NCBI RefSeq assembly: GCF_001719125.1
Contig: NZ_CP017006.1
Span: forward strand, 1,364,001 to 1,428,000
DNA: 64,000 bases
Source of the DNA: Sulfolobus sp. A20
GTDB lineage: Archaea; Thermoproteota; Thermoprotei_A; Sulfolobales; Sulfolobaceae
Direction: 5' to 3'
Shown: one piece after another, positions 1 to 64,000 of the stretch
Layout of the letters: each line of letters opens with the position of its first letter
Position numbering within the stretch: the stretch's first letter is position 1
The notes under the pieces: generated by a model
What the model was told of the DNA's origin: nothing
The model's database searches: none
What the model saw: the letters and a program-made list of their open reading frames with translations, nothing else
Made by a program: the position numbers and the translations under genes

Positions 1-160
1 AGATCCAAGGGATTATGCCAAGTGAGCAGTTCTACTTATGCCTAACTAAAATGCAGGAGAGGCTCAATATTTTAAGGTGAGAGAACCATGATTATATAAT
101 ACATTGAATAACTTTTCTACCTCGCTGTAAAATAGAGCTATTGTAGTTAATATGTAACAT

Positions 161-865
161 TTAAAATACTGTATGAAACATGCTATTTAGTAATTTTTTA
201 ATAGAATTTCTTATGAGCATCGTTACTTCGGTTTTACTTATCCCTATTTCTTTACATAGTTCATCTAAAGATATTTTTCTGGGAATTTCAAAATAACCAC
301 CATTTAATGCTTTTAATACTATATCCCTTTCTCTTCTTGTAAATAGTAAGACAGGAACAAGACGTAAAGGCATTAATGAGAATAAATTGTCAACAGTGAG
401 ACTAGTTCTTCTAATATCTAATACTCTTAAATTATCATCTGCAGTTAATACTGTAATTAAGTTTTTAACCACTATATCATTTGAGATAAAATAAAATATT
501 TCATGATTGTTAATAACTAATTGAGAGAAATCATTTATCCCACTCCTATAAAGCTTGACTATAGATGAGTACTCATAAGGAACTATCATGTGAAGAAGAT
601 ATAGATTCTTATTAAGCTTTCTTATCGTAACGGTTTTTATCCCAAACTTTTCTCTGAAACTTTTACTCATAAATGACCCATCTATTATATTATTTCGTTC
701 AACTTTAGCTATTCTAAATGCCTCAAGATGTTCACCATAACTATAAAATCCAATTAACGAATCAATGTACTCGCCATTAATGTGATAGCTCCAGCAATCA
801 TCATGACTTAATTCTAATCTATACAAATAGTATTCTTGATCTCTCAAATCATTTTTACTTTTCAT
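161..865 (-). CDS. HTH_10 (Bat-like) transcriptional regulator, paralogue R1
   Basis: Predicted one-component DNA-binding regulator of 234 residues. The C-terminal part, about residues 174-230, has the Bat-type HTH pattern seen in six other proteins of this window: a charged start, a Gly-Tyr-Phe-x-x-Pro-Arg segment, Leu-Asp-Glu-Leu, Gly-Ile-Ser-Lys, then Ile-Arg-Asn-Ser-Ile-Lys-Lys. The N-terminus carries the family motif His-x-x-Cys-Trp-Ser (Cys24, Trp25). The middle is variable and is inferred to sense a ligand. An A/T-rich TATA-like stretch lies about 27 bases before the ATG, consistent with a leaderless message. It stands alone, downstream of the sugar-acid block on the same strand, so its target is not obvious. 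The HTH call is firm; the ligand is unknown. Confidence 0.8.
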   Translation of the reverse strand: MKSKNDLRDQEYYLYRLELSHDDCWSYHINGEYIDSLIGFYSYGEHLEAFRIAKVERNNIIDGSFMSKSFREKFGIKTVTIRKLNKNLYLLHMIVPYEYSSIVKLYRSGINDFSQLVINNHEIFYFISNDIVVKNLITVLTADDNLRVLDIRRTSLTVDNLFSLMPLRLVPVLLFTRRERDIVLKALNGGYFEIPRKISLDELCKEIGISKTEVTMLIRNSIKKLLNSMFHTVF

Positions 866-1723
866 AACTATTAGATATCTTGTAGTGATAAAATAAATCT
901 TCTTCGTATCTTGCTATCTCTAGCTTTCTAAAGATAAAATGAGAATCTATTGGGTTTTAGCATAAGATCTAACTATAACGCTCATGGACTTTCTTAAGCA
1001 CAGACGTATATCTAACTAACTAGAGGACTCCTAGTATTGTAATCGAGATATTATAATCGAGCGATATATTAACATAATTATAGTTATGAAGGTATTATTT
1101 ATTGACCAATTCTATATTTGTTATGGGTAAGGATGGAGCTTTATAGGGATACAACTTATACAAAGTGTGATAGTTATCGCCTTGTTAAGGGGTAAACTAG
1201 AGTATGAACATACCGAGTTTATTAACGATGTCTAAGTATAGATAAAGCAAAATTCCTTGAACGTATTAATAGTATGAGGTAACTGTTTTAAATAAGGGGT
1301 ATACTATTTTCACTTAGATATGGAAAGCAGAAGTATTTATAATATATTGAACTGTGGAATAAGGCTTGAGTCCAAGGCAATATCAAAATTCGTCTACTGG
1401 ACATACTTCAAGAGGAATGTTAAAGGGTTATATAAGTGGATATTCACAATAATAAGCTACACGGATAAGGCTATGTACCTAGTATTCTAAGTAAAGATGA
1501 AAAGACTTCAAGGAAGCTAAAATACATTGCCCAGAGCAAGATAGAACGATATTATATTATTCTTCATAATACCGTTATACACACATAAATTATAGTGTAG
1601 TTTATTAGCTGTTATGGCTTAAATGATTAAAAACCGTTCTAAAAATTATACCTAGATAATGATAATAGTATTATATTCCTTTACTACATTTGATTGATGG
1701 TTGAGTAATATTAATGAAATTTT
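866..1723. mobile_element. Gene-free stretch with a decayed transposase (IS family B)
   Basis: No intact gene is visible. From about 1100 to 1560 the sequence reads as broken transposase matching the remnants at 10.6-10.96 kb, 14.0-14.6 kb and 17.0-17.5 kb. Shared blocks include the stretch at 1336-1390 (gaactgtggaataaggcttg onward) and attgcccagag near 1528. All frames carry stops. About 866-1100 shows nothing recognisable apart from the promoter of the regulator on its left. Confidence 0.6.
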
Positions 1724-2668
1724 TTACCTAGACGCTAGATATAATTCCGCTTCACCTTCTCTAACTATTATCAATTTTTCGCTTTTACGTAAGTAGTTGA
1801 GTATAGCCTCTGCCGTAATTAATGCTTGCGGATATACTTTTCTTTTTATCCCATATTCTGCTAATAAATTATCCGTAAATTCTCCTAGTGTTTTAGGTTT
1901 ATCCAGAATTGATTCAGCTATGTCTATGAGCTCGAGTGCAGAATATAATGATGAGTATAAAAACTTATCTACGTCCGTACCCTCAATAATTCTTGAGTTA
2001 TTGGGCAAGTAATTATGGGCTGGAACTATAATATCTGGCCTCATTTTTATAAGCTTGTACACTGTCATCAAATATTCTTCTATTGACGAGATTTGTGGTA
2101 TAGAGTTAGTTTCCTCTCTACCCCTGATCCCGCTACCCTGAATTTCATCACCAGTAAAAAATACACTACCTACTTTACATATTATTGCTCCCGCTACGTG
2201 ACCAAAAGCTTCAAAACATTTGAATTCTGAATCGTTAGGCAACTCAGTGCTAGAAACTTTAGGCGATCCTAATTCCGTCTTTATAAGGTTAACGAATGAT
2301 TTACCATTTTCTTCTCCGATCCATTTTATAAATCTATTTGGAAAGAAACTATAAATAGCACTGTAATTGTCTGACAGTAACGACGCTGTTATTTTATGTG
2401 AAATAACGTTGACGCCTTTACTTGATAAGTATCCAGATCCACCGGCATGATCCAGATGCGCATGAGATATGATTGCACTATCTGGCAATTCTCCTATCTT
2501 ATTTATTATTGACTCTATCTGTATAGAAGTTGAGGTATCGAGTAAATATCTTCTATCCATTCTATTCACATGTAATAGATTAAGATCAACGTCATGATAT
2601 TCGGTAGCTATTAATGTAATTCCTTTATCTATCTCCTTAAGCTCTATCATAATATCACTTATATTCAT
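1724..2668 (-). CDS. Metallo-beta-lactamase-fold hydrolase
   Basis: A 314-residue MBL-fold hydrolase. The metal site is visible: His-x-His-x-Asp-His at residues 69-74, His157, Asp174 (Thr-Gly-Asp-Glu) and His218 (Pro-Ala-His-Asn). The family covers glyoxalase II, lactonases and thioesterases; the substrate cannot be read from sequence. It overlaps the UxuA-like gene upstream by 14 bases if the first ATG is used. The second ATG (codon 7, at 2650) lies 4 bases past the upstream stop and behind a GTGAT ribosome site, so it may be the real start. As last gene of a sugar-acid operon, a lactonase role is a reasonable guess but unproven. Confidence 0.8.
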   Translation of the reverse strand: MNISDIMIELKEIDKGITLIATEYHDVDLNLLHVNRMDRRYLLDTSTSIQIESIINKIGELPDSAIISHAHLDHAGGSGYLSSKGVNVISHKITASLLSDNYSAIYSFFPNRFIKWIGEENGKSFVNLIKTELGSPKVSSTELPNDSEFKCFEAFGHVAGAIICKVGSVFFTGDEIQGSGIRGREETNSIPQISSIEEYLMTVYKLIKMRPDIIVPAHNYLPNNSRIIEGTDVDKFLYSSLYSALELIDIAESILDKPKTLGEFTDNLLAEYGIKRKVYPQALITAEAILNYLRKSEKLIIVREGEAELYLASR

Positions 2669-3683
2669 AATTAGTTCCTAAACTTTCTATTGCCGCTCTA
2701 AAAAGTCCTTGAAGATACCCAATAGCATGTATCCTCCCCAAGATTGAATACCCTGGCATTGATAACTGTGTAGTATCCCCCAAAAGTGTGGGAGTGTGGT
2801 CTACTCTAAATGGACCGTAAAATCCATGTTTTACGTACTCCCTAATCTCCATAAATTGCCTAGTTAATCCTTCATCGATGAAAACCTCAACAAACTTTCT
2901 CTTATTTCCTATGACCTCTCTAAAATGCACAAAGAATACTCTACCTTTTTCTAGGAAACGACTAACTACAGCAACCTCATCATCTGCTATCAATGAAAAA
3001 ATTGAATGATCAAAAGTAATTCCATTATACTCGCTAGGAAATTCTGTTATTAGCCTTTCAAAAGCTTCTACACTATTCATAATTCTCGCTGTTCCTCTCA
3101 CTTCATCAATTGGGGGATCATCTGGATGAATAGCTAATTTAACATTTGCGTCTTCAGCTACTGGGAGTATCTCTTTGAGAAAGCTCTCTAAATTTCTCCA
3201 TAGAGTAGGTTTATCTATTTTTCCATACTTGGGCGGTGGAGTATTTTTTAAATCCTCCTCATCAAAGCCAGAAACTACCGCATCACCTCTTCCTTTTAAA
3301 GCAGTCCTTGTTCTGAGCCAATTTGTAGGCATCCAGTTGTAGCACCATATTGGTATTTTTAGCTTCCCCATATTCTCAATAAGTTTAAAAACGTACTCCT
3401 TTTGCTCTTCTTTCCCCGGTAAACCATAAATCAGTTTATCCATTGGTGGATTATCCTCTATTACGGTTAACTTAAAACCGGCATCCTCAACCATTCTCTT
3501 ATAGTTAGCTAAGGAAGCATAATCCCAAGGCTCATCAATTCTCCACTGTCTTTGGTCTTGATACCATCTAGGTAAAATACCTGTGGCTTCTTCGACACCG
3601 ATTTGTTTTAAAATTTGCCAAAAAGGGGTAGGAGAACTTTCAAGAAGTATTTCTGCAAGCCTAATCCTAGGAAGCTTCTGCAT
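2655..3683 (-). CDS. UxuA-like (mannonate dehydratase family) sugar-acid dehydratase
   Basis: A 342-residue TIM-barrel protein of the UxuA family, which dehydrates D-mannonate to 2-keto-3-deoxygluconate. Family signatures are Cys-Tyr-Asn-Trp-Met-Pro (114-119), Ile-His-Pro-Asp-Asp-Pro-Pro (185-191), Val-His-Phe-Arg (252-255), Arg-Val-Asp-His (293-296) and the closing Gly-Tyr-Ser-Ile-Leu-Gly-Arg block (311-317). Expected ligands His186, His253 and Asp295 are present. The metal-binding Cys of classical UxuA (Thr-Phe-Cys) is replaced by Asp225 followed by His226, so activity or substrate may differ. A TATA-like tttttataaag about 28 bases before the ATG suggests a leaderless start. It sits with an enolase-type dehydratase and a GlcS/GlcV pair, pointing to aldonate or uronate breakdown. 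Confidence 0.8.
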   Translation of the reverse strand: MQKLPRIRLAEILLESSPTPFWQILKQIGVEEATGILPRWYQDQRQWRIDEPWDYASLANYKRMVEDAGFKLTVIEDNPPMDKLIYGLPGKEEQKEYVFKLIENMGKLKIPIWCYNWMPTNWLRTRTALKGRGDAVVSGFDEEDLKNTPPPKYGKIDKPTLWRNLESFLKEILPVAEDANVKLAIHPDDPPIDEVRGTARIMNSVEAFERLITEFPSEYNGITFDHSIFSLIADDEVAVVSRFLEKGRVFFVHFREVIGNKRKFVEVFIDEGLTRQFMEIREYVKHGFYGPFRVDHTPTLLGDTTQLSMPGYSILGRIHAIGYLQGLFRAAIESLGTNYEYK

Positions 3684-3836
3684 TACATATAAATATCTTT
3701 TCTTTATAAAAATAAGTCTAACCTCTTATCTGTAAGAAGCTTGTTTAGGTTTTATGAGTATATTATTTACGTAAGTTTCATAACCGGCTGATTTTTATTT
3801 AGTAGACCATATGTTTATGCCGAATTTATATATTTT

Positions 3837-4898
3837 TTATTTGAATATTTTTATTGAATTTTTCCTAACATATATTAAAACTTCTTCATCACTCCTCAAA
3901 GGATGATCAACATAAGTAACAATCTCATCACTACCCTCAATAGGCATAACAGTAATCCTAAACATACCACCTTGATAACCAACAACCTTAACCCTACCCT
4001 TACCAACCAAAACCCAATCATCCAAACTCAAAACATCCTTAGCCAACTTAACATCCTCTGGCCTAACACCAACAACAACCCTATCCCCACTATAACCACC
4101 AACAAAAGGAAACTTCAAACTACCAACAACAACACCCTCATCAGTAACCTTACCCTCCAACTCATTAATCTCACCAATCAAACTAGCAACCTCAACAGAG
4201 ACAGGATTATTATAAACATCCTCAGGCTTACCAACTTGAACAAGCCTACCCTTAACCAAAACACCAACACTATCAGCAATAGAAAAAATATCAGCAGGAT
4301 CATGACTAACAATAAGCAAAGTAACCCCCAACCTCCCTTGAACATCCTTAACCAAAGCCCTAGCACTATCCCTCATCCTAGCATCCAAATTACTAAAAGG
4401 CTCATCCAACAAAAGCAAAGAAGGATTCTTAACCAAAGCCCTAGCCAAAGCAACCCTCTGCTGCTGACCACCAGACAACTCCCTAGGATAATGACCCAAA
4501 ACATGAGAAATATCCAAAATCTCAGCAACCTCCTCAACCCTCCTCCTAATCTCACCCCTACTAAGCCTCATATTAGTCAAAGGAAAAGCAATATTCTCAA
4601 AAGCAGTAAGATTAGGATACAAAGCCCAAGTCTGAAAAACCATACCAATCCTCCTATCCTCAGGGGGAACAACAAGCCTACCATTAGAAGCAACAACCCT
4701 ATCATCAAACAAAAGCTCACCACTAGAAGGAACATCCAAACCAGCAACAATCCTCATAAAAGTAGTCTTACCAGCACCACTAGGACCCAAAACACCAAAC
4801 CTAGAACCACTCTCAACAACCAAACTAACATTATCCAAAGCAACAACAGAACCCCTCTTAAAAACCTTACTAATACTCCTAGCAACAATCCTAACCAA
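3837..4898 (-). CDS. GlcV-like sugar ABC transporter ATPase
   Basis: A 353-residue ATP-binding subunit of a carbohydrate ABC importer, closely resembling S. solfataricus GlcV along its whole length including the C-terminal regulatory beta domain (about 235-353). Walker A is Gly-Pro-Ser-Gly-Ala-Gly-Lys-Thr-Thr (38-46), Q-loop Gln89, signature Leu-Ser-Gly-Gly-Gln (141-145), Walker B Asp165-Glu166, H-loop His199. The start is TTG at 4898, behind a GAGGGTGTGAT ribosome site, 38 bases after the stop of the dehydratase gene. No permease gene lies nearby, so it must work with permeases encoded elsewhere. Codons end mostly in G or T, unlike its neighbours; the plus strand here is nearly free of G. 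This creates a long spurious antisense reading frame. Confidence 0.92.
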   Translation of the reverse strand: MVRIVARSISKVFKRGSVVALDNVSLVVESGSRFGVLGPSGAGKTTFMRIVAGLDVPSSGELLFDDRVVASNGRLVVPPEDRRIGMVFQTWALYPNLTAFENIAFPLTNMRLSRGEIRRRVEEVAEILDISHVLGHYPRELSGGQQQRVALARALVKNPSLLLLDEPFSNLDARMRDSARALVKDVQGRLGVTLLIVSHDPADIFSIADSVGVLVKGRLVQVGKPEDVYNNPVSVEVASLIGEINELEGKVTDEGVVVGSLKFPFVGGYSGDRVVVGVRPEDVKLAKDVLSLDDWVLVGKGRVKVVGYQGGMFRITVMPIEGSDEIVTYVDHPLRSDEEVLIYVRKNSIKIFK

Positions 4899-4936
4899 AC
4901 ATCACACCCTCCCATTATACATGACGTATTTTTAGT

Positions 4937-6175
4937 TTAAAGATCTATATCATCCCAATATTTTTTAGCTGCGTCAGTATCTAAGTCAATACCTAAACCT
5001 GGTTCATCATTTAACTTAATAAAACCATGATCAATTATTCTTTTTTTAGGCCTTACTATTTCATTCCAAAAAGGAAGATCATGAGCATGAAATTCCATTG
5101 CTCCAAGAGTATTCGATAATGATGATAAATGTGCTGTTGCCATAGTAGCTATGGGAGAACCTATATTATGAGGGGAAAATTCAATATCGTACATGGACGC
5201 TAACTCAATTATTCTTCTTCCTTCAATAATTCCCGTTTTCGCTATATCAGGTGTCCAAACTAGAATCTTTGATGGAATAAGATCTTTAAATTGCTGATAA
5301 GAGTAAAGGGTTTCTCCTATAGCTATAGGAGTATTACATCGCTCTGCAATAATTCTTAATTCATCAAAATTACTTAAGCCTATGCTAGCAGGAGTAGGGT
5401 CTTCTATCCATCTAAGCCTATATGGGCTAAGAGCCTTACATAACCTTAATACAGTATTCAAGTTATATCTCCAATGCAAATCTACCATTAAATCTATTTC
5501 GTTACCTATACTATCTCTTATAGCCTTAATTATTTCAATCATAAAATCAATATCCTTAAGTGATAGATCGCCAACTCTAATTCTCCCTAAATTTAAGTAA
5601 GGAGTAGGTATGTCTAAATCAAATTTTATCGCGGTATATCCTTCATTAACTAGATCTTTAGCTCTTTTTACGAAGGCTTCGACTGAATACTCCTTCTCCC
5701 ACTTATCCTCTGTAAGTCTTCCGCTAATTGGGATATTAGATCTTATTTCTGCATGTTTATTATCACATAATGATACTGGTAATAAGAGTGAATTAATCGC
5801 TTCTAATCCGTTACCAGCATGAGCATCAGCATATACCCTAATTTCATCCCTATCTCCTCCTAAAAACTTATATAACGGGATATTCAAGTATTTCGTAATC
5901 AAGTCATAAATTGCTATTATAGTTCCTGCTACTAAATGATGTGTTGTGCTCCCTGAGTATAATGTAGCGTATCTTAGTTTCTGTTCAATCCTATTAATCT
6001 TAAAGGCGTCTTCTCCAAGTAATAATTGTTTGAACTCACTCTCCATTCCCTTTAATCCGGGTGCTGGACCAGCCTCACCAACACCATAAAGGTCTTTAGA
6101 ATACACTTTAACAAAAGTCCACTCAAAATTAGCTTGAGCCGTAAAAACCTTAAAATCAGTTATCTTAAGCTCCAT
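4937..6175 (-). CDS. Enolase-superfamily sugar-acid dehydratase
   Basis: A 412-residue member of the mandelate racemase/galactonate dehydratase branch of the enolase superfamily. Residues expected for catalysis are present: Lys184-x-Asp186 (the KxD form also seen in Sulfolobus gluconate dehydratase), metal ligands Asp232, Glu258 and Glu288, and the His336/Asp310 dyad. His234 follows the first ligand. The likely reaction is loss of water from an aldonate to give a 2-keto-3-deoxy acid; which aldonate cannot be told. It lies between the GlcS-like and GlcV-like genes, exactly where the two permease genes glcT and glcU would be expected. It appears co-transcribed with the ATPase downstream. Confidence 0.88.
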   Translation of the reverse strand: MELKITDFKVFTAQANFEWTFVKVYSKDLYGVGEAGPAPGLKGMESEFKQLLLGEDAFKINRIEQKLRYATLYSGSTTHHLVAGTIIAIYDLITKYLNIPLYKFLGGDRDEIRVYADAHAGNGLEAINSLLLPVSLCDNKHAEIRSNIPISGRLTEDKWEKEYSVEAFVKRAKDLVNEGYTAIKFDLDIPTPYLNLGRIRVGDLSLKDIDFMIEIIKAIRDSIGNEIDLMVDLHWRYNLNTVLRLCKALSPYRLRWIEDPTPASIGLSNFDELRIIAERCNTPIAIGETLYSYQQFKDLIPSKILVWTPDIAKTGIIEGRRIIELASMYDIEFSPHNIGSPIATMATAHLSSLSNTLGAMEFHAHDLPFWNEIVRPKKRIIDHGFIKLNDEPGLGIDLDTDAAKKYWDDIDL

Positions 6176-6347
6176 ATAATTAAGTTTTATACATTAAACA
6201 TAAAAAATATGGCTTATCACGTGTAAAAAAACTGAGAAATATAAATAAGCATTCTAGCAAATAATTCGAATTGAGAATCAAAGATTAATAAGTTATTAAA
6301 GGAAAAGGAAGAAGGTCCAAGCAAGAAAATGAAAAATTAAAACTAAA

Positions 6348-8027
6348 TTAACATTTTTTAATAAAGGTAAAGTTTACATTTAAGTATTCCCTCTTTATTA
6401 CTTCGTTTAATAATATTACAGATCCTCCTAATAACGATATTATCAGTATTCCGGCATTAACATTTACGCTTTTACTACTCTTTAACCCATATGCCATTGG
6501 GTTCATTACCCATGGTGGATAATAGTTTGCGAATGGATGGTTTGGAAATCCTAAGTATCCTAAGCCTAGTTTTGCTGCTGCTAGCCATTCACTCTCCTCT
6601 TCATGCATCGCTGAGACTAGTGTTGAGTTCCAAGCTGACAAACCTGCATTACCGACTTGTTGTAGTGTTAGTAATCCAGAGTCTATTTGTGCGAAAACAT
6701 CATCAAATACTCCACCATCAGATAATTGATATACGAAGTCTTGAGGATTCTTAGAATCATTTATCAACTGTTGATAATCATACCATTGAGCAGGAGTATT
6801 GTAAAAGTCTGTGGAATTTTTATAGAAAGATACACCGACCCATTTTGCCCATGCTATTTGTCCTTGGTATGATGACCAGAAGTGGGCTAGTTGTAGAGCT
6901 TGTTGTTCTTGAGGACCTACTGGTATACCCATTGAATTAATTACTAGTGCATAGTAGTTTTGTGTTCCTGGGAATGGGGATTCTATTAGTGTTATGCTTG
7001 TGTTGTTTATGTATTGTGGTAGTGGTGGGTATGCTGATGTGTTTAGGAAGTCATATGCGTAGCCTGTTAGCCAGTTTCCATTTGCTTGGAATGCTACTTT
7101 TCCTTGTACGAGTAGTGTTAGTCCTTGTGTCCAAGTCATTGATTGCCATCCTGGGTAATCGTAGGATGTGAAGTTTAGGAACCAGTAGTTGGTCTCGTTT
7201 ATTAGTTTTTGGACTGTAGCGTTGTTTAAGTTTATGGTTCCATATATCATTTCGTCATATAATTGTGGTCCAGCTAGGGATAGGAATATGTCTTCCCATA
7301 GGTTGAATTGGTCCCATCCCCCATCTCCACCGGGTATTATCCATGGGTGAATTCCGTGGTTTGCCAACTGTACTGTATCATAAATTAGTGTACTCAAATT
7401 GTAGGGGAATGGTAAATTATACTCCCTTAATAACTGAGCATTAACATATATAAGAGATCCTCTACTTACACTTAAGGGGACTGACAACAGCGTACCGTTA
7501 TATGTTCCTGCTTGTAATACTTCGTATACTGCATTGTTGAATAGTCCCCATTGTTGGGCATAGGGTGTAACGTTAACAAATGAATTTACACCATTAGGCG
7601 CAGCCTCAACATAACTAATCATTTCCGGACCAAAATGTGTCTGAAAACCCGCTGGTGGTTTTCCAGCCTCTATTAGAGCTACTATTGCGTATTTAGCGTT
7701 TGTCCCACCAGCTCCAGGAACAATATAGGGTTGCATTTGTAATCCAGTAGTATTTTGAAATGCTTTCACTAGGTGTTCCAATCCAACCTTTCCTTCTGTT
7801 GCCCACCATGTGTAGAATACTATTGGTCCTGTTGTGCTTGTTGTCACTACTGGTGTTGTCGTGCTTGTTGTTATTGTGCTTGTTACTGTTGTTGTTACTA
7901 CTGTTGTTGTTGGTTTTCTTGTTAGTAGTACTCCTGCTACTGCCCCAATAACTACAATTATTACTACTACAGCAACAATTATGGCTATTTGTGTTGATGA
8001 TAAACCCTTAACTAAACTATATTTCAT
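6348..8027 (-). CDS. GlcS-like sugar-binding protein, copy 1 (SBP1)
   Basis: A 559-residue extracellular binding protein of the Sulfolobales sugar ABC systems. It starts with a class III signal peptide: a charged head, Lys-Gly as the predicted PibD cleavage site before Leu-Ser-Ser-Thr, then a hydrophobic stretch to about residue 36. A Thr/Ser-rich linker follows (about 38-68), then a solute-binding domain very like GlcS, including Pro-Gly-Ala-Gly-Gly-Thr-Asn-Ala-Lys-Tyr and the Trp-rich sugar-binding loops. A second hydrophobic segment lies near the C-terminus. The 5' 190 bases plus promoter are near-identical to SBP2 at 11166, and so is part of the 3' end; the middle has diverged. The central part uses many codons ending in A or C. 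No permease genes accompany it. Confidence 0.92.
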   Translation of the reverse strand: MKYSLVKGLSSTQIAIIVAVVVIIVVIGAVAGVLLTRKPTTTVVTTTVTSTITTSTTTPVVTTSTTGPIVFYTWWATEGKVGLEHLVKAFQNTTGLQMQPYIVPGAGGTNAKYAIVALIEAGKPPAGFQTHFGPEMISYVEAAPNGVNSFVNVTPYAQQWGLFNNAVYEVLQAGTYNGTLLSVPLSVSRGSLIYVNAQLLREYNLPFPYNLSTLIYDTVQLANHGIHPWIIPGGDGGWDQFNLWEDIFLSLAGPQLYDEMIYGTINLNNATVQKLINETNYWFLNFTSYDYPGWQSMTWTQGLTLLVQGKVAFQANGNWLTGYAYDFLNTSAYPPLPQYINNTSITLIESPFPGTQNYYALVINSMGIPVGPQEQQALQLAHFWSSYQGQIAWAKWVGVSFYKNSTDFYNTPAQWYDYQQLINDSKNPQDFVYQLSDGGVFDDVFAQIDSGLLTLQQVGNAGLSAWNSTLVSAMHEEESEWLAAAKLGLGYLGFPNHPFANYYPPWVMNPMAYGLKSSKSVNVNAGILIISLLGGSVILLNEVIKREYLNVNFTFIKKC

Positions 8028-8132
8028 AAGTAAACGGCAACCTAATGAAATAATAAAGTATAGCTCTTATCAGTAAAAAGGATAACATATTAAAATATGA
8101 AAAACATAAAAATAACCAATAACAAACAAAAT
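7838..8132 (-). repeat. Inverted repeat, left copy (promoter and 5' end of SBP1)
   Basis: This 295-base stretch is, on the opposite strand, near-identical to 11061-11355; I noticed one mismatch by eye (gcacgacaac against gcacaacaac). It covers about 105 bases of promoter and the first 63 codons of the sugar-binding protein. Identity stops abruptly at both ends. It includes an inverted repeat with six-base arms (CATATT and AATATG, 8086-8099) and a TATA-like actttattatttc. Confidence 0.92.
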
Positions 8133-8146
8133 CTAATAATATAATA

Positions 8147-8908
8147 CTATTTCTTTGGGCTACTTAATGGGATTAGTGCTGTTAATCCACCATCAATTGT
8201 TACACAAACCCCGTTTATAAATGAGGCAAGATCAGAAATTAAGAATGCTGTAAGATATCCAATTTCCTCAGGTTCTCCAACCCTTCTCATAGGATATGCT
8301 TCGCCCCACTCTCTTATTTTTTCCTCTATATGTTCTTTGCCTACTTCTTCTTCCGCTGCCCACTCTAACAATGGTGTTCTTATGGATCCCGGACATATTG
8401 CGACAGCTCTAATTATAGGGGCGTAATCAACTGCAATACTTCTAGTTAAGCCTAATAATGCATGTTTGCTAGTAGTATAAGCGGCAACTCTGCGTTGAGT
8501 TGCAAAAGCTTGTATTGATGCTACGTTAACTATTACACCTTTACCTTGCTTTAACATATACGGTATAGAATACTTAGACATTAAGAAGGGGCCTTTCACA
8601 TTGACATTAATTATTTTATCCCAATCCTCTTCACTTGTTTCATGAACTGAACCATAAATTTCTATACCAGCGTTATTGACTATTGCGTCAATCCTGCCAT
8701 ATTTTGTGATAATATAATCTATTCCCTTAATAACTTCTTCCTTTTTTGAAACATCAGTGCTAATATACTCGACATTCATGGAAGGCTCTTTTTTATCAAA
8801 AATTATTACATTTACACCTTCGTTCATAAGAACATTAACAATTCCCTTACCTATACCCTGGGATCCTCCAGTTACGATTACAACTTTATTTTTAATATTT
8901 AGGTCCAT
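8147..8908 (-). CDS. Short-chain dehydrogenase/reductase
   Basis: A 253-residue classical SDR oxidoreductase. It shows the nucleotide-binding Thr-Gly-Gly-Ser-Gln-Gly-Ile-Gly (13-20), Asn-Asn-Ala-Gly (78-81), and the catalytic Ser131, Tyr144 and Lys148 (Tyr-x-x-x-Lys). The C-terminal Gly-Gly close is typical of sugar and polyol dehydrogenases of about 250 residues. A TATA box (ctttatatagc) about 28 bases before the ATG points to its own leaderless promoter. It lies between the two inverted sugar-binding protein genes, with an RraA-like aldolase next to it, so oxidation of an imported sugar or sugar acid is the likely job. The substrate is not identifiable. Confidence 0.88.
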   Translation of the reverse strand: MDLNIKNKVVIVTGGSQGIGKGIVNVLMNEGVNVIIFDKKEPSMNVEYISTDVSKKEEVIKGIDYIITKYGRIDAIVNNAGIEIYGSVHETSEEDWDKIINVNVKGPFLMSKYSIPYMLKQGKGVIVNVASIQAFATQRRVAAYTTSKHALLGLTRSIAVDYAPIIRAVAICPGSIRTPLLEWAAEEEVGKEHIEEKIREWGEAYPMRRVGEPEEIGYLTAFLISDLASFINGVCVTIDGGLTALIPLSSPKK

Positions 8909-9154
8909 ATTTCTAAATGAGAATTTAGGCTATATAAAGTATGACTCTAACAACTGATAATCAGATACCAATGTAATATAAAATTATTGATAATATTTGA
9001 GCTAATGTATTTTATATAATTAAAATTTGTCATTATATGAATAATTTTTATCTTGATCTTTCTTATCCACTAATCGAATTATTTCTAGAATTAATTGTTT
9101 CAATATGATACATTATATAAAACTAAAAGTGATATAAAAATTGTATTTGTATAT

Positions 9155-9802
9155 TTATAATACTCTATATTTTTTCCACATTTCTGATAACGAACTTCCC
9201 TTAAGAATTTCGGTTCTTACTATATCTTCCTTTTTGGCTTTTTCTAAAGCCTTAGATATAACGATATCCTCTATATTTTTAGGAATAACAACTACCCCAT
9301 CAAGATCTGCAAATATTAGGTCACCAGGTTCTATAATAGCTTCACCAGAGTATACCCTACAGTTATAACAAATTGCTTCTGCTCTGCCTTTTGAATCTAA
9401 GGGAAGCGCGCCACAAGAGAACACTGGAAAATTGATGGAAAGTATCTTATGTGTATCCCTATTATAGCCATCTATTATAGCTCCCCTACTTCCTCTGATC
9501 TTTGCAGCATTAGAAAATAATTCCCCCCATAACGCAGTATTCTTAGATTCTGAAACTATAACCACAACATCATTAGGCTTAATATTACTTATTGCCTCTA
9601 GCATAATTTTATATGGTTCAATAGGCTCCTCTTTAACTTCTTTAACAAGTATAGGTAAAGCTCTACCAATAATCCTCATATCATTTCTTAAAGGCTTAAT
9701 ACATGCGCTCATAACATGTTTTCTATATCCTAAATCATCTAGAATATCTGAAATAACTGCAGAATATAATTTTCTCTCTACTTCTTCAAAATCTTGTATC
9801 AT
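9155..9802 (-). CDS. RraA-like / HMG-aldolase-type protein
   Basis: A 215-residue member of the RraA/demethylmenaquinone-methyltransferase-like superfamily. Many members are metal-dependent class II aldolases or oxaloacetate decarboxylases acting on 2-keto acids. The diagnostic segment Gly-Ser-Arg-Gly-Ala-Ile-Ile-Asp-Gly (103-112) with Asp111, Arg115 and Asp116 is present, as is the later Asp-Gly-Val-Val-Val-Ile-Pro. A TATA-like catttattaag about 27 bases before the ATG suggests a leaderless message. Placed among dehydratases and an SDR, cleavage or decarboxylation of a keto acid is the best guess. True RraA (an RNase E inhibitor) is unlikely in an archaeon. Confidence 0.82.
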   Translation of the reverse strand: MIQDFEEVERKLYSAVISDILDDLGYRKHVMSACIKPLRNDMRIIGRALPILVKEVKEEPIEPYKIMLEAISNIKPNDVVVIVSESKNTALWGELFSNAAKIRGSRGAIIDGYNRDTHKILSINFPVFSCGALPLDSKGRAEAICYNCRVYSGEAIIEPGDLIFADLDGVVVIPKNIEDIVISKALEKAKKEDIVRTEILKGSSLSEMWKKYRVL

Positions 9803-9903
9803 GTTAATAAGTTCTTAATAAATGGCTTATATTCATTTCGCTATGTGTGAGAAAGTGTGGATATAATGCCGTAATAAAGGTAAAATTTATTAACCCCTTT
9901 TAC

Positions 9904-10600
9904 ATGTGTGGAGAACAATTTCATTCATCCCCATAAAATTTTATTCCAACTTATGCTAATAGATTTAGAGTAAATTGTATTATTTTGTATTATTGTGGAA
10001 GAATATTTTTAGCCATCTCGTTATTGTGTTTCTTGTTGAGTCCCATGTGAAGTGTGAGTCCATTCTTGCCAGTTTTAAACTTTGAATAATAGTTCTACTA
10101 AGCTTCTCTTGCCAAACGTTTCAACCTCGTGTTTAAACCAAGAGAATGCCTTATAGGCTTATCGTGTAACCTTATCCCTCCAATTCTCAAGCTTAATTTA
10201 ATATTACGTAAACGTGGAAACCACTCCTAAGGCATGAAGAATTAGCCCAGACTCGTAATACCTAACAACCCATCTCACCATTAACCCTCAAAACCTTATC
10301 AACGAGTAAATGATCCCCATCCTTAATATCAATCTTAAGCTCATAATTAACATTAGCCAACTTGCGAAGAGCAAGGTAGCGTGAGGTAGTAAAGTCCTTT
10401 AGCCTAGCAAGTAAGAGGTAAAAAGCAAAGGTAATCCAAGGAGTGAAACCTAGGCTTAAAAGGGTAGAGATAATTTGGGAAATCAAACCTATTCATATTC
10501 TCGTCCCAATAAATGACTCGCCCTTACCCTAAAAATACTTTTTCCACAATAAAGAAAATTCAATTTATATCAAAACAACCAAATTGTTTTCCACGCACTC
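9904..10600 (-). mobile_element. Decayed insertion sequence, family A, copy 1
   Basis: A remnant of about 0.7 kb whose ends are inverted repeats related to those of the copies at 21.96-22.64 kb and 60.24-60.79 kb: left gtgtggagaacaattt, right aaattgttttccac. Inside are transposase pieces with stops and frameshifts, such as the reading at 10262-10486 on the minus strand. The IS family is not recognised with confidence. Between 9803 and 9903 the sequence contains a fragment resembling the family B end (gtgtggatataatgccgt, 9851-9868). Confidence 0.7.
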
Positions 10601-10985
10601 ACTTGAGTATGGCAAGTTTTGTTGAGCCGTGGGACAAGGCTTGAGTCCAAGGCAACATCAAAATTCGTAGACTTCGACATACTTCAAAAAGGACTATAAA
10701 ATATATTGCCCAGAGGATGGATAAGCGATTATTACAACGTGCACTTCACCTTAAGAAACCACACTGTAATACACCCAGTAAATGAGGGCATATCGATGAG
10801 GGACAGACTAGTTAAAAGAGCAACAAAGGCAGTAAGTCTAGAAACACTCAAATACACACTAGCAATATACACGTTTGAATCGGGACTATAACCAGAAATC
10901 TATGACTTAATGACGATACTGTACAAAAAGGCGTCAAACTATCTAATAGCGTTTATACAACATTTTAAGTAAGTTTTAAATAAAT
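10601..10985 (+). mobile_element. Decayed transposase fragment (IS family B)
   Basis: Transposase-like sequence on the plus strand, with the reading at 10706-10891 and broken frames on either side. It matches 1336-1560 (shared acaaggcttgagtccaaggc block near 10633) and part of 14.4-14.6 kb. No terminal repeats are visible at its edges and no intact gene is left. From 10986 to 11060 nothing is recognisable. Confidence 0.6.
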
Positions 10986-11060
10986 TGTAGGTATAATCTT
11001 TATTTATCCATTTAACAAGTAGTATTTATACTATCGTAGAATTTGACTTAAGAGATTTTT

Positions 11061-11355
11061 ATTTTGTTTGTTATTGGTTATTTTTATGTTTTTCATATTT
11101 TAATATGTTATCCTTTTTACTGATAAGAGCTATACTTTATTATTTCATTAGGTTGCCGTTTACTTATGAAATATAGTTTAGTTAAGGGTTTATCATCAAC
11201 ACAAATAGCCATAATTGTTGCTGTAGTAGTAATAATTGTAGTTATTGGGGCAGTAGCAGGAGTACTACTAACAAGAAAACCAACAACAACAGTAGTAACA
11301 ACAACAGTAACAAGCACAATAACAACAAGCACAACAACACCAGTAGTGACAACAA
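11061..11355 (+). repeat. Inverted repeat, right copy (promoter and 5' end of SBP2)
   Basis: Partner of 7838-8132 in inverted orientation; 2,928 bases separate the two. The match starts at attttgtttgttattgg and ends inside the Thr/Ser-linker codons. It carries the same inverted repeat (CATATT/AATATG, 11094-11107) about 60-70 bases before the ATG and the same TATA-like actttattatttc near 11134-11146. Both genes should therefore share transcription control. Confidence 0.92.
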
Positions 11356-12863
11356 CAAGTATAACACAAGCTAAAGTAAATATAGTATTCTATAATTGGC
11401 TGGGTTCTGTAAATCAAGATGCATTTAATAGTTTTATCCCATATTTCGAGAAGTTGTATCCTAATTATATGTTTCAATCCTATTTAGTTCCAGGTGCTGG
11501 AGGAGTAAACGCAAAATATGCTATATTGGCATTAATAGAGGCTGGCAAACCTCCTACTACTTTTCAAACTCATTATGGTCCAGAAATGATTAGTTATGTT
11601 GAAGCTGCACCTAATGGATCATATAATTTTGTAAATATGACTCCTATAGCGCAAAACATGGGCTTATTTAAGTACGTAGTTCCTTCAGTGCTTGAGGCTG
11701 GAGCATATAATGGCACTTTATTTTCATTACCTATAGATGCAGGTGAAGGTGGACTTCTCTATGTCAATATTAAATTATTAAGGGAATATAACTTGCCATT
11801 ACCTACCAACTTATCCGCTTTAACCTACGATACTATTCAATTATACAATCACGGAATTCACCCGTGGATAATACCTGGTGGGGACGGGGGATGGGACCAA
11901 CTTAATCTGTGGGAGAATATATTTTTAGCATTAGGTGGACCTAGACTATATAACGAAATGACTTATGGTACTATAAATTTCAATAATATTACTGTACAAA
12001 AAATAATCAATCAGACCAACTACCTCTTCTTAAATTACAGTTCGTATAACTATCCTGGATGGCAGCCTATGCAATGGACTCAAGGCATTGCCTTATTAAT
12101 CCAAGGACAAACAGCTTTTCAGACCAACGGTGACTGGGTAACAGATTATGCTTACGATTTTCTTAATACTACAATTTATCCTGCTACTGAGCCTTATATA
12201 AGTTGGCCTAATGTTTCTGTAGTAGTAGAACCTTTCCCAAGTACACAAAACTACTTCGCATTAGTAGTAGACTCTGTAGCGGTTCCTAAATCTCCTTATC
12301 AAAATGCCGGAATAACTTTAGCAGAGACTTGGGCATCATATCAAGGACAAGAATTATGGACTAAATGGAAAATGATAGGGTATTACACCAATGACACTGA
12401 TTTTTATGTTACTCCTGCGCAATGGTACAATTATGAGAGGCTTCTAAACACTTCACCCCAAGACTTCGTATATCAATTATCTGATGGTGGAGTATTTGAT
12501 GACGTCTTTGCTGAATTAGATAGTGGAATTTTAACTCTAGCTCAAGTTGGTAATGCAGGTTTATCAGCTTGGAACTCAACACTAGTCTCAGCAATGCATG
12601 AAGAGGAGAGTGAATGGCTAGCGGCAGCAAAACTAGGCTTAGGATACTTAGGATTTCCAAACCATCCATTTGCAAACTATTATCCACCATGGGTTAAAGA
12701 TCCAGCAGCATATGGGTTAAAGAGTAGTAAAAGCGTAAATAGTGATACATCAAGCTTATCATTAATACTAATACTATTAGGCTCAACAATATTGGCAACT
12801 GAAGTATTAATAAACAAAAAATTCATAAGCAAGGAAATGATCACCAAACTAATTAAAAGATAA
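11166..12863 (+). CDS. GlcS-like sugar-binding protein, copy 2 (SBP2)
   Basis: A 565-residue extracellular sugar-binding protein. Its first 63 residues (class III signal peptide, hydrophobic segment and Thr linker) are the same as in SBP1. Residues about 430-520 are also nearly the same, including the run around Asn-Ala-Gly-Leu-Ser-Ala-Trp. The region between has diverged in sequence but aligns along its length, with the same Pro-Gly-Ala-Gly-Gly and Pro-Gly-Gly-Asp-Gly-Gly-Trp-Asp-Gln landmarks, so a different sugar is likely bound. A C-terminal hydrophobic segment follows. There is no ABC permease or ATPase beside it; it probably shares membrane components with other Glc/Ara systems. Regulator R2 lies convergent, 93 bases past its stop. 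Confidence 0.92.
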   Translation: MKYSLVKGLSSTQIAIIVAVVVIIVVIGAVAGVLLTRKPTTTVVTTTVTSTITTSTTTPVVTTTSITQAKVNIVFYNWLGSVNQDAFNSFIPYFEKLYPNYMFQSYLVPGAGGVNAKYAILALIEAGKPPTTFQTHYGPEMISYVEAAPNGSYNFVNMTPIAQNMGLFKYVVPSVLEAGAYNGTLFSLPIDAGEGGLLYVNIKLLREYNLPLPTNLSALTYDTIQLYNHGIHPWIIPGGDGGWDQLNLWENIFLALGGPRLYNEMTYGTINFNNITVQKIINQTNYLFLNYSSYNYPGWQPMQWTQGIALLIQGQTAFQTNGDWVTDYAYDFLNTTIYPATEPYISWPNVSVVVEPFPSTQNYFALVVDSVAVPKSPYQNAGITLAETWASYQGQELWTKWKMIGYYTNDTDFYVTPAQWYNYERLLNTSPQDFVYQLSDGGVFDDVFAELDSGILTLAQVGNAGLSAWNSTLVSAMHEEESEWLAAAKLGLGYLGFPNHPFANYYPPWVKDPAAYGLKSSKSVNSDTSSLSLILILLGSTILATEVLINKKFISKEMITKLIKR

Positions 12864-12956
12864 ATTTTTTTAATATTCAAAAATTCATATATAAAAGAAA
12901 TCTTATATAAGTCTTTTCTACAACTTCGCAAAATAAATTTTCATACTCAAAAACAA

Positions 12957-13628
12957 TTATATTATATCATCATCTGAAAAGGCATTTTTCAAGATTTTCT
13001 TTATTCCATTCCGAATATGGAAATTAGCAGTAGTTTTGCTAAGTTTAAAGTTTTTAGCTATGTGATCTAGGTCTATCTTCCGAGGGGTATCGAAAAAACC
13101 ATTTTTGTAAGCGAATTCCAGCAACAATTTTTCATTTGGTGTTAAATAATCATTTTCACTTAATGTTTTTAATTTATTTTTATCATTTTTATTTATGTTA
13201 AACCTCAGTATTCTTCCCTTATCTCTAAGAATATCATATATATTTTCTACTTGAGTTTTATTATATCTTATAAAATATACGTCAAATATTTTTAATCCAT
13301 CTTTAACAACAGACTTCCTTAATATCCCGTTTCTCTCAAGAAATACATACTTTACCATTTCCTCGTAATCTCCTAAGAATATTATATCATATTGAATATT
13401 ATTTATTTTAATTATATTTATTACTTTCTTTATATTACTAGATTTATTTAATTTTTTGATAAAATCTCTAATTTCGTCTTTTTTGCCTTCAACTCTAATC
13501 ACTTCTAAGCTATATCCCTTTTCTTTATACGGATAAAAGTATCTCGAAGTTACTATAACATCAAAGCTTCTAGTGAGTAAACTCCAATCTCCATAGTGCT
13601 CAAGAGCTACATTTAATCTAGCTATCAT
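12957..13628 (-). CDS. HTH_10 (Bat-like) transcriptional regulator, paralogue R2
   Basis: A 223-residue predicted DNA-binding protein. The N-terminal motif His-Tyr-Gly-Asp-Trp-Ser has Trp15. The C-terminal HTH (about 167-217) contains Leu-Thr-Pro-Asn-Glu, Gly-Phe-Phe-Asp-Thr-Pro-Arg, Leu-Ser-Lys-Thr-Thr and His-Ile-Arg-Asn-Gly. It runs tail-to-tail with SBP2, which suggests it senses the same sugar or controls that gene. A perfect 17-base palindrome sits just upstream of its own TATA-like element, consistent with self-regulation. The fold call is firm; ligand and targets are inferred. Confidence 0.82.
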   Translation of the reverse strand: MIARLNVALEHYGDWSLLTRSFDVIVTSRYFYPYKEKGYSLEVIRVEGKKDEIRDFIKKLNKSSNIKKVINIIKINNIQYDIIFLGDYEEMVKYVFLERNGILRKSVVKDGLKIFDVYFIRYNKTQVENIYDILRDKGRILRFNINKNDKNKLKTLSENDYLTPNEKLLLEFAYKNGFFDTPRKIDLDHIAKNFKLSKTTANFHIRNGIKKILKNAFSDDDII

Positions 13629-13660
13629 TATTTAATAATCTAAATTATAGAGTATTAATT

Positions 13661-13677
13661 CTTTCTCACTGAGAAAG
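13661..13677. promoter_or_regulatory. Perfect palindrome upstream of regulator R2
   Basis: CTTTCTCACTGAGAAAG reads the same on both strands apart from the central base. On the minus strand it lies about 11 bases upstream of a TATA-like ctataattta, which is about 20 bases before the R2 ATG. This position suits an activator site or self-regulatory operator. I saw no second copy of this palindrome in the window. Confidence 0.55.
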
Positions 13678-14691
13678 GAAAAGATTTATGCGAGCCGAGA
13701 GAGAAAATGTAACTTGCTAGTAGATTTCTGTAGTGTGATTTTATTTTAAAAACGTTAATCTAACTTTTAGTTATGCTACCAAACTATTCATTAAGATGTA
13801 TCTTTAGCTCACCTTGATGAGCCCTATAAAGGTTTCTCGATAATGGTTTTAAAATAAAGTATCTTCTATAAGATGTCTTATCAAGAATTTAAGATAAATC
13901 TGATCAAAGCTATAATACTATTATCCTCTAGATGTATAGTTAAATTATAGTTGTAGCGTTACTATTGATGTATGTCTATTAATTCCTTAATTAATATTAC
14001 TCATAGACTGTAGATTAGATTGTTAGGATTGATAAGAACGGTGGAGATAACAAGAATACAACTGCAAGAATTGTGATATGTATTTTATAGAGAATTCCAA
14101 GAACAACCGTCCTGATGAGGCCATTAAGGAACCTTGAGGATGTATTCAAATTGTATGAATGCTAGGGCAATAACCAAGACTTTAAACTACGAGGAATACT
14201 GTATTCACTTGGATTAAGAAATGGTAAGAATAATTAGGACTAATTGGATTATAAGACAAGACTGTGAAGGAGCGTACAGTTATCTCTAAATTCATTGATG
14301 ATACTTAAACGTGTTTAAGGAGAAATAATAAAACCTTCTGTAAGTGCATCTCATGATAAAAAGCTTATACAACTAGTGGACAGTACTTAGTATTGTCAAT
14401 GAGAGATAGAGATGAAAGATCACTTAAGGAAAAATACACTGTCTAGAGGGAATGAATAGGCGATGATTACATCTTTTCATTAAAGAATCACACCGTACCC
14501 AGTTTTACTAAACGAGGAACTGTATTTCCTGATAAGGTAATGTGCTTACTCATCAGATTAAAAAGTTCGATAAAGGCTAAAGCATGTAACTTGAGAAACT
14601 TAAACATGTGCTAATTCTTTGTCTTCCCAAAGATAACCATAATTTGTACATCAATAAAACACCGCATCTGTAACCTATCTTACAGATAAGA
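13678..14691. mobile_element. Gene-free stretch with an IS family B remnant
   Basis: From about 14017 to 14600 there is a broken transposase on the plus strand. It begins with a zinc-ribbon-like piece (Cys-Lys-Asn-Cys near 14063) and later has a piece resembling the Leu-Arg-Asn-His-Thr-Val reading at 10.75 kb. Stops occur in every frame. From 13678 to 14016 I see nothing beyond A/T-rich sequence. The last 90 bases hold the promoter of the MFS gene. Confidence 0.55.
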
Positions 14692-16041
14692 ATGTATGTT
14701 TTTAAGCAAAACAAAAGAGCTTTTTACAGAATAGCAATGTCAGACGGTAATTATGATAGTAAATATGAGGCTTTGCTCTTAATAGCGGTATTCTTCGGCT
14801 GGGCCGTTTCCGCCACCGATATAGTACTTAACGCCTTCTTAATAGACCAGATAACTAAGGCTTTCCACATTTCTGTAGCGCTTTTTGGACTTATAGGCAT
14901 AATGTTTGGTGTAGGTGATGGAATAGGAGGATTTATTTTCGGTAAAATTGATGATACCACTTGGGGTAGAAAGCTTACATTTTTGACTACGTTAGTAGGT
15001 GTAATGATATTTACAGCGATGAGTGGACTAGCAATAAATTACCCAATGTTTCTGATATCTAGACTGGGGGCTGGAATATTTTCTGGTGGGGAAATGACTG
15101 CTGGTTGGGTTATATTAGCAGAGCAAGTTAGAACAGGTAAGAGGAGTTGGTACATATCTTTTTCACAAGGGGGTGTAGCTGTTGGATATTTTCTGGCTGA
15201 CACGTTCGCAGGTACCTTTGCTGCAGCGTCTGCGTTAGGTTGGAGGGCTGGATTTTTAGCTAATGCTGCATTTGGTTTTGCAGCTTATCTAATACGAATA
15301 GCTATTAAAGAATCTCCGAGCTGGGAAAAAATAATGAGTGTTAAAAAAACTAAGGGAGAAGGAGCTACGATAAAACAAGGAGTTAGAGAGATCTTTAGTG
15401 GCCAGTATAGAAATATAACATTACTAGCATTTATAGGATTGGCTGCAGCATTTTTCGGTACTGCATTTCATGATTACTATTATGAGGATTGGTACCTAAT
15501 AGGAGGAATAACTAGATCACCACTTCCGGCTTTTACTTTTACGATAGTTTTCTACGGATTTGTATTGGGTCATTTTGTCGCGAATGCTACTGAAGGTTGG
15601 TTTATGGATCATATAGGAACAAGAAAAGCATCTATGATAACTTTAGCTACGGTACCAGCGCTTATAGCATTTTGGTTCGTACCCATTAAGATTAGCCCAG
15701 TAATAGATTTCATAATATTGTTCTTTGTAGGATATTCAGTGCAGACTATATGGGGTTTCGCTCCAGCTTATATGCCACAAATATACCCTACAAGAATTAG
15801 ACATTCAGGTGAAGGATTCTTATGGGCGTTAACTTATGGACTATTTTATTCTATTGCAGCATATATAGGAGGTATATGGATTGCACTGAACGAGTGGAAC
15901 CTAGTATTTATCTCTTCTATAATTTGCTTCATTATTTATGTAGTCACAATGTCTACTACGGCATTAGAGTTGAAGGATAAACCGTTAGATTTTACCGAGC
16001 AATTAGCAAGTACTGAATCTAAGAGGAAGAATGTAAGCTAG
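14692..16041 (+). CDS. MFS transporter
   Basis: A 449-residue carrier of the major facilitator superfamily with about 12 hydrophobic segments. The loop between segments 2 and 3 holds the MFS motif Gly-Lys-Ile-Asp-Asp-Thr-Thr-Trp-Gly-Arg-Lys. The family moves sugars, sugar acids or carboxylates by proton symport; the substrate is not evident. An internal ATG at codon 16 (14737) is preceded by a TATA-like gtttttaag at a leaderless distance, so the protein may start there. Regulator R3 is convergent, 267 bases past the stop. Confidence 0.88.
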   Translation: MYVFKQNKRAFYRIAMSDGNYDSKYEALLLIAVFFGWAVSATDIVLNAFLIDQITKAFHISVALFGLIGIMFGVGDGIGGFIFGKIDDTTWGRKLTFLTTLVGVMIFTAMSGLAINYPMFLISRLGAGIFSGGEMTAGWVILAEQVRTGKRSWYISFSQGGVAVGYFLADTFAGTFAAASALGWRAGFLANAAFGFAAYLIRIAIKESPSWEKIMSVKKTKGEGATIKQGVREIFSGQYRNITLLAFIGLAAAFFGTAFHDYYYEDWYLIGGITRSPLPAFTFTIVFYGFVLGHFVANATEGWFMDHIGTRKASMITLATVPALIAFWFVPIKISPVIDFIILFFVGYSVQTIWGFAPAYMPQIYPTRIRHSGEGFLWALTYGLFYSIAAYIGGIWIALNEWNLVFISSIICFIIYVVTMSTTALELKDKPLDFTEQLASTESKRKNVS

Positions 16042-16308
16042 ATCATTTTTCTACAAAATATTTTTTATAATTTTTGGAGACAATAATAGGAAAATCTTTT
16101 TCATGCAAAATTGATAATGTTAATTTAACTTTAATATCCAAATATATATAAAATAAATAAAAGTAAATCATAAATATAAAATTTTTTATATTTATGGCTT
16201 ATGCAATCGAGGTAATCCTAACTTATGCCTTTGAGGTAATGCTATAAACATGTCTTCATATAGATGTTGAAATAGTTTTTATAGTGAAAATGTTTACTTA
16301 TATAGTCA

Positions 16309-16947
16309 TTATTGATTATATAGAAAATTCGATATTATCTTCCTTATTGCATTCCTTAAGTGGAAATTAAGTGTAGTTTTGGTAATACCAAATTCTTCAG
16401 CTAACTTATCAAGAGTTATGTTTCTTGGATGTTCAAAGAACCCTCTATTGTAAGCTTCTATGATTATTCGGGACTCTAAAGGAGTAAGTAGCTGTATAGC
16501 GTCAACTATATCATATTTACGTCTCTGATTTTTAATTAAGTTAACATTTTTCATTTTAGCTAAAGAATTTGTAACCGTCTCTAAGTTATTATCATTTAAA
16601 GAAAATATGGAAAATTTTTCTACTCCATCCTCTACCACTAGAGAGCTTGCTATAACATTATTTTGAAATAATACTCTTCTTATTGAGTCATTATAATTCC
16701 CCATAAAACTTATTTCAAATAAATTTCTTCTTATTTTTTTAGTATTTATAACCTTATATATGTTATTATGTTTTTTTAAATTACTTATGAACTTAGATGG
16801 ATCATTACCATAAAATAACATAATCTCCAGATTAATATGATTAATTGGATTTATTAGATAATATAAGCTTATTAGCTTAACCTCTAAACCTTTAGTAAGT
16901 TCAGTCCAATCTCCACTATGGATTAATTCAAGATTAGCCTTTATCAT
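16309..16947 (-). CDS. HTH_10 (Bat-like) transcriptional regulator, paralogue R3
   Basis: A 212-residue paralogue with His-Ser-Gly-Asp-Trp-Thr at the N-terminus (Trp14) and a C-terminal HTH (about 152-207) containing Leu-Thr-Pro-Leu-Glu, Gly-Phe-Phe-Glu-His-Pro-Arg, Gly-Ile-Thr-Lys-Thr-Thr and His-Leu-Arg-Asn-Ala. It is the closest in motif to R2. It lies tail-to-tail with the MFS gene at 14692, its probable target. A weak dyad (16998-17020, outer arms TCTC and GAGA) lies upstream of its TATA-like gcttattaacc, the same layout as at R2. Confidence 0.82.
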   Translation of the reverse strand: MIKANLELIHSGDWTELTKGLEVKLISLYYLINPINHINLEIMLFYGNDPSKFISNLKKHNNIYKVINTKKIRRNLFEISFMGNYNDSIRRVLFQNNVIASSLVVEDGVEKFSIFSLNDNNLETVTNSLAKMKNVNLIKNQRRKYDIVDAIQLLTPLESRIIIEAYNRGFFEHPRNITLDKLAEEFGITKTTLNFHLRNAIRKIISNFLYNQ

Positions 16948-17032
16948 TATCTAAAGATTTTTTAGACTAAGGTTAATAAGCCTTACATACAATTACATCT
17001 CATTCTTTGAAATGAAGAGATTTGTTATTAAT

Positions 17033-17490
17033 ATATTGTGTGGATATAGTTCCGTTATGAAGTTAAAAGTTTACTAATCCCTTTTTCCATCTATGCGTGA
17101 GGGAGGTAGGAAGAAGGTTTATATGGATATTCCTCGTTCGTTGTCATGACGTTGTTAATGTTAGGGGTAAGCAGGAGTATAAGCGGTAGGAAGATTCTTG
17201 AGGATACTAAGCATAAAGTAAGCACGTTAAGGAATTGTCCTTGAATATATTAATGGCTAGGGCTATAGCTAGGGTTTTTAAATAAGAGGGTATACGTTTT
17301 CGCTTGGATTAAAAGGCAAGCAAAAGTATTTACAACTTGTTGAGCTGTGGGATAAGGTTGAGTCTAAGGCGATCCCAAAATTCATTGGTTTACATCAAGA
17401 GTTCAAAGGAGTATACAAGTGAATGTTCACAATTAATACACAAGCAAGCGATGTAACTTTTCAAGGGGTAAAAAAGGAGTTTAAGTAAAA
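17033..17490 (+). mobile_element. Decayed insertion sequence, family B, left end and 5' part
   Basis: Starts with the terminal sequence tgtggatatagttccgttat also found at both ends of the element at 27.5-28.1 kb. About 200 bases from 17039 are near-identical, in reverse, to 27945-28140. A transposase reading follows, with stops, up to about 17490. No right end is seen. From 17491 to 17536 only A/T-rich sequence is present. Confidence 0.7.
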
Positions 17491-17536
17491 ATTTTTAGTT
17501 TATACTTCATAAACTTATGAATTTTTACACGCTCAT

Positions 17537-18676
17537 TTAATTTCCTAGTAAACTTAGATACAGATCGTTCAATTCTCTATAAACCTCGTTCTCAGAGGTT
17601 TCTCCCCTTAAATATTCATGTAATATGATAGATCCTTCTAATTGGAATCTTGGAAAATTATGATGTCTAGGTCGTATATATGAATTCTCGACAGTCAGTA
17701 GAGTATCTAAAAAGAAATTATTCGCCTTATTATTTACTTCATCATCAAGCCACACATATAAGTTTCCAGGTTGTCCACCATTTTCGAAGTACAAACTCTT
17801 CTGGATATCCTTTCTCATTAGCCATACTGAAAATTTTATAGCTTCTTCTTTATATCTAGAGTAATTTGATATCGCTATTCCAGCTCCTCCTAAGACGCTT
17901 CCTATTGGACCTGACGAGGTTGAGGGAATATTAGTAAATTTTATTACATTTTTTCTAAATCCCCTTATTGAATAGTTTACGTATCCAAAAATTAAAGGAA
18001 CATAGCCTATTTCGTCAGTCTCGCTCATTTTCTCTAGGACTAAAATTGGATTCATTTTTAAAGAATCTTGGTGTAAGTATTTCAGTAAATTTGACATAAA
18101 TTTCAAAACTTTTATTGATATACTTTTGTTTGCGAAATATCTTTTATGATATAGTGGAAAGTCTCCATAATTCGAGAGTAAAGTTAGAAAGCTGCATAAT
18201 GCATGAACTGGGCTTAATGGGAGAGCTATTTTAAAATTTTTAGATTGTAAAGCTAAGTCTACTACTTCATCCCACGTTTTAGGAACTTTTTTAACAATGT
18301 CTTCCCTATATGCTGAAAATATACTTGAAACGTCTATAGGTAACGCCCATATATGATTATCATATATATAACTTACTAGAGACCTCTTTATAGAGTTTCT
18401 ATAGATCTCTTGTAGATCTCTCTCATTTACTATTAAATCTATAGGAGTAAATGCATTTATGCTTACTGAATATCCTATAGTAGGATGATCGATAACAAGA
18501 AGATCATAATTATTAACGTATTTTTCAAAGAAAGGTCCCTCGAATTCCTCTAAAGATATGGTATTCCATTCAATTTTAATCTGATTATTAACGTTTTCTG
18601 TATAATATTTAGAGGAAGCAATAAGGCCACTATAACCTCGTATATGATTCCAAGTTAAACCTTTCAGCGTTATCAT
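17537..18676 (-). CDS. Solute-binding-protein-like protein without signal peptide
   Basis: A 379-residue protein with the fold signatures of family 1 extracellular solute-binding proteins: Trp-Ala-Leu-Pro-Ile-Asp-Val (about 110-116), Lys-Thr-Trp-Asp-Glu-Val (about 134-139), and a glycine-rich Gly-Pro-Ile-Gly-Ser-Val-Leu-Gly-Gly-Ala-Gly segment. It begins directly with the mature domain; no signal peptide, lipobox or membrane segment is present, so it is predicted cytoplasmic. The gene follows the CoA-transferase gene on the same strand by 19 bases and is probably co-transcribed. A role as an intracellular ligand or acyl-CoA-related sensor is a guess; loss of the signal from a former transport protein is the alternative. 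Confidence 0.7.
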   Translation of the reverse strand: MITLKGLTWNHIRGYSGLIASSKYYTENVNNQIKIEWNTISLEEFEGPFFEKYVNNYDLLVIDHPTIGYSVSINAFTPIDLIVNERDLQEIYRNSIKRSLVSYIYDNHIWALPIDVSSIFSAYREDIVKKVPKTWDEVVDLALQSKNFKIALPLSPVHALCSFLTLLSNYGDFPLYHKRYFANKSISIKVLKFMSNLLKYLHQDSLKMNPILVLEKMSETDEIGYVPLIFGYVNYSIRGFRKNVIKFTNIPSTSSGPIGSVLGGAGIAISNYSRYKEEAIKFSVWLMRKDIQKSLYFENGGQPGNLYVWLDDEVNNKANNFFLDTLLTVENSYIRPRHHNFPRFQLEGSIILHEYLRGETSENEVYRELNDLYLSLLGN

Positions 18677-18695
18677 AATTAATCATCTTTTAACC

Positions 18696-19901
18696 TTAAA
18701 TTGATTTTTCCTGCTTTAGTCTCTTGATTTCGTCATCAGTTAAGCCTAGTAGCGACTTAAATATTTCAAAATTATGATATCCTCTTGGCATCGGCACAGT
18801 ATTTACTTCAGCCTGAATTTTTTCTAGCTTAAACACCGAATTAGGAAGGATGATCCTCTTATTTTCAGACGGTATTTCTATTTCTTTATATAGCTCTCTA
18901 GCTCTAACATGAGGATCAGTTAGTTGAGATGATAAAGGCCTAAATCTTCCTGCAACTCCTCCAGCTTGGCTCACTATCCTAAAAGCTTCTTCAGTAGATA
19001 AGTCTTCGAACCACTTTGAAACTATTTTATGTAATTCCTCTTTATGTCTTAGCCTACCCTCATTAGTCCTATAGTTAGGATTATTTGCTAAATCTTCCCT
19101 TCCAAAGTATTCCGCTAATCTTTTCCATGCGTCATCCGTATGAATAATAACATAAATATAACCATCTTTAGTCTTGTATAAATACTCTGGATAGAACATA
19201 CTGCTAGATGGTCCTACTCTGTATGGCAAGTTCCCTAAGTAATATACCATACTTTGCTGCGACGCAATCACAGCCATATCAAACATTGCCATATCAATTC
19301 TTTGCCCTTCTCCGGTTTTGTCTCTATACCTTAATGCTGCTAGAATTGCTCCTACTGCGGCATATGGTGTCATGATGTCTAGTATACCCATACCTACTCT
19401 GGTGGGCATTTCCGGAAAACCATTAGTATCCATAAATCCGCTTTCTGCTTCTACTGTAGGATCAAAACCTGGTAATTCTTTATACGGTCCATGATACCCA
19501 TAGCCTGTAATACTGCAATAGATAAGCCTTGGATTAACTACCTTTAAGGTATCGTATCCTAATCCCATCCTTTCTAGAGAACCGGGCTTTAAATTTTCAA
19601 TAAATATATCTGTCTTCTTAATAAGTTCCAAAAATAAACTTCTACCTTTCTCAGTTTTCAGATTTAAGGTTATAAATTTCTTATTAGCATTATAAAATAT
19701 GAAATGTAATGACATTTTTTCATCTACAATGTTAACATATGGCGGGACATATCTTTGCGGATCTCCCCAAGGAGGTTCAATTTTTATTACTTCTGCACCT
19801 AATTCTGCTAGAAGTCTTCCAGTATAAGGTCCACTCCAGAATACAGTTAATTCTAGAACTCTTATATCTGACAATGGTTTGAATTGGTTCATCTCAACCA
19901 T
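18696..19901 (-). CDS. Family III (CaiB/BaiF) CoA-transferase
   Basis: A 401-residue formyl-CoA-transferase/CaiB-type enzyme that moves CoA between carboxylic acids. Conserved landmarks include Ser-Gly-Pro-Tyr-Thr-Gly-Arg-Leu-Leu-Ala-Glu-Leu-Gly-Ala (23-36), Lys-Ile-Glu-Pro-Pro-Gly-like 40-46, and the probable catalytic aspartate Asp175 in Gly-Ile-Leu-Asp-Ile. It is divergent from a MaoC-type hydratase gene across a 85-base promoter region with a shared palindrome, which suggests activation and then hydration of an unsaturated acid. The ATG at codon 4 is a possible alternative start. Confidence 0.9.
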   Translation of the reverse strand: MVEMNQFKPLSDIRVLELTVFWSGPYTGRLLAELGAEVIKIEPPWGDPQRYVPPYVNIVDEKMSLHFIFYNANKKFITLNLKTEKGRSLFLELIKKTDIFIENLKPGSLERMGLGYDTLKVVNPRLIYCSITGYGYHGPYKELPGFDPTVEAESGFMDTNGFPEMPTRVGMGILDIMTPYAAVGAILAALRYRDKTGEGQRIDMAMFDMAVIASQQSMVYYLGNLPYRVGPSSSMFYPEYLYKTKDGYIYVIIHTDDAWKRLAEYFGREDLANNPNYRTNEGRLRHKEELHKIVSKWFEDLSTEEAFRIVSQAGGVAGRFRPLSSQLTDPHVRARELYKEIEIPSENKRIILPNSVFKLEKIQAEVNTVPMPRGYHNFEIFKSLLGLTDDEIKRLKQEKSI

Positions 19902-19930
19902 AAGCGCTTGGCGAAAACTTTTAAATTATT

Positions 19931-19948
19931 ACCTTTACATATTAAGGT
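19931..19948. promoter_or_regulatory. Operator-like palindrome, site 1 (ACCTTTACATATTAAGGT)
   Basis: An 18-base imperfect palindrome with ACCTT/AAGGT arms between the divergent CoA-transferase and MaoC genes. TATA-like elements lie on both sides (taatttaaaag on the minus strand, taaattatta and aatatatta on the plus strand). It matches 25611-25628 at 16 of 18 bases and 21857-21874 less well. A position just upstream of TATA suits an activator or repressor site. Confidence 0.7.
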
Positions 19949-19986
19949 CATAAATTATTAGCAAAATATATTAAACATTGTTTGTT

Positions 19987-20448
19987 ATGGAATTAAAGAA
20001 AGGTGAAAGAATAGTAACTAATGCTAGAACTATAACTGATGCCGATATTGTTCTATTTTCTGGTTTAACTGGTGACTATCATCCAGCACATACTAATGAG
20101 ATATACGCTAAAAAAGACCCATTATTAGGAAGGAGAATAGCCCACGGACTTTTGGTATTAAGTATATCTCAAGGGCTGTTTGTTAGATCTAACGTTTTTG
20201 ATTGGGAAAGAGATAGAATAGTATTACTAGGATTTAATAACATTAAGTTTCTTTTACCCGTGTATCCGGGAGACACTATCTTTTCCGTTTTCGAAGTAAC
20301 TGAGGTAAGAGAAAGTAAAAGTAGACCCGGTGCAAAAATAGTAACACTTAAGTGTGAATGTAAAAAACATACTGGTGAAACTGCATGTACATACGATTAT
20401 ATCTTTATGTTATATAAGTCAGAAGATGGAAAGGAAAAAAGGGAGTAA
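19987..20448 (+). CDS. MaoC-like (R)-hydratase
   Basis: A hot-dog-fold protein of 153 residues from the ATG at 19987; a TTG three codons upstream is less likely because the TATA-like aatatatta at about 19966 favours a leaderless start here. The MaoC signature is clear: Phe-Ser-Gly-Leu-Thr-Gly-Asp-Tyr-His-Pro-Ala-His (24-35), with catalytic Asp30 and His35, then Ile-Ala-His-Gly. Such enzymes hydrate 2-enoyl-CoA or mesaconyl/methylmalyl-type thioesters. Together with the divergent CoA-transferase this makes a plausible two-step acid activation and hydration. Confidence 0.9.
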   Translation: MELKKGERIVTNARTITDADIVLFSGLTGDYHPAHTNEIYAKKDPLLGRRIAHGLLVLSISQGLFVRSNVFDWERDRIVLLGFNNIKFLLPVYPGDTIFSVFEVTEVRESKSRPGAKIVTLKCECKKHTGETACTYDYIFMLYKSEDGKEKRE

Positions 20449-20473
20449 AAATTTTTAGTTTTCTTTTTAAACT
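20449..20473. terminator. Bidirectional T-rich termination region
   Basis: Between the converging MaoC and MFS genes the 25 bases read aaaatttttagttttcttt and on, giving runs of T on both strands. Archaeal termination commonly uses such T tracts. No stem-loop is seen. Confidence 0.4.
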
Positions 20474-21805
20474 TTATTGACTTATTTCTTCTAATGGTGT
20501 ACCGGGTTTAACTCGTTTAGCGAAAAGAATCGTAACAGTCCATAGGATTCCAGGGATTGAGCCTAGATATATCCATGTTAATGCTCCTCCCACTGCGGTA
20601 TAAAGTATTCCAAATAAGAAAGTACCTAGCATGGCTCCTAACATACCCGATGCATAAACCATGCCTATGAATGTAGATCTTACACGCGTAGGGGCTACCT
20701 CAGCCCAATATCCAAATCCTGCTCCTGCCATGCATGCCCCATTTCCATAGAACGCTAATATCCATGCTATAGTCATTGGCCAGAAGGAGTTAGAAACTGT
20801 CATAAGATATACTCCCAAAGCTGAGATTATCCCTCCAATTGCTATTACCTCTCTTCTACCTATAATGTCTCCAAGAAAACCTGCTGATACATAGCCAAAA
20901 TATATAACTGCACTTCCTATCAAGGTTAGTTTTATTGCCTCGCTTTCTGGCCATCCTTTAAAGTTTACAAGCCAATAAGTAACGAAGCCATCTATCACAG
21001 GCCAATTAATTGAATTAATAAAATAGGCAATCATAGAAGCTAATGCTGTACGTCTAAACCTTATATCTGATATTATTTGATGCCATGTAACCTTCTTCAA
21101 TTCTTCTGCATTAATTTTGTATTTTTCTTGAAGTTGCTGAGCATATTGAATCTGCCCTTGTCGAAGAGCTTTTCTTATTTGCCTAACTCTCTCAAACCTT
21201 TCAGGCTCTGATATCCATCTCCTTGCAATAATCACCAATATCATAGGAATAATACCAGCTATAAAGACTCCTCGCCATCCTACTATTGGTAATAGTATCC
21301 CAGAAACCGCTGACGCTAAAAATGCCCCTAAAGGAAAACCTCCTTGAACCCATCCATACCATCTTCCTCTGGTTTTGGCAGGATATTCTTCAATTGTAAT
21401 GGCGGGCCCTACGGTCTGCTCTACCTCTCCCATACCAGTTGCTAACATTCTAATCACCGCAAATGAGGCGAAAGAATTTGCTAAACCTGTCATTCCGGTA
21501 GTTAACGCTGTTATTATAAGTGACCATTGAAATAGCCTTTTTCTGCCTAAATAATCACTTAATGGAGAAACTAAAAATGTCATAATAGCTTGTGATGCAT
21601 ATATCAAAAATCCATATAACCCTATCTCAAACACTGCGAAATTTAAGGAACTAGCTACTACTGGCAAGACTATCGAGGATAATTGAATATCATAGGCCAG
21701 TAATGCCCAACCTGCTAATGCTATTACAGTAAGGAAAATCCTATACCTTAGAGATCTTAATATTACATAGTCTCTAATTTCTTTATTAGAATTTTTAGAC
21801 GGCAT
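20474..21805 (-). CDS. MFS transporter
   Basis: A carrier of 443 residues from the ATG at 21805; the preceding GTG codon would add one residue. It has about 12 membrane segments, the MFS motif Ser-Asp-Tyr-Leu-Gly-Arg-Lys-Arg in the first half and a related Gly-Asp-Ile-Ile-Gly-Arg-Arg in the second. A cytoplasmic loop of about 50 charged residues divides the halves. It is convergent with MaoC and has an operator-like site upstream related to the one between CoA-transferase and MaoC, so it probably imports the acid those enzymes process. Confidence 0.88.
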   Translation of the reverse strand: MPSKNSNKEIRDYVILRSLRYRIFLTVIALAGWALLAYDIQLSSIVLPVVASSLNFAVFEIGLYGFLIYASQAIMTFLVSPLSDYLGRKRLFQWSLIITALTTGMTGLANSFASFAVIRMLATGMGEVEQTVGPAITIEEYPAKTRGRWYGWVQGGFPLGAFLASAVSGILLPIVGWRGVFIAGIIPMILVIIARRWISEPERFERVRQIRKALRQGQIQYAQQLQEKYKINAEELKKVTWHQIISDIRFRRTALASMIAYFINSINWPVIDGFVTYWLVNFKGWPESEAIKLTLIGSAVIYFGYVSAGFLGDIIGRREVIAIGGIISALGVYLMTVSNSFWPMTIAWILAFYGNGACMAGAGFGYWAEVAPTRVRSTFIGMVYASGMLGAMLGTFLFGILYTAVGGALTWIYLGSIPGILWTVTILFAKRVKPGTPLEEISQ

Positions 21806-21856
21806 CACTCTTTTCCCTCAGTTTACTGCATGACTAATTTTGATTTTAAAATGTTC

Positions 21857-21874
21857 CTCTTAATATGTTAAGTT
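21857..21874. promoter_or_regulatory. Operator-like palindrome, weak site 3
   Basis: CTCTTAATATGTTAAGTT matches the motif of the sites at 19931 and 25611 at about 14 of 18 positions. On the minus strand it lies upstream of a TATA-like cattttaaaatc, in the promoter of the MFS gene. It may be a degenerate site of the same regulon. Confidence 0.45.
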
Positions 21875-21954
21875 AATTTATTAAGTAAAAAGTAGTACCT
21901 TTTTCCAAAAAGTAATGCTTATGGGTAAGAGAGGTAGGAAGGAGGTTTATAGAG

Positions 21955-22642
21955 ATGTGTGTGGACAACAATTTGGTTGTTTTGGTATAAATTGAATTTT
22001 CTTTAGATAGAAAAGTATTTTTAGAGTTATTTATTGGGGCGAGAATAGGTTTGATTTTCTCGCCCTCACCCAAATTATCTCTACCCTTTTAAGCCTAGGT
22101 TTCATTCCTTGGATGAGATTGCATTAGCCTTGCCGTCTTACTTGCTAGGCTTGTCAAGTTGGAGGACTTCATTGCCTCACACTACCTTGCTCTACTATTT
22201 TCATAAGTTGGCTAATGTTAATTACGAGGTCAAGGTTGATGTTAAAGAGGGGGATCATTTGCTCGTTGATGAGGGTTAATGGTGAGATGAGTTGTTAAGC
22301 ATTACCAGTCTGGTTGTATTCTTCATGTTCTTAAGAGTGGTTTCGACGTCTACGTAAGCTTGAGAATTTGAGGGATAAAGTTATCTTCATACACGGTTAA
22401 GTCTACAAGACATTCTCTTGGTTTAATACAGAGGTTGAAACTTTTGGCAAGAGAAGCTTAGCAAATATTCAGAAGCCTAAAACATAGGCTAGCGAGCATG
22501 GACTTCACATGGAACTCAACAGGGAACACAATAACGAGATGGCTAAAAATATTCTTCAATACAGTTTACTCGAAATCTATTGGCATAAGTTGGAATAAAA
22601 TTGAATTTTATGGGGTGGATGAAATTATTGTCCACACACTTT
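21955..22642 (+). mobile_element. Decayed insertion sequence, family A, copy 2
   Basis: About 0.69 kb bounded by inverted repeats: left tgtgtggacaacaattt, right aattattgtccacacact. It lies in the opposite orientation to the copies at 9.9 and 60.2 kb. Inside, pieces of a transposase with many stops align with those copies, for example the Gly-Glu-Met piece near 22290 and the Glu-Met-Ala-Lys-Asn-Ile-Leu piece near 22537. From 22643 to 22780 nothing recognisable is present. Confidence 0.75.
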
Positions 22643-22780
22643 TTGTATACAAAAAATTGAAGAATATATAACAAAATTGTTATTCACATATTCCAAGGTT
22701 GCAATTTAAAATAAGTATTTATAACTTTTTCTTAAATAAATTTTTAATCTCATATTTGCACAAAATAATTTTCTGAGTTT

Positions 22781-23521
22781 TTATTTGTTTTTTATGATTA
22801 AATTAGCTAACTCATTGACACTTATATCTGATTTTAAATATTCGCCTATTTTCTTTCCTCTAGCCATAATCACTATTCTATCAGATGCCTCGTGTATATG
22901 GAATAGATTATGGGTTACAAATATTACGGATATGCCTTTTTCCTTTAATGCCCTTATGAAATTTATAACACTTTCTGTCTGCTTTACTGATAAATTATTT
23001 GTAGGCTCATCAAGTATAAGTAGTTTTCTTTTGTGATAGTAAGCTGAAGCGAAAGCTAATCCTTGCCTTTGTCCCCCAGACAACTCATTTACTCTTAACT
23101 CTAAATTACGGACTCTTAACCCTACTTCTTCTATTGCCCTCCTTGCTTCTTCTTTCATTTTTCTTAAATTTAAAAATCCGAATTTACCAGTAATTTCTCT
23201 CCCTAGGAAGAAATTTCGTGTAATATCTAACACGTTGATCAAGCTTAAATCTTGATACATCATTTCAATACCGTACTCTCTAGCCTCCCTAGGCGAATTA
23301 AAAGAAACTCGATTGCCTTCGAAATACATTTCTCCCTCATCTGGTCTATAATATCCTGCTAATATTTTCATTAATGTCGATTTGCCTGCTCCATTGTCCC
23401 CAGCTAGACCAAGAATTTCTCCCTTATAAATCTCGAGATCCACTCCCCTTACAGCGTGTAATCCACCAAATCTTTTATGAATGTTTACCATTCTAACTAA
23501 TAGTTCACTCCTCTGACTCAT
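22781..23521 (-). CDS. Ribose-type sugar ABC transporter ATPase (single domain)
   Basis: A 246-residue ATP-binding subunit of the RbsA/FrcA class. Walker A Gly-Asp-Asn-Gly-Ala-Gly-Lys-Ser-Thr (41-49), Gln90, signature Leu-Ser-Gly-Gly-Gln (147-151) and Walker B Asp171-Glu172 are present. Bacterial RbsA is usually a tandem of about 500 residues; this has one domain and must act as a homodimer. The ATG at 23521 overlaps the permease gene by 17 bases and sits 5 bases behind a perfect AGGTGAG ribosome site, which fixes the start. Last gene of the binding protein-permease-ATPase operon. Confidence 0.92.
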   Translation of the reverse strand: MSQRSELLVRMVNIHKRFGGLHAVRGVDLEIYKGEILGLAGDNGAGKSTLMKILAGYYRPDEGEMYFEGNRVSFNSPREAREYGIEMMYQDLSLINVLDITRNFFLGREITGKFGFLNLRKMKEEARRAIEEVGLRVRNLELRVNELSGGQRQGLAFASAYYHKRKLLILDEPTNNLSVKQTESVINFIRALKEKGISVIFVTHNLFHIHEASDRIVIMARGKKIGEYLKSDISVNELANLIIKNK

Positions 23522-24515
23522 TTAGCTCACCTAATCTTATATTTCTACTCATTTTCTTACTATATCTATATACCAATACTACAATTATAGTTATAGCTCC
23601 TATTAAAGTTTCATAAAGATAAGAGGTAACGCCTATTAATATTAGGCCATTTTCCATACTCCAAATGATTATCGTACCTATTACTCCCCCAACTACACTA
23701 CCTTCTCCACCAAAAAGTGATGTTCCACCTATGACTGCTGCGGCAATAGCATCAAGTTCTAAATTTCCTCCTTGATTAGCTATTACTTGTCCGTATAAGG
23801 CGCTTTGCATCAAGCCGGCGAAACCGGCTAAGAGCGAACATAAAATAAATAGACTAATTTTTACAAGATCCACGTTAATTCCTTTAGCCCTTGCTGCGTC
23901 CTTATTTCCACCTACGGCGTAAATCCAATTACCCCATTTATGCCTTTCTAGTAATATAGTAGATATAAACGAGATTAAAACGAACCATAACAATTGTGAG
24001 TTAATTATCCCATCTAAATATATATTTCCTACCAATACCTTTTCAAGCGATATAGGGACCGGAAACGCATGAGGCTCGCCACCTGACAACTGTAAGGTTA
24101 TACCTAACCACAATAATAGTGTGCCTAATGTTACTATAAATGAGGGTATACCTCCCTTAGTAGTAATTAGACCATTTAAAAATCCAATTGTTGCACTTAC
24201 TAATAACGATAAAAATAGAGCTAAATACCCATTAAACCCTTCAGCTATAAGCAACGCAGAGATCATAGGACTTAAAGCAAAGACAGCAGCTACTGATAGG
24301 TCAAATTCACCAGCTATCATAAGTAATGTAACACCTACTGTTACCAATCCATATATTGGTATAACTGAAAATAATATGCCTAAATTATTTAAGCTCAAAA
24401 AAGAATTATTTAGTATATAAAAGAATAACCATAATAGTATTAATGTGAATATAGCTGCAAATTCCTTATTACTTATAAGCTTAGATAAAAATGTTCTCCT
24501 TTTACTATCAGCCAA
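23505..24515 (-). CDS. Ribose-type sugar ABC transporter permease
   Basis: A 336-residue membrane protein of the RbsC family with about 9-10 hydrophobic segments. The Gly-Glu-Phe-Asp-Leu-Ser-Val segment (about 69-75) and the Ala-Ala-Val-Ile-Gly-Gly-Thr-Ser-Leu-Phe-Gly-Gly-Glu-Gly block (about 259-272) are family hallmarks. It lies 18 bases after the binding-protein gene and overlaps the ATPase gene. Confidence 0.92.
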   Translation of the reverse strand: MADSKRRTFLSKLISNKEFAAIFTLILLWLFFYILNNSFLSLNNLGILFSVIPIYGLVTVGVTLLMIAGEFDLSVAAVFALSPMISALLIAEGFNGYLALFLSLLVSATIGFLNGLITTKGGIPSFIVTLGTLLLWLGITLQLSGGEPHAFPVPISLEKVLVGNIYLDGIINSQLLWFVLISFISTILLERHKWGNWIYAVGGNKDAARAKGINVDLVKISLFILCSLLAGFAGLMQSALYGQVIANQGGNLELDAIAAAVIGGTSLFGGEGSVVGGVIGTIIIWSMENGLILIGVTSYLYETLIGAITIIVVLVYRYSKKMSRNIRLGELNESEE

Positions 24516-24533
24516 CTTGATCGCCTAATAGAT

Positions 24534-25562
24534 TTAATAGAATATACCTTCATTGACTAGATTTTGCACTTCTTCTGCTATATCTTTGGTTATTACTAAA
24601 CTCCCTGTATTCACATTCCATCCGCCGAACATATATTTCTTTATAAATATACCTTGAATTACAGGTAAAAAGCCTTGTAAATATGGTTGCTGATCTATTG
24701 TAAGTTGCACGTAACCTGCTAATATTGCATTTAAAACTTGTGGAGTGATATCAAAAGTAGCCACGGGTATTTGACCAGGAGCAATATTGAGTTTAGGGAA
24801 TACTTGTTGAGCTACTGCCCCCCCATATCCATTGCTCAATATTGCTTTAGTATTTGGGTTAGCTTCAAGATAAGCAGAAATCTGTGAGGAAACTTGAGAT
24901 AAGTCAAAGCTTGATTCTATTACATCCCAGGTGCAGCCATAGCTTTTTAGAAATTCTTCTATTCCTTGATTTCTTTGTTCTGCCCATACTTGACCCGGTC
25001 CCTCATCTATTATAACGACGTGACTACCTTGGGGAAAATACTTACTTAATGCTTGAGCTTGAACGTAACCAGCCTCGACTAAATCTTGTCCTATGAAGCT
25101 AACTGCTCCAGTATATTCAAAGTCTTGCTGAGTAGGAGCATTAACATTTACAAGAATTACTATAATCCCTTGTTGTGAAGCTTGGTGAAGATAAGGCTGC
25201 ACGCTAGTATAAATGTCAGTAGCTATAAGTACATCAGGGTTTTGGTTTATTGCTGTTTGTAAATTAGATATAATTTCAGATACATCAGAAGAACCATTCT
25301 GTGGTCTGTACATCTTGCAATCAGCCCCGGTTAATTCACATGCCGCATCAAAGCCGTTTTCTACTACGTTACCGAATACATTCTCTGGACCCCAATGGCC
25401 ATTAAAAATCATTTTAATTCCTTTACCAAAGCTTGAAGTAGCTTGAGTGACCTTTGGAGGTTTAATCATTTCATAGCCTGCAACTCCCCAACCTGCGGCA
25501 GCTAATACACTAGCTACACCTATCCCCACTAATAAATTCCGTCTAGTTTTATCCAGAGGCAT
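24534..25562 (-). CDS. Ribose-type sugar-binding protein with Tat-like signal
   Basis: A 342-residue type 1 periplasmic-binding-fold protein, the receptor of the ABC system downstream. The N-terminus has Thr-Arg-Arg-Asn-Leu-Leu-Val-Gly-Ile followed by a hydrophobic stretch (about 6-30), a twin-arginine-like signal, unlike the class III signals of the GlcS-type proteins in this window. Asp-Glu-Gly-Pro-Gly-Gln-Val and Ser-Asn-Gly-Tyr-Gly-Gly-Ala are typical of RbsB-like binding folds. The palindrome at 25611 lies upstream of its TATA-like ttttaaattt. The ligand is unknown. Confidence 0.9.
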   Translation of the reverse strand: MPLDKTRRNLLVGIGVASVLAAAGWGVAGYEMIKPPKVTQATSSFGKGIKMIFNGHWGPENVFGNVVENGFDAACELTGADCKMYRPQNGSSDVSEIISNLQTAINQNPDVLIATDIYTSVQPYLHQASQQGIIVILVNVNAPTQQDFEYTGAVSFIGQDLVEAGYVQAQALSKYFPQGSHVVIIDEGPGQVWAEQRNQGIEEFLKSYGCTWDVIESSFDLSQVSSQISAYLEANPNTKAILSNGYGGAVAQQVFPKLNIAPGQIPVATFDITPQVLNAILAGYVQLTIDQQPYLQGFLPVIQGIFIKKYMFGGWNVNTGSLVITKDIAEEVQNLVNEGIFY

Positions 25563-25610
25563 CTAATATCTCCTCGCGCATCCTTTCTTGGGCTAAATTT
25601 AAAAAGGTTC

Positions 25611-25628
25611 ACCTTTATATGTTAAGGT
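25611..25628. promoter_or_regulatory. Operator-like palindrome, site 2 (ACCTTTATATGTTAAGGT)
   Basis: It lies between the divergent binding-protein and cyclase genes and matches the site at 19931 at 16 of 18 bases, differing only at two central positions. TATA-like elements flank it: tttattttat (25633-25642) for the cyclase and ttttaaattt on the minus strand for the ABC operon. One site could serve both promoters. Confidence 0.7.
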
Positions 25629-25658
25629 GATTCTTTATTTTATAGCTAAGTATCGAAT

Positions 25659-26402
25659 ATGAGGGGAACAAAGATAATGAATAAATTTAAGGTAGTTCTA
25701 GATGAATACGAGATGTATGATTTGTCTTTTCCTCTTTCACATGATGTCGTGTCATGGCCCACTCATCAACCAATAATGGTCAAGAAGGTTAAGAGGGTCG
25801 ATAGAGATCTCTATGAAATGCATGAAATTAGCATGACCACACAAGATTATACACATTATGATGCTCCTTCACATATGATAGCTGATGGTAAAAGTATAGA
25901 TAAGTACGAAATAAATAGATTTATACTAGACGCTGTAATTCTGAACTTACAAAATAGAAATGGATTTCCAATATCTCAAGAAGATTTGAAAAAATTTCAA
26001 AAATATTTAAATAGTTATTCTGGAATAATTCTTTATACTGGTTTCAATAAAGACTTACATAAATATGAATACGATTGGTCTTATCTAGATGTGTCTGGTG
26101 CTGAATATTTAAGTAGATTTAATAATGTGAGGCTAGTAGCTATAGATTCTCCTAGTATTGCAGGCTGGTCAGGAGAGGTTCCGTATAAATCACACGAAAT
26201 AACTGTGGATGAGGCTATAAAAATACATTTAAAGTTATTGGAAAAAGATATACTAATTCTAGAAGGACTATATGGTTTAAATAAAGTTTTTGTAAAGAAT
26301 GAACCAACTATTGAGGGTATATTAATAGCGTTACCGCTTAATATAGTAGGAGTAGATGGAGGAATAGCTAGGGCTGTATTCCTTAAGCCCAAAACAAGTT
26401 AA
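25659..26402 (+). CDS. Cyclase-family metal-dependent hydrolase
   Basis: A 247-residue protein of the cyclase/kynurenine-formamidase-like family. The metal motif His-Tyr-Asp-Ala-Pro-Ser-His gives His66, Asp68 and His72, with an upstream His-Asp-Val-Val-Ser-Trp-Pro. Members hydrolyse amides, lactones or cyclic esters. The ATG at 25659 lies near the predicted transcription start; the ATG at codon 7 (25677) is an alternative. Divergence from a sugar ABC operon over a shared operator suggests it opens a lactone or amide of the imported compound. Kynurenine formamidase activity itself is unlikely given the context. Confidence 0.85.
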   Translation: MRGTKIMNKFKVVLDEYEMYDLSFPLSHDVVSWPTHQPIMVKKVKRVDRDLYEMHEISMTTQDYTHYDAPSHMIADGKSIDKYEINRFILDAVILNLQNRNGFPISQEDLKKFQKYLNSYSGIILYTGFNKDLHKYEYDWSYLDVSGAEYLSRFNNVRLVAIDSPSIAGWSGEVPYKSHEITVDEAIKIHLKLLEKDILILEGLYGLNKVFVKNEPTIEGILIALPLNIVGVDGGIARAVFLKPKTS

Positions 26403-26455
26403 GCGTATCATATTTATATCCTAAACTTCGTATACTCATAAAGGTGATACGAGGC

Positions 26456-27220
26456 ATGTTAAACTTAAATAATAAAGTGGCAGTTGTAACAGGATCATCA
26501 TCAGGGATAGGAAGAGCTACAGCCCAATTATTTGTAAGCTTGGGGGCTAATGTAATAGGATTAGACATTAATGAGGAAGAAGGGAAAAAATTGGAGCAAG
26601 AAATAAATAACAATAAGGGAAATTGGTTCGTGCATAAAACAATAGATTTAACTAATACTAAACAATTTAAAGAGTTAGCAGAGTTTATAGAAAAAAAGTT
26701 TAACAAGGTAGATATATTGGTAAATAATGCTGGAACAGCAGAATATAAAATCTTAGAAGAACTCTCAGAGGAAGAATGCGATAAAGTAATTAATGTTAAT
26801 CTAAAACCATATATTTTCTTGACTAAGTATTTTTTGCAACTACTTAGAAAAAGCGGAAACGCATCAATAATTAATGTTTCGTCAGTTACAGCGTTTAGAG
26901 GAGAAGAAGACTTAGTGTGTTACGGAGCTACAAAAGGAGGTATAATTTCATTAACCATCACGTTAGCAAGAACGCTTGTAAAGGATAATATAAGAGTTAA
27001 TGCTATCTTACCGGGGCCATTAGATACGCCATTAACTTTTAGACGAACCAAAGGTATAGACAAAGAAAAATGGCAGAAATTAATTAAGGAAATGGTACCT
27101 ATGGGGAGATGGGGTAAACCTGAGGAAGTAGCTTACTTGATAGCGTTTCTAGCATCAGATCTCTCAACTTTTATGACCGGTTCATTAATACCTATTGATG
27201 GGGGGTATCTAATAAGATAA
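26456..27220 (+). CDS. Short-chain dehydrogenase/reductase
   Basis: A classical SDR of 254 residues from the ATG at 26456. A GTG 12 bases upstream is in frame but overlaps the GGTGAT ribosome site (26443-26448) that serves this ATG. It has Thr-Gly-Ser-Ser-Ser-Gly-Ile-Gly, Asn-Asn-Ala-Gly, a Ser in Asn-Val-Ser-Ser-Val, and Tyr-Gly-Ala-Thr-Lys as the catalytic Tyr-x-x-x-Lys. It follows the cyclase gene by 53 bases with a TATA-like catatttatatcc between, so it may be read from either promoter. Probably oxidises a sugar, lactol or polyol taken up by the ABC system. Confidence 0.88.
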   Translation: MLNLNNKVAVVTGSSSGIGRATAQLFVSLGANVIGLDINEEEGKKLEQEINNNKGNWFVHKTIDLTNTKQFKELAEFIEKKFNKVDILVNNAGTAEYKILEELSEEECDKVINVNLKPYIFLTKYFLQLLRKSGNASIINVSSVTAFRGEEDLVCYGATKGGIISLTITLARTLVKDNIRVNAILPGPLDTPLTFRRTKGIDKEKWQKLIKEMVPMGRWGKPEEVAYLIAFLASDLSTFMTGSLIPIDGGYLIR

Positions 27221-27510
27221 TTTTTAATATTTTTGATAATATATTTCTGTTTTTTATATTTGAAGATGATTAAGAGATGCTAAATATGAAGAAAAAGCCT
27301 AAAATATATTATTTTTGCACGCAAAGATTCTCAAAAGAGAAACATTCCATTAAAATTTCTAACCTTGCTATCTATTTTCAAAACTTCAAGCTTAAATCTG
27401 TGATCATTTCGATGCTAAAACATTTTCCCTCTCCTTAATGATATCATGAGCGATTAACCCATTATAAACTTATTCATCTTTTTCAAACTTCTTATCATTA
27501 ATCTAAAAAA

Positions 27511-28142
27511 TATGTGTGGATATAGGTACCGTTATTAAGCTACAAAATGTGGTTATAGTCTTATTTCAAACGTGGATAGTGTGTATTTGAGTGTTTTTAT
27601 TTACTGCCTTTGTTCCCCTCTTAACTAGTTTCATTGAGGAGTTAATTCCATCGTTTACTGGATGTATTATGGTTTCTTTAGGTAACACATTATAGTGATC
27701 ACTCTTCGTAATGTATTTTAGCTTCCTTGAAGATTTTCTCGTTCCAATTTAGAATACTAAGTAATTCCGTTGTCTACGTATTATTATGAATATCCACTTA
27801 TATAGTCCTTTTCATGCGAGTTAGAAAATTTTGAAATTGTCCTTGAATATACTAATGGCTAGGGCTATAGCTAGGGTTTTTAAGTAAGGGGGTACTGCAT
27901 TAAGAGGTAGGGAGAAGTAACTTGTAGGATAAGACAGAGACAATTCCTTAACGTGCTTACTTTATGCTTAGTATCCTCAAGAATCTTCCTACCGCTTATA
28001 CTCCTGCTTACCCCTAACATTAACAACGTCATGACAACGAACGAGGAATATCCATATAAACCTTCTTCCTACCTCCCTCACGCATAGATGGAAAAAGGGA
28101 TTAGTAAACTTTTAACTTCATAACGGCACTATATCCACATAT
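27511..28142. mobile_element. Insertion sequence remnant, family B, with both ends and a scrambled interior
   Basis: The ends are inverted repeats: left gtgtggatataggtaccgtt, right (reverse strand) tgtggatatagtgccgttat. The interior is rearranged. Bases 27832-27892 match 17237-17290 in forward direction, while 27945-28142 match 17035-17240 in reverse. No intact transposase remains. From 27221 to 27510 I see no gene. Confidence 0.75.
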
Positions 28143-28194
28143 CTTCTTGGAGAATTCGAAGAATTTTATAAAATGCATTAAGATATTGTCAATA

Positions 28195-28680
28195 GATTTT
28201 AGGGATGAGTTATACTTAATGCAACATCATTGCATACAACATTGGAATAAGTTTTAAGCCGAGAACCGTGGTATGAAATTTGTTTATCCTCACTGTTGTT
28301 CTACTTATTATTCTAAGTGATGTAAGGGTGTGAAAGAAGTTATTTATAAGTATTTCCGTTATATTGATTCATGATGTAGGAATGATAGGTTCTGACTTCC
28401 TCCTTGCCTTGAAAGGCGAGGGTTCCTCTCATCGATTGTTATATGAGGAGCAGTCGAGAGGCTCAGAGAATCATACAAGTTCATTATTGCAACATCATTT
28501 CTATCATTTCATCGAAATTCAAGCGTAGGAACTTAGTCCTCAGCCATCTGCTTAGGATAGGTGACTCATGGTATTCCTTCGAACTAAACAGCACAGAGCT
28601 CATATCCCCATTAGCCTCTTACCCACCCTTAGAGCATCAAGTGAGCAATCATCATATGGAAAAAGACTGTAAATAGGTTG
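28195..28680. pseudogene. Two abutting TnpB (IS200/IS605) fragments
   Basis: From about 28195 to 28395 the plus strand reads as a broken TnpB C-terminus: Lys-Phe-Val-Tyr, paired cysteines, then Tyr-Lys-Tyr-Phe-Arg. It runs into a minus-strand element end: the hairpin at 28392-28436 followed by the very C-terminus of another TnpB (Ala-Ile-Met-Asn-Leu-Tyr with Ser-Leu-Ser-Leu-Ser-Thr-Ala) around 28440-28500. The open frame seen at 28443-28676 is not a gene. From 28681 to 28860 nothing is recognisable. Confidence 0.65.
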
Positions 28681-28860
28681 GTCTGTCAGTAAAAAAGTTC
28701 TCAGATTAGAATCGATGAAAGTAACTCTCTAAAGGTAGGAAGTATAGGATAAGGGGTATAGCTTATCGATATACTAATAATGTTACAATCTTCAATATTG
28801 TAACGTATCTTAAACTTATGGACTTTTTTTGAGTGAAAGTTAAAAAGTGAAAAAGAGTTC

Positions 28861-30030
28861 TCAGCAAATAGCTAAAGCATTATTGAAATCCTCTATTAAA
28901 TCTTCTATATCCTCTATACCTACTGACACTCTAACAAGTCCCTCGGGTATTTCCATTCTCTTTAACTCCTCTTTAGATAGTGAAGCGTGACTTGTCTCTC
29001 TAGGTAATGTAACTAACGTCTCCACTCCTCCTAAGCTTGACGCAGATATCGCTATTTTTAACGATCTAATTATCTTTTTAGCGCAATCGTATCCTCCTTT
29101 AGGTTCAAAGGATAGCATTCCTCCAAAGCCCTTTAAAACTTTTTTCGCAACACCATAATACTCAAAGTCTGGTAAGCCCGGATAATATACTTTTTTAACC
29201 TTACTATTTTCAGATAAGGACTTAGCTAATTCCATCGCGTTCTTATTATGCTTTTCCATTCTCAAACCTAAGGTCTTAATTCCTCGTAAAGTTAAGTAAG
29301 CACTAAAAGGGTCTGGTATGCCTCCATAAGTTCTCCTAACATTAATTATTCTATTAAACATTTCTTCATCGTTTGTAGCTGAAAGTCCTATTACCACATC
29401 GCTGTGTCCAGAAATATATTTAGTACCACTATGAACAACGATTTTAGCTTTTAAGTCTAAAGGTTGCTGATTATAGGGCGAGGCAAAAGTTGCATCTACT
29501 ATTAATTTAGAACCAGTCTCATAGCTATACTTACCTAGTTCAACCATGTCTACTACTTGAACAGTAGGGTTAGTTATAGATTCAACGTAGATTATATCAT
29601 ATTTCTTATTATTTATATCTAATGAGTTGATTGCTCTAACTGAAACGAAATCTACTTCTATATCTTCTTTTGATTTTAGCTCATTAAGTAAAGTATACGT
29701 TCTTCCATAAAGCTGATTAATTGCAAGAATCTTAGTACCTTTCCTTATTAAGCTTAGTAACACTGATGAAATAGAAGCCATACCAGAAGAAAAAGATATT
29801 CCATATTTAGCATTCTCGAGTGAAGCATACTTTAACTCTAGTGATGTTAAGGTAGGATTACTCTCTCTAGTATATAAGTATGTATTCCCAGTAAATGGAT
29901 CTCTATACGCTTCCACATATTCGTTAGGGTAAAGGAAAGTTGAGGTCTGGAATATTGGCGTTACCACGTTGCCAAATCTCTTATCTATCAATTCTCCTTC
30001 ATGTACTGCCTTAGTATTAAAGCCCTTCAT
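28861..30030 (-). CDS. Cys/Met-metabolism PLP enzyme (cystathionine gamma-synthase/lyase family)
   Basis: A 389-residue fold type I PLP enzyme. The PLP lysine is Lys204 in Ser-Gly-Thr-Lys-Tyr-Ile-Ser-Gly-His. Tyr-x-Arg near 53-55, Ser-Ser-Gly-Met-Ala (81-85) and the C-terminal Val-Arg-Val-Ser-Val-Gly-Ile-Glu also fit. The family includes cystathionine gamma-synthase, gamma-lyase and methionine gamma-lyase; sequence alone does not separate them. A TATA box cttatataatc lies about 40 bases before the ATG. It is divergent from the RidA gene, so removal of reactive enamines made by PLP enzymes may link them. Confidence 0.9.
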   Translation of the reverse strand: MKGFNTKAVHEGELIDKRFGNVVTPIFQTSTFLYPNEYVEAYRDPFTGNTYLYTRESNPTLTSLELKYASLENAKYGISFSSGMASISSVLLSLIRKGTKILAINQLYGRTYTLLNELKSKEDIEVDFVSVRAINSLDINNKKYDIIYVESITNPTVQVVDMVELGKYSYETGSKLIVDATFASPYNQQPLDLKAKIVVHSGTKYISGHSDVVIGLSATNDEEMFNRIINVRRTYGGIPDPFSAYLTLRGIKTLGLRMEKHNKNAMELAKSLSENSKVKKVYYPGLPDFEYYGVAKKVLKGFGGMLSFEPKGGYDCAKKIIRSLKIAISASSLGGVETLVTLPRETSHASLSKEELKRMEIPEGLVRVSVGIEDIEDLIEDFNNALAIC

Positions 30031-30344
30031 CAGTAGAAAAGTAGAGTTCTAGGAATAAAAGATTATATAAGCAGAATCATCAAGAAACTATCTGACTTCC
30101 TCTCCTCCTCTATAAATGGCGAAGGCTCATTTTTTAAATTTTAACGTTTTGTCTAAGGAGGTGGGAAAACTTGACGTGAATCTTAGCCAAAACAACTGAT
30201 CTTCTCCCTCCCTAAAAGACGAGGCTATTCCTCTTTTTAAAGTGTTCTTAAATAGAGGGTTAAAATACTTGAGACTAATTGTATAAAGTAAGTAAGCTTT
30301 TCCTTCCCCAGAAGCTTTTTTATATGTATTATCAAAACTTCTAT

Positions 30345-30713
30345 ATGCCTCAGAAAAAGGTTATAGACGTACCAAGCTTAAGTAAAGGAGGACCCTACTC
30401 TCATGCAGTAATCTATGACAATCTAGTCTTCATTTCGGGCATGACTGGACAAGACCCAGAAAAAGATCTTAGTTTTGAGGAGCAGTTTAAGAACGCCATA
30501 GAAAAGATTGCTAAGGTACTAGAGCAAGCTTCTTCGTCATTAGATAAAGTTTTAAAAGTGACAGTTTATCTCTCTGATCCTCAATACTTTAATAAGATGA
30601 ACGAACTCTTCAAATATTATTTTCCTAACAATCCACCGGCGAGAACAACTATAGTGTGTAGATTCGTTAACGATAAAATAAAAGTTGAAATTGACGTGGT
30701 TGCAGGTATATGA
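30345..30713 (+). CDS. RidA/YjgF-family imine deaminase
   Basis: A 122-residue RidA family protein, the usual length when started at the ATG at 30345. Longer in-frame starts at 30324 (ATG) and 30279 (TTG) overlap the TATA-like ttttttatatg at about 30315-30325, which places transcription start near 30345. Conserved residues include Gly-Pro-Tyr-Ser-His-Ala, Gly-Met-Thr-Gly and the near C-terminal Pro-Ala-Arg-Thr-Thr with Arg, then Val-Glu-Ile-Asp. RidA hydrolyses 2-aminoacrylate and related enamines. Its stop overlaps the next start (ATGA), so the two are coupled. Confidence 0.92.
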   Translation: MPQKKVIDVPSLSKGGPYSHAVIYDNLVFISGMTGQDPEKDLSFEEQFKNAIEKIAKVLEQASSSLDKVLKVTVYLSDPQYFNKMNELFKYYFPNNPPARTTIVCRFVNDKIKVEIDVVAGI

Positions 30714-31786
30714 AAATGAATATTGAAACCCCAGCCTTAGTGATAGACTATGGAAAGACAATCAGAAACATAAAAGAAATGCAGGCGTTAGCTAATAAGA
30801 GTGGAAAGAGATTAAGACCCCATGCCAAAACACATAAGATACCGTACCTAGCCCATTTGCAGATAAATGAGGGAGCAGTAGGAATATGTGCGCAAAAAGT
30901 AAGTGAAGCTGAAGTGTTCGCTAAATCTGGTATTAATGATATTCTGATTAGCAATGAGGTATTAGGAGAGAAGAAAATAAGAAAAATATTTGAACTAATA
31001 AACTTAGGTAACAAAATAAGTGTAGCCGTAGACTCCCATATTGGTATAAGAGAATTAGAGACCATAGGTAAGGAGTATTCTAATTACGTTGAGGTCTTAG
31101 TTGATGTAGACGTAGGAATGAACAGATGTGGAGTAAACGTCAATGACAATAATAGTTTAGAAAAGATAGTCGATAGCTTGAAGAACTCTCCCCACGTGTT
31201 ATTTAAGGGCTTTATGGGATACGATGGGCATACAGCGAACATAAAAGATTTAAAACTTAGGGCTGAGGCTGTGGAGAAGGGATATCAAGACATTTTAAAG
31301 ATTAAACGTTTATTTGAGAAGAAGGGTTTACATGCTGATATAGTATCAGTGGGAGGTACACCATCAGCCAGTTTGTGGGCTTTAAAGGAGGAAATAAATG
31401 AACTCCAGCCTGGGACATATGTTTTCTACGATATCCATCAAGTAGAATTGGGTGTAACTGATATAGATCACATATCAGCTTACGTTTTAAGCCAAGTTAT
31501 AAGTAGGGCTGAAGATAGAGTGGTTTTAGATGTGGGCTATAAGGGTATTACCATAGAACAAGGCATATACCCGACTGTGGTATCGCATAAATGGTTAGCC
31601 GTGAAGTCGATGTCTGAAGAACACACTGTATTGAAAGGATCACCTTTACCTGACTATGAGGAGAAAGTTCAATTAATACCATATCACGTATGCCCTACTA
31701 TTGACTTATGGGATGAGGCTATATTGGTAAATAATGATAAAGTTATAACGAGTTTAAAAATAGAAGCGAGGGGGAAGAAACTATAA
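30710..31786 (+). CDS. D-serine dehydratase-like / D-threonine aldolase family PLP enzyme
   Basis: A 358-residue fold type III (alanine racemase-like) PLP enzyme of the DSD1 family. The PLP lysine is Lys40 in Pro-His-Ala-Lys-Thr-His-Lys. The C-terminal His326-Val-Cys328 matches the zinc pair of DSD1-type D-serine dehydratase. Start ATG overlaps the RidA stop. A D-serine or D-threonine dehydratase would release the enamine that RidA clears, so the pair makes biochemical sense. D-threonine aldolase is the main alternative. Confidence 0.9.
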   Translation: MKMNIETPALVIDYGKTIRNIKEMQALANKSGKRLRPHAKTHKIPYLAHLQINEGAVGICAQKVSEAEVFAKSGINDILISNEVLGEKKIRKIFELINLGNKISVAVDSHIGIRELETIGKEYSNYVEVLVDVDVGMNRCGVNVNDNNSLEKIVDSLKNSPHVLFKGFMGYDGHTANIKDLKLRAEAVEKGYQDILKIKRLFEKKGLHADIVSVGGTPSASLWALKEEINELQPGTYVFYDIHQVELGVTDIDHISAYVLSQVISRAEDRVVLDVGYKGITIEQGIYPTVVSHKWLAVKSMSEEHTVLKGSPLPDYEEKVQLIPYHVCPTIDLWDEAILVNNDKVITSLKIEARGKKL

Positions 31787-31911
31787 CATTAATCTGACAA
31801 TACGATCTGTTCATATAATGACGTTAGTAGATCTAAGCAGAAATTCCTTCTTACAAAGTACGATCTGTTTATATGAAGACAATAATTGTAAAAAGAGTAT
31901 TCATTAAAAAG

Positions 31912-33018
31912 TCAGCTATATTGCAAAGGTTTAATTACCTCACCTTTGACTTGAACCTTAGGTATAATAAATCTTGTAGAGTGTTCCACTTTTCCCTCAG
32001 AGTCATATAGTGGAACTCTTTTTCCTTCTACTACCTCGATGCCTATGAAATTAGCCTTCCCATCTAATTGCCTATTTATAGCCTTAGCTGGATTTATCGT
32101 CACACTCCTTAATATATCTTGTAAATCCATGCCTAGATGTAAGAATTTTGACATAGTAGTGTATAAGTCAACTACTGGCAACGGTATGCTATATTTATGT
32201 ATATCAGTACTTATAGTATCCGGTAGAAGGTTTTCTTCTAGTGCCTTTTTAGCAGTTGTAAATGAAAAACTTCCCCGACCATGACCAACGTCAATTATAA
32301 CCCCTTTATTCTTCAATCCCTTTACTTTATTTAACCTATTTAAGATGGAATTTGGTTCAGGTCTAAAGGTATGAGTTAAAATATCCCCCTTCTCAAGGTA
32401 AGGAATAATCTCATCTAAGTCTGGAGGGGGTATGCCAAAATGGACCATTACAGGTAAATTGAATGGTTTAGCACACTCTTTAGCCCTCTTTAATGGTTCG
32501 ATTCCTAATTCTCCATTAGCGTCTCCACTTAATCTAACCTTCACGCCTACTATTACATCTAAGTTATTTTGAATAGTTGACTTACACAAGTTAACATCAG
32601 CTATTTCAATATTAGGAATGTCTGAGTATTGTCCTTTTTTAGAAACTCCGAAGAAAGGTATTCCAGCGAAGGCAATATTGATGAATGCAAAAATTTTAGT
32701 TTCAGATTGTTCTATTACGAATTTCCTAAGACCCATGAAATTTCCAGCTCCAGAACTTCCGGCATCAACTAGAGTCATTAACCCACTTTTGCTAACTATA
32801 TCGTTTGGATTTACTCCTAAACTTGTTGCATAATAATAAACGTGAGTGTGCAAGTCTATTGGAGGAGGGATTAGTATCAATTCTCTCAAATTATATGTCT
32901 TATCTACTGATGAATCTGAAATTTCCCCTATCTTATCGACTTTTTCATTATTTATCCTAACGTCACACTTAATTAACTCTTCTCCAGTGAAAAGTTTGAC
33001 ATTGGCTAATTTTATCAA
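31912..33018 (-). CDS. Amidohydrolase, EF_0837/deacetylase-like family
   Basis: A 368-residue amidohydrolase with a full binuclear metal site: His57-x-His59, the probably carboxylated Lys160 (Gly-Val-Lys-Val-Arg-Leu-Ser-Gly), His193, His216 and Asp272 (Ser-Thr-Asp-Ile-His). Relatives remove acyl groups from amino acids or hydroxy acids. The start is TTG at 33018 behind a strong GAGGAGAT ribosome site; no ATG fits better. It lies 18 bases downstream of the GH12 gene on the same strand. Its place beside D-amino-acid enzymes suggests an N-acyl (perhaps D-) amino-acid substrate, unproven. Confidence 0.85.
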   Translation of the reverse strand: MIKLANVKLFTGEELIKCDVRINNEKVDKIGEISDSSVDKTYNLRELILIPPPIDLHTHVYYYATSLGVNPNDIVSKSGLMTLVDAGSSGAGNFMGLRKFVIEQSETKIFAFINIAFAGIPFFGVSKKGQYSDIPNIEIADVNLCKSTIQNNLDVIVGVKVRLSGDANGELGIEPLKRAKECAKPFNLPVMVHFGIPPPDLDEIIPYLEKGDILTHTFRPEPNSILNRLNKVKGLKNKGVIIDVGHGRGSFSFTTAKKALEENLLPDTISTDIHKYSIPLPVVDLYTTMSKFLHLGMDLQDILRSVTINPAKAINRQLDGKANFIGIEVVEGKRVPLYDSEGKVEHSTRFIIPKVQVKGEVIKPLQYS

Positions 33019-33036
33019 GACTGGATCTCCTCCTCA

Positions 33037-33960
33037 TTAACTTTTAACAACAATATCATATGAAAATATTTCGAATGAATACATTACTTCACCATTTGGA
33101 TTGGGTCTAAACTCTGAACCCAGATCAATTGTCTGCAAATGCAGATTATATATGTATTCAGAATTCCAATTAAAGTAATGAGATAAAATGTATATAGTTT
33201 CATTGATGAAATTTGATAAGTTTACCATTACATCGCCTCCTCTTATATCTATTGAAAAAGTAATTATAGTCCATGGATTAGAACTTCCATTATCCACGTA
33301 TACTTCCCAATTCGCATATACTGTCTTACCATTTACTATCACTGGTATTCTTATCGTCGTAACATAGGTCCCGGCTGGCACAGTGCCTGCTGTATGATAA
33401 AGCCATATCATTAGCTCTATATCTCCATGTGTTGCTCCCAACGTGGTGACGTTCCTAGTCATCCAGATGTCATACGCGAAATCTATAGGAGTATTTGATA
33501 TGTCTTTAATAGAGTAATTAACTTCCAAGTATACTCCCTTACTAACGTTATATAGCACTATAGGTAGTGGGAGAATCCCACTAGGAGACGGTATGCCTCC
33601 ACCCCATACATTAACGCCATAAAGTATTTCCGGATAACCCAATACTGTGGGATTGTCTTCATATAACGCTCTAATGAAACTTAGGTTTACTATCATCTTA
33701 TTATTAAACAACGTCATAGTAACATTGCCAACTGATGAGTTAGCCATGTTCCATAGATTCGTATTTATGCTTATGTGATTTATTGAAAAGGAATTATAGG
33801 GATTAGTAGGAGTTCCAATTATCTCTATTGATTCCCCACCTTGGAGTAAACTCTCCTTAATGATACGTTGTGGATTACCTTGGTGTTGTAAAAATATTAA
33901 TGAAATCAATAATAAGACAGTTATTAGAACAGCTAAAGAGACCAATAATATTCTTCGCAT
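33037..33960 (-). CDS. Secreted GH12 family beta-glucanase
   Basis: A 307-residue protein with an N-terminal hydrophobic signal or anchor (about 4-24) and a GH12 domain. Signatures are Gly-Tyr-Pro-Glu-Ile-Leu-Tyr-Gly (108-115), Glu-Leu-Met-Ile-Trp (182-186) with Glu182 as nucleophile, and Phe-Glu-Ile-Phe (296-299) with Glu297 as acid/base. S. solfataricus has several extracellular GH12 enzymes active on beta-1,4-glucans and xylan, in keeping with this. A TATA-like taatataaata lies about 38 bases before the ATG. The enzyme would release oligosaccharides outside the cell for the sugar transporters and the GH116 glycosidase found in this window. Confidence 0.87.
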   Translation of the reverse strand: MRRILLVSLAVLITVLLLISLIFLQHQGNPQRIIKESLLQGGESIEIIGTPTNPYNSFSINHISINTNLWNMANSSVGNVTMTLFNNKMIVNLSFIRALYEDNPTVLGYPEILYGVNVWGGGIPSPSGILPLPIVLYNVSKGVYLEVNYSIKDISNTPIDFAYDIWMTRNVTTLGATHGDIELMIWLYHTAGTVPAGTYVTTIRIPVIVNGKTVYANWEVYVDNGSSNPWTIITFSIDIRGGDVMVNLSNFINETIYILSHYFNWNSEYIYNLHLQTIDLGSEFRPNPNGEVMYSFEIFSYDIVVKS

Positions 33961-34028
33961 AATTTGTTTTTAACCCCCTTAATAATAAGCTATTTATATT
34001 ACAAGTTAAGTATAAAAGCCTCGCTCTT

Positions 34029-34074
34029 TACAAAATGAGAAAAGCTTCGCCCTTCAAGACGGGGAGAAAGTCAG
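34029..34074 (+). repeat. Mini-hairpin element related to TnpB ends
   Basis: tttacaaaatgagaaaagct is followed by a short imperfect stem (cttcgccc/gacggggag) and ends in agaaagtcag. This fits the pattern of a left end fused to a right end of the TnpB element without any gene. Confidence 0.55.
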
Positions 34075-34117
34075 CTATCTATCAGATCCCTAGAAGATTA
34101 CCTTTAGTATAACGTAA

Positions 34118-35310
34118 CTGACTTCCTCCCCTTAAGGGGTTTCTCTCATCGATTCGTGTTTACATCTCTCATTTAAGGAACAGTTGAGATGCTCAGAGAA
34201 CCATACAAAATAGCAATAACGTCATGATCATTCTCATTACCACACTTTATAAAATGAAAATACCTATAAGAAACCTCTTTCATTTCTTTACCACACTTAG
34301 GACAGTGAGTAGATGAGAAACTAGGGTCAACATAAACAACCTTAACACCATATTTCTTAGCTTGCCATTCTATCCAGTATTGAATGCGACCATACTGGAT
34401 CGAATACAACTTATCCCTAAACTCTACTGGTAGCCTTTTAATCATATTATTCAAATCCTCTAAGAAGATAGCTGAAACGTTTAGTGATTTAGCTGTATCA
34501 ACAACCCACTTACCGATTTTCCTAGCCTTTTTATGGAAATCCCTAATCCTATAATATTTTCTCACTATCTTTAATATTTTCTCACTATCTTCCTCTTATC
34601 ATATTTCCTTTGCAAATCCTCAGCTAAAGCCTTAAAAATGATAAGTATCCTCTAAACGTGTTAGAATCTTAACGTAACATATATCATCCTTGCTAACAAC
34701 AATTTCATTCATATTCAACAGCAACACCATCCTTAGCTAGGGGTTGATCATAAGAAGAGAGATCTTCAAATAAGCGTCCCATTCCTTAAAACTAGCTTCT
34801 CTTATCTCCCAATCCTTGTAAAATGATAAACTCCTTAGATAACCTAGAATTGGCAACTCATTAACACCCCTAAAAACGTTCATTCCCTCAAGATCTAACG
34901 AGATGCTCGGAGTTAACCAAATATACTTTGCGTACCCTAGAGTACTTACCCTTCTTAGGGTTCCTAAGTCAACTTTTATATATTGCTGTAGCATCCCTAT
35001 AACAATCTTGAGCAAGTTTAGGGTGAAGGTTAAACCTCTCCTTCAAAACTTGATAATTTGCCTTATGAACTTCTCTAATTAGGTTCTTCTCAAGCTTACT
35101 TTCCCTCAACCAATTAAGGACATATTTTAAACCTATCTCATATCTTTGAATAAGGCTGAATAGGAGAGGGAAATCAGAAAGCTTAGCGTAGCCCTGATTC
35201 CTAACCCACCCTTACTAATAGCTCCCCTACCCACAGATACATGTAGGAAAAAGGGAGTTTATATACTTTACAATCCCCTCCCTTAAGGGCGAGGACTTCC
35301 TCACCTTGTA
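34118..35310 (-). pseudogene. Decayed TnpB (IS200/IS605 OrfB) with both element ends
   Basis: A minus-strand tnpB broken into at least two frames (34737-35015 and 34173-34565) with stops between. The C-terminal zinc ribbon shows Cys-Pro-Lys-Cys but the third cysteine is Phe (Phe-His-Phe-Ile-Lys-Cys), a further sign of decay. Downstream, the right end has a conserved ATCGATGAG, a small stem and GGAAGTCAG (34118-34155). Upstream, the left end holds a hairpin (35273-35304) and a TATA-like aaagtatataaa. The N-terminal part matches the fragment at 43.16-44.04 kb closely. Confidence 0.8.
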
Positions 35311-35487
35311 ACTTCATTAGGAGTTAATTATAAAAATACACGTTAAAAAACACTAACTCTTCTTTAAAATTAAGAGATCAATTTAAGTATTTACAAGCAA
35401 TCAAGTACAAAATTTTTAGATTATTTCCATCACGCTTTTAACTATTTATAGACTAAGTTATTTAACGTCAATTACATATATTTAATT

Positions 35488-36057
35488 ATGCAGAAGGTTC
35501 AATCGCTTAGAGTTATAAGTATAACAGACTTCCGGGTACCCTACTTGATTCTTCATGTTTCAGTTATAGTAATAGCTGTATTCATTTCAGCATATTTAAT
35601 CGTAACTATGAATATGCCTATGCTTATCACATTGGACTTCTTCATTTACTTTATCTCGTTTATAATAATATTAGTCATAGTCCTCTCATTAACTTATGAG
35701 ATAAGTTTTAAGGAAAGCGAAATGTTCGTTAAAAATTTGATATTTCGACCCTCTCTGACTGAGTTCAAAATAAAAGACGTTAACTTGTTAATAGGATTGA
35801 AGAGGAGTAGCTTCTTGGGAGGGCTAGTAATAACCTATAATAACAAGTTAATCTTCAAGTTTGTGATCTTAAATAGAAATATAAGCAAGATTAGAAAAAT
35901 TCTTATGAGTAAAGGTTATAGAGATGGTGGGCAATACAAGATATGCAAGATATGCGGTAGCATAAATTATTTATATGATAGAAAGTGTAGCGTTTGTGGA
36001 TCAAGAGACTTATCTATATATACTCTATTATGGCTAGACTTAAATGTATCTAGATGA
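35488..36057 (+). CDS. Membrane protein with C-terminal zinc ribbon, function unknown
   Basis: A 189-residue protein I do not recognise. Two hydrophobic segments (about 19-40 and 47-70) are followed by a compact middle domain and a C-terminal Cys4 zinc ribbon (Cys153, Cys156, Cys167, Cys170). The layout is a two-pass membrane anchor with a cytoplasmic PH-like or ribbon domain. A TATA-like gttatttaac about 26 bases before the ATG suggests a leaderless message. It stands alone between TnpB remnants and hairpin elements. Confidence 0.65.
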   Translation: MQKVQSLRVISITDFRVPYLILHVSVIVIAVFISAYLIVTMNMPMLITLDFFIYFISFIIILVIVLSLTYEISFKESEMFVKNLIFRPSLTEFKIKDVNLLIGLKRSSFLGGLVITYNNKLIFKFVILNRNISKIRKILMSKGYRDGGQYKICKICGSINYLYDRKCSVCGSRDLSIYTLLWLDLNVSR

Positions 36058-36307
36058 CGATGTATATCTCTTTCCCAATTATATACTAAAAATATATTAT
36101 ATTTTTTTAAAATTTCGTGCTAAACACCTTTATTCGTTGTCTAAAAATTATATATTACCGTGTTTTAATGAAAAATTATCATCATAAAAGATAGTTATAT
36201 TAAAACTGTTTATCGATTTAATTATGTTGTTCATATAATGGTTCTAACCTTTAAGAGATTTCTAATTTTACTATGACTTTCTGAGGACGTAAAAAGGTAA
36301 TATAGTT

Positions 36308-36416
36308 GACAAAGGAATAGTAAACCTCGCCTTTAGGGCGGGAAGTATCAGATAATAGTTAATTCCATTTACAAAGTGAGGTAAAGCCTCGCCTTTTATG
36401 GCGGGGAGGAAGCCAG
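36308..36416 (+). repeat. Two tandem mini-hairpin elements
   Basis: Copy one (36308-36353) has acctcgcc, a loop, ggcgggaa and ends gtatcag. Copy two (36369-36416) reads tttacaaagtgaggtaaag, then cctcgcc/ggcgggg and aggaagccag. Together they fill much of the gap between 36058 and 36528. They are the clearest examples of TnpB left-end sequence joined to right-end sequence with nothing between. Confidence 0.65.
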
Positions 36417-36528
36417 TTAACTTAATACTACGTTTTAGCAATCTTATTTATGATAAAAAGTACGATATCATATCGATAAACACGCCGTAATATATAAAAT
36501 CCTAGAAGCCTAATGTAATAGGAGGAAA

Positions 36529-37221
36529 ATGTTAAAGGCTTATAAAATGAGGCTTCAAGTCGAGCATCCTACGTGCTGGACGTTTAACACGTTAAATTAT
36601 GACGTAAAAGCTCACGTTAAGTACTTATTTCCCATAGTTTCCAAGAACTTGATTTTCGAGATAGCTGAGATCACTTCTGAAAGCAGAAGTGATGTAAGTG
36701 ATTTCATAAACTTAATGAATAGTAAGAAATATAGACGTAACCTAAGTCTAATTGACGTCGAACGTTCAAGATTGTCAAAAACTGCATTAATGTATTACTT
36801 CAAACTTTACGACGGATCCATAACGAGAACTTTACTTAGTAATGGTGTAATAATAGGTAATGTATTAGCCTATAATGGAGTAGAGGAATGGGATCTGTAT
36901 TATTTAGGAAATGATATAGACTCTGTAATGGGTAATATTTCAAAGGAATTAAGTAAAGTGGAAGTTAAGATAGAGGATTTAACTTATGACAGATTTGAAA
37001 TGGAGGATATGAAAAAGGAAATGTTCTTGATAAATGGTTTAACTTTTACGGAAAAGAAGGTATTATATGCTGCATATAAGATGGGTTACTTTGACTATCC
37101 TAAAAACATAAAGCTGGATGATTTAGCTAAATCTTTTGGTGTTACTAAAGTAGCCTTAGATAGGACGATAAGAAATGGGTTAAGAAAGATATTATCACAG
37201 ATATTCGATAATGCTAAATAA
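36529..37221 (+). CDS. HTH_10 (Bat-like) transcriptional regulator, paralogue R4
   Basis: A 230-residue paralogue. The N-terminal motif is His-Pro-Thr-Cys-Trp-Thr (Cys16, Trp17). The C-terminal HTH (about 170-226) has Phe-Thr-Glu-Lys-Lys, Gly-Tyr-Phe-Asp-Tyr-Pro-Lys, Gly-Val-Thr-Lys and Ile-Arg-Asn-Gly. A taggagga ribosome-like site precedes the ATG. It lies 213 bases upstream of the sugar ABC operon on the same strand, which is its probable target. Confidence 0.82.
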   Translation: MLKAYKMRLQVEHPTCWTFNTLNYDVKAHVKYLFPIVSKNLIFEIAEITSESRSDVSDFINLMNSKKYRRNLSLIDVERSRLSKTALMYYFKLYDGSITRTLLSNGVIIGNVLAYNGVEEWDLYYLGNDIDSVMGNISKELSKVEVKIEDLTYDRFEMEDMKKEMFLINGLTFTEKKVLYAAYKMGYFDYPKNIKLDDLAKSFGVTKVALDRTIRNGLRKILSQIFDNAK

Positions 37222-37434
37222 ATTATTTTTGGTCAATATCTTGTCATCTTAGATATTTATATTGTATGCATATTATATCGTAGTGATCAATTCTTTGTTA
37301 ATTTTTCGGATAGGTTCATAAAAAATAAAGAATATTAGAGAGTCATAGTCTATAAAAGCAAAATAAAATGTTAAACTAACAAGTTAAGTATAATATTAAT
37401 TATAATGATGAGTGACAATATGATCTGAAGAAGC

Positions 37435-39267
37435 ATGATAAATAAGAAAAATAGAGCTATATCAAGGACGATAGTAGCAATTATAGTAGTGATAATAGTC
37501 ATAGCAGTTGTCGGAGGAGTAAGTGGTTATTATTTAACTAGGCACCCTTCAACAACTACCACATCTATTTCCACTCCTACCTCATCCGTTTCTGTCACTA
37601 CAACTACTTCTTCTACTTCTTCTATTACATCATCACAAGTGGTAGATTTCATAAACCCATGGGGTGCTGAAGATCCTGTAGGTCTGAAATGGATACAAGG
37701 TAATTTCTCCATATACTATCCTGGCTTTTCTGTTCAGTATACTTCCTTACCTGGAGCTAGTGGCGTAGAAGAGAGATATGTGGTAATTAATGATATAGAA
37801 GCTGGAAAGTTACAAGGAGCTTTTTGGGCTCATGGAGGTCCAGAAGTGTTATCTTACGTGGAGTTATTACCTAATCCTCATGACTTATACAATATGACGC
37901 CGTTATTGCAACAAGAAGGTGCATTCCAAAAGGGCTCTTTAGCTACTATGTTAGCTATTTCGTACAACGGTACGATTTTCGGATCACCAACTAATGTTCA
38001 CAGGGCTGAAGAATTGTACTTTAATCCTCAAATATTAAGAAAATACAACTTACCTATTCCTACTAATCTAAGTTTACTAATTTACGATACTCAACAGCTG
38101 GAGGCTCACGGAATAACTCCATGGGCTGTGTCAGGTGCGGAAGGCGGATATGAGCAATTACACTTATGGTTTGCAATATTCCTTTCAGTTGCAGCCCAAT
38201 ATTATGGTCCAGCTGGTGCTGCCAAGTTATCTAATGAACTAATGTATGGTGTGTTAAACTTAGATAATACCACAGTACAAAAGATTATTAATCAAACTGA
38301 CAATATATTCGTACAATTTGTTAGTCCAGGTGCTGTTATTCCAAGTTGGCAGAGTCAATCCATATGGTCAGCTCTGGCATTAGTCATAAAAGGACAAGCA
38401 GTATTTGAAGCTGGTGGAAATTGGTTAGCTGAGTATGCCGCGATTTGGTATAATACTACTACATATCCAGCCACTGAACCTTACTTGAATTGGACGAACA
38501 TTACATTAATGGCATTACCATTCCCCGGCACACAAGGAGTTTATGTAATAGATGTAGACTCTGTAGCTATACCTACTGTGAATAATCCACAAGAACAAGC
38601 TGCAATCAATTTTGTTAAATTCTGGTCCTCTTATGAAGGGCAAAAAATATGGACCTATTATAAGGGAGTGACGTTCTGGGATAACGCAACTGACTATTAC
38701 GCTACGCCTATGCAGTGGTATGATTATCAAGCATTGTTTAACACTCCGATTCAGAACTTTACTTGGGCATTTGCTGATGGTACATTGTTTGATGATGTAT
38801 TTTACTTCCTAATAAGTCAAGAACTTAACTTACAAGAACAAGGTTCTTCGTACATTCCAACATTTAACGCAGCTTTACTAAAAGCTGAGAATATGACCTT
38901 CCACGAATGGCAAATAGCAGCTAAGGATGGTTTTGGATTTGTAGGCAGACCCGGGCAACCATTTGGCAACTATTTACCACCATGGGTTAATCCTCAAACT
39001 TATACTTATAACTCAAGCTATACTCCGTCATTCTTACTATCACCTCCAAAGTATATGTTGCCTTATCTTAAGATGTTAACCTCACCTAAGAGTAGCTCAA
39101 ATCATGGTATAGCAGTTCTAACAAACGAAATTAATTTCATCGCGTTTACTGTAATATATCTGTTACTGCTAGCTGACAAAAAATATTATATTTTTCTGAA
39201 AGATTTTGTAAGTCAAATCAAGGTATCTCTTTTTTTGAAACTTTTTATATTTAAGAACGATTATTAA
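37435..39267 (+). CDS. AraS/GlcS-type sugar-binding protein
   Basis: A 610-residue extracellular sugar-binding protein. The class III signal has a basic head, Arg-Ala as probable PibD cleavage site before Ile-Ser-Arg-Thr, then a hydrophobic segment to about residue 34 and a Ser/Thr linker (about 38-66). The binding domain aligns with SBP1 and SBP2 but is clearly distinct, and a C-terminal hydrophobic segment (about 565-585) follows. A TATA-like tataatattaa is seen at about 37389-37399. No ara-box (AACATGTT) lies in front of it, so it may not be the arabinose system. First gene of a complete four-gene ABC operon. Confidence 0.92.
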   Translation: MINKKNRAISRTIVAIIVVIIVIAVVGGVSGYYLTRHPSTTTTSISTPTSSVSVTTTTSSTSSITSSQVVDFINPWGAEDPVGLKWIQGNFSIYYPGFSVQYTSLPGASGVEERYVVINDIEAGKLQGAFWAHGGPEVLSYVELLPNPHDLYNMTPLLQQEGAFQKGSLATMLAISYNGTIFGSPTNVHRAEELYFNPQILRKYNLPIPTNLSLLIYDTQQLEAHGITPWAVSGAEGGYEQLHLWFAIFLSVAAQYYGPAGAAKLSNELMYGVLNLDNTTVQKIINQTDNIFVQFVSPGAVIPSWQSQSIWSALALVIKGQAVFEAGGNWLAEYAAIWYNTTTYPATEPYLNWTNITLMALPFPGTQGVYVIDVDSVAIPTVNNPQEQAAINFVKFWSSYEGQKIWTYYKGVTFWDNATDYYATPMQWYDYQALFNTPIQNFTWAFADGTLFDDVFYFLISQELNLQEQGSSYIPTFNAALLKAENMTFHEWQIAAKDGFGFVGRPGQPFGNYLPPWVNPQTYTYNSSYTPSFLLSPPKYMLPYLKMLTSPKSSSNHGIAVLTNEINFIAFTVIYLLLLADKKYYIFLKDFVSQIKVSLFLKLFIFKNDY

Positions 39268-39290
39268 CTATATATAAAGGTGATATAAAT

Positions 39291-40148
39291 TTGGGTAAAC
39301 AAGGATTATTGATGGCCATTCCCGGATTTATATTTGGAGCGATATTGATATATTTATTAGTGTTAAATGTATATTTCTCTTTCTTGAATTGGTCCCTTTT
39401 TAATCTTCACCCTAGCTTTGCGGGAATATCTACTTATCAGTCGTTAGTCTCTCAATATTTCTTTAAGCTGGCTTTGACTCACACTGTTGTTTACGTCTTA
39501 TCTGCTGTGATAATAGGTGATGTATTAGGAATTCTAGTGGCGGGAATATTATACTTTATTAAAAGCAACATAAGAAGAGCCATATATCTATCAATATTCT
39601 TATATCCGTTAGCTGTACCATCATCTAGTTACGCTATTACTTGGCAATGGTTATTTAATCCTCAAACTGGTATAAACCTTGTTCTAAGGGTATTTCATTT
39701 TCCGAACATAATTTGGTTAACTACTGAGCCCACTGTATATGCTGGTATGATAATCATAGAGACTTGGGCATATACCGGATTAGCTGTACTATTTTTCTTA
39801 GCCTCATATATGAGTGTAGATCGATCAATTATAGAGGCTGCTAAAATAGACGGAGCTAATAATTTATACATATTATTTAGAGTAATATTGCCAAATTCAA
39901 TGAACGGAATGATAGTCTCTACAGCCTTACTATTCTTATTTTCTTTCAGAATATTCACAGTACCATTTACTATAGGTGGCCCTACGAATCCTAATATGAT
40001 GAGTCTTGTGGAATATATTTATATTTTATTCAGCACTGAGTATTTCTCTCTTTCGTCAGCGCTATCGGTATTAGTAGCAATCATTGCTGCGATAGTGATC
40101 ATACCTTATGCTATACTCGGATTGAAGAGATGGGTGTTCAGAAGGTGA
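39291..40148 (+). CDS. Sugar ABC transporter permease 1 (AraT/GlcT type)
   Basis: A 285-residue permease of the MalF/UgpA class with six hydrophobic segments and the EAA loop Glu-Ala-Ala-Lys-Ile-Asp-Gly-Ala near residue 180. The start is TTG at 39291, six bases behind a GGTGAT ribosome site and 23 bases after the binding-protein stop. It forms the membrane channel with the second permease. Confidence 0.93.
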   Translation: MGKQGLLMAIPGFIFGAILIYLLVLNVYFSFLNWSLFNLHPSFAGISTYQSLVSQYFFKLALTHTVVYVLSAVIIGDVLGILVAGILYFIKSNIRRAIYLSIFLYPLAVPSSSYAITWQWLFNPQTGINLVLRVFHFPNIIWLTTEPTVYAGMIIIETWAYTGLAVLFFLASYMSVDRSIIEAAKIDGANNLYILFRVILPNSMNGMIVSTALLFLFSFRIFTVPFTIGGPTNPNMMSLVEYIYILFSTEYFSLSSALSVLVAIIAAIVIIPYAILGLKRWVFRR

Positions 40149-40153
40149 GTAAA

Positions 40154-41044
40154 ATGGGGCAAAGAAGCGTGAACAGGTCAAACTATACGTTAAATGTTAT
40201 TAAGTACGCTTTACTCGAATTAGTTGCAGCTATTCTTATAATTTTATGGTTAGTCCCCTTATATGCCATGATCTTGGGAGGTTTAAAGTCTAACCTCGAG
40301 GCAGCTAGTACCTCAATTCTTCTCCCTCCTAACAAACCGTCGTTAGAAGCATATGCTTTTGCGTGGTTTGGTTATGCAACAATACCTGGTCTAGAACCAA
40401 CTATGTTAAGATATTTAATAGTAGTGATACCTTCAGTACTATTATCCACAGTATTAGGTACGATGACTGCCTATTTCTTCTTTATATTAAGCGAAAAGCA
40501 CAATATTCTAAGTAATACCTTATTTTCGATTTTGGCATTAGCAACTTTCTTGCCTATAGAGACTGTAACATTTCCCTTAATTGAGATGGAAACTTCGTTA
40601 AACCTATATGATACATATCAAGGATTAATATTTGCACTACTCATATTTTATGTGCCAACGTCAGCTTTACTAATGTCCATATTTATCCCTGTTGTACCTA
40701 AGTATCTACTGGAATCGGCAAGAATTGACGGTGCTGGTGATTGGACCATATTATGGAGAGTTGTATTTCCATTGATTTTTCCCGGATTTCTCTCAACGTT
40801 AATATTTGTCTTCCTACAAGTGTGGAACCAGTTCTTTATACCTTTAATATTAACTAACACTCCAAACATGTTGATGTTACCGGTTGCAGCCAGATTCTAT
40901 ACCGCAGCTTACGCCCTAATATATAATAGGTCATTCGCTGCGGGAGTAATATCTTCTTTAATTCCTCTCGTAATATTTATATTTCTTGGAAGATACTTCA
41001 TTCGTGGGTTAGCAGCATTAGGAGGAGGAGCTAAAGGGGTGTGA
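40154..41044 (+). CDS. Sugar ABC transporter permease 2 (AraU/GlcU type)
   Basis: A 296-residue permease of the MalG/UgpE class from the ATG at 40154. An earlier in-frame ATG at 40130 lies inside the preceding gene, while the chosen start follows a GGTGAG ribosome site (40143-40148) by five bases. It has six hydrophobic segments and the EAA loop Glu-Ser-Ala-Arg-Ile-Asp-Gly-Ala. Confidence 0.92.
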   Translation: MGQRSVNRSNYTLNVIKYALLELVAAILIILWLVPLYAMILGGLKSNLEAASTSILLPPNKPSLEAYAFAWFGYATIPGLEPTMLRYLIVVIPSVLLSTVLGTMTAYFFFILSEKHNILSNTLFSILALATFLPIETVTFPLIEMETSLNLYDTYQGLIFALLIFYVPTSALLMSIFIPVVPKYLLESARIDGAGDWTILWRVVFPLIFPGFLSTLIFVFLQVWNQFFIPLILTNTPNMLMLPVAARFYTAAYALIYNRSFAAGVISSLIPLVIFIFLGRYFIRGLAALGGGAKGV

Positions 41045-41046
41045 AA

Positions 41047-42156
41047 ATGGTGGATATAAAAGTTGAAAAATTAAGTAAAATTTTTAAGAAAGGTAAAACT
41101 GAGGTAAGGGCAGTTGACAATATTAGCATAACACTAGAAAGCGGAACTGCTTTTGGAGTTTTAGGACCTAGTGGTCACGGTAAAACTACGTTCTTGCGAT
41201 TAATTGCTGGTCTTGAAGAGCCTACTGATGGGTACATTTATTTTGGTAATGAGGTGGTATCTGAACCGAAAAGAGTTGTTTTAGGACCGGAAAAAAGAGG
41301 GATTGCAATGGTGTTTCAAAATTGGGCCTTATATCCTAACATGACAGTATTTGACAACATTGCTTTTCCGTTAAAATTAGCAAAAGTGCCTAAGGATAAA
41401 ATAGAACCGAAAGTAAAGGAAGTGGCAGATGAACTAGGATTAGGTGGCGTATTAAATAGATATCCTAAAGAATTGTCCGGAGGACAAATGCAAAGGACGG
41501 CTCTAGCTAGGGCATTAGTCAAAGATCCAAAGGTTCTCTTATTGGATGAGCCGTTTAGTAATTTAGATGCTCAAGTTAGGGAGAGTGCTAGGGCATTAGT
41601 TAGAAAAATTCAGAGGGAGAGAAAATTAACTACTCTTATAGTGTCTCACGACCCAGCTGATATTTTTGCAATAGCAAATAGAGCTGGAGTTATTGTACAA
41701 GGGAAATTCGCTCAAATAGGAAACCCAATAGAGATTTATGAGTCCCCTGCAAGTGAAATAATAGCAAGGTTAACCGGTGAAATAAATCTAATAAATGCTA
41801 AAATTATAAAGAATTACGCTATAGTAGGAAATTTAAACATACCTTTAGACTATAAGTTAGACGATATAGATGAGGCTATAATAGGAATTAGACCAGATGA
41901 TATAACACTATCTGATGAAAGGAAAGATAAGTACATGGACGTAGGTATGGTTAAAGTAAAGTTAGTTAGTTATAGTTCTGGAATTTTTAAGATAATCGTA
42001 AATCCTATATCAAATGAGGATATAGAGATCATAGTAGACTCAGATGAACCATTAGAGATAGGTTCAGAGAAGCATCTACTAATAAGGGCTGGAAAGGTAA
42101 AAGTTTTCAGTAAAGATGGCAAAAATATTTTATACAGAGAAAAAATGATAACATAA
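41047..42156 (+). CDS. Sugar ABC transporter ATPase (AraV/GlcV type)
   Basis: An ATP-binding subunit of 369 residues from the ATG at 41047; a GTG two codons earlier overlaps the permease stop, and the GGTGTGA ribosome site serves the ATG. Walker A is Gly-Pro-Ser-Gly-His-Gly-Lys-Thr-Thr (40-48), unusual in having His where most relatives have Ala, Ser or Cys. Gln91, Leu-Ser-Gly-Gly-Gln (143-147), Asp167-Glu168 and His201 complete the site, and the C-terminal beta domain is present. It completes a binding protein-permease-permease-ATPase operon. A run of T follows the stop. Confidence 0.93.
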   Translation: MVDIKVEKLSKIFKKGKTEVRAVDNISITLESGTAFGVLGPSGHGKTTFLRLIAGLEEPTDGYIYFGNEVVSEPKRVVLGPEKRGIAMVFQNWALYPNMTVFDNIAFPLKLAKVPKDKIEPKVKEVADELGLGGVLNRYPKELSGGQMQRTALARALVKDPKVLLLDEPFSNLDAQVRESARALVRKIQRERKLTTLIVSHDPADIFAIANRAGVIVQGKFAQIGNPIEIYESPASEIIARLTGEINLINAKIIKNYAIVGNLNIPLDYKLDDIDEAIIGIRPDDITLSDERKDKYMDVGMVKVKLVSYSSGIFKIIVNPISNEDIEIIVDSDEPLEIGSEKHLLIRAGKVKVFSKDGKNILYREKMIT

Positions 42157-42169
42157 TTTTTTTCCACAA
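42157..42169 (+). terminator. T-rich terminator of the sugar ABC operon
   Basis: The stop codon of the ATPase gene is followed at once by a run of seven or more T, the usual archaeal termination signal. Confidence 0.45.
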
Positions 42170-42183
42170 AATATTTTTATAGT

Positions 42184-42425
<242 letters not shown>

Positions 42426-42476
42426 AATTGTTATTATCATCTAAAGTTATTTAGGCTTAAGTGGAAAATTGATATT

Positions 42477-43133
42477 GTGATAAAAAGTTATAATATAGTA
42501 CTATCCCATGAAGATTGGTCCTTATTCACTGAGAGATATCCCAAGACTGAACTAAGAGTTTTAATGAAAAATAGGGTCTCTTCTTTAGGTCAAGAAAATA
42601 TCATTGCTGAGGTTTACACGTCTGATCTGCTTACGTTAAATAATTTGATAAATTGGATAAAAGAGAATAAAAGAATATGCAAAGTGAAGATTCTTGAGAG
42701 AATTAATACAAAAAATGAAGTGAGGGCTCTTTTATTGGTTACCGCAAAATTGGAAGGCGGTATATCTGAGATACTTATAAACAACGGAGCTTTCTATGTT
42801 TCTGAGAATATATATGAAGGGCTTGAAAATTGGTTCATAGTGATAGACGATAAGACATTTAAGGAAGCTTTAGCTAAACTCAAAGAGGTAACTTATACCC
42901 TAAAGTACAGAGAACTCGAAAATAACTTGTTAAGCGCAAGGAATTCCTTAACATCTAAGGAGAAGGAGATTATTTACAAGGCATACAAATTAGGTTACTT
43001 CAATTGGCCTAAGGAGATAGATCTAGAAGATTTAGCAAATCAGTTAGGAATTAGCAAAACAGCAACGTTACAAACTTTAAGGAGGGCGATGAATAAACTT
43101 GTTAAAACGTATGTGAAAGAAAATAATCTTTAA
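42477..43133 (+). CDS. HTH_10 (Bat-like) transcriptional regulator, paralogue R5
   Basis: A 218-residue paralogue with Ser-His-Glu-Asp-Trp-Ser (Trp14) at the N-terminus and a C-terminal HTH (about 157-212) with Leu-Thr-Ser-Lys-Glu, Gly-Tyr-Phe-Asn-Trp-Pro-Lys, Gly-Ile-Ser-Lys-Thr-Ala. The start is GTG; a TATA-like gttatttagg lies about 30 bases before it, so a leaderless message is likely. It is flanked by two halves of a tnpB gene in opposite orientation, and seems to have been flipped by an inversion. Before that it would have been convergent with the ABC operon, the usual placement of this family. Confidence 0.82.
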   Translation: MIKSYNIVLSHEDWSLFTERYPKTELRVLMKNRVSSLGQENIIAEVYTSDLLTLNNLINWIKENKRICKVKILERINTKNEVRALLLVTAKLEGGISEILINNGAFYVSENIYEGLENWFIVIDDKTFKEALAKLKEVTYTLKYRELENNLLSARNSLTSKEKEIIYKAYKLGYFNWPKEIDLEDLANQLGISKTATLQTLRRAMNKLVKTYVKENNL

Positions 43134-43159
43134 TTTGAAATCAGACTCATGTTGACTAG

Positions 43160-44116
43160 ACCATGCTTTTTACCCTCCCACTCAATCCACTATTGTATCC
43201 TATGATATTGTATCAAATATAGCCTATCCCTAAAATCTACTGGCAACCTCTTAACTTTCTTAATCATATTATCTAAATCCTCTAGGAAAACAGCTGAAAC
43301 GTTAAATAGTTTAGCTGTATCGACAATCCACTTACCAACTTTCTTAACAGAATCCTCCAGTATATTTTTAGCCTTCTTATGAAAATCCCTACTTAATATT
43401 TTCTCGTTCTCCCTTCCATTCCTTATCATATTTCTCCTGAAGGGGCAGCAAACTCTTATAATGATGTGCATCATCTAGACGTGTTGGTATTCTAACGTAA
43501 TTAAAATCATCTTTGCCAACAACGATTTCACTCATATTAATATCAACACTATCCTTAGCTAAGGACTCATCACTCTTTAAAAGAGAGACTTTCAAAAATG
43601 CATTACCATCCCTCAAGACTAACCTCTCTCACTTCCCAATCCTTGTAAAACGATAAATTCCTTGGATAACCCAGTATTGGTAACTCATAAACTTGCCTAA
43701 CCCAAACCCTTATCCCCTCAAGATCTAACTTATGGGAGTCAACAAACTGATACTTTACGTTTTCTAGGATACCTACCACGTTTGGGATTTTTTAACTAAC
43801 TCTTGTATATTGCTATAGCATCCTTATAGTAGTCTTGGGCAAGCTTAGGGTGTAGGCTAAATCTCTCTTTTAAAAATTCATAAGTCTACCTATGGACTTT
43901 TTTAAACAAGTTCTTCTCAAGCTTACTTTCCCTCAACCAATTAAGGACATATTTTAAACCTATCTCATATCTTTGAATAAGGCTGAATAGGAGAGGGAAA
44001 TCAGAAAGCTTAGAGTAGCCAAGATTCCTAACCCACCTCGTTCTTAGCCCTTAAATATAGAATGGGAAAACATTTATATACTTTTCATCCTCACCTAAAG
44101 GGCGAGGCTTTCCTTA
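43160..44116 (-). pseudogene. TnpB N-terminal fragment with left end
   Basis: Minus-strand tnpB lacking its C-terminal quarter, with stops and shifts (readings at 43389-43616 and 43190-43474). It matches the copy at 34.3-35.3 kb. Homology stops at about 43160, just after the bases corresponding to Lys-Lys-x-Gly. The left end hairpin (44086-44116) and a TATA-like aaagtatataaa lie upstream, as at 35.3 kb. Confidence 0.78.
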
Positions 44117-44165
44117 ACTTTGTAATGTAGTTATGAATTAAGTTTTTCACGTATAGGGCAGGCTT

Positions 44166-44214
44166 TGATAAAAAAGAGGATAAACATCATCCTTTAGGGT
44201 GGGAACGAGGTCAG
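44166..44214 (+). repeat. Mini-hairpin element related to TnpB ends
   Basis: tttgataaaaaagaggataa is followed by a weak stem (atcatcc/gggtggg) and ends acgaggtcag. It is a degenerate copy of the fused-ends hairpin. The rest of 44117-44393 holds only the promoter of the next gene. Confidence 0.5.
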
Positions 44215-44393
44215 AAGTCGGCACAACAATAGCATTTTCTAACTTATCTATAACGTTTAACTAGAATATTTTCCTAATATTTGTAAATTTATTTTAAATT
44301 CTAAATATAAAATCTTAATAGTTGATAAAATAATGAATCAATCTTAACTTGTTAACGTAAATCTATTTAAACCCCTATGTAGAGAAAACTCTT

Positions 44394-45803
44394 GTGGCAT
44401 CACAACCCAGTAGACAAGAAATAGAAAACGGAATAAAAGAGGTATATAATTTCGTCTTATCTAAAAAGAATGTTACAGCAAAGTATATAGTTATAATAGC
44501 CTTAGCCTCATTGTGGTTGGATGCATATGATTTTGCAGCAATAACTTTTGCTGTAAAATCGATACAAAATACGTTTCTTCACGTTCCCTCAATATTAATT
44601 TCTTTTAGTATAGGTGTAATACAATTAGGGGCAGTAATAGGAGCTATAGCTGGGGGTTGGCTAAACGATAGAATAGGAAGGAGGAATATGTTCATATTGA
44701 ATATGATACTCTTCGTATTAATGGCTATATTAGCGGGGATATCGGCAAACATTTATGAACTAACTGTCTTCAGAGGTCTTTTAGGTTTTGCATTAGGAGC
44801 TGATACTGCTACTGGTTTCGCATATATTTTTGAATATTTAGAAAAAAATCAGAGGTTATTTTGGAGTAATTTATGGCAATTACAGTGGTATATAATGTAT
44901 CTTGTAACTATATTTCTTATACTATTTCCATTCTATTTCATAGAACATAGCTTGACTACTCCTATATTATGGAGAGTAATTATGATAATTGGGGGAGTTT
45001 TAGCTGCTATTATATTAGGGCTGAGAAGTAAAATACCGGAGTCAGTATTATGGTTAGCATATCAAGGTAAGTTAGCTACTGCTAAAAGGATAATAAAACA
45101 AACTTATGGAGTTGATTTACCAATACCAGACGTGGATGTGAGCTTGAGACCAGTAGCTAAGGGGGTTAAAAGTGCATTTAGTATATTTAAAGCCGATAAA
45201 TGGCGGGAGTTAGTGTATTCATTTAATGGTAACTTTGAGCAGAGCTTCATCTTTTACACATTTGGTTTTTATATACCATATATTTTATTAGCCTTAAAAT
45301 TAGTTGGTCCTTTAGCTACTCTGATAGCTTCAGCAATACTTTATTTAGGAGGGGTAATAGGAGGGTATTTAACTGCATGGCTGACTCCTAGGATAGGTAC
45401 GAAGTCACAGTATGTAATTGGTGCTGTCGGAGAAGGTATTTCCGTGGGATTAATAGCACTAACATACATTCTACACTTACCATTACCCTTCTTCGTGTTC
45501 TTTTCATTCCTATTCTACTTTTTCCACGTTATAGGTCCTGCTAGTCAAGGAATGACATCGATAAATGCGTTTTTTGGGACAGCTGAAAGAGGTACAGCCG
45601 CTGGTTGGGGATACGCTTTTGTGAAGGCTGCTGCTGTAATCGGAATAATCATAGGATTCGCTGGAGTCACACTAAATCCAGTAACTACTACTTTAGGGCT
45701 ATCAGCATATGGCATTATTACCGGCATAATAGGTTTGATAATAGGTTATGATACTAGAACATATAAGTTAGTAGATGTGGAAGAAGTAGTTAAAGCTACA
45801 TAA
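44394..45803 (+). CDS. MFS transporter
   Basis: A 469-residue carrier with about 12 membrane segments. The MFS motif Gly-Gly-Trp-Leu-Asn-Asp-Arg-Ile-Gly-Arg-Arg lies in the loop after segment 2, and the Arg-Gly-x-x-Gly segment 4 motif follows. The start is GTG; the TATA-like tctatttaaac about 28 bases upstream suggests a leaderless message. It belongs to the group of metabolite-proton symporters for sugars or organic acids. A T run follows the stop. Confidence 0.88.
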   Translation: MASQPSRQEIENGIKEVYNFVLSKKNVTAKYIVIIALASLWLDAYDFAAITFAVKSIQNTFLHVPSILISFSIGVIQLGAVIGAIAGGWLNDRIGRRNMFILNMILFVLMAILAGISANIYELTVFRGLLGFALGADTATGFAYIFEYLEKNQRLFWSNLWQLQWYIMYLVTIFLILFPFYFIEHSLTTPILWRVIMIIGGVLAAIILGLRSKIPESVLWLAYQGKLATAKRIIKQTYGVDLPIPDVDVSLRPVAKGVKSAFSIFKADKWRELVYSFNGNFEQSFIFYTFGFYIPYILLALKLVGPLATLIASAILYLGGVIGGYLTAWLTPRIGTKSQYVIGAVGEGISVGLIALTYILHLPLPFFVFFSFLFYFFHVIGPASQGMTSINAFFGTAERGTAAGWGYAFVKAAAVIGIIIGFAGVTLNPVTTTLGLSAYGIITGIIGLIIGYDTRTYKLVDVEEVVKAT

Positions 45804-45981
45804 TTTTTTTAAAGCTACATTTTTTATATTCTTCGAAACTTTACATGAAAAATTATTCTATTAGTTTAAATATGGACGTGATTCTATTCTAACTTACTTC
45901 CTCCTCACTATAGATAACGGGTTTCCCTTTTCCCTTGTAAATAGTATATTTAATATATGTCCTTTCTCTATATTAATCTCG

Positions 45982-47373
45982 ATGCCAGAAGATGAAAAAG
46001 AATTAGAAGAGAAAATCAAAGCTGCATCAGAGGGAATACCAGAGATTGGAAAAGTAGGTAGAGAGATGGAGACAATAGGAATTCTTCCAATCCCAAACAA
46101 GATGAGAAACATGAGCTATGCTTCACTATTTATTTTCTGGGCAATGGCTAGTGCATCTGCTGCAACTCCCTTAGCAGGCTTACTCGTATATGGTGTTGGT
46201 ATACCATATTTTATTGTCATAATATTGCTCTCAACTATCATAGGAATAATTCCAGCAGGACTGTTCTCTGAAATAGGTAGACAGAAACCAATTGTGTCAT
46301 TAGTCCAAGCTAGAGGAACGTTTGGATACTATCCTGCTAACGCTCTCTCAATGTTATATACGATAGTTAACATGGGTTGGTTTGGACTTAACTTAGCTGT
46401 AGGTGCACAGATATTATCTGCTACAAGTGGGTTATCCTTCGTATTATGGGCTATCATTCTTGGCATATTACAAATAATTCTAGTAATGTTTGGAGCAAAA
46501 TGGTTAAACTATTTCTACAAATATACTGCTCCCTTACTCGTGATAAGTTATGCAATATTAACTTATTACCTATTCTCTGCCTTCCATCCAGACTTAAATA
46601 AATTGTTACAGCCTTCTTCTCCCATAAATTGGGGTCTAGATATGGATTTGATACTATCCTTCTCCATACTGTCATGGTCATATAAGATAACTACTGTAAC
46701 CAGATTTGCAAAGCCCTATAACGGGAGGTCAGTAGCCTATTTTCTTTCCCCAGGTTTAGGAATAATGTTACCAGTACTATTGATGGGAATATTAGGATAC
46801 ATATCTCAAGCTACTACCGGAAATTGGAACCTAGCAGCCATCTATAGACCGGGAGATCCAGTTTGGGTAATATTTGCAGCTATAGGTGCGTCAATAGCTA
46901 TAATCCACACTAATGCAATGAACTTGTACCCAGCTGTAGCTGACTTATTAGTAGCTGTTGAGGTTTTCTTCAAGAGGATAAAGTCCTATAAGATTTCTCA
47001 ACCCATATCTACCTTAAGTTTAGGTGTTATCTCTACGATATTAGCAATTTTAGGAATACTTAATTATGTAGAGAACTTCTTATTACTAGTAGGTGATGTG
47101 ATATTTCCATTTACGTTTATCTTAATAGTGGACTATTATTTTTCATTAAGAAATGCACCAATTACTGTATTCTATAAAGCAACCAAATCAATTGGTTGGA
47201 ATGGTATAATAGCATTGGCAATAGGAGTAGCCTTAAACTATTATGACGTCTTTGGAGCTGTGTCTAACTATTTCCCATATCAAGTTTTAGGTAGCTTAAT
47301 ATCAGCCCTTATTTACTATTTGTTATTGAGGATAAGAGGTCATGATATACTAAAAATTAAGGTGAGACAATGA
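45982..47373 (+). CDS. NCS1-family nucleobase/cytosine permease
   Basis: A 463-residue membrane protein of the nucleobase-cation-symport-1 type with about 12 hydrophobic segments after a charged N-terminus of about 45 residues. The [11 protein letters not shown] segment (about 108-118) and Asn-Met-Gly-Trp-Phe-Gly-Leu-Asn fit the family. A TATA-like gtatatttaata about 30 bases before the ATG suggests a leaderless start. Its stop overlaps the nucleoside hydrolase start (ATGA), so uptake of nucleosides or bases feeds that enzyme. Confidence 0.88.
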
Positions 47374-48305
47374 GTAGAGTTTTCATAATTGATTGTGATA
47401 CGGCCGAAGATGATATTATGAGTTTATACATGTTGCTAAGAAATAACGTAAAAGTTGAGGGAGTAACAATTGTTGAGGGAAATATATCTTATGAACAAGA
47501 AATAAACAACGCATTATGGGCTTTAGAGTTCATTGGAAGGGAAGACATTAAAGTGTATCCAGGTAGTGATAGACCGTTAATAAAAAGTTTTAGAACTGTT
47601 GAAGAGGTTCATGGAAAAGGAGGAATAGGGGATAAGGTAACATTACCGAAAAAGTTGGTTGCTGATAAGAAAAAGGCTATGGATGCAATAGTTGAAATAG
47701 CAGATAGATATGCTGGTGAGCTAGAGTTTTTAGCCATTTCCCCTTTAACTAATCTCGCATTAGCTTACTTGAAAGATAAGTCTATAGTAAATAAGATTAA
47801 GAAAGTCTGGGTCATGGGTGGTACAGCATGGGGAAGAGGAAATATCACGCCAGTATCTGAGTATAACATATGGGTTGACCCTGATGCAGCTAAGATAGTA
47901 TTTAATGCTGGCTTTAATATAACTATGGTTCCTTGGGATGTGATAGTTAATTATGCTATAGATGAACAAAATTGGAAGAAGATAATGAGTATTAATACAA
48001 GGATGGCTAATTTTTATGTTGATATTTACACCTACTATCGAAACTATGCCATGACTAGACAGAAGATGAGAGGAAATCCTCATCCAGATTTGATTACTAC
48101 AGCTGTAGCTATAGATCATGATAGTGTAGTAAAGAGTTCGGAGAAACACTATATTGATATAGAGAATTGCGATTGTTTAACTAGAGGTATGACTGTGGTT
48201 GACTATTTATCTATATGGAAGAAAGAACCTAATGTCGAATTAGTATATCAGATAAATGAGGGAAAATTCTTAGAGATGTTATATGACTTACTTAACTGGT
48301 TTTAA
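47370..48305 (+). CDS. Nucleoside hydrolase (inosine-uridine preferring type)
   Basis: A 311-residue N-ribohydrolase that splits nucleosides into base and ribose. The calcium site appears as Asp-Cys-Asp-Thr-Ala-Glu-Asp-Asp (Asp8, Asp10, Asp14, Asp15), slightly unlike the usual Asp-Thr-Asp-Pro-Gly-x-Asp-Asp. Met-Gly-Gly-Thr-Ala near 149-153 and the later Ala-Ile-Asp-His-Asp also fit. It overlaps the permease stop by four bases behind a GGTGAG site. Ribose released could enter the pentose routes. Confidence 0.9.
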
Positions 48306-48432
48306 ATTTAAGGGAATTTTTTAAATACTGTAGTGTATTATTGTCTTTTGTTAATTTAATACTTAGGATGACTTCTTTGAATGATTAATGCATATTTTTT
48401 CCTCTCAAGAATCTCAACACTAATTAGACATA

Positions 48433-48454
48433 AGTTTTATAATGTATAAACATT
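48433..48454 (+). promoter_or_regulatory. TATA box with overlapping inverted repeat in front of R6
   Basis: gttttataatgt gives a TATA box about 29 bases before the R6 ATG. Bases 48441-48454 read aatgtataaacatt, an inverted repeat with five-base arms lying where a repressor would block transcription start. Self-regulation by R6 is a plausible reading. Confidence 0.45.
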
Positions 48455-48467
48455 ATAAATTCAATCA

Positions 48468-49145
48468 ATGAGAGATACTTCTTATGTAAGTCTCACAATA
48501 AAGCATAACGGGTGTTGGTCTGAGCTAACAAATTTCACTTATGCTGATTCCCTTATTAACGTAGAGTATTCTAGTTTTGGAATTCTTAAAGCGAACAGAA
48601 TTACAATGATTAGGGGTAGGAGTGATGAGGGTAAATCGAAGCTAAGGTATGCTTTAGATAGGGATAGTAGCATAATAAATTATGACTTGTGGAACGTTTT
48701 AACTACGAATAGATACTCAGTATTCATTATATCAATGCTTCAAGATGCTGATAAAGCAGTAATAAGTAGACTTAACTCTAAGGGAGTATTACTGATAAAC
48801 GCTACTATTAAGGATGGCTTAGAGTATTATGATGTTTTACTTAACATACCTCCTAAAACCTTTGTTAACAGTTTGCAAAAAAGTGATAGTAGAATTGAAA
48901 TTATAAACTTCACTGAAAGAGATTTAAATGAGAAAAACTTATTTAAAGCGATATCTAGGAATGTAGGAGAGATGCTATTAACTGATAACGAAAGAAAAGT
49001 TATTACTAGAGCTAGAGAGCTAGGTTATTTAAATTCTCCTAGGAAGATGAGACTAGATGATGTGGCAAAAGAGCTCGGTAAAAGTAAGATGTATGTATCC
49101 CTATCTATGAGAAGCATTTTTAGGAAATTATCTAACTTAGTTTGA
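48468..49145 (+). CDS. HTH_10 (Bat-like) transcriptional regulator, paralogue R6
   Basis: A 225-residue paralogue. His-Asn-Gly-Cys-Trp-Ser (Cys16, Trp17) is at the N-terminus. The C-terminal HTH (about 168-222) has Leu-Thr-Asp-Asn-Glu, Gly-Tyr-Leu-Asn-Ser-Pro-Arg, Gly-Lys-Ser-Lys and Met-Arg-Ser. It starts 163 bases after the nucleoside hydrolase stop on the same strand and lies before an acyl-CoA synthetase gene; either could be its target. Confidence 0.8.
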   Translation: MRDTSYVSLTIKHNGCWSELTNFTYADSLINVEYSSFGILKANRITMIRGRSDEGKSKLRYALDRDSSIINYDLWNVLTTNRYSVFIISMLQDADKAVISRLNSKGVLLINATIKDGLEYYDVLLNIPPKTFVNSLQKSDSRIEIINFTERDLNEKNLFKAISRNVGEMLLTDNERKVITRARELGYLNSPRKMRLDDVAKELGKSKMYVSLSMRSIFRKLSNLV

Positions 49146-49190
49146 TAAAAGAACGGCAAACCTCGCCTTTTAGGGCGGGCAGAAGGTTAG
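49142..49190 (+). repeat. Mini-hairpin element at the end of R6
   Basis: Begins at the R6 stop codon: ttgataaaagaacggcaa, stem acctcgcc/gggcggg, tail cagaaggttag. It could also act as a termination-linked hairpin for R6. Confidence 0.55.
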
Positions 49191-49325
49191 TATTATATAG
49201 AATAGCCTTTATCAATTTCTAGATATACTTGTAAAGTATATGGTATTTAAATTGTCTTCCACAAGTATAACTCTGACATCTTTCATCATAAAAATTTTTA
49301 GCTTCCTATAAGAGGTGGAAAATTC

Positions 49326-50861
49326 ATGATTAAGGGAGAAGAGGCAAAAGAATTGTACATTCCAATTATACAACCAAAAATTTTAGAGGAAAGTAGTCAC
49401 AAATATAAGGATCGTGTTGTCTTATCATACTTTAAGAGGAATATATACTATGATGATTTATTAAGAATGATTAACTCTGTTTCCCAGCAATTATCAGAAA
49501 AAGTAAACAAGGGAGACGTGGTAATATTAGCTACACAAAATATACCTCAGTTCATAATAGTTGAGTACGCAGTCTGGAGTTTAGGGGGGATTGTATTACC
49601 AGTTAATCCAGCTTACTCTGCTAGAGAATTAGAATTTCTCGTTAATGACTCTGGAGCGAAGTTAATGATAGCCTCATGTGAGGCTACTAAGGCTAACATA
49701 GAGACGATAACTACAAATCCTAACACTTTTGCAGAAATTCCCAGTGAGTATAAGGAGAAATGGAAGATAAATGATGAATGTGAGGAAATGTTAGATCTAA
49801 AAAGCAATAAGAAGGGGATAAGAAGAGATGTAAAGCCATCAGATATAGCTTTACTAGTTTACACCTCCGGGACTACGGGAAAACCCAAGGGAGTGCCTAT
49901 AACTCATGCCAATATTTATGCTTCAACATGGATATATAATAAGTGGTTTAAATTTAATGAAAATGATAAAGTATTAGGTATAGCCCCATTTTTTCACATA
50001 ACCGGGCAAATATTTCACATAACTACCTCAATTTACTCTGGCTCATCAATATCAACGTTCTTCCGCTTTGATCCCAATTTATCTTTACAAACGGTCGAAG
50101 AAGAGAAGACTACAATTACTATGGCTGTCGCTACTACCTATAGGGCAATGTTAAACGTGTACGATAAACAAGATCTATCTAGTATGAGAGTATGGTCGTC
50201 TGGAGGAATGGCTATGCCTAAAGCTTTAGAAGAGGAATGGAAAGTTAAAGTTGGAACTTACATTTACATGGCTTGGGGATTAACAGAAACTACTTCTCCA
50301 GCTACCTTATGGCCTTATCCCTATGAAGGAAAGTTACCGATTGATCCAGAAACGGATATTGTTAGTTCCGGAGTACCAGTTTACGAAACTGAAATTGAAA
50401 TAGCTCAAGATGGCGAGGTACTTGTTAGAGGACCTCAAGTGGTTAAAGGTTATTGGAAGTTAGGAGAATTTAAAGATGGGTGGCTTCCAACTGGGGATTT
50501 AGGTAAAATAGTTGACGGATGGATTTACATTTTGGACAGAAAGAAAGATATAATTAATACCTCTGGATTTAAGGTAATGCCCAGAGAGGTTGAAGAGGTT
50601 ATCTATAAGCATCCTGCAGTTGATGAAGTAGCAGTAGTCGGCTTACCAGATGCTTACAGAGGAGAGGCTGTAGTAGCTTTCGTTAAGTTAAGACAAGGTT
50701 TTATTCCATCAGAAGAATTAGCAAAGGATATCATTAATCACTGTAGGAAGAATCTAGCGCCTTATAAGGTTCCTAGAGAGGTCAGATTTACGAATGAGAT
50801 CCCTAAAACTCCTTCTGGGAAAATTATGAGAAGGGTTTTCAAAGGTGATTCCTTAGGCTAG
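49326..50861 (+). CDS. Acyl-CoA synthetase (AMP-forming)
   Basis: A 511-residue AMP-binding enzyme that activates a carboxylic acid with ATP and CoA. The P-loop motif Val-Tyr-Thr-Ser-Gly-Thr-Thr-Gly-Lys-Pro-Lys-Gly is at 178-189, followed by Gly-Trp-Leu-Pro-Thr-Gly-Asp-Leu-Gly and the C-terminal catalytic lysine motif Lys-Thr-Pro-Ser-Gly-Lys. A GAGGTGG ribosome site precedes the ATG, so the message has a leader. Medium-chain or aromatic acids are possible substrates; the sequence does not decide. Confidence 0.9.
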   Translation: MIKGEEAKELYIPIIQPKILEESSHKYKDRVVLSYFKRNIYYDDLLRMINSVSQQLSEKVNKGDVVILATQNIPQFIIVEYAVWSLGGIVLPVNPAYSARELEFLVNDSGAKLMIASCEATKANIETITTNPNTFAEIPSEYKEKWKINDECEEMLDLKSNKKGIRRDVKPSDIALLVYTSGTTGKPKGVPITHANIYASTWIYNKWFKFNENDKVLGIAPFFHITGQIFHITTSIYSGSSISTFFRFDPNLSLQTVEEEKTTITMAVATTYRAMLNVYDKQDLSSMRVWSSGGMAMPKALEEEWKVKVGTYIYMAWGLTETTSPATLWPYPYEGKLPIDPETDIVSSGVPVYETEIEIAQDGEVLVRGPQVVKGYWKLGEFKDGWLPTGDLGKIVDGWIYILDRKKDIINTSGFKVMPREVEEVIYKHPAVDEVAVVGLPDAYRGEAVVAFVKLRQGFIPSEELAKDIINHCRKNLAPYKVPREVRFTNEIPKTPSGKIMRRVFKGDSLG

Positions 50862-51039
50862 TTAGTTTGGTGAAGCTATTGAACTAACGTATAGATAGAG
50901 CGCCTTCCTCTTTTTCCTCACTTTGTAAGCCTTCCTAATGAATCGATAGAGTATTAACTTCATCTATAATAGGCTTTCGTTAAAAAGGGGAGATAAATCT
51001 AGGCGCTTTAAGGTGTTGGAAGAGGTTGGAGCTCTAATT

Positions 51040-53055
51040 TTAGAAGAGAAAGCTCCAGACGCTAGGACTACCTATGTAATGGTCTAAATAGTTTACAATA
51101 GGCTCAGGTTTACCATTACGAGCGTTAATCTTAGAAGGCTGATCCCAAGTTAATCCATTCTCGACTAGATTTTTCCACTCCTTCTCAGCTAACTTCAAGA
51201 AGTCTGTAATACCATACTTATACCCCAGCCAAGAAATGGCAAAGACCATTCTGGGCCATGAGGAGTAAGTCTGTTGGCTGTAATTCATTATTTCGCCCTT
51301 ATCACTAACTAAGTTTGGAGTACAGTACTTTGATGCATTACCGTTTAAATTTAAGATACAATTTAACGCACTAACTATTTTTTCCTCTTCCATAATTTTT
51401 TCTAATCCCAGTAAAGAAGTCCACCATTCTCCGAAAATCTGGGCTATGAAACAGCCATCCAAATTATCTGAGGGTTTGAAATACTTTCCATTGAACATCT
51501 TTCTATACACTTCTCTTGCTATTTTTAGCTTCTCCTCTACATTACTTAGCGTCTTATTATCTTTCATCAACTTAGCGATTTGCTCCATGGCGATTAGAGA
51601 GGCTATATACAGAGAAGAAGTGTAACTATCATGACCTTTAATTATAGTAGCGTCAAACGCGTTGTCCATTTCTCCCTCCAGGTAGGGTAATCCATCCTTA
51701 CATACGTCAAACTCCCACTCCATTGCTTTGACTAAGCTAGGGTATATCTCCCTTAAGAACTCTAAATCATTAGTAAACTTGAAGTATCTATATACTAATA
51801 AAATAAATGTTGGATTCATATCTTTCCACCTTGGTGGAGAAGTTGTGCCATCTATTGGAGAATCTAAGGAATTGTATCCTAAGTCATGTGGAACATAGCC
51901 GTCTTCTCTAATCTGACTTGAAAGGGTTTTAAGAAACGATTTTTCTAATTCCGGAAACATTAATAAAACTGGTAATGAACCAAATTCATAACAAGTCCCA
52001 ATCGTACCTAGATAGGGGCAGTTCTCTGGTGCTTCATAGATTGCAAACCTCCCCTTTTCGTCAAGCCAAGTGCTTGTAGAAAGTATGTACGCACTATTTA
52101 TTATTGCATCTTTAAGCCAATCTGGAAAATAGTTTGGCAAATTTTTATGCCATTCTTCACTTTTTCTCCTTAACTCTTCATAGTTCTCCATGAAGTACTT
52201 GGCAATTTCGTAAGAGTTCTTGAAGAAGTTGTGGTAATAATGTCCATAAGGGTAAAATACATATTTTCCTGTTATATACCAAGAGTAAGCAAATCTTACC
52301 TCTTCATTCTCCTCATATTCCGATATTATTATACTGGCAGGTTCATCTCTATGACCTTGAACTTCGTGGATATCATCAACTGGTATTTTATCTTTGTCCA
52401 AATTTTGCCAAGGCTCTTCGTTTTCGTACTGATTTAACCAATAATTCAAACTTTCACTTGGTTTCTTCTTTAAGTTATATTGGGTGATGATATGTTTAGC
52501 TTTATTTACTATTAATGTTGCATCACCTTTAGCTGGATCGTATTCATTTGCTTTAAGATTTTTATGTATAACTGCATTATCACTAATTCTTTCGTTAATC
52601 CTTCCTATACTAGTAGTTCCAATTATGTTAGGCATAGATATAGATATTATACCATTTTTGCTTCCAATTATAGTTATAGTAATGCCTACTACGGGTAAAG
52701 TAGAATTCTTTAAATCTCGGGGGATTATAGGTGAGAAAGCTTCTAGCTTGATTGAAATGTTATCAATTTTACCTAATACCTTAACAAAAGGATATCTTCC
52801 TTCGTAAGTAATTTCTCCTTGATATTCCCTAATTGTTGATAAACCGCTATTCTTCTGAAAGAGGAATCCTTGAGATTTCTCTCTAGGCTTTATAAAAACG
52901 TGAAAACCCCTAAGCAGTCTTATGGGATTATTCCAATTATTTAATATCGAAACATTTACCATCCTCACTTTATTATCTAATTCTATCTTACCAGCCCCTA
53001 TTCCTCCTAAAGGAACGCCAGACGAGAGTTTACTGTCACTGCTATAAATAACCAT
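51040..53055 (-). CDS. GH116 family beta-glycosidase (SSO1353-like)
   Basis: A 671-residue glycosidase of family 116, with an N-terminal beta-sandwich domain (about 1-290) and an (alpha/alpha)6 catalytic domain. Residues match those established for S. solfataricus SSO1353 with a constant offset of six: nucleophile Glu341, Asp412, Asp464 and acid/base Asp468. The family cleaves beta-glucosides, xylosides or N-acetylglucosaminides. No signal peptide is seen, so it acts in the cytoplasm on imported oligosaccharides. A TATA-like actttataact lies about 35 bases upstream. It stands alone. Confidence 0.92.
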   Translation of the reverse strand: MVIYSSDSKLSSGVPLGGIGAGKIELDNKVRMVNVSILNNWNNPIRLLRGFHVFIKPREKSQGFLFQKNSGLSTIREYQGEITYEGRYPFVKVLGKIDNISIKLEAFSPIIPRDLKNSTLPVVGITITIIGSKNGIISISMPNIIGTTSIGRINERISDNAVIHKNLKANEYDPAKGDATLIVNKAKHIITQYNLKKKPSESLNYWLNQYENEEPWQNLDKDKIPVDDIHEVQGHRDEPASIIISEYEENEEVRFAYSWYITGKYVFYPYGHYYHNFFKNSYEIAKYFMENYEELRRKSEEWHKNLPNYFPDWLKDAIINSAYILSTSTWLDEKGRFAIYEAPENCPYLGTIGTCYEFGSLPVLLMFPELEKSFLKTLSSQIREDGYVPHDLGYNSLDSPIDGTTSPPRWKDMNPTFILLVYRYFKFTNDLEFLREIYPSLVKAMEWEFDVCKDGLPYLEGEMDNAFDATIIKGHDSYTSSLYIASLIAMEQIAKLMKDNKTLSNVEEKLKIAREVYRKMFNGKYFKPSDNLDGCFIAQIFGEWWTSLLGLEKIMEEEKIVSALNCILNLNGNASKYCTPNLVSDKGEIMNYSQQTYSSWPRMVFAISWLGYKYGITDFLKLAEKEWKNLVENGLTWDQPSKINARNGKPEPIVNYLDHYIGSPSVWSFLF

Positions 53056-53416
<361 letters not shown>

Positions 53417-54442
53417 TTATGGTATTAGTACAGCTCTTCCTAATATCTGTCCTCTCTTCAATTCCTCTAAAGCTTGATTAGCTTCTGTAAGTGAGAAAGT
53501 CTTAACATTTACCCTCACCTTACCCTGGACATATAGTTCAACTAGTTCAGCTAACTCATTATACGTGCCTACTAAATTTCCAACTACGCTTATCTCTCTG
53601 CTGATGAAATCCACCGTTAGATCTCTGAACTCTCCACCATAACCTACTATAGAATACAACCCTCCCTTCCTTATCATTTGAAGCGAATCTCTAGGAGTGT
53701 TATGCTCACCTACGAAATCAATTACCACGTCAACGCCTACATTATCAGTTATCTTCTTAATCTCATCTATTGCGTCCTTAGCTAATATCGTATAATCTGC
53801 TCCTAACTCCTTTGCGAACTTTAATTTTCGTTCATCAATATCAATTGCTATGATTTTAGCTGATGTTAATGCTTTAGCTACTTGTAAACCTATATGACCT
53901 AAACCTCCTACGCCAATTATTGCTAAAAACGTGCCGGGATAAAGTTCTTTAGAAACTTTCTTTACTGCATGATATGCAGTTAATCCTGCATCAGCTAATG
54001 GAGCCATCGAAACTAAATCAACACCCTTAGGTACCTTTACAGCTGAAAAAGCTGACGTCTTCAGATATTCTGCATATCCTCCATCAGTACCATCTAAACC
54101 TGGAAACTTTCCATTAACACAATGCATGTCATTTCCAGCTCTACAAGCCTTACATCTCCTACAAGTTATAAATGGGTGTAATATTACTTGATCCCCTCTC
54201 TGTAGCCAATCAACATTATCACTAACTTCTTCAACTATTCCTACGTTCTCATGTCCTATTGCAAAAGGTAGTTTTGGATTAAAGATATCCTTCCATACTC
54301 CTTCTTGGATATGCAAATCAGTTCTACAAACCCCAGCCCCTCTTATCTTAACAATTATGTCATAAGGCGAGGTAATTTTAGGCTCTGGGACTTCATCTAC
54401 ACTTAATGGTTTATTATACTCGTGAATCCTTACAGCCTTCAT
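53417..54442 (-). CDS. Zinc-dependent alcohol dehydrogenase (MDR family)
   Basis: A 341-residue medium-chain dehydrogenase. Catalytic-zinc residues Cys39, His64 and Glu65, four structural-zinc cysteines (94, 97, 100, 108) and the Rossmann Gly-Val-Gly-Gly-Leu-Gly are present. The ATG overlaps the stop of the MIP18-like gene (ATGA). Third gene of an operon with an amidohydrolase and a MIP18-like protein, a trio recalled from bacterial propane-monooxygenase clusters; oxidation of a short-chain alcohol is plausible. Confidence 0.92.
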   Translation of the reverse strand: MKAVRIHEYNKPLSVDEVPEPKITSPYDIIVKIRGAGVCRTDLHIQEGVWKDIFNPKLPFAIGHENVGIVEEVSDNVDWLQRGDQVILHPFITCRRCKACRAGNDMHCVNGKFPGLDGTDGGYAEYLKTSAFSAVKVPKGVDLVSMAPLADAGLTAYHAVKKVSKELYPGTFLAIIGVGGLGHIGLQVAKALTSAKIIAIDIDERKLKFAKELGADYTILAKDAIDEIKKITDNVGVDVVIDFVGEHNTPRDSLQMIRKGGLYSIVGYGGEFRDLTVDFISREISVVGNLVGTYNELAELVELYVQGKVRVNVKTFSLTEANQALEELKRGQILGRAVLIP

Positions 54443-54864
54443 TTCTCTTTCGCCTCAGCTATTAGTTTGCAGAACTCCCCGTTTATACTTAACGAAAGTT
54501 TAGTTAATCTATCTTCTTTACCTCTTTTCTCTACCATAAACTTATTCCTAACCTCTTCATAATGATTTCCTATTGCCTCATCTTGATAACATTCTTTAAA
54601 TGTTAACCCTCTATTGATACATTCACTTAATCTCTTAGCATCGTGATGGTCAATAACGTTTATTATTACATTAGGTAATTTTCTCTTAATATCTTCCATT
54701 ATCATATAAAGAAATATTGGCGGCCAGAAGAAGGTTGGAGGAGAAATAGTAATTGTCAACTTACCATTTTTATCGATATTATAACCCTTCAAGAACTTCA
54801 AATCAATAATGGAATTGTTAGTTTCTGGATCTATTACCTCCTTGATTATATCCTCTATATTCAT
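54439..54864 (-). CDS. MIP18/DUF59-like protein
   Basis: A small protein of 141 residues from the ATG at 54864, which follows a GTGAT ribosome site; a TTG two codons earlier is less likely. The N-terminal half has the DUF59 pattern (Ile-Asp-Pro-Glu-Thr-Asn-Asn-Ser-Ile-Ile-Asp-Leu, then Leu-Thr-Ile-Thr-Ile-Ser-Pro-Pro-Thr). Typical members help iron-sulfur or other metal-centre assembly. The C-terminal Cys pair region is not the usual short DUF59 ending. Position between amidohydrolase and alcohol dehydrogenase genes suggests it helps mature an oxygenase or dehydrogenase. Confidence 0.75.
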   Translation of the reverse strand: MNIEDIIKEVIDPETNNSIIDLKFLKGYNIDKNGKLTITISPPTFFWPPIFLYMIMEDIKRKLPNVIINVIDHHDAKRLSECINRGLTFKECYQDEAIGNHYEEVRNKFMVEKRGKEDRLTKLSLSINGEFCKLIAEAKEK

Positions 54865-54874
54865 GTTCAATCAC

Positions 54875-55951
54875 TTATAATTTAACTTGTAACACGTTCC
54901 TTCTTTTAGAAATCTCATCTTCTCTTTTTACCACTTCTTCTATCGGAATTCCCCATAACTTAGCAGAGTTCTCATATAATATCTTCTTCTTCACGTCTAA
55001 CGTCAATTCAACACCATATTCTCTCTCAATATCTTTAGGTAGTTCGAACTTTATGAAGTCCTCTATTATCCACTTTGGATTCCATATTGCATAATCTGAA
55101 CCATAAAGTATTCTATCCGGTCCTAGCCAGAAGAGCAGTTCAGCCATGATTTGGGCAAAATATCTAGGCCTTTTCCTTATGAAAGCTGTCGCAACAGCTA
55201 AACCAGCGTAAACGTTCTTATCCTGAACCCCTATCCAGCAGAAGTCGTCTAATCTAGGTAAGCCTACATGAGTTACAACAAATTTCATCTCTGGAAAAGA
55301 TGATGCTGCAGAGTCAACGTCTTTAACGTCAAATGCGTCCTTATCTAAAGGCCAAACCGTTGGACCCTTGTGTGGGACTAATATCTCTATTCCCAATGAT
55401 TTGCTGAACTCTATGAACTCGAAAGCCTCTTTAGAGTCTAATCTCCAGCCTCTGGATAAACTGCCATTAATCTCCTTCCATTCAGCGGTGTATAACTTTA
55501 CGTGCTTCATTTGCCATGGTTTAACCCTATACTTTCTAACGTCTTCTTCTAGTTGCCTTTTACCCTCTTCACCATCTCTAGGATCCCATCTAGTACCTAT
55601 AACAAACTTGTAGGGATTTTCTAATGCTAACTTTCCAAACTCCTCAGTATTGCCAAAAGGTCTTCTATAAAAGTAAAGTAAATACTGGGGCTGAGTTATG
55701 GCAACATCTACATAACCCTTAATCATTACATCTTCTATCATTCTATTATGCCCATAGTACTTGAACGTGTTAAAATCCATGATATAATCTTCTGGGCTAA
55801 GACTCTTATGGTAGTCATAAAAACAATTTATCCATCCTTTACCTAATTCTGGTCTTAGCCAATTATCTTCATCAGCTCTCCAAACGTGGACGTGATAATC
55901 TATTACCGGTATTTCATGCCTTTTTCCTTCTTGGGTTTCAACTATTATCAT
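54875..55951 (-). CDS. Amidohydrolase 2 family protein (decarboxylase-type)
   Basis: A protein of 358 residues from the ATG at 55951; the TTG three codons upstream is the alternative. It has the metal motif Asp-Tyr-His-Val-His (His20, His22), a later Thr-His-Val-Gly-Leu-Pro-Arg and Gly-Ser-Asp-Tyr-Ala-Ile-Trp with the catalytic aspartate. Relatives include aminocarboxymuconate-semialdehyde decarboxylase and resorcylate decarboxylases. First gene of the operon; a TATA-like ccttatatgc lies upstream. Substrate unknown. Confidence 0.85.
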   Translation of the reverse strand: MIIVETQEGKRHEIPVIDYHVHVWRADEDNWLRPELGKGWINCFYDYHKSLSPEDYIMDFNTFKYYGHNRMIEDVMIKGYVDVAITQPQYLLYFYRRPFGNTEEFGKLALENPYKFVIGTRWDPRDGEEGKRQLEEDVRKYRVKPWQMKHVKLYTAEWKEINGSLSRGWRLDSKEAFEFIEFSKSLGIEILVPHKGPTVWPLDKDAFDVKDVDSAASSFPEMKFVVTHVGLPRLDDFCWIGVQDKNVYAGLAVATAFIRKRPRYFAQIMAELLFWLGPDRILYGSDYAIWNPKWIIEDFIKFELPKDIEREYGVELTLDVKKKILYENSAKLWGIPIEEVVKREDEISKRRNVLQVKL

Positions 55952-55960
55952 ATTAATCAA

Positions 55961-56407
55961 TTTAATATTATCTCTTTAGCATATAAGGATTATCGTGATA
56001 ATAAGCATAATAAGGATTAAGATAGTTCGAATTTGATGTAGTGGATGATAAATATAAGGTGGTAAAACTAACTCCCCCTTTAGAGGGGTTCCCCTCATCG
56101 ATTCTGAATTGTATCTCTTATCTTTAAGGGGCAGTTAAGACACTCGGATTACCATAAGTATTATTATTATAACAACACCACGATCTTTCTCATAACCACA
56201 ATTTACACAACGATAGTACTTATGAGTAAAAGGCATATCGCATAGGAAAATCTATAACGCCAATAAGCTATATATAAGCATGCATTCCTAGACTTTTTAG
56301 AAAGTGAGTTTCGTCATTTATGGCAGGGAGGAAGTCAGTTATACACTAGATTACTTCCGGTTTATTATCCGAAAATATAATAAAGGAAGATATTAGAATA
56401 AGATAGA
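55961..56407. mobile_element. Gap with TnpB 3' remnant and a mini-hairpin
   Basis: On the minus strand 56068-56260 reads as a TnpB C-terminus ([11 protein letters not shown]) running into a right end with aatcgatgag, stem and gagttag. A plus-strand mini-hairpin (56288-56336, ending aggaagtcag) follows. The TATA-like aaatataataaag of the next gene lies at about 56374-56386. Confidence 0.65.
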
Positions 56408-56962
56408 ATGTTAGCATATGTGTTTTGGCATCAAAGAGGAAGTGAGTTTACTGAAAAGGAATATGATGATGCATTGATAAGTTTTCATAAGTATTATAAT
56501 AATAACGTCAAGGTCAAAGGTTACCTAGGCTCTATAGTAGTAAAAGTCGATTATGTCCCTTGGTCTAATGAATCTGCATACGAGGACTGGTATTTTATAG
56601 AAAGTTCTAAAACTTTGGATATACTTAACGATTCTATAGTAAACGATCCCAGTACTAAACGGGTGCACGATATAATCGCCAAAATGGCTAGAAATGGAAA
56701 AGGCGGGTTATATAAACTATTAAGAGGTGAGTTTAAGACTCCATCGTTAAAGTACGCTTATTGGATTTCGAAACCGTTAGGCTTAAAGTATGAGGATTTT
56801 TACACTGAAATATATGCTTTTGCAAAAAATTTATGGAGAAAGCAGTTAGCTATGTCTCCATTAACTGAGTTCGTGGTATTTTCCAATGAGGAGATTGATA
56901 TTAATCAGAAGTTCTCGCCCATAAAACAAAGGAGAGAATTGATTTACTCGTATTTTAATTAG
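56408..56962 (+). CDS. Protein of unknown function
   Basis: A 184-residue protein I do not recognise. It opens with Met-Leu-Ala-Tyr-Val-Phe-Trp-His, resembling the beta strand of a dimeric ferredoxin-like (EthD-type) barrel, and is rich in Tyr and Trp; no membrane segment or signal is seen. A TATA box about 28 bases before the ATG supports a real leaderless gene. Neighbours give no functional hint. Confidence 0.6.
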   Translation: MLAYVFWHQRGSEFTEKEYDDALISFHKYYNNNVKVKGYLGSIVVKVDYVPWSNESAYEDWYFIESSKTLDILNDSIVNDPSTKRVHDIIAKMARNGKGGLYKLLRGEFKTPSLKYAYWISKPLGLKYEDFYTEIYAFAKNLWRKQLAMSPLTEFVVFSNEEIDINQKFSPIKQRRELIYSYFN

Positions 56963-57378
56963 AACGTCATTACTGAAGTTTTTATGAATAAAATATTATG
57001 AGAGTATAAGAAATCACTAAATAAGAGCCTAATAATATTGTCAGCCTTAAGATTTTTAGGAATAGTTTCTTTTAAGTTTCTTGTAGTGTTACTATATATA
57101 CTAGGATAGAGTTACTTTAGTACCATAATCTTTTTTTAGGTTTTTAAATAATAATTAATTGAAAGTTAAATACGCCTTATGATACACACATTAATTCATA
57201 TTAAAATAGTTAGGAACTTTCCTATTAGCTGCATAAAATTTTTAAGTATTACGAAAGAAAATTTAGGACAAAGTGAACAATAATCGTATTCCAATCGAAA
57301 TACTTTTAATCACTTTTTAATGTTCATGATATTACGCAAAGTAAAGCTTTTAAATTACAAAGGAGTAGTTCTATAAAA
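56963..57378. other. Gap without recognised features
   Basis: About 416 A/T-rich bases. I see no gene, repeat or mobile-element end; only a TATA-like gcttttaaatt near 57346-57356 in front of the glycosyltransferase gene. Confidence 0.5.
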
Positions 57379-58107
57379 ATGCTGTCGATTGTTATACCAG
57401 CGTACAACGAAGAGAAAAGAATCAACAAGACGTTGGGTTCTTTAAAAGATTGGTTACCTAACTCAGAAATCATCGTACTATTCGATGGTAACGATAACAC
57501 TGCAGAAGTAGCTAAAATGTATGGAGTGAAAGTTATAGAGTATAAAACCAGAGTGGGTAAGGGTGCAGCCCTCAGAGATGGAATCATTAGATCAATGAAT
57601 AAAAAGATACTTCTGTTAGATGCTGACTTGCCGGTAATGAAGAATGACATTGAAAAGATATTATTAACTGATGCTGATCTAGTGTTACCCAAGAGAAAAA
57701 TTATAGGCATGCCATTGAGAAGAAGATTTTTGCATAAAGCGTTTATATTACTGGTAAAAATATTCTTTCCTAGTTTAGCAGAATTTTCCGATTTTCAATC
57801 GGGCGTTAAATTAATTGATAAGGAAAAAGTCAGTAATTTAATAGACGAATTAATTATAAATGACTTACTATTTGATGTAAACTTGATTTACGCCTTTAAG
57901 AGAAGGGGGTATAAAATAAAGGAAGTTGAAATTAGCTATATTCATGATGAAAGCAACAGTAAAATATCTAAGAAATTGGTTAAAGTAATAATACTAATGT
58001 TCTTATCCCTAGTCAAGTTGAGGGTTTACTACTCCCCACTTAGAAAGATTCTCCACACTAATACATTCAATAAGGTTCAAAGCTACATACTCAATAAGCT
58101 AAGGTAG
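57379..58107 (+). CDS. Family 2 glycosyltransferase (dolichyl-phosphate sugar synthase-like)
   Basis: A 242-residue GT-A enzyme. Ile-Pro-Ala-Tyr-Asn-Glu-Glu (6-12), Asp36 in Phe-Asp-Gly-Asn-Asp, Gly-Lys-Gly-Ala-Ala-Leu-Arg (60-66) and the metal motif Asp81-Ala-Asp83 are characteristic of dolichyl-phosphate glucose/mannose synthases. No membrane segment is obvious, so it would bind the membrane peripherally. Likely donates a lipid-linked sugar for glycoprotein or glycolipid synthesis. Confidence 0.88.
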   Translation: MLSIVIPAYNEEKRINKTLGSLKDWLPNSEIIVLFDGNDNTAEVAKMYGVKVIEYKTRVGKGAALRDGIIRSMNKKILLLDADLPVMKNDIEKILLTDADLVLPKRKIIGMPLRRRFLHKAFILLVKIFFPSLAEFSDFQSGVKLIDKEKVSNLIDELIINDLLFDVNLIYAFKRRGYKIKEVEISYIHDESNSKISKKLVKVIILMFLSLVKLRVYYSPLRKILHTNTFNKVQSYILNKLR

Positions 58108-58321
58108 CATTTTTCCACCTAATTCCTTGCCAATAATTTGAGAATATTCTTAAAGTTTCTATATTGTAGTATTGATATTTGAGAGCTATATTTTACCTAA
58201 GAGAATAAGAAATAAACGTTAAGAGTGTTATAGCTTGCAGATAGTAGTTTTAGTGGAGAAGCTTGATACAAACCAAAAATATTTACGTATAATATTTGGA
58301 TTTAATTGAATTTTAAAAAAA

Positions 58322-59695
58322 TTAATTTTTCTCTTCTGTTACTTGATATTTTCCGATTGAGTAATAATAGATTACGCCAACTATCATCCATACTAAGAAC
58401 GTTATCACACCTATTAATACTGGAATGTTTACAGATGTAGTGATTATATTTGCGAATATTACAAACGATATTATAGCGTTTATTATGATTGTTAACAATA
58501 TATTCCATATACTTAGGGCGTTATTCCTCCTTAATATTAGCAATAGACTTATGTTGGCGAAGAATAGCGCAATGAGGAATCCGAAAGTCGATGTTATACC
58601 TACAGCCAGAAACACATTAGCTGGACCTATAACTAATGAGAAAATTATAGTGTATATTAATGAGAAGGCTAATGAGAAAAATATCGCTATGTAAGGGGTT
58701 TTTCTAAATTTATGTACTTCGTGCAACTTTCTTGACAGCACTCCATCCCTTCCCATCGCGAACAACACTCTGGAAACCGTGTTAAAGAATGTTACGGAGT
58801 CAGTTAATCCACTATTAATTAATAAGATTGTTAAGATTAATCCTAAGATGAGTCCTCCGTATCTTACACCTAACACTATTCCAGGGACTAAATTATTGAA
58901 GAAACTAGGCATATTGTTTACTCCCCATCCAGTAACGAAGGCAGTACTCGCCAAAATGTAAGTAATCCCAACAAGTAACGCGCTAGTGAAAACTCCTTTA
59001 GCTATAGTATTCTTAGGGTCTACTGATTCTTCTCCGAGGACTGATGTAGTCTCATAACCAGCAAAGGCTAAAAAAGCGAAAGCCATGCCTACACCTATAT
59101 TGAAAACAGAGGGAGCATAAGCGGGGGTAAATGTCTTAGGATCCGGTGGAACTTTTGACATTATTAGCAGAGAGGTTCCAATTATGAAAGCTATTTCTAG
59201 CATGCTCATTATTAGGGAAAATCTTAGGGATGGTCTTATACCTAAGTATGATAAAACTCCACCAAACAGTGACACTATTATAACTATTGGTAACCAAAGC
59301 CAATCTGGCGTATTAAGACCAATGACGCTAAAAGCTGCAGGTAAGAATACACCTACTGATAAGTAGATGAAGACTAGAGCAGTTAACGTATAAAGTACGT
59401 AAGCCCAACCTATTAAGTAACCTACAAATTTTCCAAATCCATAGGAAATGAAGGCATAGATACCTCCTGCACTCTGAACATATCTAGCGGTTATTGAAAG
59501 CCTGGTGGCGTCCAATAATACTGCAAATAGGGCTAATACCATAGCTAACGGGAGTGATGCGTACGTATATGCCGCTGCCCCTGTCAGTGTAACTAAACTT
59601 GCCATAGCAGGAGCTGCTCCACCTATACCTTGAGCTAATACTTCCTTATATGTTATTGAATTTTTGGCTAGGTATTTGTCATCCTTATTCGGCAT
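58322..59695 (-). CDS. APC-family amino-acid permease
   Basis: A 457-residue membrane protein with about 12 hydrophobic segments. Gly-Ile-Gly-Gly-Ala-Ala-Pro-Ala near the first segment, Ser-Ala-Gly-Gly-Ile-Tyr-Ala-Phe, and Phe-Ala-Gly-Tyr-Glu-Thr-Thr (about 215-221) are typical of amino acid-polyamine-organocation carriers. A TATA-like cttaaatcc lies about 30 bases before the ATG. The substrate is unknown. Confidence 0.88.
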   Translation of the reverse strand: MPNKDDKYLAKNSITYKEVLAQGIGGAAPAMASLVTLTGAAAYTYASLPLAMVLALFAVLLDATRLSITARYVQSAGGIYAFISYGFGKFVGYLIGWAYVLYTLTALVFIYLSVGVFLPAAFSVIGLNTPDWLWLPIVIIVSLFGGVLSYLGIRPSLRFSLIMSMLEIAFIIGTSLLIMSKVPPDPKTFTPAYAPSVFNIGVGMAFAFLAFAGYETTSVLGEESVDPKNTIAKGVFTSALLVGITYILASTAFVTGWGVNNMPSFFNNLVPGIVLGVRYGGLILGLILTILLINSGLTDSVTFFNTVSRVLFAMGRDGVLSRKLHEVHKFRKTPYIAIFFSLAFSLIYTIIFSLVIGPANVFLAVGITSTFGFLIALFFANISLLLILRRNNALSIWNILLTIIINAIISFVIFANIITTSVNIPVLIGVITFLVWMIVGVIYYYSIGKYQVTEEKN

Positions 59696-60007
59696 AACTC
59701 GTAAATAACATATTCGGATTTAAGCATTTTTTATGAAGTTGAAAGAATCTTCTATAAAAATATAAACCTTAAATCTAAAGTTTATTTAATATATACGATT
59801 TTAATCTATCTAAAAAGTTACGAAACGAGTAAAGCTATTTATGAATGGGAGGAAATATCTACACATATAAATAATGTAAACTATCTGTTAATAGTTAACG
59901 GTAGTTCAAAGTCTATAAGCACTCTACGGCATTTAATGTGTGAAGAATTACCTTTTCTAAAGCTAGGCTACTCAGCTTTATATAATTAAAAACTATATAA
60001 TTATATT
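59696..60007. other. Gap with a degenerate mini-hairpin and the vapB promoter
   Basis: A degenerate copy of the hairpin repeat (aaagctatttatgaatggga) lies at about 59830-59856. The TATA box ctttatataatt (59976-59987) sits about 28 bases before the vapB GTG. Nothing else is recognised. Confidence 0.45.
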
Positions 60008-60229
60008 GTGTCAAATATAACTACAATATCCATTAGTGAGAAAACGAAAAAGTTGTTAGAGCTAAAGAAAAAAGAAATTGAGGAAAAGATTAATAGACCT
60101 TTATCTTGGGACGAGTTCTTTAATGAGCTATTAAAAGAAGAAGTCCCAAAGTTGTCACCGGAGAAGGCAGAATTGCTAAAAAAGATTATTAAGGAGGATA
60201 GGACAAGATGGAAAAGAAGATTTGCCTAG
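60008..60229 (+). CDS. vapB: VapB-type antitoxin
   Basis: A 73-residue antitoxin-like protein. The N-terminus (Thr-Thr-Ile-Ser-Ile-Ser-Glu-Lys-Thr-Lys-Lys-Leu-Leu) resembles the ribbon-helix-helix or AbrB-like DNA-binding start of archaeal VapB, and the C-terminus is basic (Arg-Thr-Arg-Trp-Lys-Arg-Arg). The start is GTG, with a TATA box at leaderless distance. It overlaps the start of a truncated vapC, the standard antitoxin-toxin order, so it is now an orphan antitoxin. Confidence 0.75.
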   Translation: MSNITTISISEKTKKLLELKKKEIEEKINRPLSWDEFFNELLKEEVPKLSPEKAELLKKIIKEDRTRWKRRFA

Positions 60230-60243
60230 ATACTGACGTCTTG
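60208..60243 (+). pseudogene. vapC: vapC toxin start, cut off by an insertion sequence
   Basis: An ATG inside the end of vapB opens Met-Glu-Lys-Lys-Ile-Cys-Leu-Asp-Thr-Asp-Val-Leu, the first strand of a PIN-domain RNase with its first catalytic aspartate (Asp8). The frame then runs straight into the terminal repeat of an insertion sequence at about 60241 and stops. No remainder of the PIN domain is found beyond the element. Confidence 0.75.
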
Positions 60244-60788
60244 TGTGTGGACAACAATTTAATTTACCCCATATTCTAACTTATGCCAATAGATTTCGAG
60301 TAAATTGTATTGAAGAATATTTTTAGCCATCTCTTTATTGTGTTTCTTGTTGAGTTCCATGTGAAGTTCATGCCTGCTAGTTTTAGGCTTCTGAACAAGA
60401 GAATGTCTTGTAGACTGATGCCTTATCGTGTAGGAAGATAACTTTATCCTTCCAATTCTCAAGCTTAATACCATTTACGTAAACGTAGAAGCTATCACTC
60501 CTAAGAACATGAAGAATACACAGACTCGTAATGCCTAACAACCCATCTCACCATTAACCCTCATCAACGTAGTGTGAGGCAATGAAGTCCTCCAATTTGG
60601 CAAGCGAGTAAGACGTCAAGGCTAATCTCGTCCAAGGAATGAAAGTAAGTTTAAAAGGATAAGAGATAATTTGGGTAAGCGAGGAAATCAAACCTATTCT
60701 CATCCTAATAAATAACTCTAAAAATACTTTTCCACAATAAGGAAAATTCAATTTATATCAAAACAACCAAATTGTTGTTCACACACAA
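60241..60788 (-). mobile_element. Insertion sequence remnant, family A, copy 3
   Basis: About 0.55 kb with clear inverted ends TTGTGTGTGGACAACAATTT and, reversed, tttgtgtgtgaacaacaatt. Internal sequence aligns with the copies at 9.9 and 21.96 kb but is shorter, and transposase pieces (60259-60474, 60554-60751) are broken. It interrupts vapC. A degenerate mini-hairpin (60786-60822, agccatttatggatggggag) lies directly after it. Confidence 0.8.
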
Positions 60789-60833
60789 ATGAGGAAAGCC
60801 ATTTATGGATGGGGAGAAGTAAGTATAGATGGA

Positions 60834-61712
60834 TTAGCCCTTTAACTTCACTACTGGTGTTATCAAGGTTCCTAAATTGCTTATACTTATTTCTACTATA
60901 TCACCATCTCTTAATCCCTTATCCCTTCCCGGAACTATGGCTGTACCAGTAGTTAATATAGTGCCGTCAGGTATAGGATTATTTCTAATCAAGTATTGTA
61001 TTTGTTCTTCAATTTTCCTTCTCATCTTGCTTGTGCTTACACTACCCTCATAGAACACCTTATTCTCCCTAATTATTCTCAATCTTATTTCTAAGTTATA
61101 TGGATCCCCTATTTCGTCTGGAGTTACTATGAAAGGACCAAAAGCGCAACAACCACTATATATTTTAGATTGAGGTAAGTATAATGGATTTTCAGCTTCT
61201 AGGTCCCTAGCTGACACGTCGTCCATAATTGTATATCCCAATATTTTTCCCTTAGAGTCTAAAACAACGGCAAGTTCTGGCTCTGGCAATGTCCATTCAG
61301 AGTCTGACCTAACACCAATTGCCTCGCCGTGACCTACACATCTATCAGCTGTAGCCTTAAAGAATATTTCTGGTCTTACTGCATCATAAACCCTTTCATA
61401 AATCGTCATACCTAAAATTTTAGCCACGTTTTCCTCTGAGTACCTCTGCCTAGCCATTTCGTACGAAATTCCAGAACCCCATACTTCTAAGGGATCAAAC
61501 GGTTTAGTGATCCTTGCTTCATTTACCTCAAACTTATTCAGCAACACGTTATAATCTAAGTCTACTACCTTATCTCCTAGGACTTCCTTATTTTCTGAGT
61601 ACCTTATTAAAGTTTTCACAGGATCTTCATCTAATCTGATCACATTATTATTTATTATTGCATATGATATGTAACAATTACTTTTCCTTCTCAAGACCCT
61701 AAATAGTTTCAT
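60834..61712 (-). CDS. kdaD: 2-keto-3-deoxy-D-arabinonate dehydratase
   Basis: A 292-residue FAH-fold enzyme matching S. solfataricus KdaD (SSO3118) closely over its whole length. It converts 2-keto-3-deoxy-D-arabinonate to alpha-ketoglutarate semialdehyde in pentose breakdown. Magnesium ligands Glu144, Glu146 (Pro-Glu-Pro-Glu-Leu) and Asp164 are present, as is Ile-Phe-Phe-Lys-Ala-Thr (116-121). It is divergent from the gene for the next enzyme over a 88-base region with an ara-box. Confidence 0.96.
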   Translation of the reverse strand: MKLFRVLRRKSNCYISYAIINNNVIRLDEDPVKTLIRYSENKEVLGDKVVDLDYNVLLNKFEVNEARITKPFDPLEVWGSGISYEMARQRYSEENVAKILGMTIYERVYDAVRPEIFFKATADRCVGHGEAIGVRSDSEWTLPEPELAVVLDSKGKILGYTIMDDVSARDLEAENPLYLPQSKIYSGCCAFGPFIVTPDEIGDPYNLEIRLRIIRENKVFYEGSVSTSKMRRKIEEQIQYLIRNNPIPDGTILTTGTAIVPGRDKGLRDGDIVEISISNLGTLITPVVKLKG

Positions 61713-61753
61713 AATTATAAATATTTATTCGAGAAGTAATAAGCTTGATACTA

Positions 61754-61776
61754 AACATGTTAACACTATAAAATTT
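61754..61776 (+). promoter_or_regulatory. Ara-box and TATA box between kdaD and KGSA dehydrogenase
   Basis: AACATGTTAA (61754-61763) matches the arabinose-response box known from Sulfolobus sugar promoters. It is followed directly by the TATA box ctataaaatt (61766-61775), placing transcription start near the ATG at 61801. AACATGTT is palindromic, so the same site can serve the divergent kdaD promoter. Confidence 0.85.
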
Positions 61777-61800
61777 AAAGCATGATTACAAAATGTTCAT

Positions 61801-63234
61801 ATGTCTTATCAAGAGTTAGCTGACAAGTGGATTAAGGGGAGTGGAGAAGAATATCTAGATGTTAATCCCGCTGATAAAGATCAAGTATTAGCTAAGATAA
61901 AATTATTTACTAAAGACGATGTTAGGGAGGCTATTAATAAGGCTATCAGTAAATTTGACGAATGGGCTAGGACCCCTTCCCCAAAGAGGGGGAGTATACT
62001 ATTGAAGGCAGGGGAGCTCATGGAAGAGGAAGCTAAAGATTTTGCATTACTTATGACGCTAGAAGAAGGGAAAACGCTAAAAGATAGCATGGCAGAAGTG
62101 ACTAGAAGTTACAATCTATTAAAATTCTATGGAGCTTTAGCCTTTAAATTGGGAGGAAAAACCTTACCATCAGCTGATCAAAACACTAGAATATTTACTA
62201 TTAAGGAGCCTTTAGGAGTTGTTGCTGCAATAACGCCTTGGAACTTCCCTCTATCAATACCAGTATGGAAAGTAGCTCCGGCATTAGCAGCAGGAAACGC
62301 TGTAATAATAAAGCCTGCATCCAAGACACCTTTAATAGTAGCTAAGTTCGTAGATATATTACATAAAGCCGGATTACCGGAGGGCGTAATAAACCTTGTA
62401 GTAGGTAAAGGAAATGAAGTAGGAGACGTTATAGTTACAGATAATAACATAGCTGCAGTATCGTTTACTGGTTCTACGGAAACAGGTAAAAGGATATATA
62501 AACTAGTTGGCTCCAAAGACAGAATGACTAGGATACAATTGGAATTGGGAGGAAAAAATGCTTTATACATTGATAAAAGTGCTGACTTAACATTAGCATC
62601 AGAGTTAGCTGTTAGGGGTGCCTTTGGACTCACTGGACAGTCTTGTACTGCGACAAGTAGAGTGATTGTTCATAAAGAGGTTTATAGTCAATTTAAGCAA
62701 AAATTGTTAGAAAGGGTAAAGAGGTGGAAAGTGGGACCAGGTACCGAAGATGTTGATATGGGACCAGTAGTAGACGAATCACAATATAAGAAAGATTTAC
62801 AGTACATTGAGGTTGGTAAAAATGAGGGAGCTAAATTAATTTATGGCGGGAATACATTGGGAGGTAAAGGGTATTTCCTAGAGCCAACTATATTTGAAGG
62901 AGTTTCTAAGGAGATGAGGCTATTTAAAGAAGAAATATTCGGACCAATCCTAAGCGTAACAGAGGTGAAGAGTTTAGATGAGGCTATAGATCTCGTGAAT
63001 GCTGTTGATTATGGACATACCGCGGGAATTGTAGCAACTGACATAAGGGCAATAAATGAATTTGTTACAAAGGTTGAAGCAGGTGTTATAAAGGTTAACA
63101 AGCCTACAGTGGGTTTAGAGTTGCAAGCTCCGTTTGGTGGGTTTAAGAATTCTGGAGCTACCACGTGGAAAGAAATGGGAGAAGAGGCATTAGAGTTTTA
63201 CACCAGAGAGAAGACAATATATGAGGGCTGGTGA
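61801..63234 (+). CDS. Alpha-ketoglutarate semialdehyde (2,5-dioxopentanoate) dehydrogenase
   Basis: A 477-residue aldehyde dehydrogenase matching S. solfataricus SSO3117 almost along its entire length. Catalytic Asn148, Glu249 (Leu-Glu-Leu-Gly-Gly) and Cys282 (Gly-Gln-Ser-Cys) are present. It oxidises the KdaD product to alpha-ketoglutarate, the last step of the pentose route into the citric acid cycle. Message predicted leaderless, under the ara-box. Confidence 0.96.
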   Translation: MSYQELADKWIKGSGEEYLDVNPADKDQVLAKIKLFTKDDVREAINKAISKFDEWARTPSPKRGSILLKAGELMEEEAKDFALLMTLEEGKTLKDSMAEVTRSYNLLKFYGALAFKLGGKTLPSADQNTRIFTIKEPLGVVAAITPWNFPLSIPVWKVAPALAAGNAVIIKPASKTPLIVAKFVDILHKAGLPEGVINLVVGKGNEVGDVIVTDNNIAAVSFTGSTETGKRIYKLVGSKDRMTRIQLELGGKNALYIDKSADLTLASELAVRGAFGLTGQSCTATSRVIVHKEVYSQFKQKLLERVKRWKVGPGTEDVDMGPVVDESQYKKDLQYIEVGKNEGAKLIYGGNTLGGKGYFLEPTIFEGVSKEMRLFKEEIFGPILSVTEVKSLDEAIDLVNAVDYGHTAGIVATDIRAINEFVTKVEAGVIKVNKPTVGLELQAPFGGFKNSGATTWKEMGEEALEFYTREKTIYEGW

Positions 63235-63442
63235 GGTAGATTTTGTAATGAAAAGCATTTAAAGGCTATTGCTTTCTTCCCTCCTTCCTCATTTTATAAA
63301 TTCGTTACAAAATTCGTGATAAGCCAAAAGTTTTTCATGATCGATTATAATAAAAAGTTTTTAGTATAACTGTTTTAGTTATACTGGCGATAAATTCTTG
63401 ATGTAGAGATATTTTAAGTTTTATGGGATCATTATTATCGTT
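63235..63442. other. Gap between convergent genes
   Basis: About 208 bases between the dehydrogenase and regulator R7. A collapsed mini-hairpin remnant may lie at 63272-63310 on the minus strand (ttataaaatgaggaaggagg). No gene is seen. Confidence 0.4.
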
Positions 63443-64000
63443 TTATCCTTTCTTATTTAAATAATATTTAACTGCCTTCTTTAATGCTCTTCTTAACGTT
63501 TCTTCTAACGTTGGTGGGCTTATTCCTAGCTTTTCAGCCAATTCTCTTAACGAAATTCTCCTATCCACATCGAAATAACCTAACTTATAAGCTAACTTCA
63601 ATATCTCCATTTGCCTCTCAGTCAGTTCTTCACTGTCTATCTCAGAAATGTTAATAACGGTTACTTTAACTCCTATATTGTTCAGTTCTTCTAAAAATTT
63701 TTTTAGGGAATGCACGTTGGGTAACATTAGGGAATACATGACACTTTTGTTACCGATGACTTTCACTTTTTCCACAATCACATCATTGTGGTATAATAAT
63801 TTACAAACACTACAACCATTAGTCCTTATCCAAACCTTATCCTCGCTTATTCTTAAAACTTTAAGCGAGGCTTTCTTAAGCTCTTCAACAACCTTACCAT
63901 TATTTGACTTCAACTCAGCAACGTGATCAGTAACGTCATCACGCAGTTTTATATTCTCCACATTGGCATTGATACCCAATTTCTGGAAAGTTGCCATTAC
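63443..64000 (-). CDS. HTH_10 (Bat-like) transcriptional regulator R7, 5' end outside window
   Basis: At least 184 residues; the frame stays open to the window edge, and the N-terminal His-x-x-x-Trp segment of the family is missing, so the true start is probably beyond 64000. The C-terminal HTH (about 127-180 of the visible part) has Leu-Thr-Glu-Arg-Gln, Gly-Tyr-Phe-Asp-Val-Asp-Arg-Arg, Gly-Ile-Ser-Pro-Pro-Thr-Leu. A Gly-Cys-Ser-Val-Cys segment in the middle marks a subgroup different from R1-R6. It lies tail-to-tail with the KGSA dehydrogenase gene. Confidence 0.8.
   Translation of the reverse strand, partial: VMATFQKLGINANVENIKLRDDVTDHVAELKSNNGKVVEELKKASLKVLRISEDKVWIRTNGCSVCKLLYHNDVIVEKVKVIGNKSVMYSLMLPNVHSLKKFLEELNNIGVKVTVINISEIDSEELTERQMEILKLAYKLGYFDVDRRISLRELAEKLGISPPTLEETLRRALKKAVKYYLNKKG

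Follow-up and report, generated by a model that had tools for sequence, protein, structure and literature searches.

Gene conversion has recurrently overwritten the ends of a set of GlcS-type sugar-binding protein genes in a Sulfolobaceae archaeon, with different tracts in each of two species, and the pocket loops of the encoded proteins retain gene-specific residues in both. Two of these genes, SBP1 and SBP2, face away from each other in the window, by which we mean the whole stretch of 64,000 nucleotides analysed here, which is part of a closed 2.69 Mb chromosome; two further close copies, P3 and P4, lie elsewhere in that chromosome, at 1,543,721 and 2,515,983, respectively. The explanation that we consider highly probable for the whole is concerted evolution of the module ends by ectopic conversion, with the ligand pockets kept and a permease that the copies would have in common. 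The pair and its conversion blocks are as follows.

6348-8027, minus strand: SBP1, GlcS-type sugar-binding protein, open reading frame of 559 aa with a class III signal peptide (KGLS followed by S) and a T-rich linker
11166-12863, plus strand: SBP2, GlcS-type sugar-binding protein, open reading frame of 565 aa with signal peptide and linker as in SBP1
7838-8132, minus strand: 5' conversion block of SBP1 (promoter and codons 1-63), identical to 11061-11355 at 294/295 bases
11061-11355, plus strand: 5' conversion block of SBP2, in which codons 3-63 are also 98.9-100% identical to P3 and P4
6462-6746, minus strand: 3' conversion block of SBP1, 89% identical to 12456-12740 and dominated by species-type sites
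12456-12740, plus strand: 3' conversion block of SBP2; the tract shared with P3 extends to about 12841

Both proteins scored above the curated cut-off of 500 bits of the NCBIfam equivalog model NF040930 (GlcS glucose-binding), SBP1 with 749 bits (E=1e-225) and SBP2 with 721 bits (E=7e-217). While a Pfam search gave no match for either protein, both structure comparisons returned the two-lobed sugar-binding fold of the Thermus thermophilus glucose/galactose-binding protein (GBP; 2b3b) as the top match, with Z 43.1 and rmsd 2.1 over 386 residues for the SBP1 model (matched region 67-481). SBP2 matches 2b3b with E=4e-20. Class III signal peptides have a basic n-region, a [KR][GA][LIF][ST] site and a hydrophobic helix after the site, and these features can be read from the sequence MKYSLVKGLSSTQIAIIVAVVVIIVV. 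The pilin-like KGLS signal peptide and the T-rich linker are present in all copies (SBP1, SBP2, P3 and P4).

The original prediction had described promoters and first 63 codons that are near-identical over 295 bases, a last third that is also close and a strongly diverged central ligand-binding part, so that signal peptide, linker, promoter and C-terminus are uniform around a varied binding part, and our analysis bears out this picture. The 5' inverted repeat consists of about 105 bases of upstream DNA and codons 1-63, contains a single mismatch at repeat offset 272 and loses identity abruptly at both borders, and the 3' block reaches 89% identity over 285 bases. Between these blocks, amino-acid identity of SBP1 and SBP2 ranges from 21 to 90% per 30-codon window and fourfold sites are mostly 10-67% identical, which means that they are saturated. 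Divergence along the two genes, followed by sliding identity, is not uniform, confirming the mosaic. The longest run of identical polymorphic codons between SBP1 and SBP2 is 28 (codons 1-51), a length that 0 of 5000 permutations reached (p=2e-4). Despite this, SBP1 and SBP2 are not the closest relatives of one another: P3 is 73% identical to the SBP2 protein, versus 69% for SBP1.

The non-coding part of the 5' block is a property of the pair, as the 100 bases upstream are common to SBP1 and SBP2 only and not to P3 or P4. Within it lie two copies of a motif:

8051-8076, minus strand: pair-specific promoter motif ending in a TATA-like element, SBP1 copy
11117-11142, plus strand: pair-specific promoter motif, SBP2 copy

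When seven genomes of the genus were searched for this 26-base motif with at most 3 mismatches, it was found only in the two pair promoters here and in the two of a sister species of the same genus (G012). This confinement to pair promoters in two species argues for an old shared promoter that was homogenised in each species, and SBP1 and SBP2 are probably co-regulated.

G012 also has the pair, likewise divergent, together with a P3 counterpart, and no P4 counterpart was identified there; this genome and G012 are the two species with the full set on which the comparison rests. Signal-peptide DNA is 97-100% identical within one genome versus 76-77% between both species, with different residues fixed in each. 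In a tree of the first 50 codons the copies of this genome form one clade (96/95) and those of G012 another (91/95), and the C-block tree places the G012 pair together at 100/99. The tree of the binding islands instead pairs SBP2 with the minus-strand gene of G012 (100/100) and SBP1 with the plus-strand one (99/99). AU tests rejected a tree of the ends in which SBP2 is constrained to join its G012 orthologue (p=2.4e-4), and likewise a tree of the islands that unites all four copies of this genome (p=5.6e-36). Informative sites of the SBP1/SBP2 quartet followed the same division, with species-type to orthology-type counts of 31:0 in codons 0-49, 16:186 in codons 50-449 and 53:5 beyond. The tracts themselves differ: the 5' borders run from -104 to +190 here versus -49 to +152 in G012, where the 3' tract extends to the stop codon. 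Permutation tests on identical runs gave p=2e-4 (the floor) for most within-genome pairs and p=0.048 for SBP1/P3, two genes that are alike almost throughout.

Since the centres are orthologous and the ends species-specific, the duplications that gave rise to SBP1, SBP2 and P3 predate the split from G012, so that the three genes were already distinct by then, and homogenisation of the ends took place independently in the two lineages. The suggestion of gene conversion between the copies, made earlier for the pair, is thereby strongly supported. Two rival accounts were rejected by the region trees and by the identities within and between species. If the genes had duplicated recently in each species and the binding part had then diverged fast under positive selection, with no gene conversion, one genome would also show similar ends and different centres. 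The trees, however, give full support to orthology of the centres between the species, the centres are saturated at synonymous sites, and the rejected own-genome clade contradicts this account further, so that we regard it as extremely unlikely. Constraint alone, in which the ends resemble each other through conservation of DNA or protein, could appeal to the well-conserved C-block protein of the family; we give it practically no credence, given the contrast in signal-peptide DNA within and between species, the different fixed residues and the non-coding upstream DNA that lies inside the homogenised block. One consequence is that trees built from whole GlcS proteins blend two histories. Homogenised ends were not found in G020, a member of another genus with three paralogues, and hence are not a general habit of the family.

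The genes that accompany SBP1 are listed below.

2655-3683, minus strand: mannonate dehydratase-like protein (UxuA; NF003027, below cut-off)
3837-4898, minus strand: GlcV-type ABC ATPase, near-identical to the P3-locus GlcV (NF040933; tree)
4937-6175, minus strand: enolase-superfamily protein, sugar-acid dehydratase-like (PF13378; NCBIfam matches weak, below cut-off)
8147-8908, minus strand: SDR, aldose dehydrogenase-like (NF005007), upstream of SBP1 in both species (synteny)
9155-9802, minus strand: RraA-like aldolase family protein, between the repeats (PF03737)

According to curated models, the P3 locus combines GlcS with GlcT, GlcU and GlcV, an arrangement that G008, of the same family, and five further species of the genus have kept. 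Its GlcV differs from that of the pair cluster at 2 positions in 1075 bases (99.8%). In the GlcV tree this sequence joins that of the pair cluster in G012 at moderate support, which makes the P3 locus the probable recipient of a GlcV conversion; no such conversion was seen in G012. In G012, a TnpB-type element has inserted into the GlcV of the pair cluster (L068:469-2827). All that a third member of the genus (G013) retains is a GlcV fragment containing a stop codon; a close GlcS is absent, and the system looks lost there. The SBP1 cluster is flanked by a 52-base direct repeat (87%; 1347-1398 and 10622-10673). Non-coding relics that are related to one another and probably derive from an insertion sequence lie at 9905-10598, 21956-22639 and 60272-60788, and also near P4 (L067:9277-10078). 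The window further contains six related HTH_10-type regulators (161-865, 12957-13628, 16309-16947, 36529-37221, 42477-43133 and 48468-49145), most of which adjoin a transport or catabolic gene set, and a short SBP_bac_8-type protein without obvious signal peptide that adjoins a CoA-transferase-like gene (17537-18676).

The original prediction went further and proposed that recombination between the 5' repeats would invert the SDR/RraA segment, that crossovers elsewhere would exchange binding domains between promoters, and that this could be a device for diversifying surface sugar receptors. Near-perfect 295-base inverted repeats 2.9 kb apart are indeed competent for recombination, but in G012, the one comparable species, the SDR precedes the SBP1 orthologue on the same strand, as it does here, and this order is conserved although the surroundings of the pair are otherwise rearranged between the two genomes. 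The open reading frames beside the repeats include no recognisable invertase or site-specific recombinase, only relics of IS and TnpB elements. As both arms carry the same promoter, a flip would leave the expressed receptor unchanged and only re-orient the SDR/RraA segment. Shuffling of binding domains was rejected as well, since no island changes partner in a sliding nearest-neighbour comparison and the islands track gene identity across species with the support given above. We therefore consider a switch or diversification device very unlikely; the exchange that we observe keeps the common parts uniform, which is the opposite of diversification.

Between SBP1 and P3 conversion has reached further, as the two are alike in the core as well in each species. 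Their differences in this genome fall mostly into short islands (codons about 80-93, 116-130, 175-193, 322, 364-367 and 389-410) and the tail. We compared these positions with the glucose contacts of Thermus GBP, which we take to be those given by Cuneo et al. 2006; contact residue numbers up to 278 matched the expected letters in the alignment, and the assignment of K312 to position 397 is a gap-free extension of it. One paper (PMC3454389) confirms His348 as well as the fact that residues forming hydrogen bonds are conserved in that family. Nineteen amino-acid differences between SBP1 and P3 are retained in both species, and 15 of these 19 lie at most 3 residues from contact equivalents, versus 0/19 homogenised sites in the same domain (p=3e-7). 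Because the identity of H119 as a contact was settled only after the alignment had been inspected, we repeated the comparison without it and again obtained an enrichment (11/19 versus 0/19 within 3 residues, p=6e-5). The retained SBP1/P3 differences include N364/D (D278), V397/K (K312) and S188/H (H119; Thermus GBP numbering in brackets).

Such islands could also arise if the ends convert simply by being the most alike and the islands are merely too diverged to recombine, with no selection for the pocket. Conversion depends on identical sequence, and conservation is highest at the ends; synonymous divergence within the islands of this genome is high, and the GlcV copy shows that tracts of about 1 kb occur. 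Synonymous differences within the islands are raised in G012 too, where the islands had not been defined (15/64 versus 39/385, p=0.006), as expected of unconverted DNA, with the caveat that orthologues likewise differ more at synonymous sites inside islands than outside. Isolated residues (322; 364-366) are kept amid homogenised SBP1/P3 stretches in both species, however, where a mismatch in one codon or a few would be no obstacle to conversion, and the kept differences coincide with pocket positions. On balance we judge conversion without pocket-preserving selection to be improbable, and favour concerted evolution in which selection would remove converts that lose a pocket.

Thermus GBP resembles SBP1 and SBP2 in fold across the whole domain, with the aligned W8, W224 and W244 retained, yet identity is 20% and pocket equivalents differ. 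In SBP1, N replaces D278, V replaces K312 and S replaces H119; in SBP2, L replaces W9 and G replaces H119. Given these changes, glucose appears doubtful as the ligand of either protein, and automatic annotation of SBP1, SBP2 and P4 as 'glucose-binding GlcS' probably names the wrong ligand. The aldose dehydrogenase, mannonate-dehydratase-like, enolase-superfamily dehydratase-like and RraA-like neighbours suggest aldose oxidation, with mannose as one candidate sugar. SBP1 and SBP2 probably bind aldoses other than glucose and feed the adjoining aldose-dehydrogenase and sugar-acid-dehydratase genes.

No permease gene was found near SBP1, SBP2 or P4. GlcT and GlcU at P3 are the only close permease pair of the genome, the next GlcT-like permease being 45% identical, and this pair probably serves several receptors. 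A complete second GlcS-like system at 37435-42156 comprises a binding protein, two permeases and an ATPase; its binding protein (37435-39267), which is 44% identical, also carries the NCBIfam label GlcS and has its own permeases, has no tract in common with the SBP copies.

Overall, recurrent ectopic conversion has overwritten two parts of the copies, the end with promoter, signal peptide and linker and the conserved C-terminal block, in tracts that differ between the species; in SBP1 and P3 it has also reached the core between the pocket loops. The copies would use the single GlcT/GlcU pair of P3 and be anchored alike at the surface, so that converting what they have in common may be tolerated or favoured and would keep anchor and docking parts uniform. 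More tentatively, and with less confidence than in this explanation, one could imagine that GlcTU serves at least four receptors of differing specificity and that conversion is selected to keep anchor, promoter and docking interchangeable while the pockets are shielded, in which case the conversion-resistant residues might constitute a specificity code. The genes offer a well-resolved archaeal case of gene conversion against selection along one protein, in which residues that resist conversion point to specificity, and they predict a Sulfolobaceae archaeon in which a single ABC permease is supplied by several receptors.

A literature search found no case of gene conversion among substrate-binding proteins. 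The P3 locus resembles the GlcSTUV glucose ABC transporter and bindosome of Saccharolobus solfataricus (PMC4187195) in having GlcS, GlcT, GlcU and GlcV, and the KGLS signal peptide and T-rich linker occur in all copies; SBP1, SBP2 and P4 differ as extra GlcS paralogues with altered pocket residues and without adjoining permeases. In the bacterial release factors RF1 and RF2, conversion is confined to the domain of common function and spares the specificity part (PMC4530459), as here, but our case involves up to four dispersed copies, conversion of both ends and the promoter, and islands resolved to single residues in two species. Concerted evolution of mtrA-1 and mtrA-2 in methanogens (PMC4632066) and other long-lasting prokaryotic cases (PMC6053082) likewise feature paralogues of one genome that are closer than orthologues in one domain and distinct in the rest. 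Whereas homogenisation of the common domain of mtrA is almost complete, the genes studied here keep a gene-specific ligand-binding domain, and it is anchor, linker and C-block that are homogenised. The process is of a known kind, combining domain-limited conversion and concerted evolution, and the sugar-binding protein genes described here are an unusually clear case of it.
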